In this document: positions 1 through 64,000 of the stretch, one piece after another
How positions within the stretch are numbered: the first letter of the stretch is position 1
How the letters are laid out: the number at the start of each line of letters is the position of its first letter
Assembly: GCF_000517625.1 (NCBI RefSeq)
Contig: NZ_CP007056.1
Location: 62,001-126,000 of the forward strand
Reading direction: 5' to 3'
DNA from: Halostagnicola larsenii XH-48
GTDB taxonomy: Archaea; Halobacteriota; Halobacteria; Halobacteriales; Natrialbaceae
Length of the DNA stretch: 64,000 bases
Translations under genes and position numbers: made by a program
The notes under the pieces: generated by a model
Databases searched by the model: none
The model's input: the letters and a program-made list of their open reading frames with translations, nothing else
What the model was told of the DNA's origin: nothing

Positions 1-1
1 G

Positions 2-82
2 ACCGAGACGGATTCGACCAGCAGTAAGCCGTCCCGGTCGGGCGCGACTGCCGGGCGGGAGACAGACGAGACAGAGCCATGA
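2..82 (+). CDS. C-terminal tail of an upstream gene (partial, tentative)
   Basis: This frame is open from the window edge and stops at TGA 80-82, overlapping the ATG of the next gene by four bases (ATGA), which is typical translational coupling. The visible 26 residues are rich in Thr, Ser, Glu and Asp, as expected for a disordered acidic haloarchaeal C-terminus. No domain is visible, so the function cannot be named. The only support is composition and the ATGA overlap. Confidence 0.35.
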   Translation, partial: TETDSTSSKPSRSGATAGRETDETEP

Positions 83-645
83 TCCGAGAGAACCACGACG
101 AGACGATCCAACCGAAAAGGCACGAAGAGCAAAACGACCTGTTCGATGCGCTCGGGAGCCACCGCAGCAGGTATGCGCTGTACGCGTGTCTCGAGACAGA
201 AGGTCCCCGAGCGTTGTCAGTCATCGCGGACCAGGTCGCCGCCTGGGAGTACGACAAGCCGATCACCGAGGTGACGCCCGCCGAACACAAGCGCGTATAC
301 ACGTCCCTCCAGCAACACCACCTCTCGAAACTCGAGGGAGCCGGCCTGATCGATGTCGACGACAAGTCGATCGACTGCACGGAGAAAGCGCGGAACCTCG
401 ATCTGTACATCGAACTGGTGCCCGAATCGGACCTCCCCTGGAGTCTCTACTATCTCGGATTGAGCGCTATCTCGGGATTCCTTCTCGGACTACAGATCGC
501 TGGGTTCCTTCCCGATGCGGTTTCGTTTCCGCTTCTCACTGCGGGGATACTGCTCGTGTTTTCGTGTTCGTCGCTCGTCCACTACCGCCGGGCGAACCGG
601 ATCACGTTCGGGCCGGCGGACAGACCACTCGAGATCGACGACTAA
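79..645 (+). CDS. Winged-helix (DUF7344-type) protein with two C-terminal membrane segments
   Basis: A 188-residue protein. Residues ~20-110 look like the winged-helix domain common in haloarchaeal DUF7344 proteins, with a 'LFDALGSHRSRYALYACL' opening helix and a later 'QHHLSKLEGAGLIDVD' recognition helix/wing. Residues ~120-168 form two hydrophobic helices, and a short polar tail follows. The likely role is a membrane-tethered DNA-binding regulator, but no target is visible. The start ATG overlaps the stop of the preceding frame. The family assignment is from pattern memory; the helix-plus-two-TM layout is seen directly. Confidence 0.75.
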   Translation: MIRENHDETIQPKRHEEQNDLFDALGSHRSRYALYACLETEGPRALSVIADQVAAWEYDKPITEVTPAEHKRVYTSLQQHHLSKLEGAGLIDVDDKSIDCTEKARNLDLYIELVPESDLPWSLYYLGLSAISGFLLGLQIAGFLPDAVSFPLLTAGILLVFSCSSLVHYRRANRITFGPADRPLEIDD

Positions 646-1151
646 TTCGTTCGGGGCGTGTTCGACCGGCTTCGACCGTCGTAAACGCGTGGAACCATCC
701 TTACTGTACCATCACGTTATCTCTGACACGTGTTGGTTTCTTCTTAGTGTCAGCGATATCACGTCCATATCTCTCTAACGGATATCGGAAGCTAATCTGC
801 TACCACCAAGGGAAGATGGATGGCCAATAGACGAAGCAGTCTTGTATATGTTGCGGTATATCCTCGTCCCTGATGATCTGCTTAATATCTCCAGTATCTA
901 CACCAAACGGGGTTTTCACGACGAATCATATGTGAATATCCATGTGGTAGTCTATTAATCGATGATATCGGCGAAATAGTTCATACATAGGTAACCAATT
1001 CCGTTAATATATTGTACCATTCCACTTTCGCTCTGTGAATGTCCTGTTATAGGAAATTACAGTCCTTACACTATCGACAGAGTATTTCGGACCACAATCA
1101 ATACCGCTCGTTCGATGCTGAATACGGTCAGAGCAGTACCGCAAGATGTTG
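646..1151. other. AT-rich intergenic stretch without a recognisable gene
   Basis: About 500 bases with clearly lower GC than the flanking genes and many stops in all frames. No tRNA cloverleaf, repeat array or conserved ORF was recognised. It separates the membrane winged-helix gene from the oppositely oriented TRAM gene, so it holds the 3' ends of both. Confidence 0.5.
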
Positions 1152-1568
1152 TTATTCGTAGTAATCTTTTCGCTCGATAACCTCCGCGAAGGCGACGGTC
1201 TCCGTGACGTCCTCGATCTCGATCGTCACGCGTTCACCCTTCTCTGCGTCTGGCACGATGACGACGTAGCCGCGCTCGATTCGTGCGATTCCGTCCCCTT
1301 GCTCTCCAATATCTTCGATATCGACTGTACGGCTTTCACCTTCCTCGACGGGCGGTTCCGGACCGCCTCGATTCCGTTTTTGTGACGATTTCGGTTCCGA
1401 CGGTGATTCGCCACCCGATTCGGTCGAGAGTAGCGCGACACGGTAGACCTCACCGTTTTGGACGTCGCCGACCTCGAGTTCGTTTTTCGGAACTTCGATG
1501 CAATATGAATCCTGCTGCTCAGTTACTTCTGCGCTGAAGACGCACAATAACTCATCTGGTATTTCCAT
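1152..1568 (-). CDS. TRAM-domain protein
   Basis: A 138-residue acidic protein. The C-terminal ~65 residues form a TRAM domain (beta-barrel RNA-binding module), with 'DIGEQGDGIARIERGYVVIV' followed by 'GERVTIEIEDV'. The N-terminal ~45 residues resemble the extension found on haloarchaeal TRAM proteins, and a Ser/Pro/Arg-rich linker joins the parts. TRAM proteins bind RNA and have been linked to tRNA modification and cold-shock-like RNA chaperoning. A GGAGG sits seven bases before the ATG, supporting this start. The gene stands alone, in the same orientation as the PRC-barrel gene upstream. Confidence 0.85.
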   Translation of the reverse strand: MEIPDELLCVFSAEVTEQQDSYCIEVPKNELEVGDVQNGEVYRVALLSTESGGESPSEPKSSQKRNRGGPEPPVEEGESRTVDIEDIGEQGDGIARIERGYVVIVPDAEKGERVTIEIEDVTETVAFAEVIERKDYYE

Positions 1569-1712
1569 GAATATCCTCCCGTATCAACGAAACGTGCAGA
1601 CAACCCCTTCAGTGCTCCGGTGAGGCTCCGTTGGAACCGGCCCGCTGCCTCTCGTGGATCGGGAGCAGTTCGTCCGCTTGAGCCCCGAGAGGAACCTGCT
1701 CGATCGTCGGCG

Positions 1713-1964
1713 TCAGCGCTGAATCACGATCTGGTCGTTAAGTCTCGAGATGTGATCCATCGGGATGAGGAGCCGTCCGTCGTCGTCGGTTTCGAAATCG
1801 ACCGATTGCAGGGGGAGGTCCTCGTTCGGATTGATAACCAGATTCCGTAGATCCGCTGATTCGATCCCCATCGTGACGTTGTAGAGGGTTCCAAAGTCGG
1901 TTCCGTCCGTTCCAATGATAGATTTATCTATGAGGTTTCTGGCAAGTATTTCGTCCATATGCAT
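1713..1964 (-). CDS. PRC-barrel domain protein
   Basis: An 83-residue single-domain PRC-barrel protein (beta-barrel related to RimM and photosynthetic reaction centre H). 'GTDGTDFGTLYNVTM' and the following 'LRNLVINPNEDLP' are typical of the haloarchaeal family. These proteins are small and widespread, often near cell-division or RNA genes, and their biochemical role is unclear. A TATA-like CATTTAAG lies about 25 bases upstream on the minus strand, so the mRNA is probably leaderless. An ATG two codons downstream (1958) is an alternative start. Confidence 0.85.
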   Translation of the reverse strand: MHMDEILARNLIDKSIIGTDGTDFGTLYNVTMGIESADLRNLVINPNEDLPLQSVDFETDDDGRLLIPMDHISRLNDQIVIQR

Positions 1965-2561
1965 TCATTTTCCACGGTTCTTCTTAAATGTAATGCCTTC
2001 CAGAACTGTCATAGCTGCAACTATCAGCCGTTCTCTGGCCGAATTCGAGGCGGTCGTGGCGTCAACTAATCGGAAACTCGAGAACGTACTTTCGACCGGA
2101 GGAAGTCATCGATTCCACCGGCGAGAATCTCGCGTAGTCAGGGGGCTCACTCGAGTACGCGGCAGTCGTCTATTTCAGGTCGTTTATCTCGATTACGGGT
2201 ACCTCTAAAAACTGACTGTCATCTGGTGTGTCTTAACGCCCGTCGTCCAAAAACGGAATTTATTCCGACTGCACATTCGAATGTTGATGCTCGCGGGCGA
2301 AATATTTTCGATTCGATAATCGTCTCGGAAGGCTTTTAATAGTGAGCGATATGATTGCCGGTATGGAATCCGTTCGATCGACATCACGAACTGGGATGAT
2401 CCGTCCCACAGGGCCGATCGTTTTCGGTCGACCGATCGGGCGGCGACGAACTGTCGCGACAGACTATGATAGCTTTAGGAGCGAGATACGCGATGTACGC
2501 AACCGATGAATATGACGCCACCCGTTGACCGCACGCTCGTCACCGCTCGGGGGTGGACTCG
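1965..2561. other. Intergenic region between PRC-barrel gene and trkA
   Basis: About 600 bases with no convincing gene. It holds the minus-strand promoter of the PRC-barrel gene at its left edge and the probable trkAH promoter near 2333-2340. A 48-codon frame starts at 2363, but it is arginine-rich and unlike haloarchaeal proteins. Confidence 0.5.
2333..2340 (+). promoter_or_regulatory. Probable TATA box for trkA-trkH
   Basis: CTTTTAAT is the best TATA-like sequence upstream of trkA. It would place transcription start near 2362, giving a leader of about 200 bases before the trkA ATG at 2562. A G-rich stretch (GGGGGTGG) just before that ATG could act as a weak ribosome binding site. Confidence 0.4.
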
Positions 2562-3896
2562 ATGCGCGTTATAATCGTTGGCGCTGGTGACGTTGGCAGG
2601 TCGATCGCCGGTAACCTAGAGTCCAGTCACGACGTGGTTGTGATCGACCAAGACGAACGCGTCGTCGAAGACTTAACCTATTCTCACGACGTGCTCGCGA
2701 TTCAGGGAGACGGAACGACGCTCGAGACGCTTCAGGAGGCAGATATCAAAAAGGCTGATCTGGTGATCGCCTGCACCGACAGCGACGAATCGAATATCGT
2801 TATCTGTGGCTCCGCGAAGACCGCGACTGACGGCTTCACCATCGCTCGAGTCAGACGGAGAACATTACTCGAGACCTGGGAGGGTTCACAGGGCGGATTC
2901 GACGTCGATTTTATGGTTTGTACGGATCTCTTGACCGCCCAGACGATCTTTCGTATTTCGGGACTCCCTGCCGCCCAGGACGTCGACGCGTTCATCGGCG
3001 GTCTGGTGCAGATGGCGGAGTTCAAAGTCGACGCCGACAGCCCGATCGCCCAACAGACGATTCACGAGGCCGACCGGTACGACTCGTTGACGTTCGCGGC
3101 GGTGTTCCGCGGGGACGAAATGATTGTCGCGACCGGCGATACGGTGATCGAACCGGGAGATTACGTCGTCGTCATCGGAAGCGACGAGTCGGTGCGACGG
3201 TTTGCAGCAGACCTCACCTCACGAAAGCGGACGAACGGCGACGAAATCGTGATCGTCGGGGCCAGCGAAGTCGGCTTCCAGACGGCTCGAGAGTTGGAAA
3301 ACCACGGCTACCACCCGCGACTCATCGAACGAGACCCAGATCGCGCGCGAGCGGCCGCGGAAGCGCTTCCGGGGACGACAGTCCTCGAGAGCGACGCAAC
3401 CGATATCGAATTCTTAGAGCGCGAGCACGTCGACGAGGCGAATATCGTTATCGCGGCCCTCGGAAACGACGAGAAGAACTTACTCGTGTCGTTGCTGGCT
3501 CGCAGACTCGGCGTCGATCGAACCGTCGCCGTGATCGAGAACCTCGAGTACGGCGAGTTGTTCGAGACCGTCGGCGTCGACGTGGCGGTCAATCCGCGCG
3601 AAGAGACCGCAGAAGAAATCGTCCGATTCACTCGAACCACACGCACCGAGAAGGTCGCGATGTTAGAGCACGACCGTGCGGAGGTGATCGAAATCGAGGC
3701 CAAACTGGATAGCGAACTCACGGGACAGACGATCCAGGATTCGATGGCCGACCTTCCGGACGGCATCGTCATCGGTGCGATCTCTCGAGGCGGCGATATC
3801 GTGACTCCCCGCGGTACGACGGTTATCGAACCGGGGGATCACCTCGTCTTATTCGTCGATTCGAACGTCCTCGATGCGGTAATCGAGGCGGTCTAA
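2562..3896 (+). CDS. trkA: TrkA, NAD-binding regulatory subunit of the Trk potassium channel
   Basis: A 444-residue protein with two TrkA-N (RCK/Rossmann) and two TrkA-C halves. The first nucleotide-binding loop is 'VIIVGAGDVGRSIAGNLE' at the N-terminus, followed by 'VVIDQDE'; the second is 'IVIVGASEVGFQTARELE' near residue 230. TrkA is a peripheral cytoplasmic protein that gates the TrkH pore in response to nucleotides. The ATG at 2562 is preferred to an in-frame GTG at 2553 because it begins exactly at the Rossmann strand. It overlaps trkH by one base (TAATG), so the two are co-translated. Potassium uptake is central to salt-in osmoadaptation in haloarchaea. Confidence 0.95.
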   Translation: MRVIIVGAGDVGRSIAGNLESSHDVVVIDQDERVVEDLTYSHDVLAIQGDGTTLETLQEADIKKADLVIACTDSDESNIVICGSAKTATDGFTIARVRRRTLLETWEGSQGGFDVDFMVCTDLLTAQTIFRISGLPAAQDVDAFIGGLVQMAEFKVDADSPIAQQTIHEADRYDSLTFAAVFRGDEMIVATGDTVIEPGDYVVVIGSDESVRRFAADLTSRKRTNGDEIVIVGASEVGFQTARELENHGYHPRLIERDPDRARAAAEALPGTTVLESDATDIEFLEREHVDEANIVIAALGNDEKNLLVSLLARRLGVDRTVAVIENLEYGELFETVGVDVAVNPREETAEEIVRFTRTTRTEKVAMLEHDRAEVIEIEAKLDSELTGQTIQDSMADLPDGIVIGAISRGGDIVTPRGTTVIEPGDHLVLFVDSNVLDAVIEAV

Positions 3897-5434
3897 TGCG
3901 CCACTATCTCCGCGTCGACTGGCGCGCCGGTTTAAGTCTCGTCGGCACACTGCTTGCGTTGCTCTCGCTCGCGTTCGTGGTTCCGATCGTCGTCGCGTTG
4001 GTCTACGGCGGGAACGATCTGGGAGTCTTCGTCGTTTCGATGATACTGACCGTAGGATTCGGTCTCGCGCTCCGACGGTTAGATCCCGAACCGGAACCGG
4101 GGGCCCGCGAAGCGTTCTTCGTCGTCGCGTTCACCTGGCTATTCGCCGCGGTGTTCGGCGCTATTCCGTACGTGCTCGCGGGGAACGGGACGGTCGCATA
4201 TCCCGTCAACGCGCTGTTCGAAAGCATGAGCGGGTTCACGACGACGGGTGCGACGGTGATGGGTGACATTTCGTTCGACACGCATTCTCGGGCGATCATG
4301 ATGTGGCGACAGGTCACCCAGTGGCTCGGCGGAATGGGGATCATCGTCCTCGCCGTCGCCATCCTCTCGCAGATGGCGGTCGGCGGAGCGCAGTTGATGG
4401 AAGCGGAAGCCCCCGGACCGGGGATTTCGAAACTCTCCCCGCACATCGCCGAGACCGCTCGCGTGCTGTGGATCGCGTACATCGGCTTTACCGCGCTCCT
4501 GATAGCGTTGTTGTACGCGCTCTCGTTTACCGTCTACGCGCCGAATATGGACCTGTACTACGCCATCGCACACGGCTTTTCGACGCTTCCGACCGGTGGA
4601 TTCTCTCCCGAGGCTCGGAGCATCGAATTTTTCTCGCCCGTCGTCCAGTGGCTCATCGTTCCGTTCATGTTCATCGCTGGCGTCAACTTCGTGCTCTGGT
4701 GGCACGTAATCTCGGGCGACCCGTGGGAACTCCTGGGCGACAACGAGTTCCGGTTCTACCTCGGAGCCGTCTCGCTGTTTTCGCTCGTTGGGACGGTGAT
4801 CCTCTTTTTCGACGCGTCCTTGCAAACGGCGGCAACCGGCCAGATTGGCGGCAATCTCGAGCGCTCGCTCCGGTACTCGGTCTTCCAGATCACTTCGCTG
4901 ACAAATTCGACCGGGTTCGCGAACATGGATTTCGACGCGTGGGGACACTCGGCGAAAGCGCTCTTGCTGTTCGTGATGTTCATCGGCGGGTCGACCGGTT
5001 CCACCGGCGGCGGGATCAAGATCCTCCGGTGGTTGGTGATCCTGAAATCGCTCCGCCGTGAGGTGTTTACGACTATCCATCCCGAGGCAGTTCGACCGGT
5101 TCGAATGAACGGCAAACCACTCGATGAGGAGGCGATCAGAGGGATTTACGCGTTCACGCTCCTGTTTTTGGCCCTGTTTTTCGTCGGATTCTTGTTGCTC
5201 TCTGCGGACGCATCAAGGTTGGCGGGGTTCAATCCGCACACGCTCGATCTGCTGACAGCGTCCATCGCAACGCTCGGAAATATCGGTCCTGGATTCGGTG
5301 TCGTCGGTCCGATGGGGAGCTACAACGGGTTCCCGATGACCTCGAAACTCCTCATGGTCGTGTATATGTGGATCGGCCGACTCGAGATCTTTCCGGTGCT
5401 CGTCTTGCTCACGGCCGCGTACTGGCGGTCGTAA
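3896..5434 (+). CDS. trkH: TrkH, potassium-translocating membrane subunit
   Basis: A 512-residue integral membrane protein of the Trk/Ktr/HKT family, close to the usual length. Four pore-loop motifs with the selectivity-filter glycines are visible in order: 'MSGFTTTGATVM', 'LPTGGFS', 'LTNSTGFAN' and 'LGNIGPGFG'. A 'GGSTGSTGGGIK' loop, characteristic of TrkH, lies between the third and fourth repeats. It imports K+ together with TrkA, and its start codon overlaps the trkA stop. Confidence 0.96.
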   Translation: MRHYLRVDWRAGLSLVGTLLALLSLAFVVPIVVALVYGGNDLGVFVVSMILTVGFGLALRRLDPEPEPGAREAFFVVAFTWLFAAVFGAIPYVLAGNGTVAYPVNALFESMSGFTTTGATVMGDISFDTHSRAIMMWRQVTQWLGGMGIIVLAVAILSQMAVGGAQLMEAEAPGPGISKLSPHIAETARVLWIAYIGFTALLIALLYALSFTVYAPNMDLYYAIAHGFSTLPTGGFSPEARSIEFFSPVVQWLIVPFMFIAGVNFVLWWHVISGDPWELLGDNEFRFYLGAVSLFSLVGTVILFFDASLQTAATGQIGGNLERSLRYSVFQITSLTNSTGFANMDFDAWGHSAKALLLFVMFIGGSTGSTGGGIKILRWLVILKSLRREVFTTIHPEAVRPVRMNGKPLDEEAIRGIYAFTLLFLALFFVGFLLLSADASRLAGFNPHTLDLLTASIATLGNIGPGFGVVGPMGSYNGFPMTSKLLMVVYMWIGRLEIFPVLVLLTAAYWRS

Positions 5435-5512
5435 GCGTTTTACCGAGAGCACTTCGGACCTTCTTCGACGTAGTAACTGACTCGACAGTCGCGCAGATCA
5501 GTCGTGGCTGTC

Positions 5513-6802
5513 TCATCGTTTCGATCTCGGCGTTGCCGCCGTTCGAATTCGGGTGCGAGCAAACGCTAGCAGTTGTCGGAAGGCGTCGCGGCGACGAATC
5601 AGCAACGTCGTCCCCAGGACGAGATAGAGTCCCGTGAACGCGAGTAACCACTCGTAGTGGTGGAACTCGGGGTAGAGCTGTACGAGAAAGAGCGTGAGTA
5701 AGGCGAGTGCTTCGCGAGCACTGAGACGGAGATCGACGAGAAGCGCGAGCGCGAAGTAACTCTGTGCCGCGGTCAGCCAAATCTCGCCGCTCTGGCGCTG
5801 TCCCATCGGAAGTGCTCCGTAGTACCCAAGCGACACGCTGTAGACGAGGACGAGCGTCCCGATAAGCAGAGTCCACTGATTGAGCTTCGAGGAGATGAGG
5901 GCGTTGAACGAGGCGCTCGAGCGGGCTTTTATCACGAGCATGATGACGATGACGAACTCGGGGGTTTCGCTGGCCAGCGGTGCGACCCACTGGATCATCA
6001 AGAACGGCGGGATGCCGTACTGCAATCCGATTTCCTCGAGACCATGGGCGAACGGTTCGACCGCGAGGAAGATCACTCCGCCCGCGACGACGAACAGACC
6101 GATTACGGTCGCGACTCGTCTCGATTTCCGAAACGACTGGAAGTACGCCGGAACGCCGGTGTGTCCTCGCTCGATAGCCGGCGTTCTTATCGCGAAGACG
6201 ATATACAGCCCGTAGAGGCCGACGAGAATCGCCATATCGTGAGCCGCGATCGAGTTGGTCAGGGGGATGAAAAACGCGTACAGCGTGGCGGCGAACAGAA
6301 ACACGATCTCGAGGGAGAGTTCCCGATCGAGCCGAACCCGGTTTGCGAGGAATCCCTCGACCCGTTCGACGTTTAGATCGCGGCTCTTTTTGGCTCGGTA
6401 GACGGTGAACAGGGCGGTTCCCGACCACCCGATTCCGATGAGGATTCGGTTGGCACCGGTCATGTTCGCAACCGCGAGATCTGCGGCTTGTATGGAGGCG
6501 ACGCTGCCCGGTGCGACCCCGGCTTCCCACGCGTAGAGCGCGTCGACGGCGTACTCCGGCGCGACGGCCAGCACTGCTAGCACGGCGATGGCGAACGATC
6601 TCGAGACGTCTTTCTCGGCGGTCTCGGCGCCCCAGGCGAGGAGAAATGCCGCGCCGAGGATCGACAGTCCCGACAATCCTACAGTCGCGATCAGGCCGGG
6701 AGTTAGACCGGTCGCGCTCACGACCGCCCACGGAAGGACGAGACACAGGGCGATTGCGACGGGAGTCAACGGATTCGAGATCAGCGTTCGCACGGGGAAC
6801 AC
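5513..6802 (-). CDS. Sodium/calcium exchanger family membrane protein
   Basis: A 429-residue protein with about ten to eleven hydrophobic segments in two inverted halves, as in the cation/Ca2+ antiporter (CaCA) superfamily. The alpha-repeat signatures are recognisable: 'AVAPEYAVDALYAW' in the first half and 'LASETPEFVIVIML' in the second, carrying the acidic residues that bind cation. It probably extrudes Ca2+ or K+ in exchange for Na+/H+. The start is a GTG and no better ATG was seen. It converges with trkH, with about 80 bases between the stops. Confidence 0.88.
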   Translation of the reverse strand: MFPVRTLISNPLTPVAIALCLVLPWAVVSATGLTPGLIATVGLSGLSILGAAFLLAWGAETAEKDVSRSFAIAVLAVLAVAPEYAVDALYAWEAGVAPGSVASIQAADLAVANMTGANRILIGIGWSGTALFTVYRAKKSRDLNVERVEGFLANRVRLDRELSLEIVFLFAATLYAFFIPLTNSIAAHDMAILVGLYGLYIVFAIRTPAIERGHTGVPAYFQSFRKSRRVATVIGLFVVAGGVIFLAVEPFAHGLEEIGLQYGIPPFLMIQWVAPLASETPEFVIVIMLVIKARSSASFNALISSKLNQWTLLIGTLVLVYSVSLGYYGALPMGQRQSGEIWLTAAQSYFALALLVDLRLSAREALALLTLFLVQLYPEFHHYEWLLAFTGLYLVLGTTLLIRRRDAFRQLLAFARTRIRTAATPRSKR

Positions 6803-8314
6803 AAACAGGTTCGCGTGATGTAGTTGTGGTCCCTGCTATGCGAAATCTACAGATAGGTGAACCACGTACGCCGGGGCATTCGAGAGTTCAGTGGTCTTCC
6901 GTGAGTGATCCTGACCAGTCACAATTCATACGAGACTGCTGACGCCATCCTCTACTGTTGAGGACGTCTCGATTCGATTGCCGCGAGGCGGCTCGCGAAT
7001 CGTGTTTCCTTCCGAACTGCGATGCCTTCCGATTCAAAAGTAATAACTCGACCATGGGTGCTTTGACCCAGAAACTGCTGTAAGAGAACCACTGGTCGAT
7101 TGGACGTCTATGGATTTTGATGTCCCTCGTTTCAGTATCGACAATCATTCTCTTCTTCAGTAACTAGCATATATCCGCGTAATATCCTTCGAATTAGTGT
7201 GTTTCTGTCTCATTCTATCTTTATTTGGAAGTCACTGCCAAAATATCCAACTGTTGCCATAACTCTTCCAGTTCTGTGCGGTTTCGGTCTCCGAATCACA
7301 CGCCGATCTCGAACGTATCCGCAGCGGACTATCAATCTCGGGTAAGATACCGATTTATCGGCCTCGTACGTCTCATTGACCGCTGTTAATCCTCACGTCG
7401 AGCAGTCTGTCGCTCCTCGTAGTCTGACTGAGCGATCACTGTCCGGCGTCCGTGGATTGCCTGCTCATCCATTGAGCAAACACTTTTAACTTCCATGGAG
7501 AACTTACGCTGAACTGCGGCTTCCGGCCGGAGAACGCTAAGGGGGTTAGGTTAGTTGGAGAATCTCAATTCTGACGATGACGAGACACCGCTGCCATCTT
7601 CAAGCGTTTGCCCGGGCTGTTCGCGACGCATCTTGTTCTCCCGCTCCAGCCATGGACGCGAGACAGCCTCTTCCAGCCTCGAACGTTCCTGAGACTGATC
7701 TCGTTCGCCGCCAAATGTATTACGGCCATACAATAGTAAATCAGGACTCGAGTGGACGACGTTTTTGCCTAGGTCCGATCGAACCCACCACGTTTTCAAT
7801 TGATCGTCGTTTCTGCGCTATCGATACTCCGATCGGAACGGCCCGGTGGGCTCTATTCATAGTTGTTTTGAGGGCGAAATAAAGGTCTGTTTACGTGTAC
7901 TGTATACTCGCCAATCAATCCGAAAGTAGATTTCTGTCGCCGATTTCGAGTAGCCCGGTGCTGAGATATGGTCCCAAGACCAGAAGTCATGATTTCTCGT
8001 TAGAATATGATTATACACGTACCCTATCATTTAATTAAACTCGGTCTGGGCCCCTTCACCATGTCCGTATCCAGTTTCCGTATACGCTTGCAGTCTAGCA
8101 AATCACGAACTGATCGACTCGTGGAGCGAGTTCTCCTCGCGAGTCTACTGATAAGCGGAAGCTCTTTGAGACGTATCTTTTCAGGGCGTTGCTTCCGGAA
8201 TTTCGCCCTCCCCTTTTCGACCCCCTGCGGAGAATCTCCCACTGAAGTGAGATTGGATCGGTTCGACCTTGACCAGACATTCTACCAACTCGAGCGTCTC
8301 ATCGACGGCTCACC
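6803..8314. other. Long gene-poor, AT-richer region
   Basis: About 1.5 kb between the antiporter gene and the oxidase remnant. Open frames of 60-100 codons occur, but none has haloarchaeal composition, recognisable domains or a convincing start. A TATA-like ACTTTTAACT near 7480 could be a promoter, but nothing recognisable follows. GC is lower than in flanking genes. The most economical reading is decayed DNA continuous with the pseudogene to its right. Confidence 0.5.
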
Positions 8315-8711
8315 CTATAGTGAATCCTGTCTAGGGTTGAGTGTCCCGTTGCAATCGAATGCCGTTTTCCCCCGCAGCATGGCTTCGATAGTTTTCTCGT
8401 GTACTCCGCCGGGAGATACACCTGTTCCCGAGACCGACGCCGCGTTCTCTGGTCACCGTCTCGCCGAGTTCGATAGCGTGACGAACGACGCGCTCGCAGA
8501 GAGCTCGATGTTCTTCATCTTCGACTTTTATCATGTCATGTCGTGGATGGCTCCATCGCTCGATGTGAGCATCGTCAAACAGGAATCGTACTGCTTCAGC
8601 GCTGTAGCCATCTCTTCGAGAACTTCCCACAGCTCGTCCATCTCCGTCCGGATTTCCCATATCGAAGTCTGCCACGTCGTACTCCTCGAGGATGTCGTCC
8701 ATGTTCGTCAT
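8315..8711 (-). pseudogene. Frameshifted C-terminal remnant of an FAD-linked glycolate/D-lactate oxidase (GlcD-like)
   Basis: Conceptual translation on the minus strand gives the C-terminal end of a GlcD/FAD-linked oxidase in three reading frames. 'CERVVRHAIELGETVT' then 'GVGLGNR' are in one frame (8331-8711). 'VYLPAEY' follows in a second frame. 'EKTIEAML' and 'DCNGTLNP' are in a third, stopping at 8315. Intact homologues read through this stretch as EHGVGLGK...TLNPGK in one frame. The FAD-binding N-terminus and the usual GHAGDGN motif are absent. The first ~50 codons may belong to another decayed gene. The position immediately downstream of lutB suggests that it once encoded the matching lactate/glycolate dehydrogenase. 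Confidence 0.72.
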
Positions 8712-8784
8712 ACCGAGTTGATACCGCCGTTTATCGGGACAGCATGTCCTTCAAGCTCGTCCCAGCAGCGGAGGCGTGGTGATG

Positions 8785-11037
8785 TTATCGACCCGGATCG
8801 AGCACCTGAATCGGGTGTCGATTCGGCCGCTCGAGCAACGAATCCAGCTGATCGAGACACGAGGTTCCACTGGCAACGACGGTTCGGTCTTTGGTTTCCG
8901 ACCCAGTGAATTGCTTGCGGAGGACATCGCCGACGGCCATGCTCAGGTCGTAGTACTCCGATTTGTAGCCGAAACTTCCCGCCATCCCGCAACACTCCAC
9001 GTCCGACGTGACGACATCGTAGCCAGCGCACTCGAGGACGGCGACGGTGTGTTCTTCGAGACCGAGCGTCCGTTGCTGACAATGGCTGTGGTAGGCTATC
9101 TCTTCGCCGATCCCTTCTGCAGTGGCGTCTCTGTCGTCCGGTCCGCGGAGTGTGTCTTCGTTTGCGCCGTTCTCGAGCAGTCCGAAGATATACTCGAACA
9201 GCTCGTAGCTGTTGTCGGCTACCGTTTCGTGGGCATCTCCTGGGAGGAGTCGCTCGTACTCCCCCCGGAACATCGCGAGATCGCTCGGTTCGATGACGAC
9301 CACGTCTCGTCCGGCTGCCGTTTCTGGGGCAAGCGCGGTGTGGACGCCCCGTGCGTGAGACGCAGCGGTGTCAATCATTCCCTGTGAAAGGGGAGCACGT
9401 CCGCTCGAGGGGACGTCGGGGACGGTGACATCGACGCCGAGCGCTTCTAGAACGCGAACGGCGGCTTTCCCGCGCTCGACCTGAACGTGGTTGGTGTACA
9501 CGTCGGGGTAGAGCACCGCTTTTCGAACGGGTTCAGTCACTCTATCGGCGGTTCGATTCTCGAACCACACCCTGAATGTCTCCCGGCGGAAGTGAGGCAG
9601 TTCTCGGCGACTATCGACACCGGCGACCCGCTCGAGCGCCGTCCGAAGCATCGACGTATTGGCGATCGTATTCGACAGTGGAGCGATTCGACTCCCCCAT
9701 TTCGCGAGTGTTTCGAAGTTTCCGAACAGGCGCTTGCTCCGGTCGATGCCCGTCGGTTCGTCGTCTGGGGCCAACCCGTCGACGAGATGGTCGAACGCTG
9801 ACGAATCGGCGCCGTGGTTGAGTCGATTGCGAACGACAGTGTTTATCCAGGGGATATCGATGTTCACCGGGCAGGCGTCGACGCACCTCGAACACCCGGT
9901 ACAGAGATCATTGAACGTTGCGGCGCTCTCTTCGCCGTGGACGCCGGCCTCCCATCCGGTTGCGATTCCGCCCGAGTACGTCTCGCCACCGAACGCGTGA
10001 CCGCCAACCTGCTGGAAGTTCGCGCACGAGTTTGCACACGCGCCACAGCGGATACAATACAGCGTCTCGCGTAATTGCTCGTCTTCTCGCATCGCCATTC
10101 GTCCATTGTCAACTAATACCAGGTGGAACGATCGGTCCGATTCGTGCCCATCGAACGCGGATTCATTGGGTTTCGAAAAGTCGGCGACGGGCGACTCGAC
10201 CGGCGGTCTAAACAGCGATACGTACGCCGTGATATCCTGCCCAGCGCCGGCTGGTCCGATCAGGTTCAGAAACGGCGGCAGGTCCGCTATCGTCGGAATC
10301 AGTTTTTCGACGCCCGCAACCGCGACGTGGGTATCTGGCGTAACGACACACTTGCGCGCATTTCCTTCGTTCGTGATTAGCGCGAGGGTTCCCGTATCGG
10401 CCGCGATAAAATTCGCACCCGAGACGCCGATATCGGCACGAGTGATGCGATCGAGGAGGTATTCACGAGCGAAACCCGTCAGTTCCTCAGGTGTCGTCAA
10501 CGGGTCCTCGAGATCGAAATGGGTATTGAACAGGGTAGCGATCTCCTCTCGCGACTTGTGTATCGCCGGCGAGGCGATGTGACTGGGTTCTTCCTCGGCG
10601 ATCTGAAGGACGAATTCCGCGAGGTCGGTTTCCCAGACGTCGACCCCGGCTTCCTCGAGTGCGTCGTTGAGTTCGATCTCTTCGGTTGTCATCGACTTCG
10701 CCTTGACGACTCGCTCTGCGTCGTTCGCTTCGGCGATTTCGGTCACGTGGCGTCGAGCGTCGGCGGCGTCATCGGCGAGATAGACGGTTCCGCCGTTCTC
10801 GGTGACGGCATTGCGAACCTGCTCGAGCAACTCGGGAAGCCGTTCAATCGCGTCCGCCTGTATTCGGCGTGCTTCGGCCTGATACTCCTCGAGATCCTCC
10901 ATTTCAGCGTAGCGGCGGTATCGCCCCTCATTGAACGGTGTAACGGTCTCGTGGACGGTTTCTCCTTCGGTCTCGAGGAGATGACGAATCTTCGCCGTCT
11001 TCTCACGACGGGTGAGCCGATTGGTTTGATCCGTCAT
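8785..11037 (-). CDS. lutB: LutB-type lactate utilisation iron-sulfur protein with a LutA-like C-terminal half
   Basis: A 750-residue protein with three parts. Residues ~60-340 are a LUD domain ('GVSGANFIAADTGTLALITN'). Residues ~370-460 hold a bacterial-ferredoxin-like pair of 4Fe-4S sites ('CIRCGACANSC' and 'CTGCSRCVDACPV'). Residues ~520-750 resemble LutA/GlpC CCG domains, with 'HSHCQQRTLG' and 'VECCGMAGSFGY'. The family works in oxidation of L-lactate or similar hydroxyacids, passing electrons to the membrane. The first CCG motif reads 'VPSSGRAPLS', with serines where cysteines are expected. The ATG at 11037 is preferred to the longer frame because it follows the lutC stop by one base. 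Confidence 0.88.
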   Translation of the reverse strand: MTDQTNRLTRREKTAKIRHLLETEGETVHETVTPFNEGRYRRYAEMEDLEEYQAEARRIQADAIERLPELLEQVRNAVTENGGTVYLADDAADARRHVTEIAEANDAERVVKAKSMTTEEIELNDALEEAGVDVWETDLAEFVLQIAEEEPSHIASPAIHKSREEIATLFNTHFDLEDPLTTPEELTGFAREYLLDRITRADIGVSGANFIAADTGTLALITNEGNARKCVVTPDTHVAVAGVEKLIPTIADLPPFLNLIGPAGAGQDITAYVSLFRPPVESPVADFSKPNESAFDGHESDRSFHLVLVDNGRMAMREDEQLRETLYCIRCGACANSCANFQQVGGHAFGGETYSGGIATGWEAGVHGEESAATFNDLCTGCSRCVDACPVNIDIPWINTVVRNRLNHGADSSAFDHLVDGLAPDDEPTGIDRSKRLFGNFETLAKWGSRIAPLSNTIANTSMLRTALERVAGVDSRRELPHFRRETFRVWFENRTADRVTEPVRKAVLYPDVYTNHVQVERGKAAVRVLEALGVDVTVPDVPSSGRAPLSQGMIDTAASHARGVHTALAPETAAGRDVVVIEPSDLAMFRGEYERLLPGDAHETVADNSYELFEYIFGLLENGANEDTLRGPDDRDATAEGIGEEIAYHSHCQQRTLGLEEHTVAVLECAGYDVVTSDVECCGMAGSFGYKSEYYDLSMAVGDVLRKQFTGSETKDRTVVASGTSCLDQLDSLLERPNRHPIQVLDPGR

Positions 11038-11038
11038 G

Positions 11039-11548
11039 CTATCGGTCAGTGAGGACGAGTACGTGGACGTCTTCGGGTCCGTGGGCACCGTACACCGGCG
11101 CGCCCATGTCGGCAGTCGCACTCGGCCCGGTCGTGATGACGGCGCTCGTGAGTCCGTCATCGATGCCCTCCTCGATCTCGGAAATCGCATTCGCGAGTGT
11201 CGGAACGATGTCGGAAGCCGCGAGGACGATCACGTGTTTGTCGGGATAGAGGCTCGTGTGTTCGGTTCCGTCGAACTCCGAAGTAACGACGACGCTGCCG
11301 TACTCGGCAATGGCCGGCCCACCGGGCGTTACACCCGTTGTCGCCGACAATAGCTCGTCAGCGGTCGGATCAACCGTTACCGGGTGGTCGTCCAGCGAGA
11401 TAGTCTCGAACGGAAGCGACACGCCGACCGCAGGCGGGTCGAGACACGACTCGAGCATTTCGTCGAACTCAGCGACAGTGGTACGCGTAACCCTCACAGG
11501 AAGGTCCGTCAGGGATTGTTCGAACGCATCTACCGGCGTCGTAGTCAT
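11039..11548 (-). CDS. lutC: LutC-type LUD domain protein
   Basis: A 169-residue single LUD-domain protein. The hallmark strands 'AIAEYGSVVVTS', 'HVIVLAASDIVPTL' and the closing 'GPSATADMGAPVYGAHGPED' are all present. LutC is the third component of the LutABC lactate oxidation system. It is the first gene of the minus-strand operon and is followed after one base by lutB. A TATA-like CTCTTAATTAG lies 18-28 bases upstream, so the transcript is likely leaderless or nearly so. A divergent IclR regulator gene is the obvious controller. Confidence 0.88.
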   Translation of the reverse strand: MTTTPVDAFEQSLTDLPVRVTRTTVAEFDEMLESCLDPPAVGVSLPFETISLDDHPVTVDPTADELLSATTGVTPGGPAIAEYGSVVVTSEFDGTEHTSLYPDKHVIVLAASDIVPTLANAISEIEEGIDDGLTSAVITTGPSATADMGAPVYGAHGPEDVHVLVLTDR

Positions 11549-11565
11549 ACAGGGTGAGTCTCAAC

Positions 11566-11576
11566 CGATCTAATTA
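11566..11576 (-). promoter_or_regulatory. Probable TATA box of the lutCB operon
   Basis: CTCTTAATTAG on the minus strand is centred about 23 bases upstream of the lutC ATG at 11548, the spacing expected for a leaderless archaeal transcript. Confidence 0.55.
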
Positions 11577-11592
11577 AGAGTTTCGACGAACG

Positions 11593-11635
11593 GAACCAGT
11601 GGCCATGGAGAGAGCGTCGAACTAGGAACTGGTTC
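11593..11635. promoter_or_regulatory. Inverted repeat between lutCB and the IclR gene (operator candidate)
   Basis: GAACCAGT (11593-11600) and its exact reverse complement ACTGGTTC (11628-11635) are separated by 27 bases, a centre-to-centre distance of 35 bases or about three helical turns. The pair lies upstream of the lutC TATA box and in front of the divergent IclR gene, where a dimeric or tetrameric regulator would be expected to bind. Confidence 0.45.
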
Positions 11636-11707
11636 TCACAGGCGTTGGCAGCGAACCGTTTTCTACTGGGGAAAAGACGTAATAGTACGAAGAACAACCG
11701 GTGGAGC

Positions 11708-12466
11708 ATGGACGAATACTCGAAGAGGATTCACGCAGTTGAACGAACCCTCGAAATAGTTGAAATCATCAGCGAAATCGAACCGGCGGGCGTGTCGGAG
11801 ATCGCCAACGAAGTGCCGGTATCGAAGAGCACTGTCTACACCCACCTCAATACGCTCACGGAAAACGGCTACGTGAACAAGGATGGGGATGCGTACCAGC
11901 TCGGCTGTAAATTCTTGACTCTTGGATCATCCGTTCAGGAGCGATTCGACCTCTACCAGATGGCGAAACAGCACGTTGACGAGCTCGCGAACAAAACCGG
12001 GGAACCGACGAACCTCGTCGTCGAAATGGACGGAAAGGGGATCTGTCTTTACGCGACGAATCCCCGGAACTCCGCCGACGTGTTCATGTCTAGCGGCGAA
12101 CGAAACTATATGCACGCTACCGGGACGGGTAAAGCGATTCTCGCCCATCTGCCCGATTCAGCGGTCGAATCGGTCCTCGACAAACACGGGATGCCAGAAC
12201 TGACGGAACACACGATAACGTCACGCGAAGCCCTCTTCGACGAACTCGAGCAGATAAAAAACCGGGGCTTGGCGTTCGATCGACAGGAAACGATTCACGG
12301 TCTCTACTGCATCTCAGCACCCGTCATCGTCGATGACGATGTGATCGGTGCGATTAGCGTGTCGGGTCCGGTAAATCGTTTCACCAACGAGGAGCGGCGA
12401 GCGGAACTAAGCGAGGCGGTCGAAGAGATCGCAAACGTCGTGGAACTCCGGTTTGTTTTCTCGTAA
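11708..12466 (+). CDS. IclR-family transcriptional regulator
   Basis: A 252-residue protein from the ATG at 11708. Residues ~5-65 form the IclR winged helix ('RTLEIVEIISEIEPAGVSEI', then 'SKSTVYTHLNTLTENGYV'). Residues ~75-250 form the GAF-like effector domain ('MHATGTGKAILAHLP', 'GLYCISAPVIVDDDVIGAIS'). The longer frame starting upstream adds basic residues not seen in the family. It is divergent from lutCB and probably senses a hydroxyacid or related carboxylate to control that operon. The inverted repeat at 11593-11635 is the candidate site. Confidence 0.92.
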   Translation: MDEYSKRIHAVERTLEIVEIISEIEPAGVSEIANEVPVSKSTVYTHLNTLTENGYVNKDGDAYQLGCKFLTLGSSVQERFDLYQMAKQHVDELANKTGEPTNLVVEMDGKGICLYATNPRNSADVFMSSGERNYMHATGTGKAILAHLPDSAVESVLDKHGMPELTEHTITSREALFDELEQIKNRGLAFDRQETIHGLYCISAPVIVDDDVIGAISVSGPVNRFTNEERRAELSEAVEEIANVVELRFVFS

Positions 12467-13338
12467 CCGGACCGATCTCAACTACTCTCACATAAGCGCC
12501 GATCTGGGTCAGGCTCACGGTGGGACGCGGCATTGTCGAACTCTATTTCGGCTCTATCGAACTGGAGTTCGACAATGGAAAACACCTCGCTTGCGTTCAT
12601 TGGCATCAATCGCAATTCTCTCACCTTACGGTGGCCGTCGTTATCATCCGGCTTTCACAGTGGCGCTCGGTGTTCGTCGACTTGCTGACTCGGGTTGTCC
12701 GATCAGGACTGATGCCGCTTCTCAAGACGGAACTCACGTTATTTAGAATTCTTGCTGAATGATGTCCTCAAACACTATCACGACTTACTGCTGTTTCCTT
12801 CTCCGAAACGAGCAGTTGACCCTCTCAAATAGTCTGTGGTCGTCGCCGCTCAGGTCCCATCCGATCTTTCTCAAGCGTATTGTTTCTGTTACAGGTATAT
12901 GATTGTAATATCTTCGGATACGCATCCACCTATCTACCGTAATGTATCCGTAGTGGACGTGAGACGTTGGTCGGAAACTCGTCGACTCTATCAGTGCCCG
13001 TTTCGGCGGTTAGCGTGATGGTGACTCTCCGTTTTCTTCTGTCTACAATCTGTGCTCCATCGGTTGTTGTAGCACTCCCGTTCACGACCGTCTTTTCATC
13101 GGGCGTCCGGCGACAGCCGTTCCGCCGATAACACGAGGTGTCTACTGTCACGAGCTGTGTTTCGATGTCGTGGAGAATGACGATGTCGTTGCTCCGATGG
13201 TGCTGTGACAGCGAGAAACCGTGTTCAGTTTTCGTCACTCGAACGGTCGTTCGGCTACCGCGATGAACTGCGCCGAGTCGAATTTTCCGGATCCAACCGA
13301 AGAGCGTATAGTTCTGTACATTAGATGTAATATCCTGT
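12467..13338. other. Gene-poor interval upstream of the E2 gene
   Basis: About 870 bases of lower GC. Short frames exist on both strands (for example 12520-12762 plus and 12930-13238 minus), but they lack acidic composition, known domains and good starts. They may be fragments of decayed mobile DNA, which could not be shown. The right edge carries a TATA-like GCGTATAGTT near 13303 that probably serves the E2 gene. Confidence 0.45.
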
Positions 13339-14892
13339 ATGGTGAGAACGGAGTTTGAACTTCCTGATGTCGGCGAAGGTGTGGCTGAAGGAGAACTTGT
13401 TGCGTGGCTCGTCGGGACAGACGAGCACGTCGTGGAGGATCAACCGATTGCAGAGGTCGAGACCGACAAAGCGCTGGTGGAGATCCCATCGGCCTACGAT
13501 GGCGTCATCGTGGAACGTTGTGCACAAGAAGGTGACACGGTCCCGGTGGGTGACGTGCTTGTGGTCTTCGAAGTGGACGAGGGGGCTGCTGAGGCTACCG
13601 ACACAGTAGTCCCCGACGAGGAACCCGAAGAAACAACCGAGCCTACTGAACGGCCACAATCTGACCGGATCGAGCGCGGAGATGAACCCGGTGTGTCGGA
13701 CGAGCGCGTGTTCGCCCCGCCGAGCGTACGGAACGCTGCACGCGAACTCGGTGTCCCCCTTTCGGCCGTCGCGGCCCCCGAACCCGGCGATCGAATCACC
13801 GAACGCGACGTTCGCGAAGCCGCCCGCCGAGACGCTGGGGATACGGTACCACTTTCCGATTCGGAGCCCCCTGAACCCGCTACTGAGCGCGAATCCAACG
13901 GAACTACCCCTGATGGAACCACTTCTGGTAGAGCCCCATCGAGTAGCACGGGAAACGCACCCATCTCTTTCGAAGCGGCCGGCCGTGATCGGACGCTGGC
14001 GATGCCGGCGACTCGCCGACTCGCCAGCGAAAAGGGTCTCTCCCTCGACGACATTCCGGCGAGCGAACAGCGGGACGGCGAACCGTTCGTCACCCCGGCG
14101 GACGTGCGAACGTACTCTCGCGATGACGCGTCAGCGTCGTCCGTTTCGGATTCTTCCGGCACGGACTCTCCGCCGACTACCGAGGAGGGACCGCGCCCCG
14201 GCGATCGGATCCCCTACACCGGTGTGCGCCGAACGATCGGCGAGAAAATGGCGACCTCGAAATACACGGCCCCGCACGTGAGTCATCACGACGAGGTCGA
14301 CGTCTCCGAACTCGTCGAGGCGCGCAGCCGACTCAAACCGGAAGCACAAGCGCGAGAGACGAAGCTAACGTACATGCCGTTCGCGGTCAAAGCCGTCGTC
14401 GCGGGATTAAAGGAGGTTCCGGCGATCAACGCCGAACTGGACGAGGAAAACGAGGAGATCGTGCTCCACGACGAGTACAACATCGGGATCGCGGTCGCCA
14501 GCGATGCGGGATTGATGGTCCCGGTTATTGACAATGCAGACCAGAAAGGGTTACTTGAGTTAGCCGACGAAATCTCTGATAAAGCCGCGCGGGCTCGAGA
14601 CCGCTCGATCGGGCTCGAGGAGATGCAGGGTGGGACGTTCACGATAACGAACGTGGGCGCGGTCGGCGGTGAATACGCCTCGCCGATCATCAACCACCCC
14701 GAGGCGGGAATCTTGGCGCTGGGATCGCTCAAAGAGCGGCCGTGGGCCGAGGACGGCGAGATCGTCGCTCGAGAGACGCTGCCGATTTCGATGTCGGTCG
14801 ATCACCGGATCGTCGATGGCGCGGAAGCCGCACGGTTTACGAACGAAGTCAAGCGATACCTGAACAATCCCGAACTGCTGCTCTTAGAATAA
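13339..14892 (+). CDS. Dihydrolipoamide acyltransferase (E2) of a 2-oxoacid dehydrogenase complex
   Basis: A 517-residue E2. Residues 1-78 are a lipoyl domain with the lipoylated lysine in 'ETDKALVEIP' (K44). Two peripheral subunit-binding domains follow, 'APPSVRNAARELGVPLS' and 'AMPATRRLASEKGLSLDDI', separated by Ser/Thr/Pro/Glu-rich linkers. Residues ~290-517 are the acyltransferase domain ending with the catalytic 'SVDHRIVDGAEAARF' (His-Asp pair). It transfers an acyl group from E1 to CoA. The substrate (pyruvate, branched-chain 2-oxoacid or acetoin) cannot be read from the sequence. It overlaps the E3 gene by one base. Confidence 0.94.
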   Translation: MVRTEFELPDVGEGVAEGELVAWLVGTDEHVVEDQPIAEVETDKALVEIPSAYDGVIVERCAQEGDTVPVGDVLVVFEVDEGAAEATDTVVPDEEPEETTEPTERPQSDRIERGDEPGVSDERVFAPPSVRNAARELGVPLSAVAAPEPGDRITERDVREAARRDAGDTVPLSDSEPPEPATERESNGTTPDGTTSGRAPSSSTGNAPISFEAAGRDRTLAMPATRRLASEKGLSLDDIPASEQRDGEPFVTPADVRTYSRDDASASSVSDSSGTDSPPTTEEGPRPGDRIPYTGVRRTIGEKMATSKYTAPHVSHHDEVDVSELVEARSRLKPEAQARETKLTYMPFAVKAVVAGLKEVPAINAELDEENEEIVLHDEYNIGIAVASDAGLMVPVIDNADQKGLLELADEISDKAARARDRSIGLEEMQGGTFTITNVGAVGGEYASPIINHPEAGILALGSLKERPWAEDGEIVARETLPISMSVDHRIVDGAEAARFTNEVKRYLNNPELLLLE

Positions 14893-16316
14893 TGGTTATG
14901 GGAGATATTACGACGGCGACTGATGTACTGGTAATCGGCGGCGGCCCCGGCGGCTACGTGGCTGCGATCCGGGCGGCCCAACACGGCCTCGACGCGACGC
15001 TCGTCGAGCGCGACGCCTACGGCGGTACCTGCCTGAACTACGGCTGTATTCCCTCCAAGGCGATGATCACCGCAACGGACATCGCCCACGACGCAGCGTC
15101 GGCCGAGGAGATGGGCATCCACGCCGACCCGTCGATCGACATGCGAGCGCTCGTCGAGTGGAAAGACGGCGTCGTCGACCAGCTCACCGGCGGCGTCGAG
15201 AAGTTGTGTAAAGCGAACGGCGTCTCGCTGCTCGAGGGGACTGCAACGTTCGTCGACGAGGAGACGGTCCGAGTCGCCCACGGTGGCGAAGGCCAGGGGA
15301 GCGAATCCATCGAGTTCGAGCACGCGATCATCGCGACGGGAAGCCGGGCGATGTCGATTCCCGGCTTCGACTTCGCAGACGACCAAGTCTGGTCCTCGCG
15401 CGAAGCGCTCGAGGCCGACGAAATTCCCGAGGAACTGGTCGTCGTGGGTGCGGGCTACATCGGGATGGAGCTCTCGACCGTATTCGCGAAAGCCGGTGCG
15501 AACGTGACTGTGGTCGAAATGCTCGAGGATGCACTGCCGACCTACGAGGATGACGTCGCTCGCGTCGTCCGCGACCGGGCCGAAGAACTCGGCATCGACT
15601 TCGAGTTCGGTCTCGGGGCGAGCGAGTGGCGCGAGACTGGCGACGGGATCGAAGTCGTCGCCGAAAACGAAGACGGCGAGGAGTCGGTTTTCGAGGCCGA
15701 CCGCGTACTGGTCGCAGTCGGCCGCGAACCCGTGACCGACGCGCTCGAGCTAGATGCACTGGGTCTCGAGACCGACGAGCGCGGCTTTCTGGAGACGGAC
15801 GAGTACACGCGAACGGACCTCGAGCACGTGCTTGCAGTGGGTGATGTCGCGGGGGAGCCGATGTTAGCGCACAAAGCCAGCGCCGAAGGGCTCGTCGCCG
15901 CCGGTATCGCGGCCGGTGAGCCGGCGGCACTCGACCAGCAGGCGATTCCCGCGGCCGTCTTTACCGACCCCGAAATCGGGACGGTCGGGATGACCGAAGC
16001 TGAGGCCGACGAGGCTGGGTTCGATCCAGTCGTTGGAACGATGCCACTCAGGGCGAGCGGTCGCGCGCTTACAATGGATGAATCGGATGGCTTCGTCCGG
16101 ATCGTCGCCGACGAGGAGACCGAGTTCGTCCTCGGTGCACAGATCGTGGCACCCGAGGCGTCAGAGCTCATCGCGGAAGTTGGGTTAGCGATCGAGATGG
16201 GTGCGAAACTCGAGGACATCGCGGGCACCGTCCATACCCACCCGACGCTGTCGGAGGCGGTGATGGAGGCGGCCGAAAACGCACAGGGGAAAGCAATCCA
16301 CACGCTGAACCGATAG
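14892..16316 (+). CDS. lpdA: Dihydrolipoamide dehydrogenase (E3)
   Basis: A 474-residue flavoprotein disulfide reductase. It has an FAD loop 'VLVIGGGPGGYVAAIRAAQ', the redox disulfide in 'GGTCLNYGCIPSK' (C47 and C52), an NAD-binding loop 'VVVGAGYIGMELST', 'VLAVGDVAGEPMLAHKA' and the C-terminal 'VHTHPTLSEAVMEA' with the His-Glu pair. It re-oxidises dihydrolipoyl-E2 with NAD+. The ATG at 14892 overlaps the E2 stop (TAATG), and a second ATG at 14898 is equally possible. Its stop lies only four bases from the stop of the opposing E1beta gene. Confidence 0.95.
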   Translation: MVMGDITTATDVLVIGGGPGGYVAAIRAAQHGLDATLVERDAYGGTCLNYGCIPSKAMITATDIAHDAASAEEMGIHADPSIDMRALVEWKDGVVDQLTGGVEKLCKANGVSLLEGTATFVDEETVRVAHGGEGQGSESIEFEHAIIATGSRAMSIPGFDFADDQVWSSREALEADEIPEELVVVGAGYIGMELSTVFAKAGANVTVVEMLEDALPTYEDDVARVVRDRAEELGIDFEFGLGASEWRETGDGIEVVAENEDGEESVFEADRVLVAVGREPVTDALELDALGLETDERGFLETDEYTRTDLEHVLAVGDVAGEPMLAHKASAEGLVAAGIAAGEPAALDQQAIPAAVFTDPEIGTVGMTEAEADEAGFDPVVGTMPLRASGRALTMDESDGFVRIVADEETEFVLGAQIVAPEASELIAEVGLAIEMGAKLEDIAGTVHTHPTLSEAVMEAAENAQGKAIHTLNR

Positions 16317-16320
16317 GATC

Positions 16321-17289
16321 TCAGTGGCTGAGGGTTTCCTCGATCGCTGCTTCGATTTTTGGCGGATGTGGAATGTAGTAGTCTTCCATCGAGAGGAGGG
16401 GGACTGGCACGTCGAAGCCGGTAACCCGGTTAACCGGAGCTTCGAGATACATCAGGGCCTCGTCGTTGATGGTGGCGATGATTTCGCCGCCGAAGCCGCC
16501 GGTTTTGGCCGCTTCGTGGACGACAACGCAGCGCCCGGTCTTTTCGACCGACTCGAGGACGGTTTCTTTATCGAACGGCGAGATCGTCCGGAGGTCGATT
16601 ACCTCGGCATCGACGCCCTCGAGGTTGTCGACCGCCTCGAGGGTGTTGTGCATCATGGCTCCCCAGGAGACGACGGTGAGATCCTCGCCTTCTTGCCGTA
16701 CCGCTGCCTCACCGAGCGGTTCAGTATAGGACCCTTCGGGAACGTCTTCGCGGATGGAGCGATAGACGTGTTTGGGCTCCATGAACAGGACCGGATCTGG
16801 GTCGCGGATGGCGCTGATGAGCATGCCCTTCGCGTCATGGGGCGTCGAGGGAATCGCGAGTTTCAGCCCTGGAATATGCCCGTAGGCCCCCTCGAGGCTT
16901 TCGGAGTGGTGCTCGAGCGCTCGCACGCCGGCGCCGTAGGGGGTGCGGACGACCATCGGGGCGGTGAGTTCGCCGCGGGTGCGCCAGCGGATGCGGCTGG
17001 CGTTCGTCACGAGCTGGTCGAACGCGGGCGGGAGAAAGCCCGAGAACTGGATCTCGGCGATCGGCCGGTAGCCGTGGGTTGCGAGGCCGACGGCTGCGCC
17101 GACGATGGCGATCTCCGAGAGCGGCGTGTCGAGGACGCGCTCGGCGCCGAACTCCTCGAGCAGTCCCTCGGTGGCTCGGAAGACGCCGCCGGATTCGGCG
17201 ACGTCCTGGCCGAAGACGACGGTCTTCTCGTCGGTGGTCATCTCTTCGTGCAGCGCGTCGTTGATGGCTTCGATGATTGTCGCGTTCAT
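16321..17289 (-). CDS. 2-oxoacid dehydrogenase E1 component, beta subunit
   Basis: A 322-residue transketolase-like E1beta of the usual length. The pyrimidine-binding half contains 'VVFGQDVAESGGVFRATEGL' and 'RVLDTPLSEIAIVGAAVGLA'. The C-terminal swivel domain contains 'GRCVVVHEAAKTGGFGGEI'. It pairs with E1alpha, encoded nine bases upstream, to decarboxylate a 2-oxoacid with thiamine diphosphate. The gene converges on the E3 gene with a four-base gap, so the two halves of the complex come from opposing transcripts. Confidence 0.94.
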   Translation of the reverse strand: MNATIIEAINDALHEEMTTDEKTVVFGQDVAESGGVFRATEGLLEEFGAERVLDTPLSEIAIVGAAVGLATHGYRPIAEIQFSGFLPPAFDQLVTNASRIRWRTRGELTAPMVVRTPYGAGVRALEHHSESLEGAYGHIPGLKLAIPSTPHDAKGMLISAIRDPDPVLFMEPKHVYRSIREDVPEGSYTEPLGEAAVRQEGEDLTVVSWGAMMHNTLEAVDNLEGVDAEVIDLRTISPFDKETVLESVEKTGRCVVVHEAAKTGGFGGEIIATINDEALMYLEAPVNRVTGFDVPVPLLSMEDYYIPHPPKIEAAIEETLSH

Positions 17290-17298
17290 TGTCGTCTC

Positions 17299-18378
17299 TT
17301 ATCCCTTCGGTCGGCGTTCGATGTGGTCGTACATCTCGGGTCGCTCCTCGAGCAGCGCTTCGAATTCGTCGAGTTGCCGTTCGAGTTCCGGCGGCGTCTC
17401 CTCGTAGAGATGGGCGAAGATTTCTTCGATACCTCGTTCTTCGAACGCGTCGGCGGCGTCGACCGCCTCGGAGAACTCGGCTTCGACCTCCTCGCGGATC
17501 GTCTCCTCGTCGATTCCCTCCCAACGACCGGTCTCTTCGAGGAACGCCTGATACCGCTCGAGGGGGTCTTGCTCGGCCCATTCGTCGACCTCCTCGTCGG
17601 AGCGATACCGCGTCGGGTCGTCACTCGTCGTGTGGGCTCCACGTCGGTAGGTGACCGCTTCGACTAACACTGGATTGCCCTCGAGCGCGCGTTCTCGAGC
17701 CCTCGAGACGGCGTTGTAGACCGCGAGCACGTCGTTGCCGTCGACGCGAATACCGTCGAGACCGTAGGCCAGCGCTTTTTGTGTTACCGTCTCAGCGTTG
17801 GTCTGCCCGTCGAAGGATCGCGAGATGGCGTACTGATTGTTCTGGCAGAAGAATACGGCGGGTACGTCGAGCACGCCGGCAAAGTTGATTCCTTCGTGAA
17901 ACGCGCCGGTGGAGGTCGCACCGTCACCGAGGTTCGCGAACGCGACCCGGTCCTCCTCCGCGAGTTGCATCCCCCAGGCTTTGCCGGTGACGACCGGAAT
18001 GTGCGAGCCAATCGAAATCGCGAGCCCGAAAATATTCGCTTCTTCCATGCGCGAGGCATCTTCGATCCCGCGCCAGTACAGCAGCAGGTCGCGCATCGAG
18101 AGTCCGTGCATCAATAGCGTGCCCGTTTCACGCCCGTACGGGAAAACCCAGTCTTCGGAAGAAAGCGCGAACCCGCTGCCGATAATGGCGGCTTCTTGCC
18201 CTCGACCCGACGGATACGTCCCGAGCAATCCGCGTCGTTGGAGCTTCGTCGCTCGAGTATCGAACACGCGCTGGAGCAGCATCCACCGATACAGATCGCG
18301 GAACGCTTCGTCGTCTACGTCGGGAAGACGTTCGGTATCGTAGCTTCCGTCGGGGCGGACGACTTGATGGATGTCCAT
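17299..18378 (-). CDS. 2-oxoacid dehydrogenase E1 component, alpha subunit
   Basis: A 359-residue E1alpha with the thiamine diphosphate motif starting 'NLGDGATSTGAFHEGINFA' and ending 'CQNNQYAIS' (GDG...NN), and the phosphorylation-loop region 'YRRGAHTTSDDPTRYR'. The start at 18378 is chosen because GGAGGGAT lies a few bases before it and the protein then begins in the conserved region. An in-frame ATG at 18456 sits about 30 bases from a TATA-like TTTATATC (18483-18490) and could be a leaderless start adding 26 residues. Substrate specificity is not evident from the sequence. Confidence 0.93.
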   Translation of the reverse strand: MDIHQVVRPDGSYDTERLPDVDDEAFRDLYRWMLLQRVFDTRATKLQRRGLLGTYPSGRGQEAAIIGSGFALSSEDWVFPYGRETGTLLMHGLSMRDLLLYWRGIEDASRMEEANIFGLAISIGSHIPVVTGKAWGMQLAEEDRVAFANLGDGATSTGAFHEGINFAGVLDVPAVFFCQNNQYAISRSFDGQTNAETVTQKALAYGLDGIRVDGNDVLAVYNAVSRARERALEGNPVLVEAVTYRRGAHTTSDDPTRYRSDEEVDEWAEQDPLERYQAFLEETGRWEGIDEETIREEVEAEFSEAVDAADAFEERGIEEIFAHLYEETPPELERQLDEFEALLEERPEMYDHIERRPKG

Positions 18379-18482
18379 TGGTATCCCTCCTTGCGAGAGT
18401 GGATCGATATCGACATCGACCGACCCCGTGGAAACTGGTCGTTGACTGTTGTTCATCTCACAGTGTAGATGTCGCCATCTAC

Positions 18483-18490
18483 GATATAAA
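18483..18490 (-). promoter_or_regulatory. Probable TATA box for the E1alpha-E1beta operon
   Basis: TTTATATC on the minus strand is the strongest TATA match upstream of E1alpha. Transcription would start near 18460, close to the in-frame ATG at 18456 and about 80 bases before the ribosome-binding-site-equipped ATG at 18378. Confidence 0.5.
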
Positions 18491-18772
18491 TCTTTGTGAC
18501 CCACATTTTGGCGTTCTCGAGGCGTACTTTGTCTCTCGCGATGGCGGAACGGGAATGAAACGGTACTGGCGAATTCTCACCAAAAACGCAAACTACCCGA
18601 AACTGATTACAACTGAACCGACGAGGGGGCAGCAGATCCGCTCGTCCGTTCATGTCGAGAGACGCCCCTTGTGGTCTACTATCAAGATCAAGAGCGGGCG
18701 AGTGTTATGTATCATGTATAGAAAATGAGACTGTGTCCGAACTATTGACACCAGTTAACAGGCATCCCGAAA

Positions 18773-18782
18773 GATTTAAGTA
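18773..18782 (+). promoter_or_regulatory. Probable TATA box for tctC
   Basis: GATTTAAGTA is centred about 28 bases before the tctC ATG at 18806, the spacing expected for a leaderless transcript. The rest of the 18505-18805 interval shows no gene. Confidence 0.55.
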
Positions 18783-18805
18783 GTATCTATCTCTCATTAC
18801 AGACC

Positions 18806-19801
18806 ATGCAGGATAGACGTACATTCATCCAACGCACCGTAGCCGGGGGAACAGGGGCCGCATCGCTTGTCTTCGCAGGATGTATCGGCGGCAGTGGCGG
18901 TGGGGATGGAGACTTCCCCTCCGAACAATTCAGGGGAGTCATTCCATGGGGTCAAGGCGGTGGGACGGATATATTCACCAGGGAGATCTGGCAAGAAATC
19001 GCAGACAGCAACGACGTTTCGGTCGGATTTGAAAACGTCACAGGCGCAGCTGGCGTTCGGGGAATAACTGAATTGTACGGGTCTGCACCGGACGGATACA
19101 CGATTTCTCCGATGAATTCACCGTCCGTTGTCCCCCTTCTCACGCAAGACCCGGGCTTTACCATCGACGAGTTCAGACACATCGGCGCGTACACACAGAC
19201 CGTCTGGGTGCTCGTTACGGATCCCGAACTCGGATTGAACGACTTCGAAGAGGTCGTCCAAGCGTACGAGGATGGAGAGATTGAGTCGATCTCCGGTCAG
19301 TCGCCCGGAGAACCAAATCACGTACTCGCGGAATCTCTCAAGTCGGAGCTGGATGTCCCGTGGGAAAATTACGTCGCATACGACGGAAGTGGGCCGGTTA
19401 TTCAAGCGGTAGCTTCCGGCGAGGTGTCGGCGGGTATCGTGACTGAGACGGCCGCAGCGGACGCCGAGGATCAAATTGACGTGTTGACTGCGTTGTCGAG
19501 TGAAGGAAGCCCCGTCTTCCCGGATTTACCGGTCTACACCGATTACGGATACGAAGCGGAGATTGACTTTATGGGACAGTTCCTTCGTTCGTTCATGGTA
19601 CCGCCCGATACACCGGACGAGCGAGTCGACATTCTAAATGAAGCCCTCCAAACGGCGCTCGAGAGCGACGAACTACAGTCGTGGGCAGACGAGACCGGGA
19701 ATCACCTCGAGTACCTCGGCGGCGAAGAAGAGGTCTTAGCTGTCTTGGAGGAAAACCAGGAACGTATTCCGGAAATCATTGATCTAGACGACCTGGAGTA
19801 A
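18806..19801 (+). CDS. tctC: TctC-type solute-binding lipoprotein of a tripartite tricarboxylate transporter
   Basis: A 331-residue extracytoplasmic binding protein. The N-terminus has a twin-arginine motif (RRTFIQRT), a short hydrophobic stretch and a lipobox ending in Cys ('SLVFAGCIGG'), so it is Tat-exported and membrane-anchored. The mature part matches the TctC/Bug family ('GVIPWGQGGGTDIFTREI', 'DGYTISPMN', 'GEPNHVLAES'). Family members bind citrate, other carboxylates or sugar acids. It starts a tctCBA operon followed by an enolase-superfamily enzyme, which suggests that a hydroxy- or sugar-acid is the ligand. Confidence 0.93.
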   Translation: MQDRRTFIQRTVAGGTGAASLVFAGCIGGSGGGDGDFPSEQFRGVIPWGQGGGTDIFTREIWQEIADSNDVSVGFENVTGAAGVRGITELYGSAPDGYTISPMNSPSVVPLLTQDPGFTIDEFRHIGAYTQTVWVLVTDPELGLNDFEEVVQAYEDGEIESISGQSPGEPNHVLAESLKSELDVPWENYVAYDGSGPVIQAVASGEVSAGIVTETAAADAEDQIDVLTALSSEGSPVFPDLPVYTDYGYEAEIDFMGQFLRSFMVPPDTPDERVDILNEALQTALESDELQSWADETGNHLEYLGGEEEVLAVLEENQERIPEIIDLDDLE

Positions 19802-19816
19802 AAGCGGCTACGTAGC

Positions 19817-20371
19817 ATGATCAATTCAATTTATCATTCGATGAAACGTCGAGTGACCGCGGAAGTATTGATGCTTCTGGGGATGTTGGGCGTCTCGAGT
19901 TACATGCTCATTGAATCGTTTTCTTTCTCTTACGAAGCCGGCATTTTTCCTCGGTTCGCCGCAGTTGTAACGGTTTGTGGATGCGTTCTATTGCTTGTAC
20001 GAGAGCACCTGCCACAACCGATACAGCAAATGGTCACCGAATCGGCGGGAATGTTCGATCAATACGACGAAGAGTTTCAGGAATCGGCCAGCGAACGCGA
20101 ATCGGGCGAAGACGAGCCCTCGTACTCAAGGGGTGATACCGAGATAGATACCACCAAGCAGGTGATCCTCGTCGGTCTCCTCGCCGGCTATGGACTGGTC
20201 GGATACGCAATCGGTCTCGTGTGGGCAACTCCAGTGTTTATCTTCGCGTTCGCAAAGCTATTCGGTCTTCCGCGACTTGTAACGTTGTTACTCGTGGCTG
20301 TCGGCATTGCCGCCGCACTCGCGTTCAATTCGATACTTCCCGTAAACATGACTGATGGAGTGATAGTGTAA
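19817..20371 (+). CDS. tctB: TctB-type small membrane subunit
   Basis: A 184-residue protein with four predicted hydrophobic segments: two at the N-terminus and two in the C-terminal third ('VGYAIGLVWATPVFIFAFAK'). A charged cytoplasmic loop of about 60 residues, rich in Glu and Ser, lies between them. This matches the poorly conserved TctB subunit. It starts 15 bases after tctC and is followed two bases later by tctA. Confidence 0.85.
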   Translation: MINSIYHSMKRRVTAEVLMLLGMLGVSSYMLIESFSFSYEAGIFPRFAAVVTVCGCVLLLVREHLPQPIQQMVTESAGMFDQYDEEFQESASERESGEDEPSYSRGDTEIDTTKQVILVGLLAGYGLVGYAIGLVWATPVFIFAFAKLFGLPRLVTLLLVAVGIAAALAFNSILPVNMTDGVIV

Positions 20372-20373
20372 TC

Positions 20374-21870
20374 ATGATTCCAGAATCGCTGTTCGGTGCG
20401 CTAGAAATACTCTTTACGTGGCCGACGGCGGGGTGGTTAGTGGTTGGGGTCCTCACAGGGATTATCATCGGAACGATTCCCGGTTTGGGGCCGAACCTCG
20501 GTCTGGCGGTCGTCCTTCCGCTAACGATGGGTCTCGATGGGCCGGATGCGATAATCCTCCTTATTAGTATCTACAGTGGAGCGATGTACGGGGGAAGTAT
20601 CGCGGCGATCTTGATCAACACTCCGGGAACGGCTGCGGCTGCGGCGACGACGATGGATGGCTACCCGATGACTCGACAGGGTCGAGCGATGGATGCACTC
20701 TCGATTTCTGCAACGGCATCGGCACTCGGCGGTACTTTCGCCATTATCACGCTCATCCTGTTGACGCCGTTTCTGACGACGATCGTGCTCATGTTCGGAT
20801 CGCCCGAATACTTCCTCATCGCGCTCTTCGGAATCGCCCTGATAACGATCATCGCGCAGGGATCGATGGTAAAAGGGCTCACGGCGGGCGCGTTCGGATT
20901 GTTACTCTCAACCATCGGTTTTCCGGTTGCGGCCGGGCAACCGAGATACACGTTCGATACGTTCATCCTCTATGACGGACTGGATTTCGTCGCAGTGTTG
21001 ATCGGTATCTTCGCCATCGGTGAGATGATCAAGCTAGCCGGAGAAACGGGGAGTCTTGCAAACAAGGACCTCAGTTTGAGCGGAAACGTCCTCTCCGGCG
21101 TTCGAAAGGTCTTGGCTTCCCCGATAACGACGATCAAATCTGGGTACATTGGCATGTTCATCGGTGCGATTCCGGGGTCGGGTGCCTCGATCTCGAATTT
21201 TATCTCCTACGCCGAAGCGGTCCGAAGCGGAGCGGGAGAAACGGAGTACGGGTCCGGAAACCACCGGGGTGTAATCGCATCCGAAGCTTCGAACAACGGA
21301 ACGGTCGCCGGGTCGCTCATTCCGACGTTTTCGTTCGGCATTCCCGGAAGCGGTGCGACCGCTATCCTTCTCGGCGGGCTGGTGATGCACGGTCTGCGGC
21401 CAGGACCTGAACTGTTCACGGACAACGTCGATATCACATACAGTATTTTCCTTGCGTTGCTGGCAGGCAACGCCATTATCCTTCTGTTCGGTCTCCTGAT
21501 CATCACTCAAGCGGTGTACATCACGACGATCGATACCGATTACATCATTCCGATCGTTATCGCGATCGCTTCTCTGGGGGCGTTCGGGCTCCGAGGGAGT
21601 TGGTTGGACGTATTTACCGTGCTCATCTTCGGAATACTCGGCTTCTTTATGATGCGGCACAATTATTCGATCATCGCGTTCGTGCTGGGAATCGTCCTCG
21701 GGCCTATCGCGGAGGAGAACCTCGTTCGGTCGTTACAGTTGTCCGATGGTTCCCTCATGATCTTTGTCAACGAGCCGATTCCGTTATTGCTCACTTTGTT
21801 CACCGTCTCCGTAATCGCTTCTCCCGTCTTCACACTGGTTCGTTCGGCTATCGGAGGTGGTGCCGATTGA
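20374..21870 (+). CDS. tctA: TctA-type large membrane subunit of the tripartite tricarboxylate transporter
   Basis: A 498-residue protein with about eleven to twelve membrane segments. The family's glycine-rich motifs are intact: 'GIIIGTIPGLGPNLGLAVV' near the N-terminus, 'YSGAMYGGSIAAILINTPG' and 'IGAIPGSGASISNFISYAEA' in the middle, and 'SFGIPGSGATAILLGGL'. It is the ion-coupled translocation subunit working with TctB and the lipoprotein TctC. Confidence 0.95.
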   Translation: MIPESLFGALEILFTWPTAGWLVVGVLTGIIIGTIPGLGPNLGLAVVLPLTMGLDGPDAIILLISIYSGAMYGGSIAAILINTPGTAAAAATTMDGYPMTRQGRAMDALSISATASALGGTFAIITLILLTPFLTTIVLMFGSPEYFLIALFGIALITIIAQGSMVKGLTAGAFGLLLSTIGFPVAAGQPRYTFDTFILYDGLDFVAVLIGIFAIGEMIKLAGETGSLANKDLSLSGNVLSGVRKVLASPITTIKSGYIGMFIGAIPGSGASISNFISYAEAVRSGAGETEYGSGNHRGVIASEASNNGTVAGSLIPTFSFGIPGSGATAILLGGLVMHGLRPGPELFTDNVDITYSIFLALLAGNAIILLFGLLIITQAVYITTIDTDYIIPIVIAIASLGAFGLRGSWLDVFTVLIFGILGFFMMRHNYSIIAFVLGIVLGPIAEENLVRSLQLSDGSLMIFVNEPIPLLLTLFTVSVIASPVFTLVRSAIGGGAD

Positions 21871-22013
21871 CAGCGGTTTCGTTTGGCTTCGGTCTGAGCG
21901 TCGCCCGTTTGACACCGCCGGACCCACTCGTAGACCAACAACCCCTGGAAAGCCGATCAGTAAGGATAAGTATGCGGCCACTATCGATTCGTGTACAAGT
22001 GGGTGATTCATAG

Positions 22014-23108
22014 ATGCATATCACAGACGTTCAAGCGACGACACACACCGTCCCGGCTACTGTCCCCGGAATGGACGAACCTGATGAGATGACGCTCGCG
22101 TTCGTTACCGTTGAAACGGACGACGGAATCGTCGGGCATGGCGAAACAGGGTATCTCCATCCTCGAGCGAGCGCCTCGTTCGTAAACGATCACATTGCCC
22201 CGTTGATAACGGGAGAGAACCCGCTGAACACCGAACGAATTTGGGACCGTCTGTCCGCCGAACTCAATCCCCGAGCACAGACCGGCGTCTGGAGTACGGC
22301 GGTGAGCGCCGTCGACATTGCCCTGTGGGATATTAAGGGAAAACAGTACAACGAACCCGTGTGGCGACTGTTAGGGGGTGCCGACGATACGGTACCGGTG
22401 TACTATACGATCGGACAGGCGATTCGAGACGAGGACCTGCTCGCGGATGTCGCGACGCAGCTCGTCTCGGACGGCGCCGAGCGGATCAAAGTCGTCGTCG
22501 GAAAGGGATCGTGGGCGAATCCGAGCGTCGACGCTGGACGAGTCACTGCGGTTCGAGAGGCCGTCGGCGATGATGTCGGATTAGCGATCGACGCGAACTA
22601 CCTGTACTCACTCAACGAAGCGCTCGAGTTGTGCAACCGTCTCGAGTCGACATCGATCAGTTGGTTTGAGGAGCCGGTCTACGGCAACGATGCATCGCTC
22701 CTGGCTGACCTCCGAACGCGGACTCGCGTTCCTATCGCTGCGGGTCAGAACGAAGGCCACAGTTTCCGTCACCGGGACCTCATCGAGAGCGGAGCGATCG
22801 ATATTAGCCTCCCGAACGTTTGTTTCACCGGTGGATACACCGAAGCCGCGAAAGTTGCAGGAATGGCGAACGCATTCAATGTCGATGTCTTCCACGGCGG
22901 CGGGTGGCCGTTCCAGAATATGCATCTCCAAGCGGGAGTATCCAACGGAAGGATGGTCGAATTTCACGACATCGTCTGGGAAATCGGGAAGAAAATATAC
23001 GAGTCTCCGCCAGAACCGACGGGCGCATCGATCACACTGCCGGACGAACCGGGGCTCGGTCTCGAACCCGACTGGGACGTTCTGGACACGTATCAGGACG
23101 ACGAATAG
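22014..23108 (+). CDS. Mandelate racemase/muconate lactonising enzyme family protein (enolase superfamily)
   Basis: A 364-residue enolase-superfamily enzyme. The N-terminal capping domain runs to about residue 120 and a beta/alpha barrel follows. Candidate catalytic residues are visible: a lysine pair in 'RIKVVVGKGS', metal-binding acids in 'AIDANYLY' (Asp), 'WFEEPVYG' (Glu) and 'AAGQNEGHS' (Glu), and the general-base histidine in 'VDVFHGGGWPF'. This resembles mandelate racemase-subgroup acid-sugar dehydratases or racemases. Co-location with tctCBA points to a sugar acid or hydroxyacid substrate, which cannot be named from the sequence. Confidence 0.9.
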   Translation: MHITDVQATTHTVPATVPGMDEPDEMTLAFVTVETDDGIVGHGETGYLHPRASASFVNDHIAPLITGENPLNTERIWDRLSAELNPRAQTGVWSTAVSAVDIALWDIKGKQYNEPVWRLLGGADDTVPVYYTIGQAIRDEDLLADVATQLVSDGAERIKVVVGKGSWANPSVDAGRVTAVREAVGDDVGLAIDANYLYSLNEALELCNRLESTSISWFEEPVYGNDASLLADLRTRTRVPIAAGQNEGHSFRHRDLIESGAIDISLPNVCFTGGYTEAAKVAGMANAFNVDVFHGGGWPFQNMHLQAGVSNGRMVEFHDIVWEIGKKIYESPPEPTGASITLPDEPGLGLEPDWDVLDTYQDDE

Positions 23109-23207
23109 GCCAGCGAGCACTCGATTTTAGAGTTCTAATCACAGATTTCCGTTTCGTCTGAAACGTCTCTGGGAAAGAGTAAATAGCTGGGAGTGCAAGC
23201 CCTTGTT

Positions 23208-23627
23208 ATGGTTATCGTTGCAGCGGTGGACCGATCAGAACGGGCAGCAGAAATTGTCGATCAGGCACAGCGTCTGGCAGCGGCCTTCGACGACACGATT
23301 CACGTGGTTCACGTGTTGTCGGAGTCGGAGTTCGTGAGTCTGGAGCGAACGAGCGTGGACAAAACAGGAACCGCACTCGATATGGATCGCGTTCGCGGCG
23401 TCGCAGCGGATGTCGCGGACGAGGCAATATCGACGGACGATTCGAAAACGAAAGCTGTCGGGTTAGTGGGTGACCCGACGGACCGTATCGTCGGGTATGC
23501 AGACGAGCATGACGCCAGATATATCGTCGTTGCGAGTCGAAAACGATCACCCGCGGGAAAGGTTCTGTTTGGAAGCGTCGCGCAGTCGGTACTCCTTAAC
23601 GCCGGTCGTCCGGTTGTCGTCTGTTGA
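23208..23627 (+). CDS. Universal stress protein UspA family
   Basis: A 139-residue single-domain UspA protein beginning 'MVIVAAVDRSERAAEIV' and ending with the ATP-binding loop 'SRKRSPAGKVLFGSVAQSV'. A GTG at 23193 is in frame, but the ATG at 23208 fits the family start. A TATA-like AGTAAATAGC lies about 25 bases upstream, so it is probably transcribed on its own rather than with the enolase gene. Confidence 0.92.
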   Translation: MVIVAAVDRSERAAEIVDQAQRLAAAFDDTIHVVHVLSESEFVSLERTSVDKTGTALDMDRVRGVAADVADEAISTDDSKTKAVGLVGDPTDRIVGYADEHDARYIVVASRKRSPAGKVLFGSVAQSVLLNAGRPVVVC

Positions 23628-23650
23628 ACAGTCAGCTGCTCCTGTTAGCG

Positions 23651-23668
23651 GGGCCGAAGGTTTTTTTG
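23651..23668 (+). terminator. Oligo-T terminator candidate after uspA
   Basis: A GC-rich stretch runs into a seven-T tract (TTTTTTT) shortly after the uspA stop at 23627. Archaeal RNA polymerase terminates at such T-runs without needing a hairpin. Confidence 0.4.
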
Positions 23669-23771
23669 TATTCCGTGTGCGGGCGGAACACGGCGATTGC
23701 AACGGTATTCCACCGATTTAGAGTACGTCGGCCAGAAGCTATTCAAACATGCGTACGAATACCTAGCACAG

Positions 23772-25103
23772 ATGTCAGAAACAAAATCGTTGTTCGCCCC
23801 GGCTGAACCCGATGTCGGGACCGATGCCGACGGCGAACTCGAGCGACTGCGGACTGAACGTGACTTCTGGCGAAACCTCTTCGATCAACTGGTTGCGGAG
23901 TTTCCGGAGTCAGTCGTCGTCGTCAACGACGAGGGTACCATTACCCACTGGAACGACCCGATCGTCGAGTTGATCGGCGCGACCGAGGCGGAGGCCGTCG
24001 GGAATCAGGCGATCGATATCGTCGGCACTGAGGGGGTCGAGGAAACCCTGGCGGAGAAGGTCGCTCGCACCGGCGAACCGGTCCGCGAGGACCGAATCCG
24101 ATCCGGGAAAACGGACGGGGACAACTGGCACGTTCGAGCGGCGGGAGTGCCGCTGTTAACGCCCGATGGCGACTCGATCGGCGCGTTCGAGTACGTAAGT
24201 AGCGTCACGGAGCTAGTCGAGCAACGGAAGGAACTCGAGCACATTCAAGAATCGATCAGTGAGACCGTCGAGGGTGCGGTCGAAGAGTTGCTCGAAGCGG
24301 CCGAAACGAACGCCGAGACGACCGAAGAGGTCGACGCGCTTGCCGAGGAACAGGTGGAGAATCTGGTAGACGTGAGAAACGAGATGGAATCCCTCTCGGC
24401 GACCGTCGAAGAAATATCGGCGAGCGCCGAGGAGGTCAGCAGCCAGAGCGAAATTGCCGCGGAACTGGCCGACGAATCGAAGGACGCGACCGCCGAAATC
24501 GTCTCGATGATCGACGAGGTTCGCGGGGCGACGGATACCCTCTCCGAGAACAGTCGCGAACTTGAAAAACGCGTCCGGGAGATCGACAAAGTGGTCGATG
24601 TCATCGACCAGATCGCCGACGAGACGAACCTGCTGGCGGTCAACGCCAACATCCAAGCCGCGCAGGTCGATGCGGGCGCGGAGGGCTTTGCCGTCGTCGC
24701 CGACGAGGTCAAGGAACTCGCCGACCAGTCAAAAGAAGAAGTCGGGACGATCGAGGACATCGTCGACCACGTCCGCGAAAACACGACCGAAACCATCGAC
24801 AGCGTCGAGGCGACGATCGAGCGCGTCGACGTTGCCATCGAGCGGGCCCGATCCGTCGACGACAAACAGTCCGAGATCAAATCGGCGGTGGGCGAGGCAA
24901 CGACGGGCATCGAACAGATCGCGGGCGCAACCGACGATCAAGCCGCGACCGCCGAAGAGGTCGCGACGATGCTCGGTACATCCGTCGAACAGACCGAAGA
25001 CGTCGCGGCCGAAATCGAGACGCTCGCGGAGACGAACGCGAAACAGACCGAGGAAATCCGGGCGGTCCGCGAGGAGGTTCGTGCGCTCGAGTCGGACCTG
25101 TAG
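23772..25103 (+). CDS. Soluble methyl-accepting chemotaxis-type transducer with a PAS domain
   Basis: A 443-residue cytoplasmic transducer with no membrane segment or HAMP domain. Residues ~25-160 are a PAS/PAC sensor ('SVVVVNDEGTITHWNDPIV'). Residues ~170-443 are a long coiled coil with the signalling core 'IDQIADETNLLAVNANIQAA' and 'FAVVADEVKELADQSKEEV'. The hairpin tip departs from the usual IEAARAGE and reads 'IQAAQVDAGAEG'. It would normally control CheA via CheW. The ATG at 23772 is preferred to a TTG at 23697, because the longer version adds residues not typical of the family. Confidence 0.9.
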   Translation: MSETKSLFAPAEPDVGTDADGELERLRTERDFWRNLFDQLVAEFPESVVVVNDEGTITHWNDPIVELIGATEAEAVGNQAIDIVGTEGVEETLAEKVARTGEPVREDRIRSGKTDGDNWHVRAAGVPLLTPDGDSIGAFEYVSSVTELVEQRKELEHIQESISETVEGAVEELLEAAETNAETTEEVDALAEEQVENLVDVRNEMESLSATVEEISASAEEVSSQSEIAAELADESKDATAEIVSMIDEVRGATDTLSENSRELEKRVREIDKVVDVIDQIADETNLLAVNANIQAAQVDAGAEGFAVVADEVKELADQSKEEVGTIEDIVDHVRENTTETIDSVEATIERVDVAIERARSVDDKQSEIKSAVGEATTGIEQIAGATDDQAATAEEVATMLGTSVEQTEDVAAEIETLAETNAKQTEEIRAVREEVRALESDL

Positions 25104-25189
25104 GCCGAAGACATGTTCTCGCGAAGAGCCACAGAGAGACGGCTAGACGTTCGTTCCGTATACTCAAGTGTACTGAAGACCCATTCCAT

Positions 25190-25208
25190 GTATACGGGTG
25201 CCGTATAC
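25190..25208. repeat. GTATAC-N7-GTATAC element, copy A1
   Basis: GTATAC at 25190-25195 and 25203-25208 are separated by seven bases (GGGTGCC). A weaker relative (GTATAC-N4-GTGTAC) lies at 25158-25173. Copies A1 and B1 (50671-50689) share the form GTATACGGGNNNNGTATACC. It sits between the converging transducer and acyl-CoA dehydrogenase genes. Confidence 0.6.
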
Positions 25209-25285
25209 CATGCCATATGATGCGCGCGGAACACGAGAAATTACATATGTATTCTTGTAAACGGCCGTTCACAACTGCTGGGTAG

Positions 25286-25309
25286 AACCGAACCGGTCGA
25301 CGTTCGGTT
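25286..25309. repeat. Perfect 8-bp hairpin between the two GTATAC elements
   Basis: AACCGAAC (25286-25293) and GTTCGGTT (25302-25309) form an uninterrupted eight-base-pair stem with an eight-base loop, midway between GTATAC copies A1 and A2. If the segment is transcribed, it would fold here. No protein is apparent. Confidence 0.4.
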
Positions 25310-25345
25310 GCGAGCATCGGTCGACTGGTCAGAACGAAGAGGGGT

Positions 25346-25364
25346 GTATACGGAATATGTATAC
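25346..25364. repeat. GTATAC-N7-GTATAC element, copy A2
   Basis: GTATAC at 25346-25351 and 25359-25364 flank GGAATAT. With copy B2 (50913-50931) it follows GTATACGRRATAYGTATAC and both are followed by GGT, a closer match than to A1. The 25104-25516 interval contains no recognisable protein gene. Confidence 0.6.
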
Positions 25365-25516
25365 GGTATCGTTCGGTCGGGTTTGTAAGGGACGAAACAC
25401 ACGCCGTACGGGCGGGCACCGCCCAGTGATTCGTCTCGCGTCGGCTCCGGTTGCACCGAGACCGCTCTCTCGAAGAACTCTCGAGCGCGGCTGTGGACGA
25501 ATCGAGGTTGGGTCGG

Positions 25517-26677
25517 CTACAGTCCAAGCGCGTTGCTCGCAACCGTCGTCTTCTGGATCTCCGTCGTGCCGCCGATGATGCTCAGGATCTTCGCATCCCG
25601 GTAGTAGCGCTCGAGGGGCAGATCCGTCCGGTAGCCCTTCCCGCCGTGGACCTGTATCGCGTTCCGGGTGACGAACTCGGCGGTATCGCTCGCGACGTAC
25701 TTCGCCTTGCTCGACTGGCGCGTACTGGCGTCGTCGTCGGCGATCGCGGCCGCGGAGTCGTAGACGAGGTGGCGAGCGCCGTCGAGTCGGGCATCCATCT
25801 CGGCGATGAGCACCTGCACCGCCTGATACTTGCCGACCGCTTGCCCGCCCTGTTCACGGTCGCCGGCGTACTCGAGGGCTTCCTCGAACGCTGCGGTGGC
25901 GATGCCCGTCCCGATCGCACCGAGACCGGTTCGGGCCATGTCTATCGTCCCCATCGCGATTCGAAAGCCCTGGCCGACCTCCCCGAGGAGCGCCGAGCGG
26001 TCGACGGGAACGCCCTCGAGCGTCGAGTCGCCGGTAACGTGACCGCGCATGCCCATGAACTCCGATCGGTCGAAGGTGAACCCCTCCCGGTCGTCGACGC
26101 CGGGAGCCAGAAAGACGCTCACGCCGTGTCCGTCTTCCGGCGCGGGCTGTTTTCGGGCGACCACGAGGTGGACGTCAGCGACGCCGGCGTTGGTTCCGAA
26201 CGACTTCTCGCCGCTGAGGCGGTAGCCGTCGCCGTCGTCGCGTTCCGCCGCCACGGTCGACAGTTCGGTCGGCGAACTGCCGGCGTCGGGTTCGGTCAGT
26301 AGCATCGAGCCGACCGATTCGCCGCGTATCATGGGCTCGAGATGCGTCTCTTTCTGTTCTTCGGTGCCGAAGGTCGCGATGGGCAGCGCCGCGAAGATGT
26401 GGCCGTGAATCGACTCGGCGACCGCGCCGCTGGCCTGCGCGATTTGCTCGATCGCGAGACAGTACGAGAGGAAATCGGACCCTTCCCCGCCGTAGGCTTC
26501 CGGGAGAAGTATCCCGAGAATGCCGCGCTCGCCTGCCTGCTCTATGACCTCCCGCGGAAATTCGTCGGTTCGCTCGATGCGTTCGGCTTCCGGTTCGACG
26601 ACGTCCGCGGCAAACGACGCCGCTCGATCCCGGATCTCTCGATGCTCCTCGGAGAGGGCGTTCTCGATGAGAGTCAT
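25517..26677 (-). CDS. Acyl-CoA dehydrogenase
   Basis: A 386-residue acyl-CoA dehydrogenase of standard length. It has the N-terminal helical domain, the FAD/substrate motif 'MLLTEPDAGSSPTELST', and the C-terminal 'RNAIQVHGGKGYRTDLPLE' and 'RYYRDAKILSIIGGTTEIQ'. The glycine in 'SIIGGTTEIQ' occupies the position next to the usual catalytic Glu ('YEGT' in many members), so the base is not at the classic short-chain site and may lie elsewhere. It oxidises an acyl-CoA to a 2-enoyl-CoA, passing electrons to ETF. The start is the ATG at 26677, since the longer frame adds unrelated sequence. The next gene upstream on the same strand is the aldehyde dehydrogenase, about 110 bases away. Confidence 0.93.
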   Translation of the reverse strand: MTLIENALSEEHREIRDRAASFAADVVEPEAERIERTDEFPREVIEQAGERGILGILLPEAYGGEGSDFLSYCLAIEQIAQASGAVAESIHGHIFAALPIATFGTEEQKETHLEPMIRGESVGSMLLTEPDAGSSPTELSTVAAERDDGDGYRLSGEKSFGTNAGVADVHLVVARKQPAPEDGHGVSVFLAPGVDDREGFTFDRSEFMGMRGHVTGDSTLEGVPVDRSALLGEVGQGFRIAMGTIDMARTGLGAIGTGIATAAFEEALEYAGDREQGGQAVGKYQAVQVLIAEMDARLDGARHLVYDSAAAIADDDASTRQSSKAKYVASDTAEFVTRNAIQVHGGKGYRTDLPLERYYRDAKILSIIGGTTEIQKTTVASNALGL

Positions 26678-26788
26678 ACGGTCCAATACGCGAGACACAC
26701 CACCATAAAAGTCTCGAGAGGTGTGCTCACCGCCGGTTCGCAATCTGATCGAGCGCTCGCTCGAGATTGATATTACTCGAGGGCGACG

Positions 26789-28240
26789 TTACTCGAGATT
26801 CACGTTGACGTTTTTCGTCTGCGTGTACTCGTGGATCGCCTCGGTGCCCTGCTCGCGGCCGTGACCGCTCTGTTTGAACCCGCCGAAGGGCGTCTGGGGC
26901 TGGGTGACCGGATACTCGTTGACGCTCACCATTCCGTAGTCGAGCGAATCGGCCACGCCGTGGGCGGTCTGCAGGTCGGACGTCCAGATGCCGGCCATGA
27001 GGCCGTACGGCGAGTCGTTGGCGATTTCGATCGCCTCCTCGCGGTCGCCGAACTCGATGACCGACAGCACCGGACCGAAGATCTCCTCTCGAGCGATCGC
27101 CATGTCGTTGGTCACGTCGGTGAACACGGTCGGTTCGACGAAGTGACCGACGTCTCTGTCCGCGGGAACGCCGCCGCCGGTCGCCACCGTCGCGCCTTCT
27201 TCTTTCCCGCTCTCGATGTACTCGAGGACCTCCGCCTGCTGGCTCTCGCTGACCGTCGGTCCCATTCGCCCGTCGTCGTCGATGCCGCTCCCGAGGGGCG
27301 TTGCCTCGGCTCGTTCGACGACCTGCTCGACCACCTCGTCGTGGATCGATTCGTGGACGAGCAGGCGCGACCCCGCCCAGCACATCTGTCCGGCGTTCAT
27401 GAAGATGCCGTAGTGACAGCCCGCGGCGGCAGCCTCGAGGTCGGCGTCCGGGAAGACGATGTTCGGGCCTTTGCCGCCGAGTTCCAGCGTTACGCCGGTC
27501 ACGTTCTGGGACGCCTGCTCCATGACGCCCTTCCCAACGCCGGTGCTGCCCGTGAACGCGACGTGGTCGACTTCGGGGTGTTCGACGAGTCGGTTTCCGG
27601 CGGTTGATCCGCGGCCGGGAACGACGTTCAACACGCCGTCGGGAAGCCCGGCCTCCTCGGCCGCGACGGCGTAGTAAAGCGCCGACAGCGGCGTCGTACT
27701 CGAGGGTTTGAGCACGGCCGTGTTTCCGCAGGCCAGCGCGGGCGCGAGACTCCGCCCGGCGAGCTGGAAGGGATAGTTCCACGGGATGACGTGGCCCGTG
27801 ACGCCCACCGGCTCCCGGACGGTGTAGTTCAGCCGGTTGCCGGGAACGGGCACCTCGTCGCCCTGAATCTTGTCGGTCCAGCCGGCGTAGTACCGGAACG
27901 TGTCGACGACCATCTCCACGTCCAGCGAGGCTTCGAACGGCGTCTTGCCGTTGTCTCGAGACTCCACGCGGACGATTTCGTCCGACATCGATTCGATAGC
28001 GTCCGCCATGGCATCGAGTCGCCGGCCGCGTTCGCGCGGCTCGAGCGAGCGCCAGTCGCTGTCGCGCTCGACCGCGTCGGCGGCCGCAGAAACCGCGCTG
28101 TCGACGTCGGCTTCCGCCGCTTGCGCGATGGTAGCGTAGGTCTCTTCGGTCGCCGGGTCCTCGGTCGTAAACGTCTCGGCGTTTTCGGCTTCGATCCACT
28201 CGCCGTCGATGAACAGGTCTGTCGGCCCGCTGTAACTCAT
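26789..28240 (-). CDS. NAD(P)+-dependent aldehyde dehydrogenase
   Basis: A 483-residue ALDH-superfamily enzyme. The catalytic Glu region is 'VTGVTLELGGKGPNIVF', and the nucleophilic Cys is in 'NAGQMCWAGSRLLV'. The C-terminal 'PFGGFKQSGHGREQG' is typical of the betaine/semialdehyde branch. It oxidises an aldehyde to an acid. In this CoA-catabolic neighbourhood it could act on a semialdehyde after ring opening, the job done by the ALDH half of bacterial PaaZ, but that is inference. A TATA-like CTTTTTATCG is centred near 28270, about 27-30 bases upstream of the ATG. Confidence 0.93.
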   Translation of the reverse strand: MSYSGPTDLFIDGEWIEAENAETFTTEDPATEETYATIAQAAEADVDSAVSAAADAVERDSDWRSLEPRERGRRLDAMADAIESMSDEIVRVESRDNGKTPFEASLDVEMVVDTFRYYAGWTDKIQGDEVPVPGNRLNYTVREPVGVTGHVIPWNYPFQLAGRSLAPALACGNTAVLKPSSTTPLSALYYAVAAEEAGLPDGVLNVVPGRGSTAGNRLVEHPEVDHVAFTGSTGVGKGVMEQASQNVTGVTLELGGKGPNIVFPDADLEAAAAGCHYGIFMNAGQMCWAGSRLLVHESIHDEVVEQVVERAEATPLGSGIDDDGRMGPTVSESQQAEVLEYIESGKEEGATVATGGGVPADRDVGHFVEPTVFTDVTNDMAIAREEIFGPVLSVIEFGDREEAIEIANDSPYGLMAGIWTSDLQTAHGVADSLDYGMVSVNEYPVTQPQTPFGGFKQSGHGREQGTEAIHEYTQTKNVNVNLE

Positions 28241-28323
28241 ACGTGTTCATCTATCGTACGGTCCGATAAAAAGCGTATGGTACCGGTCGGTCGGGCCGTC
28301 TCGTCGAACCGTCGTCGCTGTCA

Positions 28324-28370
28324 GTTCGCGGACCGCGGCCGTGCTGATCATCGGTTAGCGGATCGCGAAC
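28324..28370. promoter_or_regulatory. Long-spaced inverted repeat between aldehyde dehydrogenase and thiolase genes
   Basis: GTTCGCG (28324-28330) and its reverse complement CGCGAAC (28364-28370) are separated by 33 bases in the divergent promoter region. Outer GTCAG/CTGAC segments extend the symmetry loosely. It is a possible binding site for a shared regulator of the two divergent operons. Confidence 0.3.
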
Positions 28371-28395
28371 GAGCTGACCAGTAGTCGTGAATCGG

Positions 28396-28412
28396 CTCAC
28401 GTTCGTCGTGAG
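28396..28412. promoter_or_regulatory. Palindrome next to the thiolase TATA box
   Basis: CTCACG (28396-28401) and CGTGAG (28407-28412) form a perfect six-base dyad with a five-base spacer. It directly abuts the TATA-like CTATAAGG at 28417-28424, which lies about 27 bases before the thiolase ATG. The position fits an operator or activator site overlapping the TFB recognition element. Confidence 0.45.
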
Positions 28413-28447
28413 TCATCTATAAGGGACCGGGGGAGCTATCCCCACCC

Positions 28448-29626
28448 ATGCGAGATGCATACGTCCTCGGGGCAGGGCAGTCGTCGTTCGGCTCGTTTCC
28501 GGACGAGACGTATCTGTCGCTGTTCGACGACGCCTTCGACGCGGCGATAGATAGCGTGGAGACGGAACTCGAGCCGGAGTCGATCGACGAAGCGTTCCTC
28601 GGAACGCTCGGAGTCGGCGGCCGGCAGATCGGCCTCTCCGGGCCCGCAGTCACCGAACACGTCGGCCTCCACGGAATTCCCACGACTCGAGTCGAGAACG
28701 CCTGCGCCGCGAGCGGCTACGCGTTTCGACAGGCGGTCACGGCCGTCCGCTCGGGAATGGCCGACGTCGCGCTGGCCGGCGGCTACGAGGTGATGACCGA
28801 CGCGAGTTCCGATCACACCCGCTGGTGGCTCGGCGTCAGCGGTGAGACCGAGTGGGAGCGAACGAGCGGGACGACCTTCGCGGGCGTCTACGCGCAGATG
28901 GCCAGCGCCCACATGAACGAGTACGACACCACTGTCGAGGACCTGAGCCGCGTCGCGGTGAAAAACCACGCCAACGGCGCGCAAAACCCCAAAGCGCACC
29001 TCGGCTTCGAGTGCTCGCTCGAGGACGCGGTCTCCGCGCCGGCGGTCGCGGACCCGCTCAACCTCTATCACTGCTGTCCGACGACCGACGGAGCCAGCGC
29101 CGTGCTCGTCGCGAGCGAGGAAGTCGCCAGCAAACACGGCGACACGCTGATCCGCGTCGCCGGCTGCGGTGCCTCGAGCGGGCGAGTCGGCCTTTTCCAG
29201 CGCGGCTCGCTGACGTCCGTCCCGGCGAGCACTCGAGCCGGCGAAGACGCCTACGAGGCGGCGGGGATCGGGCCCGAAGACCTCGACTTCGCGGAGGTCC
29301 ACGACTGTTTCGCTATCGCCGAACTCCTGGCTTACGAGGATCTGGGCTTCTGTGATCGGGGCGAGGCCGGACGGCTCCTTCGGGAGGGCGTGACCGACCC
29401 CGACGGCGAGTTGCCGACGAACACCAGCGGCGGGTTGAAATCGAAGGGCCACCCCATCGGCGCGACCGGGACCGGCCAGATCGTGGAGGCGTTTGACCAG
29501 CTCCGAGGCGAGGCACACGTCCAGGTCGACGATCCGAAATACGGGCTCACGCACAACGTCGGCGGGAGCGGGGGCGGCGCGACCGTCCACATCTTCGAGA
29601 AGGAAGAAACGGAGGGATCGGCATGA
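28448..29626 (+). CDS. Thiolase-family acyltransferase (acetyl-CoA acetyltransferase / SCP-x type)
   Basis: A 392-residue thiolase of the archaeal/SCP-x branch. The acyl-accepting Cys is in 'RVENACAASGYAF', the HDCF motif in 'EVHDCFAIAELL' and the catalytic His in 'GGLKSKGHPIGATG'. The last motif, 'HNVGGSGGG', has glycine/serine where bacterial degradative thiolases carry a second Cys, as is common in archaeal members. It cleaves or condenses 3-oxoacyl-CoA. It overlaps the following HMGCS-like/DUF35 gene by four bases (ATGA), the usual archaeal partnership. Confidence 0.92.
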   Translation: MRDAYVLGAGQSSFGSFPDETYLSLFDDAFDAAIDSVETELEPESIDEAFLGTLGVGGRQIGLSGPAVTEHVGLHGIPTTRVENACAASGYAFRQAVTAVRSGMADVALAGGYEVMTDASSDHTRWWLGVSGETEWERTSGTTFAGVYAQMASAHMNEYDTTVEDLSRVAVKNHANGAQNPKAHLGFECSLEDAVSAPAVADPLNLYHCCPTTDGASAVLVASEEVASKHGDTLIRVAGCGASSGRVGLFQRGSLTSVPASTRAGEDAYEAAGIGPEDLDFAEVHDCFAIAELLAYEDLGFCDRGEAGRLLREGVTDPDGELPTNTSGGLKSKGHPIGATGTGQIVEAFDQLRGEAHVQVDDPKYGLTHNVGGSGGGATVHIFEKEETEGSA

Positions 29627-31038
29627 GCGGAATCGTCGCCGCCGGCGTCTACGTCCCACGATTCCGGCTCTCGAGCGACGAACTCGAGGCCGCATGGGGA
29701 ACGAGCCACGCCTCAGGCGTCGAGCAGAAGGCGGTCCCCGCCGCGGACGAGGACGCGCTGACGATGGCCGTCACAGCCGCCGAACGGGCGCTCGAGAGCA
29801 CGTCCCGCCATCGGTCGGCCATCGACGTCGTGGCGGCCGCGACGACGACGCCCCCGCTCGCGGAGGGCGATTTCGTTCCGCGGCTGGTCCGCGCGCTCGA
29901 TCTCCCGGCGCGGGTCGCGACGACGACCGCGACCCAGCACACCGCGGCAGGAGCCGAGGCGCTTTCGAGGGCGCTCGACGCCGACGGGACGGCGCTCGTG
30001 GTCGTCGCTGACTGTCCGGAAGGGGTGCCCGCCGATGCCGACCATCCGCTCGGCGCGGGTGCCGCAGCGTTCATCGTCGGCGACGATCCGGCGGTCGAGG
30101 TCGAAGACAGCGCCTGGCACAGCGACGAGACGCCTGGCGTTCGGTTCCGCGAACGCGGGACTAAGGCGGTCGACGCCCTCGGGATCACGACCTACGAACG
30201 CGACGCGGTTCGCGAGGCCGTCACGAGCGCGGTGACGTCGCTCGAGGTCGACCCGGAGACGGCGACCGGCGCTGCGATTCACCAGCGAGACGGCGCGTTT
30301 CCCTACCGCGTCGCGGGTGACCTTCCACTCTCGACCGACGCCGTCGGGGCGGGAACCGTCGTCGACCGCATCGGCGACGCGGGGGCCGCAACCGTCCCGA
30401 TCGGACTGCTCTCGGCGCTTTCCGATTCTGACGACGGCGGGAGCGAGCTTTCGATCGCCGCCTTCTTCGGGGGCGGCAGCGCGGCCGCGTTCGCCTGCAG
30501 AGGCACCCTTTCGGTGCCGGGACTCGAGGACCTCGAATCGGCGGAACCGATCTCCTACGCCGCGTACCTCCGCGAGCGCGGCTACGTCGTCGACGGCGAG
30601 GTCTCCGGCGGCGGCGCGAACGTCAGCCTGCCGAACTGGCGGGGGTCGCTCGAGCAGCGCTACCGCCTCGTGGCCGGCTCCTGTCCTGACTGTGGCGGCG
30701 TCACGTTCCCACCCGAGGGCGCCTGCCAGGAGTGTCACGCTCGCGTCGAATTCGACGAGTTCGAAGCGCCCCGGACGGGAACCGTTCGGGCCGTGACCGC
30801 GATCGGGCAGGGCGGCGCGCCGCCCGAGTTCGCGGAACAACAGCAACGCGACGGCGCGTACGCGGTCGCGATCGTCGCGCTCGAGGCCGACGAAGGGACG
30901 ATCACGCTGCCGGCCCAGATTACCGACGTGGACCCCGAGTCGGTCTCTGTCGGCGATACCGTCGCGGCGACGATCCGGCGAATCTACACGCAGGAAGGCC
31001 TGCCCCGATACGGCGTGAAGTTCGAGCCGACCGACTAG
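29623..31038 (+). CDS. HMG-CoA-synthase-like protein fused to a DUF35 zinc-ribbon/OB-fold domain
   Basis: A 471-residue fusion. Residues ~1-330 have the ketosynthase/HMG-CoA synthase fold ('GIVAAGVYVPRFRLSSDEL' at the start). Residues ~345-471 are DUF35, with a zinc ribbon 'CPDCGGVTFPPEGACQEC' and an OB fold ending 'YGVKFEP'. In archaea, thiolase, HMGCS and DUF35 proteins form a channelled complex; here two of the three are fused. Where the catalytic Cys should sit the sequence reads 'TATQHTAAGAEAL', with no cysteine, so this is probably not a working HMG-CoA synthase but a structural or acyl-CoA-binding partner of the thiolase. Confidence 0.87.
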   Translation: MSGIVAAGVYVPRFRLSSDELEAAWGTSHASGVEQKAVPAADEDALTMAVTAAERALESTSRHRSAIDVVAAATTTPPLAEGDFVPRLVRALDLPARVATTTATQHTAAGAEALSRALDADGTALVVVADCPEGVPADADHPLGAGAAAFIVGDDPAVEVEDSAWHSDETPGVRFRERGTKAVDALGITTYERDAVREAVTSAVTSLEVDPETATGAAIHQRDGAFPYRVAGDLPLSTDAVGAGTVVDRIGDAGAATVPIGLLSALSDSDDGGSELSIAAFFGGGSAAAFACRGTLSVPGLEDLESAEPISYAAYLRERGYVVDGEVSGGGANVSLPNWRGSLEQRYRLVAGSCPDCGGVTFPPEGACQECHARVEFDEFEAPRTGTVRAVTAIGQGGAPPEFAEQQQRDGAYAVAIVALEADEGTITLPAQITDVDPESVSVGDTVAATIRRIYTQEGLPRYGVKFEPTD

Positions 31039-31132
31039 CTGGCGGGTTGGTGCGGACCTATTTCGATTCGGGTCGTCGATCGAGACACGAGTGATAGGAA
31101 GGTTTTTCATCGATACTCGAGATTGATTTCGT

Positions 31133-32015
31133 ATGCAAATTACGGTACTCGGAGCCGGGAGTATGGGCCACGGAATCGCGCAGGTCTCCGCGATGGCGGG
31201 TCACGACGTCGTTCTCAGGGACGTCGAAGAAGCGTTCGTCGAGGACGGACTCGAGGGGGTCCGCGACAACTTGCAAGGCGGCGTCGACCGGGACAAAGTC
31301 ACCGAAACCGAGATGGAAGAAACCTTGGCGCGCATCCAGGGGACGACAGACCTCGAGGCGGCCGTCGAAGACGCCGACCTCGTCGTCGAGGCGGTTCCCG
31401 AGGACATGGACCTGAAACAGGAGGTCTTCGCGGACGTCGAGGCCGCCGCGGACGAGGAGACGGTCATCGCGTCGAACACCTCCTCACTGTCGGTGACCGA
31501 GATGGCGAGCGCACTCGATCGACCCGAACGGGCGATCGGCCTCCACTTTTTCAACCCGCCGCACATCATGGATCTGGTCGAAATCGTCGTCGCCGAACGG
31601 ACCGATGACCGGACGGAATCGTTCGCCGTCGACTACGTCCGCGACCTCGAGAAGGAAGCCGTCGTCGTTCGGGATACCGCCGGCTTCGCTTCCTCGAGAC
31701 TCGGCGTCGCGACCGGCCTCGAGGCGATTCGGATGGTCGAGGAGGGCGTCGCCAGTCCGGCTGACATCGACGAGGCGATGAAAATCGGCTACGGCTATCC
31801 GATGGGGCCGCTCGAGCTAACCGATCACGTCGGCCTCGACGTTCGACTCCACATCGCCGAACATCTCCGCGAGGAACTCGGCGAGCGGTTCAAGCCGCCC
31901 CAGATGCTCCGGCGGAAGGTCCGCGCCGGGACCCTCGGGAAGAAGTCAGGCGAGGGGTTCTACGTCTGGAAAGACGGCGAGCGCGTCGGGATGAGCGGCG
32001 ACTGGGGTGAGAGAA

Positions 32016-32023
<8 letters not shown>
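31133..32023 (+). CDS. 3-hydroxyacyl-CoA dehydrogenase
   Basis: A 296-residue monofunctional enzyme. The NAD loop is 'ITVLGAGSMGHGIAQVSAMA', and the catalytic-region motif is 'GLHFFNPPHIMDLVEIV' with the His-Phe-Phe-Asn-Pro signature. The C-terminal dimerisation domain contains 'GYGYPMGPLELTDHVGLD'. It oxidises 3-hydroxyacyl-CoA to 3-oxoacyl-CoA, the step before the thiolase encoded upstream, and could serve as the PaaH-equivalent. It overlaps the enoyl-CoA hydratase by eight bases. Confidence 0.95.
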
Positions 32024-32822
<799 letters not shown>

Positions 32823-32957
32823 GAACGGCAGGCAGCGGACGATCCTCAACCAACTGTCTTTCGACGATAATTGAAATTGTCAGTTGCCAACGTGTGCTCT
32901 CCGATCGTTCGAATTGTCTAGCTGGGGGGACCGTAAGACTGAACTACCTATTTTGCG

Positions 32958-32981
32958 AATGGGTACCTATGCCAATGGGTA
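32958..32981 (+). repeat. Tandem AATGGGTA repeats upstream of the acyl-CoA ligase
   Basis: AATGGGTA occurs at 32958-32965 and 32974-32981, offset by 16 bases, just downstream of a TATA-like CCTATTTTGC near 32948. The position overlaps the expected transcription start of the ligase gene (ATG 33040), so it could be a regulatory site. Confidence 0.3.
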
Positions 32982-33039
32982 TGGTAACATACGAAGATAT
33001 CGCACCGACAGACCAACGCGAGACGCTATCGGTCGACGC

Positions 33040-34680
33040 ATGAAACAGCCACTACTCACGACGGACTATCTGGATCGAGCGGTGACCCTGTTCGGCGACG
33101 AAATCGGCGTGATCGCAGACGACGGGACGGCGTTTACGTACGCCGAACTCGGCGAGCGAGTCGATCGACTGTCGAACGCGCTGCAGGCACGCGGAGTCGA
33201 GAAGGGGGACCGCGTCGCCCTGCTGTCGCCGAACTCCCATTACTTCATCGAGACGCTGTACGCGACGATGCAACTCGGCGCGCTGTTCGTCCCGTTGAAC
33301 GTCCGGCTCCAACCAGCGGAGTACGACTATCTGGTCGACGACTGCGATCCGACCGTCCTCATCGCCGACTACGAGTACGCGGGGAAACTCGAGCACCTCA
33401 AAGGCGATCAAGGCGTCGAGTCGTGGATCGCCTACGACGCCGCCGCGGTCGACGGCGGTGAGGCCGGTGAACCCGGGCGATCCTCGTCGGACTCGTCCGA
33501 CGTAGACTGGGACGATTACGAGACCGTCCTCGAGAACTCGTCACCGAACGCGCCGGACGCGGTCGATCTCTCGGAGGACGACGACGCGACGATCCTCTAC
33601 ACGTCGGGGACGACGGGGGATCCGAAAGGGGTCGTCCACACCCATCGCATCCAGCACTACCACGCGCTGATCCACGCCCACCACGTCGAGTTCGAGGACG
33701 ACGACACCATCCTGTGGACCTCGCCGATGTTCCACATCAACGGTTGGGGACACATCTACGGGCTCACCGGCATCGGCGGCACCCACGTCATCCTGCGGGA
33801 TTTCGACCCCGGAACGGTGTTCGAGCGCATCCGCGAGCACGACGTGTCGTTCCTCGGCGGCGCGCCGACGGTCTTGAACATGCTCCTCGAGTACCACGAC
33901 GAAGCCGACGTTCCGACCAGCGGCGAGAAGCCGGTCCGTGTCGAGACCGCCGCGAGTCCGCCGCCGAAACAGACGATCAGGCGGACCGAGGACGAACTCG
34001 GCTGGCGGATCATCCACGCCTACGGCGCGACCGAGACCGGCCCGCTGATCACGACCAGCAACTCGAGGCGCAAGATCGAGGGCGGCGACACGTACGACAT
34101 CATCAACAAACCGGGCTTCGCCACGCTGAACACGAAGATACGCGTCGTCGACGAGGACGGCGAGGACGTTCCGCGGGACGACGAGACGAAAGGCGAGGTC
34201 GTCGCTCGAGGAAACCAGGTCCTCGATCGGTACTGGAACAAGCCGGCTGCAACCGAACGGGCGTTTCACGACCGGGTCGACGACTGGTTCCACACCGGCG
34301 ACATCGCGACCATCGACGAGCACGAGATGATAACCATCGTCGACCGGAAGAAAGATATCATCATCTCCGGCGGCGAGAACATCTCCTCGATCGAAGTGCA
34401 GGATACGATCTACGACCACCCCGACGTTCGAATGGCCGCGGTCATCGCCGTTCCCCACGAGAAGTGGGGCGAGACGCCGAAGGCGCTCGTCGTCACCGAC
34501 GACGATTCGGAGCTAACCGAAGACGACCTCATCGAGTTCACTCGAGACAAACTCGCTCATTACAAGTGCCCGACGCAGGTCGAGTTTCGCGATACGCTTC
34601 CCCAGACCTCGACCGGCAAGATCCAGAAGTTCGAACTCAGGGAAGAACACTGGAACGATACCGCAGGCAACGTCAACTAA
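33040..34680 (+). CDS. Acyl-CoA synthetase (AMP-forming), medium/long-chain type
   Basis: A 546-residue ANL-superfamily ligase. The ATP loop is 'ILYTSGTTGDPKGVVHTHR', followed by 'AYGATETGPLITT' and 'DDWFHTGDIATID', and the C-terminal 'VDRKKDIIISGGENISSIE'. The catalytic lysine is near the end, 'PQTSTGKIQKFELRE'. It activates a carboxylic acid to its CoA thioester via an acyl-AMP. The sequence resembles the fatty-acid branch more than the benzoate branch. The ATG at 33040 is chosen because the residues upstream of it are not conserved-looking. It ends the plus-strand beta-oxidation run and converges on the formate dehydrogenase genes. Confidence 0.93.
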   Translation: MKQPLLTTDYLDRAVTLFGDEIGVIADDGTAFTYAELGERVDRLSNALQARGVEKGDRVALLSPNSHYFIETLYATMQLGALFVPLNVRLQPAEYDYLVDDCDPTVLIADYEYAGKLEHLKGDQGVESWIAYDAAAVDGGEAGEPGRSSSDSSDVDWDDYETVLENSSPNAPDAVDLSEDDDATILYTSGTTGDPKGVVHTHRIQHYHALIHAHHVEFEDDDTILWTSPMFHINGWGHIYGLTGIGGTHVILRDFDPGTVFERIREHDVSFLGGAPTVLNMLLEYHDEADVPTSGEKPVRVETAASPPPKQTIRRTEDELGWRIIHAYGATETGPLITTSNSRRKIEGGDTYDIINKPGFATLNTKIRVVDEDGEDVPRDDETKGEVVARGNQVLDRYWNKPAATERAFHDRVDDWFHTGDIATIDEHEMITIVDRKKDIIISGGENISSIEVQDTIYDHPDVRMAAVIAVPHEKWGETPKALVVTDDDSELTEDDLIEFTRDKLAHYKCPTQVEFRDTLPQTSTGKIQKFELREEHWNDTAGNVN

Positions 34681-34716
34681 CGGTCGAAGGTAGTTTGCGA
34701 GCGGTCCGAGTCGGAT

Positions 34717-37700
34717 TCAGTTCTCCGGACTCGGTGGTGTCTCGGACCGGCTCACTCGCACGCTCGAGACTTTGTACTCGGGAATCCCGCTGATCGGGTC
34801 GAACGCCTCCTGGGTGAGTTCGTTGACGGCTCCCTCCGCGAAGTGCATCGGCATGAAGACAACGCCGCGGTCGGGGCGGTCGGTCACCTGCGCCCGGACG
34901 ACCGTCGACCCGCGCCGCGATTCGACCGTGACCGAGTCGCCGTCTGCGATCTCGAGTTGCTCGGCGGTCTCCGGATGAATCTCGACGAAGCTCTCGCCGA
35001 CGTGGGACATGATCCCCTCGACGCGGCGGCTGAGCGTGCCCGTGTGGAAGTGATAGAGCACCCGCCCGGTCGTCATCGTCAGCGGATACTCCTCGTCGGG
35101 GAGTTCGTTCGGCTCGCCGAGGTCGGCGGGGACGAACCGCGCCTTGTCGTCCGCGAAGTTGAACCCATCCTCGTAGAGGTACGGCGTCCCCGGATCGTCC
35201 GCGTCTCGACACGGCCACTGGAGCCCGCCCTCGTTCTCGAGCCTGCCGTGGCTGATACCGCCGTAGATCGGCGTGAGGTCGGCGATCTCGTCCATGACTT
35301 CCGCGGGCGAGTCGTAGGACCAGTCGTAGCCCAGGCGGTTCGCGAGGTCCTGGAGGATTCGCCAGTCCTGGCGCGCCGCCCCCGGCGTGTCGACGGCTTT
35401 CCCGACCAGTTGTACCCGCCGTTCGGTGTTCGTGAACGTGCCGTCCTTCTCGGCGAACGACGCCGCGGGGAGGACCACGTCGGCGTATTCGGCGGTCTCG
35501 GTCCGGAAGATGTCCTGAACCACGAGGAAGTCGAGCTTCTCGAGGGCTTCCTCGGCGTGGCCGATATCGGGTTCCGAGAGCGCCGGATTCTCGCCCATGA
35601 CGTACATCCCGCGGACGTTGCCCTCGTGGGCTTCCGTGAACGATTCGGGCACCGTGAGCCCGACCTCCGCGGGCGGGCGTTCGTCCCAGACCTCTTCGAA
35701 GGCGTCGAGCACGTCGGGGTCGTCGACGGGCTGGTAGCCCGGCAGCGTGTTCGGGAGCGTGCCCATGTCGCCGCCCCCGCCCTGGACGTTGTTGTGGCCG
35801 CGGAACGGCGAGAGCCCGGCGTTCGGCTTTCCGAGCTGGCCGGTGACCAGCGCGAGGTTCGCCAGCGCGAGCACGTTCTGCGTGCCGTGGGAGTGCTGGG
35901 TCATGCCCATCGCCCAGCCGAAGACGCACGTGTCCGCCGCGGCAATCGTCTCCGCCGCGCTGGCCAACTCCGCCGGCGGGACGCCACACAGCCGTTCGAC
36001 TTCCTCGGGCGTGAACGGCTCGAGTTTCTCCTGCAGTTCGTCGAAGTGTTTCGTGTGCTCCTCGATGAACGCTTCGTCGTGGAGGTCGTTCCAGACGATG
36101 TAGCGCGTGAGCCCGTTGATCCAGGCCACGTCGTAGCCCGGCTCGACGCGCGTATACTGGTCGGCGTGCTCGGCGATATCGATCTTCCGCGGATCGAAGA
36201 CGATGAGGTCCGCGCCGTCGCGGACGTTCTGCTTGATTCGCGTGGCCAACACGGGATGACTCCCGGTCGTGTTCGAGCCGGTGATCAGGTAGCAGTCGGT
36301 GTTGGCGACGTCCTCGATGCGGTTGGTCATCGCGCCGTAGCCGACGGTCTGTTTGAGCGCCGCGACCGTCGAGGAGTGACAGAGCCGCGCGCAGTTGTCG
36401 ATGTTTTTCGTCCCGAGCACCTGCCGGGCGAACTTCTGCATCAGGTAGTCCTCCTCGTTGGTACACTTCGAGGACGCGAAACAGGAGAGGGCGTCCGGCC
36501 CGTCTTCGTCGATAATCGCCGAGAGCTCCTCGACGACGCGCTCGAGCGCCTCCTCCCAGCTCGCCTCTCGAAGCTGCCCATTCTCGCGGATCAGCGGCGT
36601 CTCGAGGCGATCTTCGCTGTTGACGAAATCGTAGCCGAACTTCCCTTTCACGCAGGTCGAGAAGCCGTCGTTCGCGGGGGCGTGCTCGGCGTCGGTCGGT
36701 CGCACGCCCAGGAACTCGTCGTCCTTGCCGTAGACCTCGAACCGGCAGCCGACGCTGCAGTAGCCACAGGTCGTTTCGGTTACGTCGATGTTTTCGAGAC
36801 GGTGCTTCGAGACGAACTCCGCGATGTCGAACATCCGCCCTTCCGAGAGCACGCTCGAGGCGACGCCCTCCGCGGCGTGCTCGCCCTCGAGGAACGCTCG
36901 TTTCCCGGCGGACTCGAGCGCGCTCGTGGCCCGCCGTTTGCTCCGCTCCATCAGCCCGGCGACGCCCGAGAGGGAGTCGTCCGGTTCTGCGGGGCCGGCG
37001 TCTGCTCTGCCCGTCTCACTGGCGGCCGCGTCCTCGCCGTCCCCGTCGTACTCGATCGCTTTCCCGATCGAATTCTTCTGGGAGAAGCCCGGAATCGGCA
37101 GGGTCGCGCTGTCGACGAGCCCTTTCTCCGTAAGCGAGCCGGTCGGGCAGACGGTCGCGCAGTGGCCACAGGAGACACACGACGAGCCGGCCATCGCCTC
37201 ACTCTCGTTCTGGAAGGCGATGCGGGTGTCTTCGCCGGTCCCCTCGATCCGCAGGACGCCTTCGACCTGCACGTCGTTACAGGCTTCGACGCAGCGATTG
37301 CAGAGGATGCACTTGTTGCGGTCGATCTGGATGAACGGCGACGTGTCGTCGAGCGGTTCGTAGGCGTCTCGGTCGTCGAAGACGCCGTATCGGGGGTGTT
37401 CGACTTCCTGTTCGATGGCCGTGTCTTGCAGTTCACATCGGCCGTTCTTTCCGCAGGTCGTACATCGAAGGTTGTGGTTCGACAGCACCAAATCTAGGTT
37501 GACATCTCGCACTTCCGCTGCGTCGGGAGCGTCCGTCCGAACGGTCAGCCCCTCCTCTGCGGGGTGACTGCAGGCGGAGATCAACCCTTCTTCGTCGGTG
37601 TCGACGACGCAGGTCTGGCACGTGTTTCGCGGCCCGATCTCGTCGCTCTGGTCGTAGTGACAGAGCGCGGGAACCGACGAATCATCGCCGACCTTCTCGA

Positions 37701-37917
37701 GGGCTTCGAGCACCGTCGCATCGCCGTCGACGGTAACCGACCGCCCGTCGACCGTGAGGGTCGTCTGGCCGTCGCCGGTCGGTACGTCGGGGTCGTTCGC
37801 CGTGCCCGTCCGGAAGTCCTCGGTCAGCGGCGTACTCGGCTGTGGATCTTCGACGGAGGGAACGCTCGGAAGCGGCGCTTGGGCTCCTCCCGTCTGTGGG
37901 TCGTCGTTCGAACTCAT
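34717..37917 (-). CDS. fdhA: Formate dehydrogenase catalytic subunit (molybdopterin, NuoG-like)
   Basis: A 1066-residue protein. The N-terminal NuoG-like part has a 2Fe-2S domain ('NTCQTCVVD') and ferredoxin clusters ('CILCNRCVEACNDV', 'CVSCGHCATVCPTGS'). The molybdenum part begins with a 4Fe-4S motif 'CGYCSVGCRF' near residue 395. The Cys in 'CARLCHSSTVAAL' occupies the position of the catalytic Sec/Cys of formate dehydrogenases, and a molybdopterin-dinucleotide-binding domain closes the protein. It oxidises formate to CO2. Its ATG overlaps the stop of the NuoF-like gene by four bases. Formate could arise from C1 release in catabolism, but no formyl-CoA enzyme is nearby. Confidence 0.9.
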   Translation of the reverse strand: MSSNDDPQTGGAQAPLPSVPSVEDPQPSTPLTEDFRTGTANDPDVPTGDGQTTLTVDGRSVTVDGDATVLEALEKVGDDSSVPALCHYDQSDEIGPRNTCQTCVVDTDEEGLISACSHPAEEGLTVRTDAPDAAEVRDVNLDLVLSNHNLRCTTCGKNGRCELQDTAIEQEVEHPRYGVFDDRDAYEPLDDTSPFIQIDRNKCILCNRCVEACNDVQVEGVLRIEGTGEDTRIAFQNESEAMAGSSCVSCGHCATVCPTGSLTEKGLVDSATLPIPGFSQKNSIGKAIEYDGDGEDAAASETGRADAGPAEPDDSLSGVAGLMERSKRRATSALESAGKRAFLEGEHAAEGVASSVLSEGRMFDIAEFVSKHRLENIDVTETTCGYCSVGCRFEVYGKDDEFLGVRPTDAEHAPANDGFSTCVKGKFGYDFVNSEDRLETPLIRENGQLREASWEEALERVVEELSAIIDEDGPDALSCFASSKCTNEEDYLMQKFARQVLGTKNIDNCARLCHSSTVAALKQTVGYGAMTNRIEDVANTDCYLITGSNTTGSHPVLATRIKQNVRDGADLIVFDPRKIDIAEHADQYTRVEPGYDVAWINGLTRYIVWNDLHDEAFIEEHTKHFDELQEKLEPFTPEEVERLCGVPPAELASAAETIAAADTCVFGWAMGMTQHSHGTQNVLALANLALVTGQLGKPNAGLSPFRGHNNVQGGGGDMGTLPNTLPGYQPVDDPDVLDAFEEVWDERPPAEVGLTVPESFTEAHEGNVRGMYVMGENPALSEPDIGHAEEALEKLDFLVVQDIFRTETAEYADVVLPAASFAEKDGTFTNTERRVQLVGKAVDTPGAARQDWRILQDLANRLGYDWSYDSPAEVMDEIADLTPIYGGISHGRLENEGGLQWPCRDADDPGTPYLYEDGFNFADDKARFVPADLGEPNELPDEEYPLTMTTGRVLYHFHTGTLSRRVEGIMSHVGESFVEIHPETAEQLEIADGDSVTVESRRGSTVVRAQVTDRPDRGVVFMPMHFAEGAVNELTQEAFDPISGIPEYKVSSVRVSRSETPPSPEN

Positions 37918-39461
37918 GAGCGGCTCACCTCGCACTCGCCGGCGGGACACCGGCCGTCGGTGTGGGCGGTGAACTCCGATTCGAAGCGGTTCAGGGCTGT
38001 CGTCACCGGTCGGGCGGCGTCACGACCGAAGCCGCAAACACTCGAGCGCCCCATCACGCGAGCGAGTTCGCGCGCGTCGGCGACGATATTCTGCCCGTCG
38101 TAGGCGGCTCGCAGGAGCTCGGTCAACTGAACCGAGCCCTCGCGACACGGGACGCACCGGCCGCAGTTTTCCCGGCGAGCGAACGTGGTTCGCCGCCCGG
38201 CGAGTGCGACCGTACATCGATCGTCGCCGAACAGCTCGACCCCGCCGTTCGTGCCGAGTCCGGCGGCCTCGAGCCCGCTCGCGTTCGCGGGCACGTCCAA
38301 CGACTCCGTGAGCCCGCCGAACGCGCCGCCGACGCAGGCGACTTTCATCCGCGCGTCGGGCTCGACGGCCTCGAGCACTGTCTCGAGGGTCGCGCTCGTC
38401 GGAAGCTCGACGACTCTCCGGGCGTCGACCGCACCGCTTACGTCGAACAGTCTGGTTCCTGGATCGGCGTCGACGCCGACGGGCGATCGATCCGACGCCA
38501 GTTGGCGCAGCTGTGCGAACGTCCGCGGCGTGTGGACGATCGTCGGGCGGCCGTAGAGCCCGTATTCGGCCGGTCCCGGTGGGCGTCGACGCGCCTCGAG
38601 ACGGTCGTTTCCTTCCAGCGACTCGAGGGCCATCGTCGGTTCGCCGGCTTTGTACTCGTCGGGGCCGGTGACGACTTCGACGCTCACGTCGTGGCCGTCG
38701 AACGCCGCGACGGATTCGGCTGCGGCAGTCGCCGTTCGCTGGACGCTCTCGTCAGCTTCGTTGACGTAGACGACGACGTTCGGCGCGCCTATTTGCGCTG
38801 CGATTGCCACCGCGGGGTCGAGCACGCTGAACGGATCCGAACGCAGGAGTAACGAGTCGAGGTTCACTCGGTGATCGGCTTCGTTGGCGTTGACCACGAC
38901 GACCGGTTCGCCCTCGGCTTCGACCGCAGTGTGCCAGTACTCGCCGATCGGTGCGTCCGCGGCGTCATCACCACGTCCCCGCCCGCGGACACCGGTTTCG
39001 TTCGCGAGTTCGAGGAGCGTCCGCTCGCCGGAATCATCCGTCTTGGAAGCGAGGGCAGGTCCTCGCGCGAGGTAGTCAGCCTCGCTCGTCGGATCGACCC
39101 AGCCGCAGGCCTCGAGGACGCGTCGTTCACCGGTCTCGAACCGGGGGTCGTCGCCCGTCGGCAAGGTCGGTGTTTCCGGGTCGTGCTCGACGATTCTCGT
39201 CGCGTTCTCTCGGGGAAGTTCCCCGTCGGCCAGCATCTCAGTGATCCGTCTCGCATCGTCGGGCTCGCACCGAGGGACGAACGCGGTTTCGCCCTCGAGG
39301 GTCGCCAGTAGCAACGGTTCGACCGCGGTTACGCCGATCTGCCCGACGGCGACGACCGGCACGTCCCCCGCCGCCTTCGAGGCCGCCGTTCGTATCGACG
39401 CCGACCCCGGCGTGTCCGCCACCCGAACGACCGGCGACGGCCCGTTTGTGTTCCCGTTCAT
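37914..39461 (-). CDS. NuoF-like subunit of formate dehydrogenase with degenerate flavin/NADH loops
   Basis: A 515-residue relative of the NADH-binding NuoF/FdhB subunit. The 4Fe-4S site is intact ('RENCGRCVPCREGSVQLTEL'), the SLBB region is present, and 'AGEPTMALESLEGNDR' corresponds to the usual GEETALLESLEG. The glycine-rich FMN loop (usually RGRGGAGFPTG) reads 'RGRGRGDDAADAP', and the NADEGEPG segment reads 'NANEADHRVN'. Flavin and NADH binding are therefore doubtful, and it may pass electrons to another acceptor. It is co-transcribed with the catalytic subunit. Confidence 0.8.
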   Translation of the reverse strand: MNGNTNGPSPVVRVADTPGSASIRTAASKAAGDVPVVAVGQIGVTAVEPLLLATLEGETAFVPRCEPDDARRITEMLADGELPRENATRIVEHDPETPTLPTGDDPRFETGERRVLEACGWVDPTSEADYLARGPALASKTDDSGERTLLELANETGVRGRGRGDDAADAPIGEYWHTAVEAEGEPVVVVNANEADHRVNLDSLLLRSDPFSVLDPAVAIAAQIGAPNVVVYVNEADESVQRTATAAAESVAAFDGHDVSVEVVTGPDEYKAGEPTMALESLEGNDRLEARRRPPGPAEYGLYGRPTIVHTPRTFAQLRQLASDRSPVGVDADPGTRLFDVSGAVDARRVVELPTSATLETVLEAVEPDARMKVACVGGAFGGLTESLDVPANASGLEAAGLGTNGGVELFGDDRCTVALAGRRTTFARRENCGRCVPCREGSVQLTELLRAAYDGQNIVADARELARVMGRSSVCGFGRDAARPVTTALNRFESEFTAHTDGRCPAGECEVSRS

Positions 39462-39554
39462 TGATCGGATACAGATCGGCCGGTGGTGTAAATGTTGTCC
39501 TCGAAGGAGACTGCGGCGAGGACCTGATGTAGTCGATGCGACGAGTTCCGTCGA

Positions 39555-40331
39555 TTACTCGCCGGTGAATTCGGGATCGCGTTTTTCTCGGAACGCCCGA
39601 ATCCCTTCCCGGTGGTCGTCCGTCTCGAGGAGGGTGCTCTGGGCGAGCGACTCGAGCAGACCCGCGGTCTGGGTGTCCGTCTCTCGTGCGGCGTTAACGA
39701 CGCGTTTGGCCAGTCCGACCGCCTGGGGCGGCTGCTCACAGAGCGAGTCGGCGTACTCGAGCGCCGCAGCGTCCGGATCCGCCTCGACACGCTCGACGAG
39801 CCCGATCTCTCGAGCCCGCTCGCCGTCGACGAGGTCGCCGCTGAAAATCATGTCCTTTGCGACCCCCGGACCGACGAGGGTGACAAACCGCGAACAGCCA
39901 CCCAGCCCGGGGAGCAGCCCGATATTGTGTTCGGGAAACCCCAGCGTCGCGTCCGGGGCGGCGATCCTGACGTCACAGGCCAGCGCGAGTTCGAGGCCGC
40001 CGCCGACGCAGGTTCCCTCGAGGGCCGCGAGAATCGGTTTCTCGATCTCCTCGAGGGCGTCGAACGCCCCGCCGAGGATGCGGGAGTTCGACCGAAACTC
40101 CGCGGTCGTCCACGATTGGGCGTCCTCGAACAGGCCGACGTCGGCACCGACCGAAAACACGTCTGCCGCTCCGAGGAACACGCCAACCCGAACTCGGTCC
40201 TCGCGGAGCACGTCGACGACCTCGGCCAGTTCGTGGCGCATCTGCTGATCGATCACGTTGACCGGTTCGTTGTCGAGCCGAACGGTGGCGATTCCATCCT
40301 CGACGGTAACCTCGAGCGTTTCGAATCCCAT
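39555..40331 (-). CDS. Enoyl-CoA hydratase/isomerase family protein
   Basis: A 258-residue crotonase-fold protein with both acid positions filled: 'GGGLELALACDVRIAA' and 'LGFPEHNIGLLPGLGGCSRF'. The oxyanion motif is 'DVFSVGADVGLFED'. Hydratase activity is therefore plausible. The ATG at 40331 is preferred to a longer frame overlapping the epimerase gene, because the family begins just there. It is the fourth enzyme gene after the Liv transporter in a same-strand run, and the formate dehydrogenase genes follow after about 90 bases. Confidence 0.9.
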   Translation of the reverse strand: MGFETLEVTVEDGIATVRLDNEPVNVIDQQMRHELAEVVDVLREDRVRVGVFLGAADVFSVGADVGLFEDAQSWTTAEFRSNSRILGGAFDALEEIEKPILAALEGTCVGGGLELALACDVRIAAPDATLGFPEHNIGLLPGLGGCSRFVTLVGPGVAKDMIFSGDLVDGERAREIGLVERVEADPDAAALEYADSLCEQPPQAVGLAKRVVNAARETDTQTAGLLESLAQSTLLETDDHREGIRAFREKRDPEFTGE

Positions 40332-40428
40332 ACTGTCCCAGTTGGCCCCGACCGTTTTGATTCTATTGTCTCTCGCCAGTCGCTTCGGCTCGGTTCGTCG
40401 CTTCGGATCGCCCAGCCGCTCGGACCGC

Positions 40429-40902
40429 TCAGTCGCTATCGACTCGAGCGCCCCCGATACAGGGGTTTCCATGCTCCCGTCGGCTCTCGACGTAGCTCTC
40501 GTGATACTCCATGAGCTGAAACAGCGTGCCCGTTGGATTCGCCGGCGAAACGAACGCCTCCGACCAGTCTTCGCGTTCCGTGTAGTCGACGACCTGGAGT
40601 CCCGCCCGCTCGAGCGTCTCGATCATCCCCTCGATATCGCCGACCTCGAGCGTCACGTGGTGGAGTCCCGGCCCGTTCTCCGCGAGGTAGCTCGTCAGAA
40701 ACGTCCCGTCGGCGATCGGGGCGATGAGTTCGATCCGCGAGGCGTCGCCGAGTTCGTAGTAGGCCCACCTGAACTCGTCCTCGACCGGCTCCTCGAGGAG
40801 TTTCTCGCAGCCGAGTGCCTCGAGAACCGGTTCGCCGGCCTCGATCGACTCGATGGCGATACCGACGTGATCGACCCGAATCGGAATGTCGTGTGCTGCC
40901 AT
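40429..40902 (-). CDS. mce: Methylmalonyl-CoA epimerase (VOC superfamily)
   Basis: A 157-residue glyoxalase/VOC protein. The four metal ligands of the epimerase family are visible in order: His in 'VDHVGIAIE', Glu in the middle strand 'SRIELIAPI', His in 'GPGLHHVTLEV' and Glu in 'GTLFQLMEY'. It interconverts (S)- and (R)-methylmalonyl-CoA on the route from propionyl-CoA to succinyl-CoA. The mutase is not in this window. Its presence among transport and crotonase genes suggests that the degraded compound yields propionyl-CoA. Confidence 0.9.
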   Translation of the reverse strand: MAAHDIPIRVDHVGIAIESIEAGEPVLEALGCEKLLEEPVEDEFRWAYYELGDASRIELIAPIADGTFLTSYLAENGPGLHHVTLEVGDIEGMIETLERAGLQVVDYTEREDWSEAFVSPANPTGTLFQLMEYHESYVESRREHGNPCIGGARVDSD

Positions 40903-40955
40903 AGCACTATCGTGTACGAGTGCCGATCACAAAGGGATTCGCGTCGCGGGAGGCG

Positions 40956-41765
40956 TTACTCCCACTCGGGCTGGCGATCCTCGAGGAACGCAGAGAGCCC
41001 CTCGTCGAAGACGTCCGAGTCGCTCATTCGCTTGATCGCGGCGCGTTCTTCCTCGAGGTGCCTGTCGAGTCGTCCGTCGAAAACGGAGTCGACGAGCGTC
41101 TTCGTCCGGGCGTACGTTTCGGTGGGCCCGTCGGCGTACTCGATCGCGCGTTCCGTAACCCTGTCGAGAAACGCCGATTCCGGCCCGTCGAAGCACTCGT
41201 TCGCGAGACCGAGGTCGACGGCTTCGCTCGCGGTGATCGGATCGGTGTCGAAGAACAGCTCTCGGGCTTTGTACGGGCCGACGGTCTTGACGAGGAAGAA
41301 CGGAGCCGCGTTATCGGGGGTGAGCCCCACTCGCGCGTAGCCCGTGTTGAGGACCGCGTCCTCGTGCATGTAGACGAGATCCGAGGCGAGGACGAACCCG
41401 AGTCCGCCGCCCGCGGCGACGCCGGTGACGCCCGCGATCACCGGCGCGGGGAAGGTCCGAACCGATCGGATGAATCGATTCGAGGCGGCGGCGATCGTAT
41501 CGATCTTGGCCGACCGCATTTCCTGCGGGGTCCGTTCGATCTCGCCGAGGTCGGCCCCGGCCGAGAACACCGGCTCGCCGTGCAGGACGAGCGCGTCGAC
41601 GTCCCCGGACAGGGATTCGACGGCAGTGGCAAGCGCCTCGACGCTCGAGGGGTGAAAGACGTTCAACGACGTCCGATTCGTTTCGAGGACAAGTCGAGCG
41701 ACCGACTCGGTCTCGAGACGTTCGATGCGAACCGATTCGTGAACGCGTTCTACCGTGTTACTCAC
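40956..41765 (-). CDS. Crotonase-fold protein lacking hydratase glutamates (PaaG/isomerase-like)
   Basis: A 269-residue enoyl-CoA hydratase/isomerase family protein. The oxyanion motif 'PVFSAGADLGEIE' is present, but the first hydratase Glu is replaced ('GGGLGFVLASDLV') and so is the second ('NTGYARVGLTPDNAAPFFL'). The Asp after Pro in 'LTPDNAA' matches the position of the acid used by PaaG-type isomerases, so it is more likely an isomerase or another crotonase reaction than a hydratase. It starts 24 bases after livF. Confidence 0.88.
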   Translation of the reverse strand: MSNTVERVHESVRIERLETESVARLVLETNRTSLNVFHPSSVEALATAVESLSGDVDALVLHGEPVFSAGADLGEIERTPQEMRSAKIDTIAAASNRFIRSVRTFPAPVIAGVTGVAAGGGLGFVLASDLVYMHEDAVLNTGYARVGLTPDNAAPFFLVKTVGPYKARELFFDTDPITASEAVDLGLANECFDGPESAFLDRVTERAIEYADGPTETYARTKTLVDSVFDGRLDRHLEEERAAIKRMSDSDVFDEGLSAFLEDRQPEWE

Positions 41766-41789
41766 GGTAATTCACTCCGTGTGGAACCA

Positions 41790-42548
41790 TCATTTGACCC
41801 CGAGATACGATTCCATTGCCTCGCGATCCGTGGCCAGCTCCGCGGCGGGCGATTCGTGGACGATTTCTCCGGTCTCGAGGACGTAGGCGTAATCGGCCAG
41901 CCCGAGCGCCATCTCCGCGTTCTGCTCGACGAGCAGGATCGTCACGCCGTCGTCGTTGAGTTCGCGAATAATCGCGGCCACGTCGTCGACGATCTGCGGT
42001 GCCAGTCCCTCGGAGGGCTCGTCGAGCAAGAGCAGGTCGGTGTCGGGTCCGAGCAGCGCTCGAGCGATGGCCAGCATCTGCTGTTCGCCGCCGCTCATGG
42101 TTCCGGCGTCCTGCTCTCTGCGTTCGTCGAGTCGCGGGAACCGGCGGTAGATCTCCTCGAACTGATCGGTCTGCTTCCCGTCGCCGCTGTGGGCTGCGAG
42201 TCGCAGGTTCTCCTCGACGCTTAGCCCGCTGAAGACGCGCCGTTCCTCGGGTACCCACGAGATTCCCTGTTTTCGGATTTCGTGGGGCTCCCGGCCCTGT
42301 ATCTGTTCGTCACCCTTGGTAATTTCTCCGTTCGTCACGGGTGTTAACCCCATGATACTGCGGAGTGTCGTCGTCTTGCCCGCACCGTTTCTGCCGACCA
42401 GCGCGACGATGTCGCCGCGGTCGATCGTCAGCGAGAGATCGAACAGGATGTGACTCTCCCCGTAGTGCGTATCGATCGAATCGACCGACAGCAGGGTGTC
42501 GTCGCTGTCGTCCGCTTGCAGCTTCGCTTCAGCGTTGGACTCACTCAT
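41790..42548 (-). CDS. livF: LivF-type branched-chain amino acid/amide ABC transporter ATPase
   Basis: A 252-residue ATPase with Walker A 'LVGRNGAGKTTTLRS', signature 'MSGGEQQMLAIARAL' and Walker B 'LLLLDEPSEGLAP'. The chosen ATG (42548) overlaps the end of livG by eight bases. With LivG, LivH, LivM and the binding lipoprotein it forms a complete HAAT-family importer. Family members also import aromatic acids such as benzoate derivatives, which fits the neighbouring CoA ligases and epoxidase. Confidence 0.95.
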   Translation of the reverse strand: MSESNAEAKLQADDSDDTLLSVDSIDTHYGESHILFDLSLTIDRGDIVALVGRNGAGKTTTLRSIMGLTPVTNGEITKGDEQIQGREPHEIRKQGISWVPEERRVFSGLSVEENLRLAAHSGDGKQTDQFEEIYRRFPRLDERREQDAGTMSGGEQQMLAIARALLGPDTDLLLLDEPSEGLAPQIVDDVAAIIRELNDDGVTILLVEQNAEMALGLADYAYVLETGEIVHESPAAELATDREAMESYLGVK

Positions 42549-43341
42549 CGCTACCACCTCCGAGGTACGCCTCCTGAACCCGGTCGTCGTCCTGGATCTC
42601 GGCCGGGGTTCCGCGAGCGAGCAGTGAACCCTTGTTCATCACGGCGATGCGGTCGGAGATATCCATGACGATGTTCATGTCGTGTTCGATGAGGACGAGG
42701 GTCACGTCCGCTGCGATTTCCGTGATCAACTCGACCGTCTCTCTGGTCTCCTCGGGACTCATCCCCGCCGTGGGTTCGTCCATCAACAACAGCTCCGGGT
42801 CGGCGGCCAGCGAGATGGCGATCTCGAGGTGTCGCCGCTGACCGTAGGAGAGGTTCGCCGCCTGACGGTCGGCGACGTCGGCTAGGTGGACCTGCTCCAA
42901 CACCCGTCTCGCCTCCTCGATCGGTCGTTCGATGCCGCCGTGGTGACGAACGAAATCGCCGGGACGGAAGCCGGTGGTACGCGCCTGCGTCGCGAGTCGG
43001 ACGTTCTCGAGGGCGGTCAACTCGTCGAAGAAGTTCGTGATCTGGAACGAGCGGACGATTCCGCTCGTGACGATATCGTGTGGCTCCTCGCCGCCGATTT
43101 CGTTACCGCGGAACCTGATGTTCCCGGTCGTCGGCGCGTGTTTTCCGGTAAAGAGGTTGAACAACGTCGTCTTCCCCGCTCCGTTCGGCCCGATGATCGA
43201 CGTGATCGACCCGGACTCGATCTGGAGCGACACGTCGTCGACCGCGGTCAACGCGCCGAATTTTTTCGTCAGACTCTCCGTCTCGAGAACGATTCCGTCT
43301 TCGACCTCGGCCGCTTTCGCGTCTGTCGTACTCGTAGTCAT
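42541..43341 (-). CDS. livG: LivG-type ABC transporter ATPase
   Basis: A 266-residue ATPase with Walker A 'IIGPNGAGKTTLFNLFTG', signature 'LSYGQRRHLEIAISLA', Walker B 'LLLMDEPTAGMSPEE' and the C-terminal 'RGTPAEIQDDDRVQEAYLG' extension characteristic of LivG. It follows livM by two bases and overlaps livF. Confidence 0.95.
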   Translation of the reverse strand: MTTSTTDAKAAEVEDGIVLETESLTKKFGALTAVDDVSLQIESGSITSIIGPNGAGKTTLFNLFTGKHAPTTGNIRFRGNEIGGEEPHDIVTSGIVRSFQITNFFDELTALENVRLATQARTTGFRPGDFVRHHGGIERPIEEARRVLEQVHLADVADRQAANLSYGQRRHLEIAISLAADPELLLMDEPTAGMSPEETRETVELITEIAADVTLVLIEHDMNIVMDISDRIAVMNKGSLLARGTPAEIQDDDRVQEAYLGGGSDE

Positions 43342-43343
43342 AG

Positions 43344-44423
43344 TTAGCCTCTCACCGCCTCGACGTAGTTTCGAACCGCTCCCCTGGCGTTTTCGATCGC
43401 ACCGCCGGGATCGTTTCGAAGCGAGATCAAGATCCCGGCGAGTCCCCGCGGCGCGAAGATGACGACGCCGACGAAGATCGAACCGAGGATAACCTCCCAG
43501 CTCGCGAAGCCGGCGAGTTGTTCCTCGAGCAAGACGACCAGCCCAGCGCCGAGCATCGGTCCCCAGAGCGTCCCCATGCCGCCAAGGAGCAACATGACGA
43601 TGAGTTCCCCGCTGATCATCCAGTGGAGGTTCCCGGGGTGGGCGACGCTCTGGAACGGGACGTACAGGCCGCCCGCGAGGCCGGCGAATCCGCCGCTTAT
43701 CGCGAACCCGACGACCTTGTAGCGGCGCACGTCGTAGCCGATGAACTCCACGCGCTCTTCGTTTTCGCGGATCCCCTGTAACACCCGTCCGAACTGCGAG
43801 TTCGCGAGCCGGACGAGTACCGCAAGCGAGAGCGCGACCAGCGCGAGCGTCAGGTAGAAGTACATGAGCGTCTCCGTGAAGTCGATTCCGAACAGCTCGT
43901 ACATGCCGATTCCGTAGAGACCGTTGTCCCCGCCGGTAACCGACTCCTGGCCGAGGACCGTGGCAGGGAGGTCAGTAAACGCGATCACGTAGAACATCTG
44001 TGCGAACGCGAGCGTCAACATCGCGAAGTAAATCCCGCGGGCCCGCACGCTCAACCAGCCGATGAGTGCAGCGACGACGACGCCGGCGATGACGGCCACC
44101 GGCAGGACGACGAAGGCATGGGACGTCCCGTCGGTGAGGAGTATCGCGGCCGCGTAGCCCCCTGCGCCGAACATCGCAGCGTGGCCGAACGAGAGCAAGC
44201 CCGCGTAGCCGAACACGAAGTCGAGACTCAGCGCGAACAGGGCGAAGATCATCATCCGAACCAGCAGGTTCAACCAGAACGGGTGGATCTGTTCGACGAT
44301 CGGTGCAGCGACTGCGAGCGCGGCAATCGCGATGACCAGTGCGAGTCGACCACGGCTCGAGAGGAGTTGATTCCCCGTTCCCGTGGGCGAACGACGCTCG
44401 AAGAATTCGGTGACTGCTTTCAT
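43344..44423 (-). CDS. livM: LivM-type ABC transporter permease
   Basis: A 359-residue permease with about nine to ten membrane segments. The family motif 'FGYAGLLSFGHAAMFGAGGY' is near residue 70, and the cytoplasmic EAA-like loop 'GIRENEERVEFIGYDVRRYK' is near residue 225. It is directly adjacent to livH (no gap) and followed by livG. Confidence 0.94.
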   Translation of the reverse strand: MKAVTEFFERRSPTGTGNQLLSSRGRLALVIAIAALAVAAPIVEQIHPFWLNLLVRMMIFALFALSLDFVFGYAGLLSFGHAAMFGAGGYAAAILLTDGTSHAFVVLPVAVIAGVVVAALIGWLSVRARGIYFAMLTLAFAQMFYVIAFTDLPATVLGQESVTGGDNGLYGIGMYELFGIDFTETLMYFYLTLALVALSLAVLVRLANSQFGRVLQGIRENEERVEFIGYDVRRYKVVGFAISGGFAGLAGGLYVPFQSVAHPGNLHWMISGELIVMLLLGGMGTLWGPMLGAGLVVLLEEQLAGFASWEVILGSIFVGVVIFAPRGLAGILISLRNDPGGAIENARGAVRNYVEAVRG

Positions 44424-45293
44424 TTATGCTGCCTCCGTGGTTCCGAAGAGTCCGCTCGGTTTCGCCATCAGTACAACTGCCATCAGTACGAACAGGAACA
44501 GTTCGGTCAGCGTCGGTGCGAGCAGGGCTCCGTACGCCGTTACCAGCCCGATCAGTAACGCGCTGTAGACCGCGCCGCGGAAACTGCCGAGTCCACCGAT
44601 GACGACGATGATGAACGCCTCGATGATGACGTTGAATCCCATACCGGGATGGACCGACTGCGTTCCGCTCAACAGGACGCCGGCAACGCCGGCGAGCACG
44701 GCGCCGAAGACGAACACGCCAGTGAACACCTTCGAGACGTCGACGCCGAGCGCGTTGACCATCTCCGTATCGTGGGCGCTCGCACGCATCAGAATTCCCA
44801 TGTTCGACCGTTCGATCGCGAGCCAGACCAGTCCGATCAACACCGAACTGAAGGCGAACACGAACAGCCAGTAGATCGGGTAGTTGATCGGTCCAACCGG
44901 AATCGATCCCGAGAGTATTTCGGGCGTCGGCATCTGTCGCGACTGCGCTCCCCAGATCTGGACGATCGCACCCTGTATCATGATCGCGATGCCGAACGTC
45001 AAGAGGATGTGATACAGCGGGTTTCGTCCGTAGAGCGGTCGAAGCGACAGGATTTCGATCGCCGCTCCGACGAGCCCGACCAGAAGTGGCGCGATGAGCA
45101 AGGCCAGCCAGAAGTTACCGAACTGGCCCGCGATAATCGTCCCGAAGTACGCGCCGAGCATGAACAGCGAGCCGTGTGCGAAATTGATCACGTCTAACAT
45201 GCCGAAGATCAGGGTCAACCCCGCGGCGATGAGCGCGAGGGTCATTCCGAGCTGGAGGCCAAGCAGCGTCGCCCGGATTATCGACTCAACCAT
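44424..45293 (-). CDS. livH: LivH-type ABC transporter permease
   Basis: A 289-residue permease with about eight membrane segments. The N-terminal 'GLTLIFGMLDVINFAHGSLF' is the LivH signature, and 'FIIVVIGGLGSFRGAVYSAL' lies near the end. It is the first permease of the operon, about 120 bases after the binding-protein gene. That gap could allow a higher level of binding protein than of permease. Confidence 0.94.
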   Translation of the reverse strand: MVESIIRATLLGLQLGMTLALIAAGLTLIFGMLDVINFAHGSLFMLGAYFGTIIAGQFGNFWLALLIAPLLVGLVGAAIEILSLRPLYGRNPLYHILLTFGIAIMIQGAIVQIWGAQSRQMPTPEILSGSIPVGPINYPIYWLFVFAFSSVLIGLVWLAIERSNMGILMRASAHDTEMVNALGVDVSKVFTGVFVFGAVLAGVAGVLLSGTQSVHPGMGFNVIIEAFIIVVIGGLGSFRGAVYSALLIGLVTAYGALLAPTLTELFLFVLMAVVLMAKPSGLFGTTEAA

Positions 45294-45413
45294 GCGTGAC
45301 TGGCCCCCAGACGGATTTGTCGTACTCGCGGCTCGACGCGACTCGAGCGATACGAGGCGTCCCTATTCGTCCGGCTGGACCGCCGTCGAGACAGTTCGTG
45401 TCGCTCATACGAG

Positions 45414-46679
45414 TCACAGGCTGCAACCCCAGTCCGGTCCTTCGACCATCTCGATTGTCTCGGTCACTTCGTTTTCGACGGCATCCTCGCCGTCGCTCTC
45501 GACGACCTCGAGGACGTGCATGTCCTGGATCGCTTCGTGGGTATCGGGATTAAATTGGAAGTTCCCGCGCGGACTGTCCAGTTCCATTCCCGAGAGGGCG
45601 TCGACGAGGTCGTCCGGGTCCGATCCGCCGGCGTCTTCGACGGCAGCGCCGAAGGCCTGCCCCGAGTCGTACCCCTGGCAGGCGTAGACGTTAGCCGACG
45701 CGTCGTACAGGTCGTTGTACTCGTCGACGAACGCCTGATTTCGGTCGCTCTCGATCGTCGACGTGTAGTGCAGCAGCGAGTACATGCCCGCCGCCTCGCT
45801 TCCTTGCGAAGGGAGCGTGTCCTCCGAGAACATGAACCCGCTCGCGGTCTGAGTCATCTCCTCGTGGATGCCGAGACTGGTGAGATCGTTGACGTAGTTG
45901 ACGGCGTCGGAACCCGCGAAGAACGAGTAAATCGCGTCCGCGCCCGAGTTTTCGACGTCGCCGAGGTACGGCGCGTAGTCGCTGGTGCCGAGCGGGATAC
46001 CGACTTCCTCGACGATTTCTCCGCCGGCCTCTTCGAAGGCTTCGCTGAAGAAATTCTTCGAGTTCTGTCCGAACGCGTAATCCGCGTAGGTCAGACAGAC
46101 GTTGTCGGCGACGTTGTCGTACACCCACTCGGCGAGCGGGGCACTCGTCTGCCAGTCGTTGAACGACGTCCGGAAGTGATAGTCCAGACATCCTTCCTCG
46201 GTCACGCGGTAGTCGCCCGCGTTCGCGTTGAGCCAGACCGCGCTCGACTCGGCTTCAACGATTCCCATCATCGCGATCGCCACGGCGCTCGAGACCGGGC
46301 CGACGATCGCATCGACGCCCTCTTCGACCAAGAGCTCTCGCGTGACGTCTACGCCCCGGTCGGTGTCCGCCTCCGTATCGAGTTGGACGGTTTCGACTTC
46401 CTCGCCGTTTACCTCGCCGTCCTGTTGCTCGAGATACATATCGAATCCGTTGACGATACTTTCCCCGAGATAGGCGTACGTCCCGGTAAACGGGAGCGCG
46501 TAGCCGACGGTGAGCCCGGAAGAACCACCGGTACATCCCGCAAGCGTTGCGGCGACGCCAGTTGCCGCCGTTCCCGCTAGATACTGTCGACGAGAGAGCG
46601 TCGGCGTGGTTGCCCGCTTGCGCTGGCGGCTCGTACTGTCCCCCTGATTGCTAGTTGCATCCGTGCCTCTACGAGACAT
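45414..46679 (-). CDS. Liv-type substrate-binding lipoprotein (LivK-like)
   Basis: A 421-residue periplasmic-binding-fold protein (type 1, Leu/Ile/Val-binding). A Tat motif (SRRQYLAGT) is followed by a lipobox ending in Cys ('AATLAGCTGG'). Mature family features include 'VGYALPFTGTYAYLGESIVN', 'GVDAIVGPVSSAVAIAMMG' and 'LTYADYAFGQNSKNFFSEA'. The ligand is unknown; homologues bind amino acids, amides or aromatic acids. The ATG at 46679 is chosen because the Tat signal follows and a TATA box lies about 28 bases upstream. Confidence 0.92.
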   Translation of the reverse strand: MSRRGTDATSNQGDSTSRQRKRATTPTLSRRQYLAGTAATGVAATLAGCTGGSSGLTVGYALPFTGTYAYLGESIVNGFDMYLEQQDGEVNGEEVETVQLDTEADTDRGVDVTRELLVEEGVDAIVGPVSSAVAIAMMGIVEAESSAVWLNANAGDYRVTEEGCLDYHFRTSFNDWQTSAPLAEWVYDNVADNVCLTYADYAFGQNSKNFFSEAFEEAGGEIVEEVGIPLGTSDYAPYLGDVENSGADAIYSFFAGSDAVNYVNDLTSLGIHEEMTQTASGFMFSEDTLPSQGSEAAGMYSLLHYTSTIESDRNQAFVDEYNDLYDASANVYACQGYDSGQAFGAAVEDAGGSDPDDLVDALSGMELDSPRGNFQFNPDTHEAIQDMHVLEVVESDGEDAVENEVTETIEMVEGPDWGCSL

Positions 46680-46686
46680 ATGGCTT

Positions 46687-46696
46687 GTGTGCACAC
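46687..46696. promoter_or_regulatory. Perfect palindrome GTGTGCACAC at the livK transcription start
   Basis: The ten-base palindrome lies between the livK TATA box (46701-46712) and its ATG (46679), over the predicted transcription start, which is a classic repressor position. A related GGTGTGCCC occurs near 46737, upstream of the divergent CoA-transferase gene. Confidence 0.5.
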
Positions 46697-46700
46697 CACA

Positions 46701-46712
46701 TGTATATATAAC
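46701..46712 (-). promoter_or_regulatory. Probable TATA box of the liv operon
   Basis: A TTATATATACA sequence on the minus strand is centred about 28 bases before the livK ATG, which fits a leaderless transcript. Confidence 0.6.
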
Positions 46713-46753
46713 TTTTGTTAATGTCGGTTTCGGCACGGTGTGCCCGCGACAAT

Positions 46754-46763
46754 GGGATTTAAC
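46754..46763 (+). promoter_or_regulatory. Probable TATA box of the CoA-transferase operon
   Basis: GGGATTTAAC, with TTTAA as its core, lies about 30 bases before the ATG at 46790. It is divergent from the liv promoter, and the two share roughly 110 bases of control region. Confidence 0.5.
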
Positions 46764-46789
46764 TACCTCCGTTTGGTACTCGGTGGTAC

Positions 46790-47683
46790 ATGACAGGCGA
46801 CGTAGCGACGCTCGAGGAGGCCGTCTCTCGAATCGATTCTGGAAGTTCGATCGCGACCGGACTCGCGCTCGAGCACTCGATTCCGTTCGCGGCGGGACAC
46901 GAACTGCTCCGACAGGGTATCGACGATCTCACGCTGATCGGGCCGATTAGCGACCTGCTGTTCGATCAACTGATCGGCGGCGGTGCGGTTGCTGGCGTTC
47001 GGGCCGCCTGGGCAGGGAACGTCAGCGCCGGGACGGGGTACCGGTTCAGAGAGGCCATCGAAACCGGCGCGATTACCGTCGAGGACCACTCCAACTTCAG
47101 TATCGCGCTGGCGTTACAGGCCGGGGCGATGGGCGTCCCGTATCTGCCGACGAAGTCGCTTCTCGGGAGCGACATTTTCGAGCGCAGCGACCTGTTCCGC
47201 GAGGGGACCGACCCCTTCGGTGGCGACCGACTCGCGCTCGTTCCGGCCATCGAACCGGACTGGGCGATCGTACACGCCCAGCGGGCCAGTCCCGCGGGCG
47301 ACGCGCATCTCTGGGGGAACACGGGCATTACCGAACCCGCGATCGGTGCCGCGGATAACGTCCTCGTGACCGCAGAAGAGATCGTTTCTCCCGAGGTAAT
47401 CAAGAGCGATCCGAGCAGAGTTGCGATCACTCGAGACGCGGTGACGGCGGTCGCGGAGTGTCCCTTCGGCGCGCACCCCTCGCCCGTGGCGGGCTATTAC
47501 AACCGGGACAACGAGTACTACCTCGAGTACAGCGGGCAGACGAAAACCCAGGCGGCGTTCGAGGAATGGGCCGAGAAGTGGGTCTACGGCGTCACAGACC
47601 GGGCCGAGTACGAGACGCTCGTCGAACGGGAGCTGGGGATCACCGATCCCACAATCGCCGCGGAGGTGCAGTATGGCCAGTGA
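46790..47683 (+). CDS. CoA-transferase family I subunit A (glutaconate CoA-transferase/IpdA-like)
   Basis: A 297-residue alpha subunit of the family-I CoA-transferase fold ('ATGLALEHSIPFAAGHELLR', 'LTLIGPISDLLFDQLIGGG'). Members either move CoA between carboxylic acids (glutaconate, 3-oxoacids) or, like IpdA of IpdAB, hydrolyse a ring beta-keto bond. The sequence alone does not decide between these. The gene is divergent from the liv operon, overlaps subunit B by eleven bases and precedes an aryl-CoA ligase, so a role in activating or opening an aromatic intermediate is reasonable. Confidence 0.88.
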   Translation: MTGDVATLEEAVSRIDSGSSIATGLALEHSIPFAAGHELLRQGIDDLTLIGPISDLLFDQLIGGGAVAGVRAAWAGNVSAGTGYRFREAIETGAITVEDHSNFSIALALQAGAMGVPYLPTKSLLGSDIFERSDLFREGTDPFGGDRLALVPAIEPDWAIVHAQRASPAGDAHLWGNTGITEPAIGAADNVLVTAEEIVSPEVIKSDPSRVAITRDAVTAVAECPFGAHPSPVAGYYNRDNEYYLEYSGQTKTQAAFEEWAEKWVYGVTDRAEYETLVERELGITDPTIAAEVQYGQ

Positions 47684-48446
47684 GGAGTACACGGATCGGG
47701 AACTGATGGTCAGCGCGGCCGCGAGCGAGATCGACGACGGCGACACCGCGTTCGTCGGCATGCGGCTGCCGCTGATCGCGTTCCAGGTCGCGGTGAGCAC
47801 CCACGCTCCGAACTCGATGGCGGTCTACGAAAGCGGCGTCGTGCGAGATTCTCCTGCCGAGGGGTTCATCCACACCATGTGTGATCTCCCGAACCTGAAT
47901 CGTGCGGTGTCGACGACTGGGATGATCGATATCATGTCCCGCCTCCAGCGCGGTGACGTCGACGTCGGTTTTCTGGGCGGTGCGGAGATCGACCGCTACG
48001 GCAATCTGAACACGACGTGGGTTCGGGGCGGCGAGCAGGAGATTCGACTCCCCGGAAGCGGCGGTGCCTGTGACATCGCCTGTCTGGCCGATCGGACCGT
48101 GTTGCTCATGCCCCACGAACCGCGTCGGTTCGTCGAGTCGGTCCACTACGTCACCAGTCCCGGCCACTCGAGCGACGGGCCCGGGCGGAATACCCATCCG
48201 GATTCGGGCGGCGGACCGAGCGCGCTCGTCACCTCGAAGGCGACGTTCGGCTTCGACGACGATGGCGAACTCTACCTCCGAAGCCTCCACCCGGGTGCGG
48301 ACGAAGCGTCTGTCCTCGAGGACTTCCCGTGGGAGGTACAGACGGCATCGGATGTCGGCGAGGGCTCCGTGACCACGACGCCCGAACCGACGGGCGAAGA
48401 ACTCGAACTGATCCGGACGTTCGATCCGGACGGGTTCTGGACCTGA
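47673..48446 (+). CDS. CoA-transferase family I subunit B (glutaconate CoA-transferase/IpdB-like)
   Basis: A 257-residue beta subunit. 'MAVYESGVVRDSPAEGF' carries the Glu-x-Gly context that supplies the nucleophile in family-I transferases. 'GGAEIDRYGNLNTTWV' and 'GSGGACDIACLADRTVLLMP' are typical of the GctB branch. It works as a heteromer with subunit A, and its ATG lies within the end of that gene. It is followed by the 2-aminobenzoate/benzoate-type ligase after about 100 bases. Confidence 0.88.
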   Translation: MASEEYTDRELMVSAAASEIDDGDTAFVGMRLPLIAFQVAVSTHAPNSMAVYESGVVRDSPAEGFIHTMCDLPNLNRAVSTTGMIDIMSRLQRGDVDVGFLGGAEIDRYGNLNTTWVRGGEQEIRLPGSGGACDIACLADRTVLLMPHEPRRFVESVHYVTSPGHSSDGPGRNTHPDSGGGPSALVTSKATFGFDDDGELYLRSLHPGADEASVLEDFPWEVQTASDVGEGSVTTTPEPTGEELELIRTFDPDGFWT

Positions 48447-48549
48447 TCGAACCCCTCGTTTCTCTCATCCGATATCATACATTCCAACCAGTCTCTCGAG
48501 AGAAAAACCGTTAGGTATATCATTTTAAGCTATGATGAACTACTCGTAC

Positions 48550-50181
48550 ATGCAGCAAACCGTTGCAGCGGAGTTTCTACCAGACGAGGAGAACGCTCCG
48601 GACTACATCTATCCGGTACCGGAGGCACACTACCCTCAACAGCTGAACGTGGTCGACGAACTGGTCGACCGTCACGTTCGGGAGGGACGCGGGGACAACG
48701 TCGCCGTGCGCTTCGAGGACCAGGAGATCACCTACGAGGAGTTACAGTCGCGGGTCAACCGACTGGGAAATGCGCTTCGTGATTCCGGCGTCGAAGCCGG
48801 CGACCGCGTCGTCGTCCGATTCCCGAACCGGCCGGAGGCCATTGTCTCCTGCCTCGCAACCCAGAAGATTGGTGCCGTCGCGCTACCGTCGATGAAACTG
48901 CTTCGGGCGAAGGAACTCGAGTACATCATCAACAACGCCGAAGCCACGACGGTTATCGTCTACGACGACCTCCTGGGAGAAGTCGAGAACGCGCTTCCCG
49001 AGCTAGAAACCGTCGAGAACGTCGTCGTTGCCGAGCGAAACGGCGTCGATCACAACTACCGAAGCTACGACGACTTACTCGATGGGGCGAGCGCGGACCT
49101 CGAGGCCTACGAAACGGACCGCGACGATCTAGCGTTGATGCTCTACACGAGCGGCACCACGGGGCGACCGAAGGGGGCGGTCCACACCCACAGACACGTG
49201 CTGGCGACGGCGGATTCGTACGCGCGATACTGCCTCGAACCGACGGAAGACGACGTCTTCGGCGGCAACCCTCCGCTTCCGTTCGCCTACGGCTACGGCG
49301 ACCTCGTTACGTTCCCCCTCCGGTTCGGCGCAACTACGAGCCTGGTCGAGGACGCCTCGCCCGGCGACCTCCTCGAGGCGGTCGAGGACCACGGGATTTC
49401 CGTGCTCTGTTCGATTCCGACGGGCTTCAATCAAATCCTCTCGCAGCATCCCGACGGGCCGGCGGAGTACGACATCTCGTCACTCCGGGTCGGGCTCAGC
49501 GCGGGGGAGCCGCTGACCCCGACGACCTTCGAGAGTTTTCGGGACGAGTACGGGATCCCGCTTCTGGACGGCATCGGAACGACGGAGATGCTCCATATCT
49601 TCATCAGTCACCGCCACGACGAGGAGATCGATCCCAGCGCGACCGGCTTTCCGGTGCCCGGATACGAGTGCAAGATCGTCGATCCCGACACGGGGGAGGA
49701 CGTCCCTCGCGGCGAACCGGGACTGCTCGCGGTCCGGGGTCCGACGGGAATCGAGTACTGGGATCGCCCGGAAAAACAACTCGAGTCGGTCGACGACGGC
49801 TGGTCGATCCCGGGCGATATCTTCGTCCACCGCGAGGACGGCCGGCTGGAGTACAAATCCCGCAGCGACGACCTCATCATCTCGAGCGGGTACAACATTC
49901 CCGGCCCCGAAGTCGAGGCGGTCGTCGAGGAACACGACGCCGTCTCGGAGGTCGCCGTCATCGGCAGCCCCCACGATGAGCGCGGCGAGATCGTCAAAGC
50001 GTTCGTCGTATTGACCGATGACACGTCGGTATACGACGGCCTCGTCGACGAGATACAGAACCACGTCAAGAATACGCTCGCACCGTACAAGTATCCGCGA
50101 GCCGTCGAGTTCATGGAAACGCTCCCGCGCACGGAAACCGGGAAGATTCGCCGGACAGAACTTCGAGAGCACGAACGATAG
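48550..50181 (+). CDS. 2-aminobenzoate/benzoate-type CoA ligase (AMP-forming)
   Basis: A 543-residue ANL ligase. 'ALPSMKLLRAKELEYIINNA' is the hallmark of 2-aminobenzoate- and benzoate-CoA ligases, which read MPLLRAKELAYI. The ATP loop is 'MLYTSGTTGRPKGAVHTHR', then 'IGTTEMLHIFISHRHD', and the catalytic lysine is in 'PRTETGKIRRTEL'. It should make an aryl-CoA, feeding the nearby epoxidase. A TATA-like CATTTTAAGC about 27 bases before 48550 favours that leaderless start; an ATG at 48532 would add six residues. It is not a PaaK-type phenylacetate ligase, so the aryl substrate may not be phenylacetate. Confidence 0.88.
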   Translation: MQQTVAAEFLPDEENAPDYIYPVPEAHYPQQLNVVDELVDRHVREGRGDNVAVRFEDQEITYEELQSRVNRLGNALRDSGVEAGDRVVVRFPNRPEAIVSCLATQKIGAVALPSMKLLRAKELEYIINNAEATTVIVYDDLLGEVENALPELETVENVVVAERNGVDHNYRSYDDLLDGASADLEAYETDRDDLALMLYTSGTTGRPKGAVHTHRHVLATADSYARYCLEPTEDDVFGGNPPLPFAYGYGDLVTFPLRFGATTSLVEDASPGDLLEAVEDHGISVLCSIPTGFNQILSQHPDGPAEYDISSLRVGLSAGEPLTPTTFESFRDEYGIPLLDGIGTTEMLHIFISHRHDEEIDPSATGFPVPGYECKIVDPDTGEDVPRGEPGLLAVRGPTGIEYWDRPEKQLESVDDGWSIPGDIFVHREDGRLEYKSRSDDLIISSGYNIPGPEVEAVVEEHDAVSEVAVIGSPHDERGEIVKAFVVLTDDTSVYDGLVDEIQNHVKNTLAPYKYPRAVEFMETLPRTETGKIRRTELREHER

Positions 50182-50670
50182 TAACCGTAACAGCGAGAGT
50201 CGTCGATCCGCCGAATCTACTCGAGCTAGTCAGGAGCTTCGACGCCGCTCCGGAACGCGATTCGTGATCGAACCATCCGCGTGATCTGTTCCGGGAACCG
50301 ATCCGCCTCGAGCCTGCTTCTCCCGCCGAATCGGCGGTGACCGCTCTCCCAGCAAACCGATGAAAACACGCTGTTGTTGTGGTGGCCGCTGGTCGAGCGC
50401 TTCGGCGGGAGTCGGTGTTCGGTTTGTTGTGCAGGTCGACTTCCAAACCCCGTAGTGCGGTTCCGGGTGCCGCGGTGCTGTTGGCGTTCGGTAGGACGAC
50501 GATTGGTGATCGAGCACGATGACCGATTAGTACTTCGAGCACCGATGAACCGATCAGCAAACGGACACCAGCGCGTCCGCTGTTCGATACGGTTCTTGAC
50601 TTCGCCCGATCTCACGCTGAACGGGACTTTCAGAGCGTGTCGTCGGGACCGCTCGTCGTGTTCGCATCCC

Positions 50671-50689
50671 GTATACGGGCAGTGTATAC
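50671..50689. repeat. GTATAC-N7-GTATAC element, copy B1
   Basis: GTATAC at 50671-50676 and 50684-50689 flank GGGCAGT. It shares GTATACGGGNNNNGTATACC with copy A1 at 25190, 25 kb away. Confidence 0.6.
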
Positions 50690-50912
50690 CGGTAATATCG
50701 CTTCGAATGCCGTACAGTGGTGCTCTGGGGCCACTCTCATGGTATATGGTTGCATGTAACGGTTTGGATCTCACCTGTTGTCTCAACCAACGAGAACAAT
50801 ATTACGAAAGTACGCCTGTAAATGACTTTGCGACTCCCTCGACGGATCGGTCGGCAGCCCTGTGATGGGCCTATATCGGCGGCGTGGAGCATCCTCCCTC
50901 TAGACGAACGCT

Positions 50913-50931
50913 GTATACGAGATACGTATAC
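50913..50931. repeat. GTATAC-N7-GTATAC element, copy B2
   Basis: GTATAC at 50913-50918 and 50926-50931 flank GAGATAC. It matches copy A2 at 25346 in the pattern GTATACGRRATAYGTATAC, and in both cases GGT follows. A GGTCSGGTTT segment also follows both copies within about 20 bases. Confidence 0.6.
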
Positions 50932-51120
50932 GGTCCGTGTCCTGGTCCGGTTTCGGCCGCGAGGTGGTGATCTGACGCTAACAGGGTTCGGCTATTTTCG
51001 CTCGTGAGGACGACTCTCTGGTGCGACTCGCCTGCTGGACTCGAGCGACTAGCCGACGCGCCTCTCGAGAGCGCGTTTCGCTCATTCACCGAAAAACAGG
51101 AAGACTGAGTTTTCCGCCCT

Positions 51121-51405
51121 TCAGGGGCTCTCGTCGGTTCGAATGCGGAGGTCGGATCGGGGCTTCGCGATGCAGGTCAGCGCGTATCCTTCCTCTTTCT
51201 CGCTCTCGGAGAGGAACATTCCCTCGGTCTGGTCGACTTCGCCGTCCTCGACGACCATCCCGCAGCAGACGCCACAGACACCCATCCGACACTGATACGG
51301 GGGTGTGAGACCGGCTTCTTCGGCCGCCTCGAGCACCGGCTTGTTCGCCGGCACTTCGATCGTCCGACCCTCGTCGATAAACTCGACGGTGTAAGTCTCG
51401 ACCAT
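51121..51405 (-). CDS. Plant-type 2Fe-2S ferredoxin
   Basis: A 94-residue ferredoxin with the cluster motif 'CRMGVCGVC' (Cys-x4-Cys-x2-Cys) and the fourth Cys in 'YALTCIAKP'. The sequence around the cluster resembles the C-terminal ferredoxin domain of PaaE, the reductase of phenylacetyl-CoA epoxidase. No PaaE flavin/NADPH-binding domain is encoded in the window, so this small protein is the natural candidate to deliver electrons to the divergent PaaABC-like oxygenase. It follows the GNAT gene by three bases. Confidence 0.9.
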   Translation of the reverse strand: MVETYTVEFIDEGRTIEVPANKPVLEAAEEAGLTPPYQCRMGVCGVCCGMVVEDGEVDQTEGMFLSESEKEEGYALTCIAKPRSDLRIRTDESP

Positions 51406-51408
51406 GGT

Positions 51409-51906
51409 TCAGTGGTCCTGGTCGATCGGTTTTTCGTAGACGTGCTCGACGGGTTCGAACGCCTCTCCCTCGTAGAACTCCTGTGAGTACGAGTCGCCGT
51501 CGATGGTGTCGACGCGGTAGAAGTCGACGTCCTTTGAGGAGTCGCTGAACCACTCGTGGACTTCCTCCAGCAGGGCGCTGCCGACGCCGTTGCCTCGGTG
51601 GCCTTCGGAGACGAAGTGTCCGTTTATGTAGCCGTGATTCTGGAGCCGGAAGATCGGATGATTCCCCATGATGCGGGCCTCGAGGACGCCGACGAGCTCG
51701 CCCGTCTCCTCGTGTTCTGCCACGATCACCGTTCCGTACTTCGACTCGAGCAGTTGGCTTTCGAAGTACTGGAGCCACCGATCGTTGGCGCTTTCTTTGT
51801 GGTGGTATCGCTCGTCGTATTCAGAGAGGTGTTCGGTGAACCCGTGCCAGAGTTCCAGCAGTTCCTCGCCGTCATCGACGCTCGCGTGGCGTATCTCGTA
51901 CGACAT
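51409..51906 (-). CDS. GNAT-family N-acetyltransferase
   Basis: A 165-residue GNAT protein. The acetyl-CoA-binding motif A is 'FVSEGHRGNGVGSALLEEV', preceded by 'VGVLEARIMGNHPIF'. The substrate is unknown. It is divergent from the epoxidase cluster and co-oriented with the ferredoxin gene three bases away, which suggests that both are expressed together. An A/T-rich CTTTTTTGG lies about 25 bases upstream of the ATG. Confidence 0.9.
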   Translation of the reverse strand: MSYEIRHASVDDGEELLELWHGFTEHLSEYDERYHHKESANDRWLQYFESQLLESKYGTVIVAEHEETGELVGVLEARIMGNHPIFRLQNHGYINGHFVSEGHRGNGVGSALLEEVHEWFSDSSKDVDFYRVDTIDGDSYSQEFYEGEAFEPVEHVYEKPIDQDH

Positions 51907-52090
51907 GTCCTACTGTCTGCGTTGGACTACCAAAAAAGGCACTGCTCGAACCGGCGAAAAACGTGATGGTTTTGACTCGAACGATATCGTAACCGAACCA
52001 ACGTGCGTTGTCCCGACGCGAGCCGATCCCCGCAGAACCCACCACCAATGGTAATTCGTCCGGTAAATACGCCAGACGTATACAGAAAAC

Positions 52091-52100
52091 AATTATAACC
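52091..52100 (+). promoter_or_regulatory. Probable TATA box of the epoxidase operon
   Basis: AATTATAACC lies about 40 bases before the paaA ATG at 52136, giving a short leader of roughly 15 bases. A single GTATAC (52078-52083) lies just upstream. Confidence 0.45.
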
Positions 52101-52135
52101 CTGGGGTGACAACTGCTATTCGGACGAAACGAGCT

Positions 52136-53056
52136 ATGCCCACGGAAAAACAATTCAAGAACGAACTACAGAACGGGAAGATGATCGAATCGACCGACGA
52201 GATGACCGACGGCTACGAGAAGGCCCTCAAACAGATCCTGCTCGTGTCGGGCGATACCGAGCTTATGAGCGCGCCCGCGTACTACGAACAGTCGCTCAAC
52301 GCGCCGTCGCTCGACGCGCGGGCTTCGTGTATCAGCGTCATCCAGGACGAACTCGGCCACGGTCACATCGCCTACCGGCTGCTCGAGGACCTCGGCGAGG
52401 ATCGGCAGGAACTCATCTACGAGCGAGAGCCCCACGAGTTCCGTAACACGTACGGGTTCGACCAGCACATCGACAACTTCGCCGAACTCGTGACGGCCCA
52501 CGGCATCTTCGACCGCGCCGGGATCGTGCTCCTCAGCGACATTCACGAGAACACCTCCTACGCGCCGTGGAAGCGCGCGCTCACGAAGGTGAGCAAGGAA
52601 GAGCAGTTCCACCTCCGACACGGCGAAACCTGGATGCGCCGGCTCGCGAACAACAGCGAGAAGACGAAACGCCACCTTCAGGACGCGATCGACTGGATGT
52701 TCCCGATGGGCGTCGAGTGGTTCGGCATGCCCGACGACAAGAAAAAACACGACGACCAGCTCGAGTATCGTATCAAGGGCAAGTCCAACGACGAGCTCCG
52801 ACAGGACTGGCTCTCGCGGACGCTCCCGCTGATGAACGAACTGGACCTCGACGTTCCGGCCCACTACAGCGACGAACGCGACGAGTACGTTCTCGAGTAC
52901 GACCTCCCGGTGGCGTTCGACGCCGAGAACAAGGAGTGGCGCTTCGACGAACCCATTTCGTGGTCCGATGTCATGGATCGGTGGCGCTCGCGCGGTCCCG
53001 CCAACGACAGGTACGTGAACATGGTCCAGTCCGGAACCGTGGAACTCGAGGTGTAA
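52136..53056 (+). CDS. paaA: PaaA-like catalytic subunit of an aryl-CoA (phenylacetyl-CoA) epoxidase
   Basis: A 306-residue ferritin-like di-iron protein. Iron-ligand motifs are present in the helical bundle: Glu-x2-His in 'VIQDELGHGHIAYRLLEDLG' and in 'KVSKEEQFHLRHGETWM', and an earlier Glu in the first helix. 'LQDAIDWMFPMGVEWFG' is typical of PaaA. The enzyme inserts one oxygen atom into the aromatic ring of a CoA thioester to give an epoxide. The ATG at 52136 is chosen over an upstream frame because the family starts there. It leads the operon paaA-paaD(N)-paaB-paaC-paaD(C). Confidence 0.93.
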   Translation: MPTEKQFKNELQNGKMIESTDEMTDGYEKALKQILLVSGDTELMSAPAYYEQSLNAPSLDARASCISVIQDELGHGHIAYRLLEDLGEDRQELIYEREPHEFRNTYGFDQHIDNFAELVTAHGIFDRAGIVLLSDIHENTSYAPWKRALTKVSKEEQFHLRHGETWMRRLANNSEKTKRHLQDAIDWMFPMGVEWFGMPDDKKKHDDQLEYRIKGKSNDELRQDWLSRTLPLMNELDLDVPAHYSDERDEYVLEYDLPVAFDAENKEWRFDEPISWSDVMDRWRSRGPANDRYVNMVQSGTVELEV

Positions 53057-53058
53057 CG

Positions 53059-53463
53059 ATGTCGAGTGCACGCACAAACCCAACGGAATCCGTGGAATCC
53101 GTAGAACCCGATCTGGCCGGGGAGTTCGTCGAGGGGCGTCGCGCCGATGCGACGCCGTTCGAGCGCGAACTCTGGGACATGATCGACGAGATTCCGGATC
53201 CGCACATTCCCGTCAGCCTCGTGGAGATGGGAATGATCTACGACGTCGAAGTAACGAACGGTCACGTCGCCGTCGAGATGACCTACCCGTGTATGGGCTG
53301 TCCGGCCTACGACATGATACAAAACGATATCAGGAGCTGTCTGTCCCTGACCGACGGCGTCGACGAGGTCGACGTCGAGGTCGTCTGGGACCCGGTCTGG
53401 TCGAAGGACATGCTCACCGAACCGGTCCGCGAAAAGATGCGCGAGTCCGGAATCAGCCTCTAA
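53059..53463 (+). CDS. paaD: PaaD N-terminal half: MIP18-type (DUF59) protein
   Basis: A 134-residue protein with the MIP18/PaaD fold ('EIPDPHIPVSLVEMGMIYDV', 'TYPCMGCPAYDMI', 'DPVWSKDMLTEPVREKMRE'). Bacterial PaaD continues after this with a zinc-ribbon tail; here the protein ends at 'ESGISL'. The missing ribbon is encoded as a separate gene at the end of the same operon (54442-54618). MIP18 proteins assist iron-sulfur or metal assembly and PaaD is needed for epoxidase activity in bacteria. The ATG follows the paaA stop by two bases. Confidence 0.92.
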   Translation: MSSARTNPTESVESVEPDLAGEFVEGRRADATPFERELWDMIDEIPDPHIPVSLVEMGMIYDVEVTNGHVAVEMTYPCMGCPAYDMIQNDIRSCLSLTDGVDEVDVEVVWDPVWSKDMLTEPVREKMRESGISL

Positions 53464-53471
53464 CCCGATCT

Positions 53472-53681
53472 ATGAAGTACGAAGTATTCGCACGAATAAA
53501 CCAGGGTGACGATACCATCCACGTCGGTACCGTCACCGCACAGAGCGACAGACTAGCGCGGATGTACGCCTACAACACCTTCGACGAGGAAGACTGGAAC
53601 TACCTGGCCGTCGTCCGGGAAGAAAACCTGCTCGAGGTCAGCGGCGACCAGCCCAAACGCGAGGTGGCGGCCGGTGAGTGA
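53472..53681 (+). CDS. paaB: PaaB-like small subunit of the epoxidase
   Basis: A 69-residue protein matching PaaB ('YEVFARINQGDDTIHVGTV', then 'AYNTFDEEDWNYLAVVREEN'). PaaB bridges PaaA-PaaC units in the bacterial complex. It is shorter than the usual ~95 residues, lacking part of the C-terminal tail. It starts eight bases after the paaD(N) stop, and its end overlaps the GTG start of paaC. Confidence 0.88.
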   Translation: MKYEVFARINQGDDTIHVGTVTAQSDRLARMYAYNTFDEEDWNYLAVVREENLLEVSGDQPKREVAAGE

Positions 53682-54438
53682 GTGGCCCGACCCGGCGGTC
53701 GACTACGTGCAGGCGATTTCCGATACGAAACTCGTCCTCGGACAACGGTACGCGGAGTGGAGCCTCTCCGGCCCCTCGCTCGAGGACGATATCGGGGGTG
53801 CGAGCGCGGCCCAGGAGGAGATCGGCCACGTTCGCCAACTCGCGCGCGAACTCGAGGGTCAGGGACGCGACCTCGAATGGATAAACGGCCAGCGGGACCC
53901 GGACGAGTTCGCGAACGCCGCCTGTCTCGACCGCCTCGAGGGAAGTTGGACGGAGTACGTCGCGTCGGTCGCGCCGGCAGACCGCGCCGCGTGGTATCTG
54001 CTCGACGCGATCGATCGAGACGATCTAGACGGCCTGATCACCAAGATGGGCGAAGACGAGTACTTCCACCTCGAGTACCACGACGCTCGCCTCGAGACGC
54101 TCGCCGAGGAAGATCCGGAAACGGTCCAGAACACGCTCGAGACGACGTTACCGCAGGCGCTCGCGCTCATCGGCCCGGCCGCCTACGACGAGGATGAGGA
54201 CCCGGTCTACACCACCGGGTTCACGGACCGATCGGTCGCCGAGATTCGCGAATCCTACATCGACCACTACCGACGGCTCTTCGAGGGAACCGACGTCTCG
54301 CTCGAGGCCGTCGAGTGGGACGAACCCGCGCTCGACGACTGGGACGAAAAGCGGCGGCGGTCGGGCTCCGGCGCGATCAGCCAAACGGACGTCGAGCAGC
54401 TCCGAGGCGAGAAAAACCAGCTGTTTACGATGAACTAA
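53674..54438 (+). CDS. paaC: PaaC-like subunit of the epoxidase, retaining metal-ligand motifs
   Basis: A 254-residue ferritin-like protein. In bacterial PaaC the second di-iron site is largely lost and the subunit is structural. Here two Glu-x2-His motifs remain, 'SAAQEEIGHVRQLARELEG' and 'KMGEDEYFHLEYHDARLE', along with a Glu in the first helix ('RYAEWSLSG'), so it may still bind iron. The start is GTG 53674, overlapping the end of paaB by eight bases. It forms the PaaA-PaaC heterodimer core. Confidence 0.9.
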   Translation: MSEWPDPAVDYVQAISDTKLVLGQRYAEWSLSGPSLEDDIGGASAAQEEIGHVRQLARELEGQGRDLEWINGQRDPDEFANAACLDRLEGSWTEYVASVAPADRAAWYLLDAIDRDDLDGLITKMGEDEYFHLEYHDARLETLAEEDPETVQNTLETTLPQALALIGPAAYDEDEDPVYTTGFTDRSVAEIRESYIDHYRRLFEGTDVSLEAVEWDEPALDDWDEKRRRSGSGAISQTDVEQLRGEKNQLFTMN

Positions 54439-54441
54439 CCA

Positions 54442-54618
54442 ATGACCGACGACCGCTCCGAATCGACCGTGTTATGCCCGTTCTGTGGCGCTGCGGACAC
54501 GGAACAGGAGTCCGCGTTCGGGAGTGAAATCTCGAAGACGCAGTACTACTGCAACGGCTGTAACACGATGTTCGAACGGATCAAATACGACGGCGCGAAC
54601 CCGGAAACGGGCCGGTAA
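54442..54618 (+). CDS. PaaD C-terminal zinc ribbon encoded as a separate small gene
   Basis: A 58-residue protein starting three bases after paaC. 'LCPFCGAADTEQESAFGSEI' then 'TQYYCNGCNTMFERIKY' gives two CxxC pairs in the same order and spacing as the C-terminal zinc ribbon of bacterial PaaD (CPRC...SEFGST...YRCxxC...FDYFK). Together with the gene at 53059-53463 it would reconstitute a complete PaaD. It is a real gene that is easily missed because of its length. Confidence 0.87.
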   Translation: MTDDRSESTVLCPFCGAADTEQESAFGSEISKTQYYCNGCNTMFERIKYDGANPETGR

Positions 54619-54710
54619 CCGCCGCGACGGGGGCACGCTGGTTGCCCGCACCCATAGCATCAGCTATCTTGTTATTTCAATTCTACCCAATTTCTCGCTA
54701 GAAAGAAAGG

Positions 54711-54718
54711 TACTTATA
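54711..54718 (+). promoter_or_regulatory. Probable TATA box of the PaaF-like hydratase gene
   Basis: TACTTATA lies about 27 bases upstream of the ATG at 54743, consistent with a leaderless transcript separate from the epoxidase operon. Confidence 0.55.
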
Positions 54719-54742
54719 GGTGGGCCTCAATGAGTGTCTTGT

Positions 54743-55585
54743 ATGCAACTCCGACCGTTCAGTGAGCTGGATCTGGAGTATTTCACCACAGAGGTAACCG
54801 ACCACGTGGGCACCCTTCGACTGGACCGTCCGCCGGCGAACGCACACGACATCAACGTGCTGTTGGAGCTCCAACGCGCAGTCGAGGCGGTTCGGTTCGA
54901 CGAGAGCGTGCGCGCGGTCCTCTTCGGGAGTTCGAACGACAAGTTCTTCTCGACCGGATTCGACATCAAGGTCTTACAGGAGAAATCGGGTCGACAGGTC
55001 GGCTACGCGAGCCAGACGAGCAAAGAGATCATCATGAAGATGCGGACGACCGACACCATCTTCATCGCGATGGTTAACGGCCACTGCATGGGCGGCGGCC
55101 TCGAGCTCGCGCTGGCCTGTGACTTCCGCTACGTCGGCAACGACGAGAGCTACAACATCGGCATGCCCGAGATCCACCTCGGTCTCATCGCGGGTGAGGC
55201 GGGCACCCAGTTGCTCCCGCGGTACATCGACCGCTCGGAAGCGCTCGAGATGATGCTTACCGGCGAGACCCTCACTCCGGAAGAAGCGACGGAGAAGGGC
55301 ATCTTCGACGAGATCCACCCCCCGGACGAGATCGAAGACGCCGCCTTCGAGTTCGCCGAACTGATCGCCTCGAAAGCGAGCGTCGCCGTCGGCAACAACA
55401 AGCTGGCGGTCAACGAGGGCCTCGAGATGCCGCTCTCTGACGCGCTGGCACACGAACGCGAACTGCAGAACCGCTTGCTCGGCTCCGACGTCGCCAAAGA
55501 GGGCGTCGACGCCTTCCTCGACGACCGCGAGCCGGACTTCCTCGGCGTCGAACTCGGCGACGAAGAGCCCGGTTCCGACGAGTAA
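54743..55585 (+). CDS. Enoyl-CoA hydratase (PaaF-like candidate)
   Basis: A 280-residue crotonase with both hydratase glutamates: 'NGHCMGGGLELALACDFRYV' and 'NIGMPEIHLGLIAGEAGTQ'. 'DKFFSTGFDIKVLQE' is the oxyanion-hole region. The ATG at 54743 is preferred to a GTG at 54734 from the position of the TATA box. Its place directly after the epoxidase operon suggests that it hydrates the 2,3-dehydroadipyl-CoA-like product, as PaaF does. The C-terminus is acidic and slightly longer than usual. Confidence 0.9.
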   Translation: MQLRPFSELDLEYFTTEVTDHVGTLRLDRPPANAHDINVLLELQRAVEAVRFDESVRAVLFGSSNDKFFSTGFDIKVLQEKSGRQVGYASQTSKEIIMKMRTTDTIFIAMVNGHCMGGGLELALACDFRYVGNDESYNIGMPEIHLGLIAGEAGTQLLPRYIDRSEALEMMLTGETLTPEEATEKGIFDEIHPPDEIEDAAFEFAELIASKASVAVGNNKLAVNEGLEMPLSDALAHERELQNRLLGSDVAKEGVDAFLDDREPDFLGVELGDEEPGSDE

Positions 55586-55717
55586 CCGCTCGCCCCGTTC
55601 TCCGATCGCTTTTTCACCCGTAGAGATTTCCGTGACTCGTCTCGAGTTCGTCGCTTCGAGGCGGTGAAAATTACCGAATCCTGCACGTTCCTAACGCTGC
55701 TCACGAACGTACCTACT

Positions 55718-56569
55718 GTGCAATCGATTACGTCCCACCGGGTGCGGTTCGGGGAACTCGCCGGCCCGCTCGTGAGCAGTTCGACGCTGTTCGACTGGCA
55801 GTTGGTATCGACACAGGCGATCACGACCGCGGCCGACGATCCGTTCGAAGGCATCCTCGAGAACGACGGCATTCCGTACGCGCCCGTCGTCAACGCGGCT
55901 TCGGTCGCTCGGTATCCGACGATCGGCGACACGATCGACGTCGAAGCGACCCCGACGAACGTCGGCGACTCGAGCGTGGAGCTGACCTACGAAATCGTCG
56001 ACCGGGACGGGTCCACGCTGGCGACCGCGCAGATGACACACGTCACGATCGGCCCCGACGGAACCGCGCTGTCGCTTCCGGAGTCCGCACGCGCCTACTT
56101 CGAGGAGTCGCGAGTCTCCCGGTCGCCGCCCGTCGGTCCTGATCGGGAACCGACCGAAGCCGACGCCGGCGCGCTCCCGTCGTTCTCGTCGTCGACTCGA
56201 GTCCGCAGCCCGTTGGCCGAGGGAGCGACGCTCGCGTACTTCGAAGAGTATCCCCGTCTCGCCACGATCGCGCTAGAAGAGCACATCGAGCGCCGCGGCG
56301 CGGACGTCGCCGACCTGTACGGCGAACGGATTCCGTTTCGGATGCGCGACTGGCGGTGGGAGTTCGAGTCACCGGTTCGGTTTCAGTCGACCCTCGATGT
56401 CGAGTGCGACGTGATCAGCGTCGACCGGGAGACGGTTCGAATCGAGCACACGCTCTCGAGCGACGGTCGGACGAGCATTCGGGGAACGACCGAATACGGC
56501 TGTTTCGACGACGCGGGCGAGCCGACCGCGTTCGACGAACGAACGCTCGAGTTATTCGACACGGCCTGA
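55718..56569 (+). CDS. Tandem hotdog-fold acyl-CoA thioesterase (YbgC/4HBT type)
   Basis: A 283-residue protein with two hotdog domains. The first contains 'VRFGELAGPLVSSSTLFDW' and 'ELTYEIVDRDGSTLATAQMT'. The second, from about residue 145, contains 'PLAEGATLAYFEEYPRLATI', which resembles the 4-hydroxybenzoyl-CoA thioesterase helix. It would hydrolyse an acyl- or aryl-CoA, a salvage role like that of bacterial PaaI. A hydratase role cannot be excluded, since MaoC enzymes share the fold. The start is uncertain: GTG 55718 fits the domain, and GTG 55664 would add 18 residues. Confidence 0.75.
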   Translation: MQSITSHRVRFGELAGPLVSSSTLFDWQLVSTQAITTAADDPFEGILENDGIPYAPVVNAASVARYPTIGDTIDVEATPTNVGDSSVELTYEIVDRDGSTLATAQMTHVTIGPDGTALSLPESARAYFEESRVSRSPPVGPDREPTEADAGALPSFSSSTRVRSPLAEGATLAYFEEYPRLATIALEEHIERRGADVADLYGERIPFRMRDWRWEFESPVRFQSTLDVECDVISVDRETVRIEHTLSSDGRTSIRGTTEYGCFDDAGEPTAFDERTLELFDTA

Positions 56570-56601
56570 TCGGTCGTCCGGCTCCACGAGCGCGGGCGGG
56601 G

Positions 56602-57564
56602 TCACGCCGTCAGATCGATCTCGCCGGGGTACGATTCGACGGCGGGCGCGTATTCGACGGGCGTCCCCGCCCCCTCGAGCGGTCGAACGAGGTTGAGTGC
56701 AGCCAACCGCTCGAGGTGGGCGGCCGCTTCGCCCGCGCCGAACTTCGCGTGCACGCCGGACATTTCGCCGAATAGTTCCCGCGCGACGGCCCATGGCGTG
56801 CTCGCGGTCGACTGTGCCGTCTCGAGCGCCCGAAAGCAGGCTTGAGCCCGCTCGCGGTGGTGGTCGCGTACCTCCTCGCAGGCCGCCGGAACATCGATCG
56901 TCGTTCCGTGGCCCGGATACCCGCGTTCGGCCGCGTTCTCGACCCGATCCAGTGACGAAAGATATTTTGCGAGCGGATCGGACAGCCGCGTGTCGCTCCC
57001 GCCCACGTTCGGCGTGTACGTCGGCAACAACAGGTCGCCCAGATAGACTATCCCGTCTGCCCGCAGTGACGCGTGCCCCGCCGTGTGCCCCGGCGTGTGG
57101 ACGAACTCGACGCCGGCGACCACGTCGCCGTCGACGTGTGGTTCCGCCGGGAACGAATCCGGAAGCGGCGAGGGACTGTCGCCGTCTCTCACCTGCGTTC
57201 GCCTCGCCTCGGGGACGCCCCAGCGTTCGAGCGTCCGCTCATCGCGTTCGAGGCGGCGCTCTCGAGCGTTCGCGTAGTCGCCGACCAGCGGGCAGTCCGC
57301 ACGGTGGACGTGTAACGCGGCGCTCGCTCGCTCGGCGACCCGACAGGAGAGTCCCGCGTGGTCGATGTGCCAGTGGGTGACCAGGACGTGTTCGATATCG
57401 GTGACCGACAGACCTGCCCTGGTAATTCCGGCCTGGAGGCTCGACCACGCCCGTTCGGTCGGTGGTCCCGGGTCGATGAGGACGCCGCGATCGGGCAGGA
57501 CGTACGCGCTGTTTGCCCCTTCCGGCGAGCCGTCGCCGACGTCGATTCGAATAGTGTCACTCAT
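56602..57564 (-). CDS. Metallo-beta-lactamase-fold hydrolase
   Basis: A 320-residue protein with the metal-binding 'VTHWHIDHAGLSCRV' (HxHxDH), the His in 'VHTPGHTAGHAS', and 'GYPGHGTTID' with the later His. A C-terminal ~90-residue helical extension resembles the LACTB2/RNA-hydrolase-type winged helix ('EAAAHLERLAALNLVRPLEG'). The substrate is unknown. It follows the UbiD-like gene by four bases and is the last gene of that operon, so it may hydrolyse a product such as a thioester or lactone. Confidence 0.9.
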   Translation of the reverse strand: MSDTIRIDVGDGSPEGANSAYVLPDRGVLIDPGPPTERAWSSLQAGITRAGLSVTDIEHVLVTHWHIDHAGLSCRVAERASAALHVHRADCPLVGDYANARERRLERDERTLERWGVPEARRTQVRDGDSPSPLPDSFPAEPHVDGDVVAGVEFVHTPGHTAGHASLRADGIVYLGDLLLPTYTPNVGGSDTRLSDPLAKYLSSLDRVENAAERGYPGHGTTIDVPAACEEVRDHHRERAQACFRALETAQSTASTPWAVARELFGEMSGVHAKFGAGEAAAHLERLAALNLVRPLEGAGTPVEYAPAVESYPGEIDLTA

Positions 57565-57568
57565 AGCC

Positions 57569-58984
57569 TTACTTCGGAACCGTCGTCTCGTCCTGGTCGC
57601 CGAGCAGTTCGTCCAGCCCGAACTCCGCCCAGCGCTCGCTCAGCGCCTCGAGGATGTTCTCCGAGAACGCCGTCTCGAAGGTCACCCGCGGTGCGATGTA
57701 CTCTTCGTCCCATCGCGGGTCCCAGGTCGCGTTGACGTAGAGCCGGGAGCCGGTCTCGCCGTCGCGTCGATACCCGGTCGCCGTCGCGGCGGGCGCGTTC
57801 GGTTCGCTGAAGGTCCAGTCGTTCGCCGGATGGGCTTTCACCCACATGTCGTTGACCGCTCGAGCGAGGTTCGTCGGATCCGCCTGCTCGTCCAGTACGA
57901 CGACTTTGTCGAACAGATTCGAGAAGGAAAACAGCGTGTTCGCGAGTTGCCACTCGAAGCCGGCGTAGAGGATTTCGCTCGAGACGATACAGAGCCCGAG
58001 GCGGCCCTCGACGGGGAGCTGGATCCACTCGACCGGCGAGACGCCCCAGTAGTTGTTGACCCGCCTGAACAGCTGTGCGGCTTCGACGAGACTCGTGAGG
58101 TGCACGTCGTCGGTCATCGGACCGTTCGGCGGTGTAAACGAAACGATCGGCGACTCTCGCGTGGCGATCCGGTCGGCAGAAACTTCGATGGTCGCCGTGT
58201 CACCCGTCAGCTCCCAGGCGGCGTTCGGTCCGCGCGGTTCGGCCTCGACGACGCGTAGCGTGCCGTCGATCCGGACTTCCGCGTCGGCCGGTACGACCCG
58301 CGAATCGACGGTCGCCATCGGAATATCGGCCAATCCCGCGGCGAGTTCGGGAACCGCGGGCGTGGTCCGGTCCTGCGTCCACCCCTGCAGTGCAGCGAGC
58401 AGCGAACACGCCGACGCGCCGAGAACGACGCTCGCGGTCGCCGCCGGCTCACACCACTCCGCGAACGCCTCGGGAACCGAGAGACGGAGCGTTGTGCTGT
58501 GGAGGGCCTGTCCGCGAATCGGCACCCAGGTCGTCGTTCCCCGCTTCTCGGCGACGAGCACTCCGAGCGAGACGAGCGGATACCGGTCGGTCCCGACCGT
58601 TGGCAGGCCGAGGGTGTGTAGGTCTCCAGCCTCGTCGATGTCGGTCGCCGCCGGCTCGGTTTGCCGGTCCTCGACAGAGGCTGTTTCCCGTCCGGCCAGT
58701 CGCTCGAGCAGTTCGACGTACGAACAGTCGGGGCCGAGCCCGAGCGCCTGTGCGATCCGCTGGCCGGACTGGTGTGATCGGCTCGAGAACTGGCTGGGCC
58801 CGCCGTAGACGCCGCTCGCGAACCGCACCCGGCCGGGCGTAGTTTCGAACAGCGCTGCGGGAGCGCCGCCTCGGATCGCTTCCCGCGCGACGGTCGCGGC
58901 GGTTTCGTCCCAGTGAACCCCTTCGGTGATCGTCACCAGATCGTTCGTTTGCTCGAGGCGGTCGAGCTGCGTTCGAAGCGTCAT
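57569..58984 (-). CDS. UbiD-family protein lacking the catalytic motif
   Basis: A 471-residue UbiD-fold protein. Where active UbiD enzymes have the Glu-rich motif ending EGPFG-E/D, this one reads 'EVRIDGTLRVVEAEPRGPNA' and lacks the acid-glycine-proline-phenylalanine pattern. The fold is recognisable from 'VNNYWGVSPVEWIQLPVEG' and 'VNDMWVKAHPANDWTF'. It is therefore probably a non-decarboxylating partner. It overlaps the catalytic UbiD gene by four bases, and unequal UbiD pairs are known in phenylphosphate carboxylase. Confidence 0.82.
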   Translation of the reverse strand: MTLRTQLDRLEQTNDLVTITEGVHWDETAATVAREAIRGGAPAALFETTPGRVRFASGVYGGPSQFSSRSHQSGQRIAQALGLGPDCSYVELLERLAGRETASVEDRQTEPAATDIDEAGDLHTLGLPTVGTDRYPLVSLGVLVAEKRGTTTWVPIRGQALHSTTLRLSVPEAFAEWCEPAATASVVLGASACSLLAALQGWTQDRTTPAVPELAAGLADIPMATVDSRVVPADAEVRIDGTLRVVEAEPRGPNAAWELTGDTATIEVSADRIATRESPIVSFTPPNGPMTDDVHLTSLVEAAQLFRRVNNYWGVSPVEWIQLPVEGRLGLCIVSSEILYAGFEWQLANTLFSFSNLFDKVVVLDEQADPTNLARAVNDMWVKAHPANDWTFSEPNAPAATATGYRRDGETGSRLYVNATWDPRWDEEYIAPRVTFETAFSENILEALSERWAEFGLDELLGDQDETTVPK

Positions 58985-60519
58985 CGGTCAGGGCCCTCCA
59001 TCTCGATGAACGGGTCGGTTTCCGATTCGACTCCCGCCCGCTCGAATTCGAGTCCGGCCCGCTCGAGTATCTTCCGCGCTCGGTACGCCGCTTCGATATC
59101 GTCTTCTCGGGAGAAGTCGTCCGCGGCCGTCGCCGATCGATCGTCGGGCGCAGAACGCGTCGCGTCGATATATGCCTTCGCCGATTTCGCCTTCGACGTG
59201 CCGGTCTGCACGTCGCCCTTCTCGGTCGGCGTCTGGTAAATGTTCAGCGGAACCTTCGGCATCGTTTCGACGCCGAACTGGTGGAAGTCGGTGTCCGGGT
59301 CGGCGTGGAGCGCGAGTGCCTCGAGGACCGCCCGCTGATCGAGCGGGTCCACGTCGCCGTCGACGAAGACGAAGAAATCCACGTGGAGCATTCCCCAGGT
59401 GGTGAAGATGAAGTTCGCGAGTTCGTGGAGGTAGCCGGCATCCGTTGTCTCCGTCGAGATAACGTAGACTGTTCTGGGCGTCGATTTCCAGGGGACGCAA
59501 CTTTCGACGTCGAAGCCGGCAGCCCGGAGGCCGAGCGTCGCGTCGGGCCCGACGCAGCCGACTTCCATCGAACTCGTGGAGTTTTCGGAATAGCCGACGC
59601 CCGTCCCTTCGACGCAGAAGGGAATAATCGGGTCCTCTCGGTGGGTTATCGCCGAGACTCGCAGGAGGGGCATCGATCGCCGGGGACCGTGCATGTAGCC
59701 GAAGTAGTCGCCGAACGGTCCCTCGTCTCGGCGTTCGTTTGGGACGATTTCCCCCTCGATGACCAGTTCGGCCGACGCGGGCACCATGAGATCGTTCGTC
59801 TCGGCGGGGACGAGTTCGATGGGTGCCTGTTTCAATCCCCCCGCGAACTCGGCTTCGCTCCTGCCCGTCGGGATCCACATGACGGAGGTGTACTGCACGG
59901 CGGGTTCGACGCCGACCGCGATGGCGACCGGCATCGGCTCGTCGCGTCGCTCGTACTTGTAGTAGTAGAGGTTCGGCGTCTGTTCGCCAGCCAGCAGTAA
60001 TACGCTCGCGTTCTCGCCGTCGTGGATCATCGACCGGTGGTTCGACCAGTCGACCCACGACGAGTCGGGATCGGGCGCGATGAGCGTGTGGACGTTCGAG
60101 TATCGCCCGCCGTCGCCGCCGTGGATGTACGGCCAGGGAAACTCGAGCATGTCCACGTCGTCGCCGCTGACGACGAACTCCTTGCACGGCGCGTCGTCGG
60201 CCGAGACGGTCACCGGGTCCCGCGGATCTTTCAACCGATCGATGACGATTTCGTAGTACTCGCGCGCCGAGAGGTCCGGCGGGAGCCCCAGTCCGAGTGC
60301 GATCCGATCCCAGGGTCTATTCTGGGTTCCTCTGTACGGATCGCCAACGAGCCGAGCCGACTCGACGTCGTCGAAGACGGGGATCTTGCTGTCTTCTTTG
60401 TTCAACAGCATCGTGACGGCGCTGGCCTCGAGATTCCAGGACGTCGGCTCGGCGATTCGGTGGAGGTCACCTCTCGCTTCGAGTGTCTGTAGATACGCTC
60501 TGAGACTAGCGACCGTCAT
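58981..60519 (-). CDS. UbiD-family (de)carboxylase, prenylated-FMN dependent
   Basis: A 512-residue UbiD enzyme with the conserved 'ELVIEGEIVPNERRDEGPFG' continuing 'DYFGYMHG', containing the catalytic acid, and 'DWSNHRSMIHDGENASVLLL' in the prFMN-binding region. It (de)carboxylates an aromatic or unsaturated acid. The prenyltransferase UbiX is not in the window. It overlaps the small acidic gene upstream and the degenerate UbiD gene downstream by four bases each, so the three proteins are likely made in equal amounts and may form one enzyme. Confidence 0.9.
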   Translation of the reverse strand: MTVASLRAYLQTLEARGDLHRIAEPTSWNLEASAVTMLLNKEDSKIPVFDDVESARLVGDPYRGTQNRPWDRIALGLGLPPDLSAREYYEIVIDRLKDPRDPVTVSADDAPCKEFVVSGDDVDMLEFPWPYIHGGDGGRYSNVHTLIAPDPDSSWVDWSNHRSMIHDGENASVLLLAGEQTPNLYYYKYERRDEPMPVAIAVGVEPAVQYTSVMWIPTGRSEAEFAGGLKQAPIELVPAETNDLMVPASAELVIEGEIVPNERRDEGPFGDYFGYMHGPRRSMPLLRVSAITHREDPIIPFCVEGTGVGYSENSTSSMEVGCVGPDATLGLRAAGFDVESCVPWKSTPRTVYVISTETTDAGYLHELANFIFTTWGMLHVDFFVFVDGDVDPLDQRAVLEALALHADPDTDFHQFGVETMPKVPLNIYQTPTEKGDVQTGTSKAKSAKAYIDATRSAPDDRSATAADDFSREDDIEAAYRARKILERAGLEFERAGVESETDPFIEMEGPDR

Positions 60520-61013
60520 TCGTGTTCGTATAACTCCTCGGCGAGATCCGTGCGCTCAGATTGCACCTTGAGGTCGATGTACTCGCGGACGAGATTCGGA
60601 TAGTTCTCCGAGAGGTGCTGTAACATAATCGTTCGACTCGCTTCGGAGACGGACTGAAACTCCCCCTTCTCTGTGAGATACTGTAACAATGCTTTCACCT
60701 CTTTGGATCGCGTGTTGATGACGGTCGACTGCTCTTCGATTTCTGCCGTCGTCGACTCGAGGAGTTCGAGGTCGATGTCCTCACCTTCGTCCGTTTCGAT
60801 GATGTCGATGTACCACTCCTCTTCGGTATTCTCGTGTGGACCCTTGACGACGGTCAACGTCTCCGGATCCGTGAGGTTATCAGGGATTTTATCTATTCTG
60901 GCCCGGACGCTCGAGATCTCCTTCGTCCGTTCATCACTTATCTGTAATGTGGTCTCCTGCCCCGCTGGATCCTCGGGTAAGTTGTTTTCCGATGTGATGT
61001 AATTCCCTGTCAT
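60516..61013 (-). CDS. Small acidic protein of unknown function, first gene of the UbiD operon
   Basis: A 165-residue protein not recognised as a known family. It is very acidic. The C-terminal third, 'YLTEKGEFQSVSEASRTIML' and 'QHLSENYPNLVREYIDLKVQ', has the turn-helix pattern of ribbon-helix-helix proteins (GEFxSxSEAxR), so it may be a DNA-binding regulator or a third enzyme subunit. The ATG at 61013 is preceded by two TATA-like sequences (61041-61050 and 61055-61066). Its stop overlaps the UbiD start (ATGA). Confidence 0.75.
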   Translation of the reverse strand: MTGNYITSENNLPEDPAGQETTLQISDERTKEISSVRARIDKIPDNLTDPETLTVVKGPHENTEEEWYIDIIETDEGEDIDLELLESTTAEIEEQSTVINTRSKEVKALLQYLTEKGEFQSVSEASRTIMLQHLSENYPNLVREYIDLKVQSERTDLAEELYEHE

Positions 61014-61040
61014 GCGCTCTACCAGATGTTGGTAAGTCAG

Positions 61041-61066
61041 CCAAATAAAAACCCTATATAATTTTT
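61041..61066 (-). promoter_or_regulatory. Promoter region of the UbiD operon
   Basis: Two TATA-like segments on the minus strand, AATTATATAGG (61055-61066) and TTTTTATTTG (61041-61050), lie 30-50 bases upstream of the ATG at 61013. The nearer one predicts a start within about ten bases of that ATG. Confidence 0.45.
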
Positions 61067-61157
61067 CGAACACATTCGATAGTTGATGTGGTTTGTGCGG
61101 CACGAACGGGCCGGCATTGTTCGGACGACGCCGGGGTCTGAGCCGCTCGAGTACGTC

Positions 61158-61919
61158 TCAATAATCTGGCTCTTCGTTCGCCAGAAACGCTCGTACGCCC
61201 TCTTCGTGCTCCGGCGAGCCGTAGGCGAGCGACTGCGTATGTATCTCGTGGGTGAGCGCGTCTCGCCAGCCTCGATTCATGTTCTCGTGGATCGCTCGCT
61301 TCGTGAGCCCGATCGTTTTCGAGGGCCGCTTTCGAAGCGTCTCGAGGAGTTCCTCGACCGTCTCGTCTAACTCCTGTGCGGGAACGGTCTCGTTTACGAG
61401 TCCGAGCCGTTGGGCCTCGCTCGCGGAGATGAACTCGCCCGTCATCGCCAGTCGTTTCGCCGCTCGAAGCCCGACGAGTTGCGGGAGGAGGAAGGTTCCG
61501 CCCGTATCGGGAACGAGTCCGACGCGCACGAACGCGCAACTGAAAGACGCGGATTCGACGGCGTAAGCGAAGTCACTGATAGCGGTTATCGCCAATCCGG
61601 CCCCTACGGCGTCGCCGTTGACTTTCGCGATGATCGGGAGCTCGGAGGAAAGGGCCGTTTCGACCACTCGTCCGAGGGTTTCGGTGACGCGGTCGACGGA
61701 TTCCTTCGGTGTTTCGTCGCGGTCGGCCATCGCCTCGAGGTCGCCACCGGCGCTGAATGCGTCTCCCTCACCGGTGAGTACGATCGCGTCGAACTGCGTA
61801 GCGTCGACGGCTTCGATGGCATCCGCAAGTTCCGTCGCAGCGCTTGCAGTGAATGCGTTGAGCGACTCGGGACGGTCGAAGGTTATCGTCCGAACCCCCG
61901 CGCTGTCTTCGACGTTCAT
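61158..61919 (-). CDS. PaaG-like enoyl-CoA isomerase (crotonase fold)
   Basis: A 253-residue crotonase. The oxyanion motif is 'DAFSAGGDLEAMAD'. Instead of the two hydratase glutamates it has 'GAGLAITAISDFAYA' and 'AFVRVGLVPDTGGTFLLPQL'. The latter closely matches the PaaG segment FSKLGLIPDCGGTWLLPR, with its catalytic Asp. It is the best candidate in the window for the isomerase that turns a ring-epoxide-CoA into the seven-membered oxepin-CoA. An AAATTTAACAG about 27 bases upstream is a good TATA box. Confidence 0.87.
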   Translation of the reverse strand: MNVEDSAGVRTITFDRPESLNAFTASAATELADAIEAVDATQFDAIVLTGEGDAFSAGGDLEAMADRDETPKESVDRVTETLGRVVETALSSELPIIAKVNGDAVGAGLAITAISDFAYAVESASFSCAFVRVGLVPDTGGTFLLPQLVGLRAAKRLAMTGEFISASEAQRLGLVNETVPAQELDETVEELLETLRKRPSKTIGLTKRAIHENMNRGWRDALTHEIHTQSLAYGSPEHEEGVRAFLANEEPDY

Positions 61920-62404
61920 ACCGTTGCAACTCCATTCTGCCTGTTAAATTTTCCTAGACCACACAGTCTACGATCCGGTTTGTCTCTCTATTCTAAATTT
62001 ATTGCTATAAACAAAATTCACACAGATATAGTATATGTGTGGAAAAATTTCACTCACCATCTCTATTCAAAATTGAGTAGGTGCGATACTGGCCGTAAAA
62101 TCCTGTTATAGCAGGGACTGTCCAGCACAGAGATGGTGAACTGGGGATCCCCATTCTAGTGGATCTCCTCGTCTGAACAATATGACGTGTAGGTTCGGTT
62201 TACGGGGTCAATTCAGGCTTGTTGGATGACTATCGACGCATATCACTAAAACATATAATTAATATATTATATATTTTATTACTACTATGCTTTATTGATA
62301 CCTTCCGTACCTTCACCGGCCTCGAATCTAAATAAGATAATAACTATAATAGTAGTAAATACATAGTCACCTATTTATCTGCGGAGACAGTTGTTACTGT
62401 TACG
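61920..62404. other. AT-rich intergenic region
   Basis: About 485 bases, AT-rich especially at 62250-62370, between two divergent genes. It holds the crotonase promoter at 61941-61951 and a TATA-like CTATTTATC near 62371, about 30 bases before the UspA ATG. A palindrome CCTGTTATAGCAGG (one mismatch) lies near 62102. No gene was recognised. Confidence 0.5.
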
Positions 62405-62896
62405 ATGAACGAAGATTCGCCCGGTTTAGATGGCATGGAGGATATCGGCATTGAAACCGTCGTTCTCGGGGTACGTGCTCGCGATGACGACCGCGCCGAG
62501 ACGCTCGTGGATGCCGTGGAAGATATTCGCACGTCGAACGACCTCACCGTTATCGTTGCGTATATTTTCGATAAGGACTCTCACAACGAAACCATCAAGC
62601 AGGTGGTCGGTGCGGATAGTGAGCACGTCGACCCCGACGAGTTGGCTTCCAGAATGTCCGTCGTTCGAACGATCACCGACCTTCTCGAGGCAGCGTCCAT
62701 CGACGTCGAAACTCGCGCCGCACCGGGAACGAGCGGGGATGGCCTCGTCGACATCGCTGAGGACGTCGACGCAGACCGGGTGATCATCGGCGGCCGTCGC
62801 CGATCCCCCACGGGCAAGGCGCTTTTCGGAAGCGCGGTCCAGACCGTGATGTTCAACGCACCCTGTCCGGTGACGTTCGTTCGCGATCAGGAGTAA
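62405..62896 (+). CDS. Universal stress protein UspA family
   Basis: A 163-residue UspA protein beginning 'MNEDSPGLDGMEDIGIETVV'. The ATP-binding loop is 'IIGGRRRSPTGKALFGSAVQ', ending 'VMFNAPCPVTFV'. It resembles the first UspA in the window in its C-terminal motif but has a longer acidic N-terminus. It stands alone with its own promoter. Confidence 0.93.
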   Translation: MNEDSPGLDGMEDIGIETVVLGVRARDDDRAETLVDAVEDIRTSNDLTVIVAYIFDKDSHNETIKQVVGADSEHVDPDELASRMSVVRTITDLLEAASIDVETRAAPGTSGDGLVDIAEDVDADRVIIGGRRRSPTGKALFGSAVQTVMFNAPCPVTFVRDQE

Positions 62897-62957
62897 GCGG
62901 CTCTGATTCGGTGTGCGATCGATACCAGCCAGTTGTCGTCGAGCGCTGCTCGAGCCG

Positions 62958-63671
62958 TCAGGAATCCTCTTCACCCGGCGGGGTTCCGACTCCCGGTGTC
63001 GGGTCCGCCATCGAATCGATCACGCGCTTTCGGCGGTGTATCGCCCTGTAGGCCCGACGCAGTAGTCGATCGAGCCGCGAGTGCGAGACGCGTGCGCTCA
63101 CCCGTCCGTCGCGGATGGCATCGACCACCGATTCGGGCGTGAGTCGATCCGCTTCGACGACGGTGTAGGCCCGACCGACTTCGAAGGGGTAGTGAGCGTC
63201 GCTGCCACCGATAAGCGGGAGTCCCCGGTCGGCCGCCAGCTCCTCGACGAGCGGTCGCGAACGGGGGTGTTTTCCGTTGACCTCGATGGCGTCGAACGGC
63301 ACGTCCTCGAGTTCACGGATCGTGCTGTTGCGAAACGGGTGGGCCACAATCGCGGCGCAGTCGCGCTCGTGAGCCAATTCGACCGCTTGCGCCGGTGTCA
63401 GTTCCCCGGGTTTCGTTTCCGAGGGCGGGTCGGGACCCACGACGAGAACGTGGCCGCGGTCGGTCGTGATCTCGATTCCGGGCAGTGTTTCGACGTCCGC
63501 AGGCGGCTCGAGGGGGGTGTAGTAATCGTGATTAGTCGTCGCGATACCGTCGAGACCGCGCCGTTGGGCCATTTTCGCGAGTGCCCGCGCGCCGAACGGG
63601 TCGAACAGGTCCCCGAGCGTTCGCCGGCCGTGGAAGAATCGCGTGTGCGAATGGAGATCGACGATGTACAC
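62958..63671 (-). CDS. PHP-domain metal-dependent phosphoesterase
   Basis: A 237-residue PHP protein with the metal-binding motifs of the family in order: 'YIVDLHSHTRFFHGRR' (HxH), 'GIATTNHDYY', 'AAIVAHPFR' and 'LIGGSDAHYPFEVG'. It probably hydrolyses a phosphoester such as a nucleotide or nucleic-acid end. The start is a GTG at 63671, immediately before the first metal-binding motif. It is divergent from the diacylglycerol-kinase-family gene, with about 54 bases between them. Confidence 0.9.
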   Translation of the reverse strand: MYIVDLHSHTRFFHGRRTLGDLFDPFGARALAKMAQRRGLDGIATTNHDYYTPLEPPADVETLPGIEITTDRGHVLVVGPDPPSETKPGELTPAQAVELAHERDCAAIVAHPFRNSTIRELEDVPFDAIEVNGKHPRSRPLVEELAADRGLPLIGGSDAHYPFEVGRAYTVVEADRLTPESVVDAIRDGRVSARVSHSRLDRLLRRAYRAIHRRKRVIDSMADPTPGVGTPPGEEDS

Positions 63672-63725
63672 GTGAAGGCATTCGCCGGGCAGGCCCTTTT
63701 TTGCTTGGCCGGCGTATCACGCGGT

Positions 63726-64000
63726 ATGCAATCGGATAGTCCCGCGGCGGAACGACGAGAAAGCGACCGGGTTTTCGTTCTCAATCCCGTCAGCGGGAGT
63801 CAGGATCACGTCGACGACGTCGTCAAACTGGCAGCCGATTACGGATTCGAGGTTCTGACGACCGAAGAATCCGGGGACGCGACTCGGTTCGCCCGCCGGG
63901 CCGCACCAGACGTCGATCTCGTCGCCGCAGTCGGCGGCGACGGCACCGTCAACGAAGTCGTCAACGGCATCGTCGAGGCGGACGCGCTCGAGTCGACGAC
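63726..64000 (+). CDS. Diacylglycerol/lipid kinase family protein (N-terminal part, runs off the window)
   Basis: Only the first ~91 residues lie in the window. 'VFVLNPVSGSQDHVDDVVKL' and 'VAAVGGDGTVNEVVNGIVEA' are the nucleotide-binding loops of the DAGK catalytic domain, shared by diacylglycerol kinases, sphingosine kinases and YegS-like lipid kinases. Residues 1-15 are a short polar leader. The ATG at 63726 is the first in frame. Confidence 0.88.
   Translation, partial: MQSDSPAAERRESDRVFVLNPVSGSQDHVDDVVKLAADYGFEVLTTEESGDATRFARRAAPDVDLVAAVGGDGTVNEVVNGIVEADALEST

Follow-up and report, generated by a model that had tools for sequence, protein, structure and literature searches.

In Escherichia coli and in canonical bacterial clusters, PaaD (TIGR02159) is one polypeptide of about 165 residues in which a MIP18 domain is followed by a four-cysteine ribbon with the motif FGS, and it is encoded after paaC in clusters that also carry PaaA and PaaC. 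Passages on PaaD in two reviews state that ring epoxidation needs the protein in vivo and can do without it in vitro, which suggests a role in maturation, and still list its function as unknown (PMC9493321, PMC4498308). For haloarchaea, RefSeq holds a separate MIP18 protein (PaaD, NF041868) and a ribbon protein of about 55 residues ('PaaE', NF041869), whose genes lie side by side behind paaC (order A-B-C-D-ribbon). A haloarchaeal two-gene PaaD is therefore already implicit in two NCBIfam models, and Pfam includes the ribbon domain. We found no description of a two-gene PaaD, or of a lineage with the order A-D-B-C-ribbon, in searches of the open-access literature, a coverage that does not prove absence. 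The MIP18/SufT and CIAO2B Fe-S assembly proteins have the same fold and conserved cysteine region as the MIP18 protein described below, and to our knowledge they are not paired with a PaaD-type ribbon or a di-iron oxygenase.

The window, meaning the whole stretch of 64,000 nucleotides that was analysed, corresponds to positions 62001-126000 of a 574-kb haloarchaeal replicon. Its ORF listing contains an operon in the order paaA, MIP18 gene, paaB-like gene, paaC and ribbon, all on the + strand, so that PaaD takes the form of two proteins whose genes are separated by paaB and paaC. The features of the operon and its surroundings are as follows.

48532..50181, + strand: acyl-CoA ligase, nearest family benzoate-CoA ligase (TIGR02262, 372.0 bits against a cut-off of 375.25)
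51121..51405, - strand: 2Fe-2S ferredoxin (TIGR02008, 86.7 bits, above the cut-off of 81.15), present at 33/33 haloarchaeal loci L090-L122
51409..51906, - strand: GNAT acetyltransferase adjoining the ferredoxin (PF00583, 47.3 bits), present at 33/33 loci L090-L122
52136..53056, + strand: PaaA-like di-iron subunit of a second lineage (PF05138, 208.4 bits; TIGR02156, 134.9 bits, below the cut-off of 280)
53059..53463, + strand: MIP18/DUF59 half of PaaD, 134 residues (PF01883, 63.3 bits)
53472..53681, + strand: short PaaB-like subunit, 69 residues (PF06243, 19.7 bits, below the cut-off of 27); relatives keep its position
53674..54438, + strand: PaaC-like subunit (PF05138, 72.8 bits; TIGR02158, 40.7 bits, below the cut-off of 133.35)
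54442..54618, + strand: stand-alone zinc-ribbon half of PaaD, 58 residues (PF23451, 58.9 bits against a cut-off of 27, E 3.9e-16)
54734..55585, + strand: crotonase-fold enoyl-CoA hydratase/isomerase (PF00378, 178.7 bits), downstream in most haloarchaeal relatives

The two halves are separate ORFs: 3 nt lie between the paaC stop and the ribbon start, and 978 nt between the stop of the MIP18 gene and the ribbon start. Both ExxH motifs of PaaA were invariant in an alignment of 11 PaaA sequences. The PaaB-like protein (53472-53678) also weakly matched TIGR04031, a family of radical-SAM-partnered candidate peptides (19.1 bits against a cut-off of 57.2). Further neighbours are a CoA-transferase pair, a 4HBT-family thioesterase-like protein, an MBL-fold protein, two UbiD genes and a PaaG-like crotonase. 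The CoA-transferase pair (46790-48446; PF01144), which many haloarchaeal relatives also carry upstream of the ligase, had no NCBIfam match at 1e-10; it may serve an IpdAB-like ring opening. For the UbiD-family gene at 57572-58984, the N- and C-terminal UbiD domains were matched and the central rift domain (PF01977) was not, a point on which its neighbour at 58984-60519 differs.

The original prediction placed the two halves of PaaD in separate genes at opposite ends of the core subunits, and on this PF01883, PF23451, TIGR02159 and BLASTP agree. Along the 146 positions of TIGR02159, the MIP18 gene covered positions 1-89 (78.1 bits) and the ribbon positions 103-144 (35.9 bits) with zero overlap, both scores being below the curated cut-off of 108.15. 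Alignment with the fused PaaD of E. coli by BLASTP likewise gave complementary segments, the MIP18 protein matching residues 8-110 (36% identity) and the ribbon residues 125-163 (38% identity), and the MIP18 gene thus ends where the ribbon begins in the fused protein, as had been predicted. The window proteins also scored below the cut-offs of the haloarchaeal NCBIfam models (114.6 against 180 for NF041868 and 38.4 against 100 for NF041869). A PaaD ribbon with two CxxC pairs is recognised at 54442-54618 by both TIGR02159 and PF23451, and no single polypeptide in the window carries both PaaD domains. Based on these sequence comparisons, we concluded that the operon encodes the MIP18 and ribbon domains of PaaD as two separate genes.

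Among 34 relatives of the same cluster type from archaea and bacteria, ribbon residues C12, C15, F26, G27, C37, C40, F44, E45 and K48 (window numbering) were invariant, and the Ser following the Gly was not. Between the 44 distinct ribbon genes of haloarchaea, the differences at codon positions 1, 2 and 3 were 0.25, 0.22 and 0.45, and this concentration at third positions indicates a protein under selection rather than a chance ORF. For structural comparison, the two proteins were folded separately as single chains. The model of the MIP18 protein (pLDDT 85.8) resembled the DUF59 structures 3cq1, 3lno and 1uwd as well as CIAO2B, a member of the eukaryotic Fe-S targeting complex, and by sequence the protein matched 5ird, 3lno, 2cu6 and 1uwd. 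The ribbon model was of moderate quality (three strands, pLDDT 70.9). Its Foldseek matches were weak, none reaching E 0.001, and included the zinc ribbons of NrdR and RPB9, and by sequence the ribbon matched TFIIE (E 3e-4); the model itself is consistent with a zinc ribbon and says nothing more specific.

Profile searches of the whole genome returned one PaaA/PaaC pair and one strong ribbon match (58.7 bits), with five weaker ribbon matches of which the best scored 18.8 bits. A full-length PaaD elsewhere in the genome would have spoken against a functional division of the protein; ribbon and MIP18 profile searches of this genome found none, although they did find four other MIP18-domain genes. 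Among viral contigs, a search for fused PaaD gave eight pattern matches and no relatives.

The term 'epoxidase core' in the original prediction was over-specified, as no subunit reached the equivalog cut-off for phenylacetyl-CoA epoxidase (PaaA 134.9 against 280, PaaB 23.8 against 85.45, PaaC 40.7 against 133.35). By these profile scores the operon is not a canonical phenylacetyl-CoA epoxidase and belongs to a separate Paa-like lineage, and we describe it as a putative Paa-like CoA-ester di-iron oxygenase. Its substrate is perhaps benzoyl-CoA or a similar aryl-CoA, a guess prompted by the benzoate-CoA-ligase-like gene nearby. The 2Fe-2S ferredoxin (51121..51405) is the likely electron donor in the haloarchaeal version. 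The ferredoxin and the GNAT gene adjoin each other at all 33 haloarchaeal loci L090-L122 and are mostly divergent from paaA.

We surveyed 194 haloarchaeal genomes, scoring at most 32 candidates per genome in the first round so that ribbon counts are minimum values. The ribbon was present in at least 112 genomes and PaaA/PaaC in 111, all 111 of which had the ribbon; the sole genome with a ribbon and without PaaA/PaaC had a partial, 31-bit match (G117). Two cluster types were found: the canonical type 1, ordered A-B-C-D-ribbon, and type 2, that of the window, ordered A-D-B-C-ribbon. Of the 194 genomes, 29 had type 2; its PaaA was close in 27 of these and divergent in the other two. In type 1, D and ribbon were separate at 17/17 loci for which the gap was measured; it was -4 to +3 nt at 16 of these and about 66 nt at the other. 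They were likewise separate at an outlying type-1 locus (L064). Type-1 ribbon frames of about 190 residues from stop to stop were considered as fusions and rejected, the ribbon being in another frame than the MIP18 gene or beyond a stop. The layout seen in the window is thus conserved, but a PaaD in two genes is no peculiarity of this operon: the canonical clusters of haloarchaea have one too, with the pair adjacent to each other. In the control genome of Sulfolobus acidocaldarius, PF05138 matches were found with no match to the PaaD ribbon, and a Paa-like oxygenase without the ribbon may therefore exist.

The ribbon gene had been expected to be easily lost in annotation, and it often is. On named haloarchaeal plasmids it is mostly unlisted or 'hypothetical' (the plasmid gene table being incomplete), and in the gene tables shown for Thermus and Agrobacterium plasmids it is unannotated. 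On the Thermus plasmid pHB5018c (L088:4980-5171), the annotated end of paaC and the annotated start of a downstream enoyl-CoA hydratase overlap the ribbon ORF, and the hydratase start is probably too early. Where the ribbon has been named, the name misleads. In Haloferax mediterranei the RefSeq pair is annotated as paaD and a 55-residue 'paaE', and both this ribbon (L177:4321-4488) and NF041869 are called '1,2-phenylacetyl-CoA epoxidase subunit PaaE', a wrong name by homology because E. coli paaE is a reductase with a CDS of 1071 nt. None of the 194 haloarchaeal genomes had a match to the PaaE reductase that passed the curated cut-off; 17 had weak matches of at most 96 bits, and the genome of the window had no TIGR02160 match at E 1e-20.

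To follow type 2 beyond haloarchaea, we scanned species genomes with a type-2 PaaA alignment and obtained 135 relatives. We retained 80 loci, of which 33 are haloarchaeal (L122 and 32 of L090-L121) and 47 bacterial (L123-L169). The bacterial loci come from Gemmatimonadota, Acetothermia/Bipolaricaulota, Fraserbacteria, Eisenbacteria, Marinimicrobia, and MAGs labelled Gammaproteobacteria or Rhodospirillaceae. Counting the kept haloarchaeal loci and further ones including L065, the order A-D-B-C-ribbon was found at 54/54 (44 distinct ribbon sequences, as some genomes were sampled twice), with L120 excluded because its contig ends inside paaA. The consistent presence and synteny of the ribbon after paaC in haloarchaeal relatives, on which the original prediction depended, is therefore upheld. 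Among the bacterial loci, 42/47 had D before and the ribbon after paaC, which is 42/43 of those not cut by a contig end; L125, L136, L156 and L157 end at a contig edge in or just past paaC, and L129 had no ribbon after paaC. In type-2 loci PaaB lies between D and C, and the ribbon start overlaps the paaC stop or trails it by a few bases (haloarchaeal median 3 nt).

The bacterial operons of Gemmatimonadota, Acetothermia/Bipolaricaulota, Fraserbacteria and Marinimicrobia share this gene order with the window, as do those on the Thermus thermophilus plasmids pHB5018c and pTF19b and on Agrobacterium pAtCG920. Their PaaA is 53-60% identical to that of the window in the bacterial type-2 loci and about 50% identical in Thermus, with Agrobacterium more distant. 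Unlike the window, they had no linked ferredoxin or GNAT gene that we could find, and mostly no linked ligase or UbiD. For the ferredoxin, a strict motif scan of at most about 8 kb per side found no 2Fe-2S protein at 19/19 non-haloarchaeal type-2 loci, which leaves the di-iron protein as the constant partner. Based on the sequence relationships of these loci, we concluded that Paa-like oxygenases of this type form a lineage of their own, shared by haloarchaea and several groups of bacteria, and in the type-2 clusters sampled with a ribbon, D and ribbon were separate throughout Archaea and Bacteria.

Some loci depart from the common arrangement. In a divergent haloarchaeal cluster (L073:4545-7693) the MIP18 gene is on the opposite strand with the ribbon still after paaC, so the two genes need not be co-transcribed. 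A second MIP18 gene lies upstream of paaA at 30/47 bacterial type-2 loci (among L136-L169, e.g. L147:7603-7899), which makes the partner of the ribbon ambiguous there. In Halogeometricum pallidum (L119:8001-9075), paaA is in two overlapping pieces, perhaps through a frameshift, and the second copy (L120) lies at a contig edge.

Whether PaaD was divided or joined in the course of its history bears on the word 'split' in the original prediction, of which the two genes stand but the direction may be reversed. Fused PaaD was found in E. coli, Pseudomonas, Azospirillum and other canonical bacterial clusters. For 150 Gemmatimonadota genomes, 101 had the ribbon and 115 a PF05138 match, single and weak in 15 of these; all 100 genomes with at least two PF05138 matches had the ribbon, fused or not, and the sole ribbon-only genome had a 29-bit match. 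The ten best ribbon loci of this phylum (L219-L228) were all D-ribbon fusions in one frame within canonical clusters, and PaaA and PaaC of eight canonical Gemmatimonadota clusters grouped with those of E. coli in a tree. In each of nine bacterial genomes and two plasmids bearing a type-2 locus, the type-2 pair came with one strong ribbon; one of the nine genomes had an extra weak match to each model. Since canonical clusters are fused and type-2 clusters separate within Gemmatimonadota, the state of PaaD tracks the oxygenase lineage and not the taxon.

The tree was built from 48 PaaA and 48 PaaC sequences and rooted by the PaaA/PaaC duplication, using a quick search with SH-aLRT as the only support measure; its canonical bacteria were Proteobacteria, Actinomycetota and Gemmatimonadota, with Rhodococcus L181 omitted on account of an insertion element that interrupts its paaA. 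For both PaaA and PaaC, the canonical sequences of haloarchaea and of bacteria joined with support of 100. The type-2 rows fell outside this canonical group with support of 88 for PaaA (88-90 across trees) and of 87 for PaaC, apart from L073, whose long PaaC row was misplaced, and an earlier tree of 100 rows gave the same main groups. The fused or separate state required one change on each half of the rooted tree if separate genes are ancestral and more if the fused form is, which makes separate genes the cheaper older state. By parsimony, and with limited sampling, separate genes may thus be older, with one fusion in canonical bacteria. The opposite history, in which PaaD began as one protein and underwent gene fission, perhaps twice (in haloarchaea, and in the Paa-like lineage with the pieces later moved apart), would account for the adjacent D and ribbon of canonical haloarchaea, whose gap of -4 to +3 nt in 16/17 is what a fission would leave. 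We nevertheless consider it doubtful, given the additional changes that it demands of the duplication-rooted tree and the separate state of every type-2 cluster sampled with a ribbon in both domains of life. We give an even chance to a combined reading in which the operon stands for a family of CoA-ester di-iron oxygenases, so far uncharacterised and present in both domains of life, that keeps a two-protein maturation factor, and in which the one-piece PaaD is a later fusion of ancestral partners.

With respect to function, we infer the association of the two proteins, their maturation role, their client and the substrate of the oxygenase from the data above, and hold with reasonable but restrained confidence that the separately made PaaD domains of this Paa-like lineage most likely act jointly in maturing the di-iron oxygenase. 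This role is favoured by the link to PaaA/PaaC in every genome counted, by the lack of a linked ferredoxin at the 19/19 loci scanned, and by the natural fusion, the one-piece PaaD of canonical bacteria indicating that the two domains are linked. In the mechanism that we propose, the MIP18 protein and the ribbon would bind each other and the oxygenase subunits and would assist in loading the PaaA-like subunit's di-iron centre or in protecting it, with the MIP18 protein handling iron or Fe-S and the ribbon docking it on the client.

The RefSeq name PaaE suggests instead that the ribbon could be a rubredoxin-like electron carrier in place of the missing reductase. Its two CxxC pairs could hold iron and no haloarchaeal genome of the 194 had a PaaE reductase above cut-off, but the ribbon matches the PaaD ribbon family and not the reductase, its structural matches, weak as they are, are zinc ribbons, and haloarchaeal type-2 clusters already have a dedicated 2Fe-2S ferredoxin. 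As the E. coli equivalent is moreover part of PaaD, which passages in the reviews describe as dispensable in vitro (PMC9493321, PMC4498308), we regard an electron carrier as improbable. The two downstream UbiD genes, together with a vanillate decarboxylase small subunit among the weak Foldseek matches, raise the thought of a VdcD-like small subunit of the nearby UbiD decarboxylases; UbiD queries, however, matched 0/47 of the bacterial loci L123-L169, most of which bear the ribbon, and in all genomes counted the ribbon goes with PaaA/PaaC, so that we give this idea hardly any credence.

These results may have implications for how PaaD is studied and named. The RefSeq label 'PaaE' masks both the two-gene PaaD and the missing PaaE reductase in haloarchaea. 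Operons with separate domains allow each PaaD domain to be deleted or purified alone, and if PaaD is indeed a two-protein factor that was later fused, its function would be dissectable with natural single-domain proteins and the one-piece PaaD of the E. coli type may be the newer version.

What the first reader, a model, noticed from the sequence alone, without database searches (positions are those of the whole stretch)
56602..61013. Coupled operon of a catalytic UbiD, a catalytically degenerate UbiD, a small acidic protein and an MBL hydrolase
Three consecutive four-base ATGA-type overlaps or near-contacts tie the genes together. One UbiD has the acid motif ending EGPFGDY; its neighbour has lost it entirely but keeps the fold. 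This recalls the unequal UbiD subunits of phenylphosphate carboxylase, yet the partners here (a protein of no recognised family with an RHH-like end, and an MBL enzyme) are different. It may be an undescribed heteromeric (de)carboxylase feeding the neighbouring aryl-CoA pathway.
Basis: partly seen in the sequence, partly recalled or inferred. Interest (0 to 1): 0.66.

Follow-up and report, generated by a model that had tools for sequence, protein, structure and literature searches.

The report
UbiX-less paired UbiD enzyme of haloarchaea
A block of three genes found only in salt-loving archaea pairs a decarboxylase-like protein with a relative that has lost its active site, and none of the 66 genomes carrying it encodes the enzyme (UbiX) that makes the cofactor its known relatives need, so it may be a carboxylase or decarboxylase running on different chemistry.

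Summary
On the minus strand lie a small protein (60516-61013), a UbiD with an intact R-E-D triad (UbiDc), a UbiD that lost its catalytic acids and metal ligands but keeps the fold (UbiDd), and an MBL hydrolase. There are two exact ATGA overlaps and one 4-bp gap. The first three genes form a fixed cassette: 66 of 292 haloarchaeal genomes have all three, none only part, and a scan of 84,980 species found UbiDd only in Halobacteria. Two UbiDc clades sit in two catabolic settings: A, beside paaABCD-like aryl-CoA genes, usually with the MBL; B, with CoA ligase, acyl-CoA dehydrogenase, biotin carboxylase and MaoC. Main new result: none of the 66 cassette genomes has the flavin prenyltransferase UbiX, whereas all 23 haloarchaea with ordinary UbiD do. 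UbiDc has changed the prFMN-phosphate/metal shell (N168, K/R190, H191, R421) but kept R173, E233, E277 and D282. Best reading: a heteromeric UbiD-fold acid (de)carboxylase that does not use UbiX-made prFMN. It is not phenylphosphate carboxylase, whose two UbiD subunits both keep the triad. The small protein looks like a ribbon-helix-helix regulator. Substrate, cofactor and complex formation are untested.

The parts
60516..61013 (-). Small acidic protein, 165 aa: N-terminal beta domain (invariant GPHE) and C-terminal ribbon-helix-helix-like domain; first gene of the cassette
   Evidence: 66 of 292 genomes; alignment, 17 invariant columns; weak ParD match; pLDDT 83; SegB 7dv2: probability 0.90, TM 0.62 on target
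58981..60519 (-). UbiDc: UbiD-family protein with the full R-E-D triad (R162, E266, D271) and E222, but altered prFMN-phosphate/metal shell (D157, E179, Q180, H405)
   Evidence: (PF01977 221.9 bits)
59707..59724 (-). Acid motif EGPFGD of UbiDc (E266 = Fdc1 E277, D271 = Fdc1 E282)
   Evidence: Direct reading; both acids invariant in 72 of 72 relatives
59980..59985 (-). E179-Q180 of UbiDc, in place of the canonical K/R190-H191; H191 is a metal ligand of the prFMN site in Fdc1
   Evidence: E and Q in all cassette members; K/R 36 of 37 and H 31 of 37 in canonical archaeal UbiD
57569..58984 (-). UbiDd: UbiD-fold protein without N168, H191, E233, E277, E282; strongly conserved C-terminal part
56602..57564 (-). 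MBL-fold hydrolase with THWHIDH metal motif; accessory partner mainly in clade A
58981..58984 (.). ATGA overlap UbiDc/UbiDd
60516..60519 (.). ATGA overlap small/UbiDc
61158..61919 (-). Enoyl-CoA hydratase/isomerase family gene upstream on the same strand; best NCBIfam match PaaG, below its cut-off
52106..55585 (+). Neighbouring paaA, paaD-like, paaB, paaC and enoyl-CoA hydratase genes, opposite strand
   Evidence: same gene content in Haloterrigena turkmenica pHTUR01

Best explanation
UbiDc and UbiDd form a heteromeric UbiD-fold enzyme, made in matched amounts by translational coupling. UbiDc carries out the acid-base step of a non-oxidative (de)carboxylation through its Arg-Glu-Asp network; UbiDd has become a non-catalytic partner that packs on UbiDc through its conserved C-terminal part and shapes or closes the active site. 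The enzyme does not use prFMN from UbiX, because its hosts have no UbiX and its phosphate/metal shell has been replaced. It either works without a flavin or uses another ligand in that pocket. It prepares a carboxylic acid for the CoA-dependent pathway encoded beside it: an aromatic acid in clade A (this window), an aliphatic or branched acid in clade B. The small RHH protein most likely controls the operon; the MBL enzyme is a clade A accessory hydrolase. Shown: gene unit, residue changes, UbiX absence, contexts. Inferred: complex, (de)carboxylation, cofactor, regulation. My sub-estimates: heteromer 0.8; role in acid catabolism 0.75; no UbiX-made prFMN 0.9; no prFMN at all about 0.45.
For: All three genes in 66 of 292 genomes, same order; no UbiDd homolog outside Halobacteria in 84,980 species. 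[AG]TGA at the UbiDc stop in 47 of 49 loci. UbiDd C-terminal region 384-440 holds many invariant residues but has pLDDT below 50 in the monomer model, as expected of an interface. UbiX: 0 of 66 cassette genomes versus 23 of 23 genomes with ordinary UbiD (Fisher p 9e-22, not corrected for kinship); PF02441 finds only CoaBC in 66 of 66, and UbiX plus CoaBC in 23 of 23 controls; in a sample of the phylum ordinary UbiD and UbiX go together in 120 of 121 genomes, plus one fragment; direct search with a haloarchaeal UbiX finds none, also in genera with both states. Residues: N168 kept in 37 of 37 canonical but 3 of 36 cassette members, H191 to Q and 190 to E in all, R421 lost in all; R173, E233, E277, D282 in all. 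[quoted passage not shown] Mn2+ is needed for prFMN binding in UbiD (PMC10865409). E282D Fdc1 is still active (PMC5818171). Two contexts map onto two UbiDc clades.
Against: No co-fold or biochemical proof of a complex. Absence of UbiX homologs does not exclude an unrelated prFMN synthase. H191 is not strict in the family: PpcA has D and PpcB has R there, and a third UbiD beside UbiX in the Azoarcus cluster lacks all three metal ligands, so ligand changes alone do not prove loss of prFMN. In clade A, D157, Q180 and E222 could still bind a metal. No substrate is identified, and decarboxylation itself is assumed from the triad.
Confidence: 0.45

Rival explanations
1. A prFMN-dependent UbiD pair whose prFMN is made by a prenyltransferase unrelated to UbiX, bound through a rearranged phosphate/metal site (D157, Q180, E222 in clade A).
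For: Triad and E233 kept, S223 and M225 positions mostly kept; nearest relatives of known structure TtnD, Fdc1 and HudA belong to the prFMN enzymes; another UbiD without the metal ligands sits beside UbiX in Azoarcus.
Against: No UbiX-like gene in 66 of 66 genomes while ordinary-UbiD genomes keep one; clade B has R, S, T, H or N at position 168, which leaves no conserved metal site.
Confidence: 0.27
2. The UbiD fold has been reused for a reaction other than (de)carboxylation, for example hydration, isomerisation or binding of a CoA thioester, with the triad as a general acid-base.
For: Loss of the cofactor shell without loss of the triad; cassette-specific conserved W215, H161, E179, Q180; neighbours are CoA-pathway enzymes in both clades.
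Against: No UbiD homolog with such a function is known to me; the acid triad with Arg is the signature of the carboxylate site.
Confidence: 0.2
3. A phenylphosphate-carboxylase-like carboxylase that fixes CO2 onto an activated aromatic.
For: The only plasmid match of UbiDd outside haloarchaea is Azoarcus PpcA, 22.5% identity, E 5e-7; a CoA ligase nearby.
Against: PpcA and PpcB both keep the full triad; no gamma or HAD delta subunit; the small protein matches neither; PpcA scores no better than UbiDc or a Streptomyces UbiD with the UbiDd profile; ppc sits beside UbiX.
Confidence: 0.06
4. UbiDd is a decaying duplicate with no role.
For: Catalytic residues lost.
Against: Kept in every cassette across five families (f1, f3, f4, f7, f9), with about 50 invariant residues.
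Confidence: 0.02

Closest known systems
UbiD family of prFMN-dependent (de)carboxylases (Fdc1, HudA/PA0254, TtnD)
   Same: UbiDc: whole-length match, Pfam PF01977 221.9 bits, Arg-Glu-Asp network, E233; UbiDd: same fold
   Different: No UbiX in the host; N168, K/R190, H191 and R421 replaced in UbiDc; obligate degenerate partner
Phenylphosphate carboxylase (PpcABCD)
   Same: Two UbiD-fold subunits plus a small protein in one cluster; CoA ligase nearby
   Different: Both Ppc UbiD subunits keep the triad and N168; HAD and gamma subunits and UbiX present there, absent here
Vanillate/hydroxyarylate decarboxylase VdcCD (BsdBCD type)
   Same: UbiD-fold enzyme with a small partner protein
   Different: VdcD is a zinc CXXC protein near the triad (PMC8379154); the small protein here has no cysteine and an RHH-like end
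Naphthalene carboxylase of culture N47 and anaerobic benzene carboxylase
   Same: Several UbiD-like subunits encoded together, N47 enzyme as a complex of about 750 kDa (PMC12016498)
   Different: Anaerobic bacterial hydrocarbon carboxylases with proposed prFMN; whether they hold a triad-less subunit was not tested here

Membership tests
UbiD family (UbiDc) | UbiD three-domain sequence match over cut-off | tested here: met
   PF01977 221.9 bits, UbiD_N 48.4, UbiD_C 48.3
[quoted passage not shown]
   R173, E277, D282 in 72 of 72
prFMN-dependent UbiD enzymes (UbiDc) | prFMN-phosphate metal ligands N168, H191, E233 | tested here: not met
   Only E233 kept; N168 in 3 of 36, H191 in 0 of 36
prFMN-dependent UbiD enzymes (UbiDc) | UbiX flavin prenyltransferase in the genome | tested here: not met
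   0 of 66 cassette genomes; 23 of 23 controls
prFMN-dependent UbiD enzymes (UbiDc) | prFMN bound in the purified enzyme | not testable with these tools
   Needs protein
UbiD family (UbiDd) | UbiD fold | tested here: met
   Foldseek 7abo E 1.4e-24; UbiD_N and UbiD_C over cut-off
UbiD family (UbiDd) | Catalytic Glu-Arg-Glu/Asp network | tested here: not met
   E277 deleted, E282 to P; R173 position R in 27 of 46
Phenylphosphate carboxylase | Alpha and beta equivalog profiles over cut-off | tested here: not met
   UbiDc 160.7 and 113.4 bits against cut-offs 564.6 and 468.95; UbiDd 36.0 and 25.4
Phenylphosphate carboxylase | HAD delta and gamma subunits | tested here: not met
   No such gene in the operon; the small protein has no significant match to PpcD or PpcG (best E 0.08)
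VdcCD-type decarboxylase | Small zinc CXXC subunit | tested here: not met
   The small protein has no cysteine
Ribbon-helix-helix DNA-binding proteins (small) | RHH fold in the C-terminal part | tested here: inconclusive
   SegB match probability 0.90 but E 0.56; ParD alignment E 1.6
Ribbon-helix-helix DNA-binding proteins (small) | Conserved operator upstream | tested here: not met
   TACCA-N5-TGGTA in 2 of 45 upstream regions only

The most novel reading that the evidence does not exclude
A UbiD lineage that has given up prFMN altogether: a heteromeric, UbiX-independent UbiD-fold (de)carboxylase in which a triad-bearing subunit works with an obligate triad-less partner, and which has split into an aromatic-acid and an aliphatic-acid branch.
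Probability: 0.4. Interest if true: 0.85.

Novelty: new variant of a known kind. Interest (0 to 1): 0.7.

Why it matters
UbiD enzymes studied so far are described as needing prFMN made by UbiX. A conserved UbiD in 66 haloarchaeal species that all lack UbiX means either a second way to make prFMN or UbiD chemistry without it; both would be new and can be tested with one purification. The sharp split between ordinary UbiD with UbiX and this cassette without it, also inside single genera, makes the question clean. It also shows a UbiD pair with a subunit that lost catalysis, and points to unrecognised steps in haloarchaeal breakdown of aromatic and branched acids.

Tried and rejected
Shifted-motif idea for UbiDd: rejected by profile alignment. 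Phenylphosphate carboxylase membership: rejected. Loss of Fdc1 L439 in UbiDc: two alignments suggested it, a third places L425 there, invariant in 46 of 46; not claimed. Operator palindrome upstream of the small gene: present in the window and one relative only. Link of the MBL enzyme to the core: not general. Literature: no paper on this cassette found with UbiD plus haloarchaea, Haloarcula or UbiX terms, in an open-access library only; a 2026 survey of phenylacetate pathways notes incomplete pathways in Halobacteria and does not mention UbiD (PMC13186573). Clade B substrate from closest solved carboxyltransferase and dehydrogenase: only generic acyl-CoA/propionyl-CoA carboxylase and acyl-CoA dehydrogenase. 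A Pfam call failed on a wrong coordinate and two paper look-ups on term format.

Full report
What is there. In transcription order they are small (60516-61013), UbiDc (58981-60519), UbiDd (57569-58984) and MBL (56602-57564). Small/UbiDc and UbiDc/UbiDd share an ATGA; UbiDd and MBL are 4 bases apart. The host is a haloarchaeon, probably Halostagnicola: a same-genus genome, G271, matches the contig of Halostagnicola sp. A-GB9-2.

The degenerate subunit. UbiDd passes Pfam cut-offs for the N- and C-terminal UbiD domains but not for the central rift domain. Its AlphaFold model matches HudA with E 1.4e-24. Profile alignment shows that E277 is deleted, E282 is P, E233 is T, N168 is T, and the loop holding H191 is deleted; only the R173 position is partly kept, as R in 27 and H in 15 of 46. 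The catalytic site is gone, not moved. Yet about 50 columns are invariant across 46 sequences, mostly in the C-terminal half. Residues 384-440, rich in invariants, have no confident place in the monomer model, which suggests that they pack on another chain. That is inference.

A fixed cassette. Searching 292 haloarchaeal genomes, small and UbiDd occur in the same 66 genomes, and the close UbiDc relatives are in those genomes only. A scan of one genome per species for 84,980 species found UbiDd only in Halobacteria. In 47 of 49 loci the UbiDc stop codon lies in an [AG]TGA, and the extrapolated UbiDd start is within 11 bases in 48 of 49. The one loose end is genome G212, with two UbiDc-UbiDd pairs and a lone copy of the small gene elsewhere. 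Distances among loci correlate between the three proteins (Spearman 0.80-0.88), as co-inheritance would give. The cassette is often on megaplasmids.

Two contexts, two clades. A tree of 46 UbiDc sequences splits into clade A (27 loci, support 100/98) and clade B (18 loci, 96/89), with one row outside both. Clade A lies beside paaABCD-like genes, enoyl-CoA hydratases, a 2Fe-2S protein and a benzoate-CoA-ligase-family gene, or beside thiolase, acyl-CoA dehydrogenase and paa genes, and 23 of 27 loci have the MBL gene directly after UbiDd. Clade B runs on into AMP ligase, acyl-CoA dehydrogenase, biotin carboxylase, carboxyltransferase and MaoC hydratase. The natural reading is one enzyme type working on aromatic acids in A and aliphatic or branched acids in B. 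A malonate-type substrate (arylmalonate to arylacetate, methylmalonate to propionate) would fit both settings, and known malonate decarboxylases of that kind need no flavin; this is only a guess.

No UbiX. TIGR00421 finds UbiX over cut-off in 23 of the 292 genomes. They are exactly the 23 with ordinary UbiD; none of the 66 cassette genomes is among them. The broader PF02441 profile finds one gene in each of the 66, CoaBC by length, and UbiX plus CoaBC in each of the 23 controls. In 148 genomes of the phylum, 121 have ordinary UbiD; 120 of these have UbiX over cut-off and the last has it in fragments; the six cassette genomes have none. A haloarchaeal UbiX as query finds nothing better than E 0.03 in 17 cassette genomes but finds UbiX in the three positive controls. 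Two genera (g27, g40) contain both states, so this is not just descent. The Fisher p of 9e-22 ignores kinship and should be read as descriptive.

The cofactor shell. In 37 canonical archaeal UbiDs N168 is invariant, position 190 is K/R in 36, H191 is H in 31, E233 and R421 are invariant. In 36 cassette UbiDc proteins N168 remains in 3, 190 is E in all, 191 is Q in all, R421 is lost in all, while R173, E233, E277 and D282 are all kept (72 sequences). Clade A has D at 168 throughout; clade B has R, S, T, H or N. [quoted passage not shown] Asp at 282 is compatible with activity (PMC5818171) and is common in canonical archaeal UbiD (30 of 37). That N168, H191 and E233 are the Mn ligands of Fdc1 is from my own knowledge. 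Caution: PpcA and PpcB vary at 191, and a third UbiD in the Azoarcus ppc cluster lacks all three ligands beside a UbiX gene. So the residue changes support, but do not prove, loss of prFMN. The UbiX pattern is the stronger argument.

The small protein. It has a beta-rich N-terminal domain with invariant GPHE and a C-terminal helix pair that reads like a ribbon-helix-helix domain; the best sensible structural match is SegB (probability 0.90, E 0.56), and a ParD sequence match is weak. No conserved operator was found. I favour an operon regulator over an enzyme subunit, about 60 to 40.

Comparison. It works like a UbiD enzyme and is a UbiD homolog; it fails the prFMN-dependence criteria that could be tested. 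It is not phenylphosphate carboxylase: both Ppc UbiD subunits keep the triad and the other subunits are missing. Multi-subunit UbiD complexes are known (PMC12016498), so a heteromer alone is not new. The triad-less obligate partner together with the absence of UbiX is what I could not find described.

What remains unknown: substrate, direction, cofactor, complex stoichiometry, role of the MBL enzyme. No experiment has been done; everything on function is inference from sequence, context and distribution.

Noticed in passing
L238:6723-8069 (Azoarcus sp. KH32C pAZKH): A third UbiD gene in the phenylphosphate carboxylase cluster keeps R173, E277, E282 and R421 but has G168, P191 and K233, so all three metal ligands are missing although UbiX is next to it.
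   Followed up: partly
L111:9675-10172 (genome G212): A lone copy of the small RHH-like gene, away from any UbiD, beside a threonine-synthase-like gene; the genome has two UbiDc-UbiDd pairs elsewhere.
   Followed up: partly
L081:11295-13076 and the same place in L082, L083, L091, L115: A roughly 593-aa coiled-coil, SMC-like ATPase gene lies directly upstream of the cassette in several genomes.
   Followed up: no
window 51121-51906: A 94-aa 2Fe-2S protein and a GNAT acetyltransferase sit in a recurrent pair beside the paa genes; the 2Fe-2S protein may stand in for part of the missing PaaE reductase.
   Followed up: no
window 46790-48446: Two CoA-transferase family genes in tandem (PF01144) that match no NCBIfam model at E 1e-20, upstream of the benzoate-CoA-ligase-family gene.
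   Followed up: no
window 41790-46736: A branched-chain-amino-acid/urea type ABC transporter set next to the aromatic cluster; possible aromatic acid importer.
   Followed up: no
L088:13044-15619: In several clade A loci an HMG-CoA-synthase-like gene and a thiolase-domain gene (related to BbsB) lie opposite the MBL gene.
   Followed up: no
window 61020-61034: A perfect TACCA-ACATC-TGGTA inverted repeat just before the start codon of the small gene, shared with only one close relative.
   Followed up: yes
L105:11261-12220: In one clade B locus a different MBL-fold hydrolase gene lies directly upstream of the small gene, so MBL enzymes recur near the cassette in both clades.
   Followed up: no
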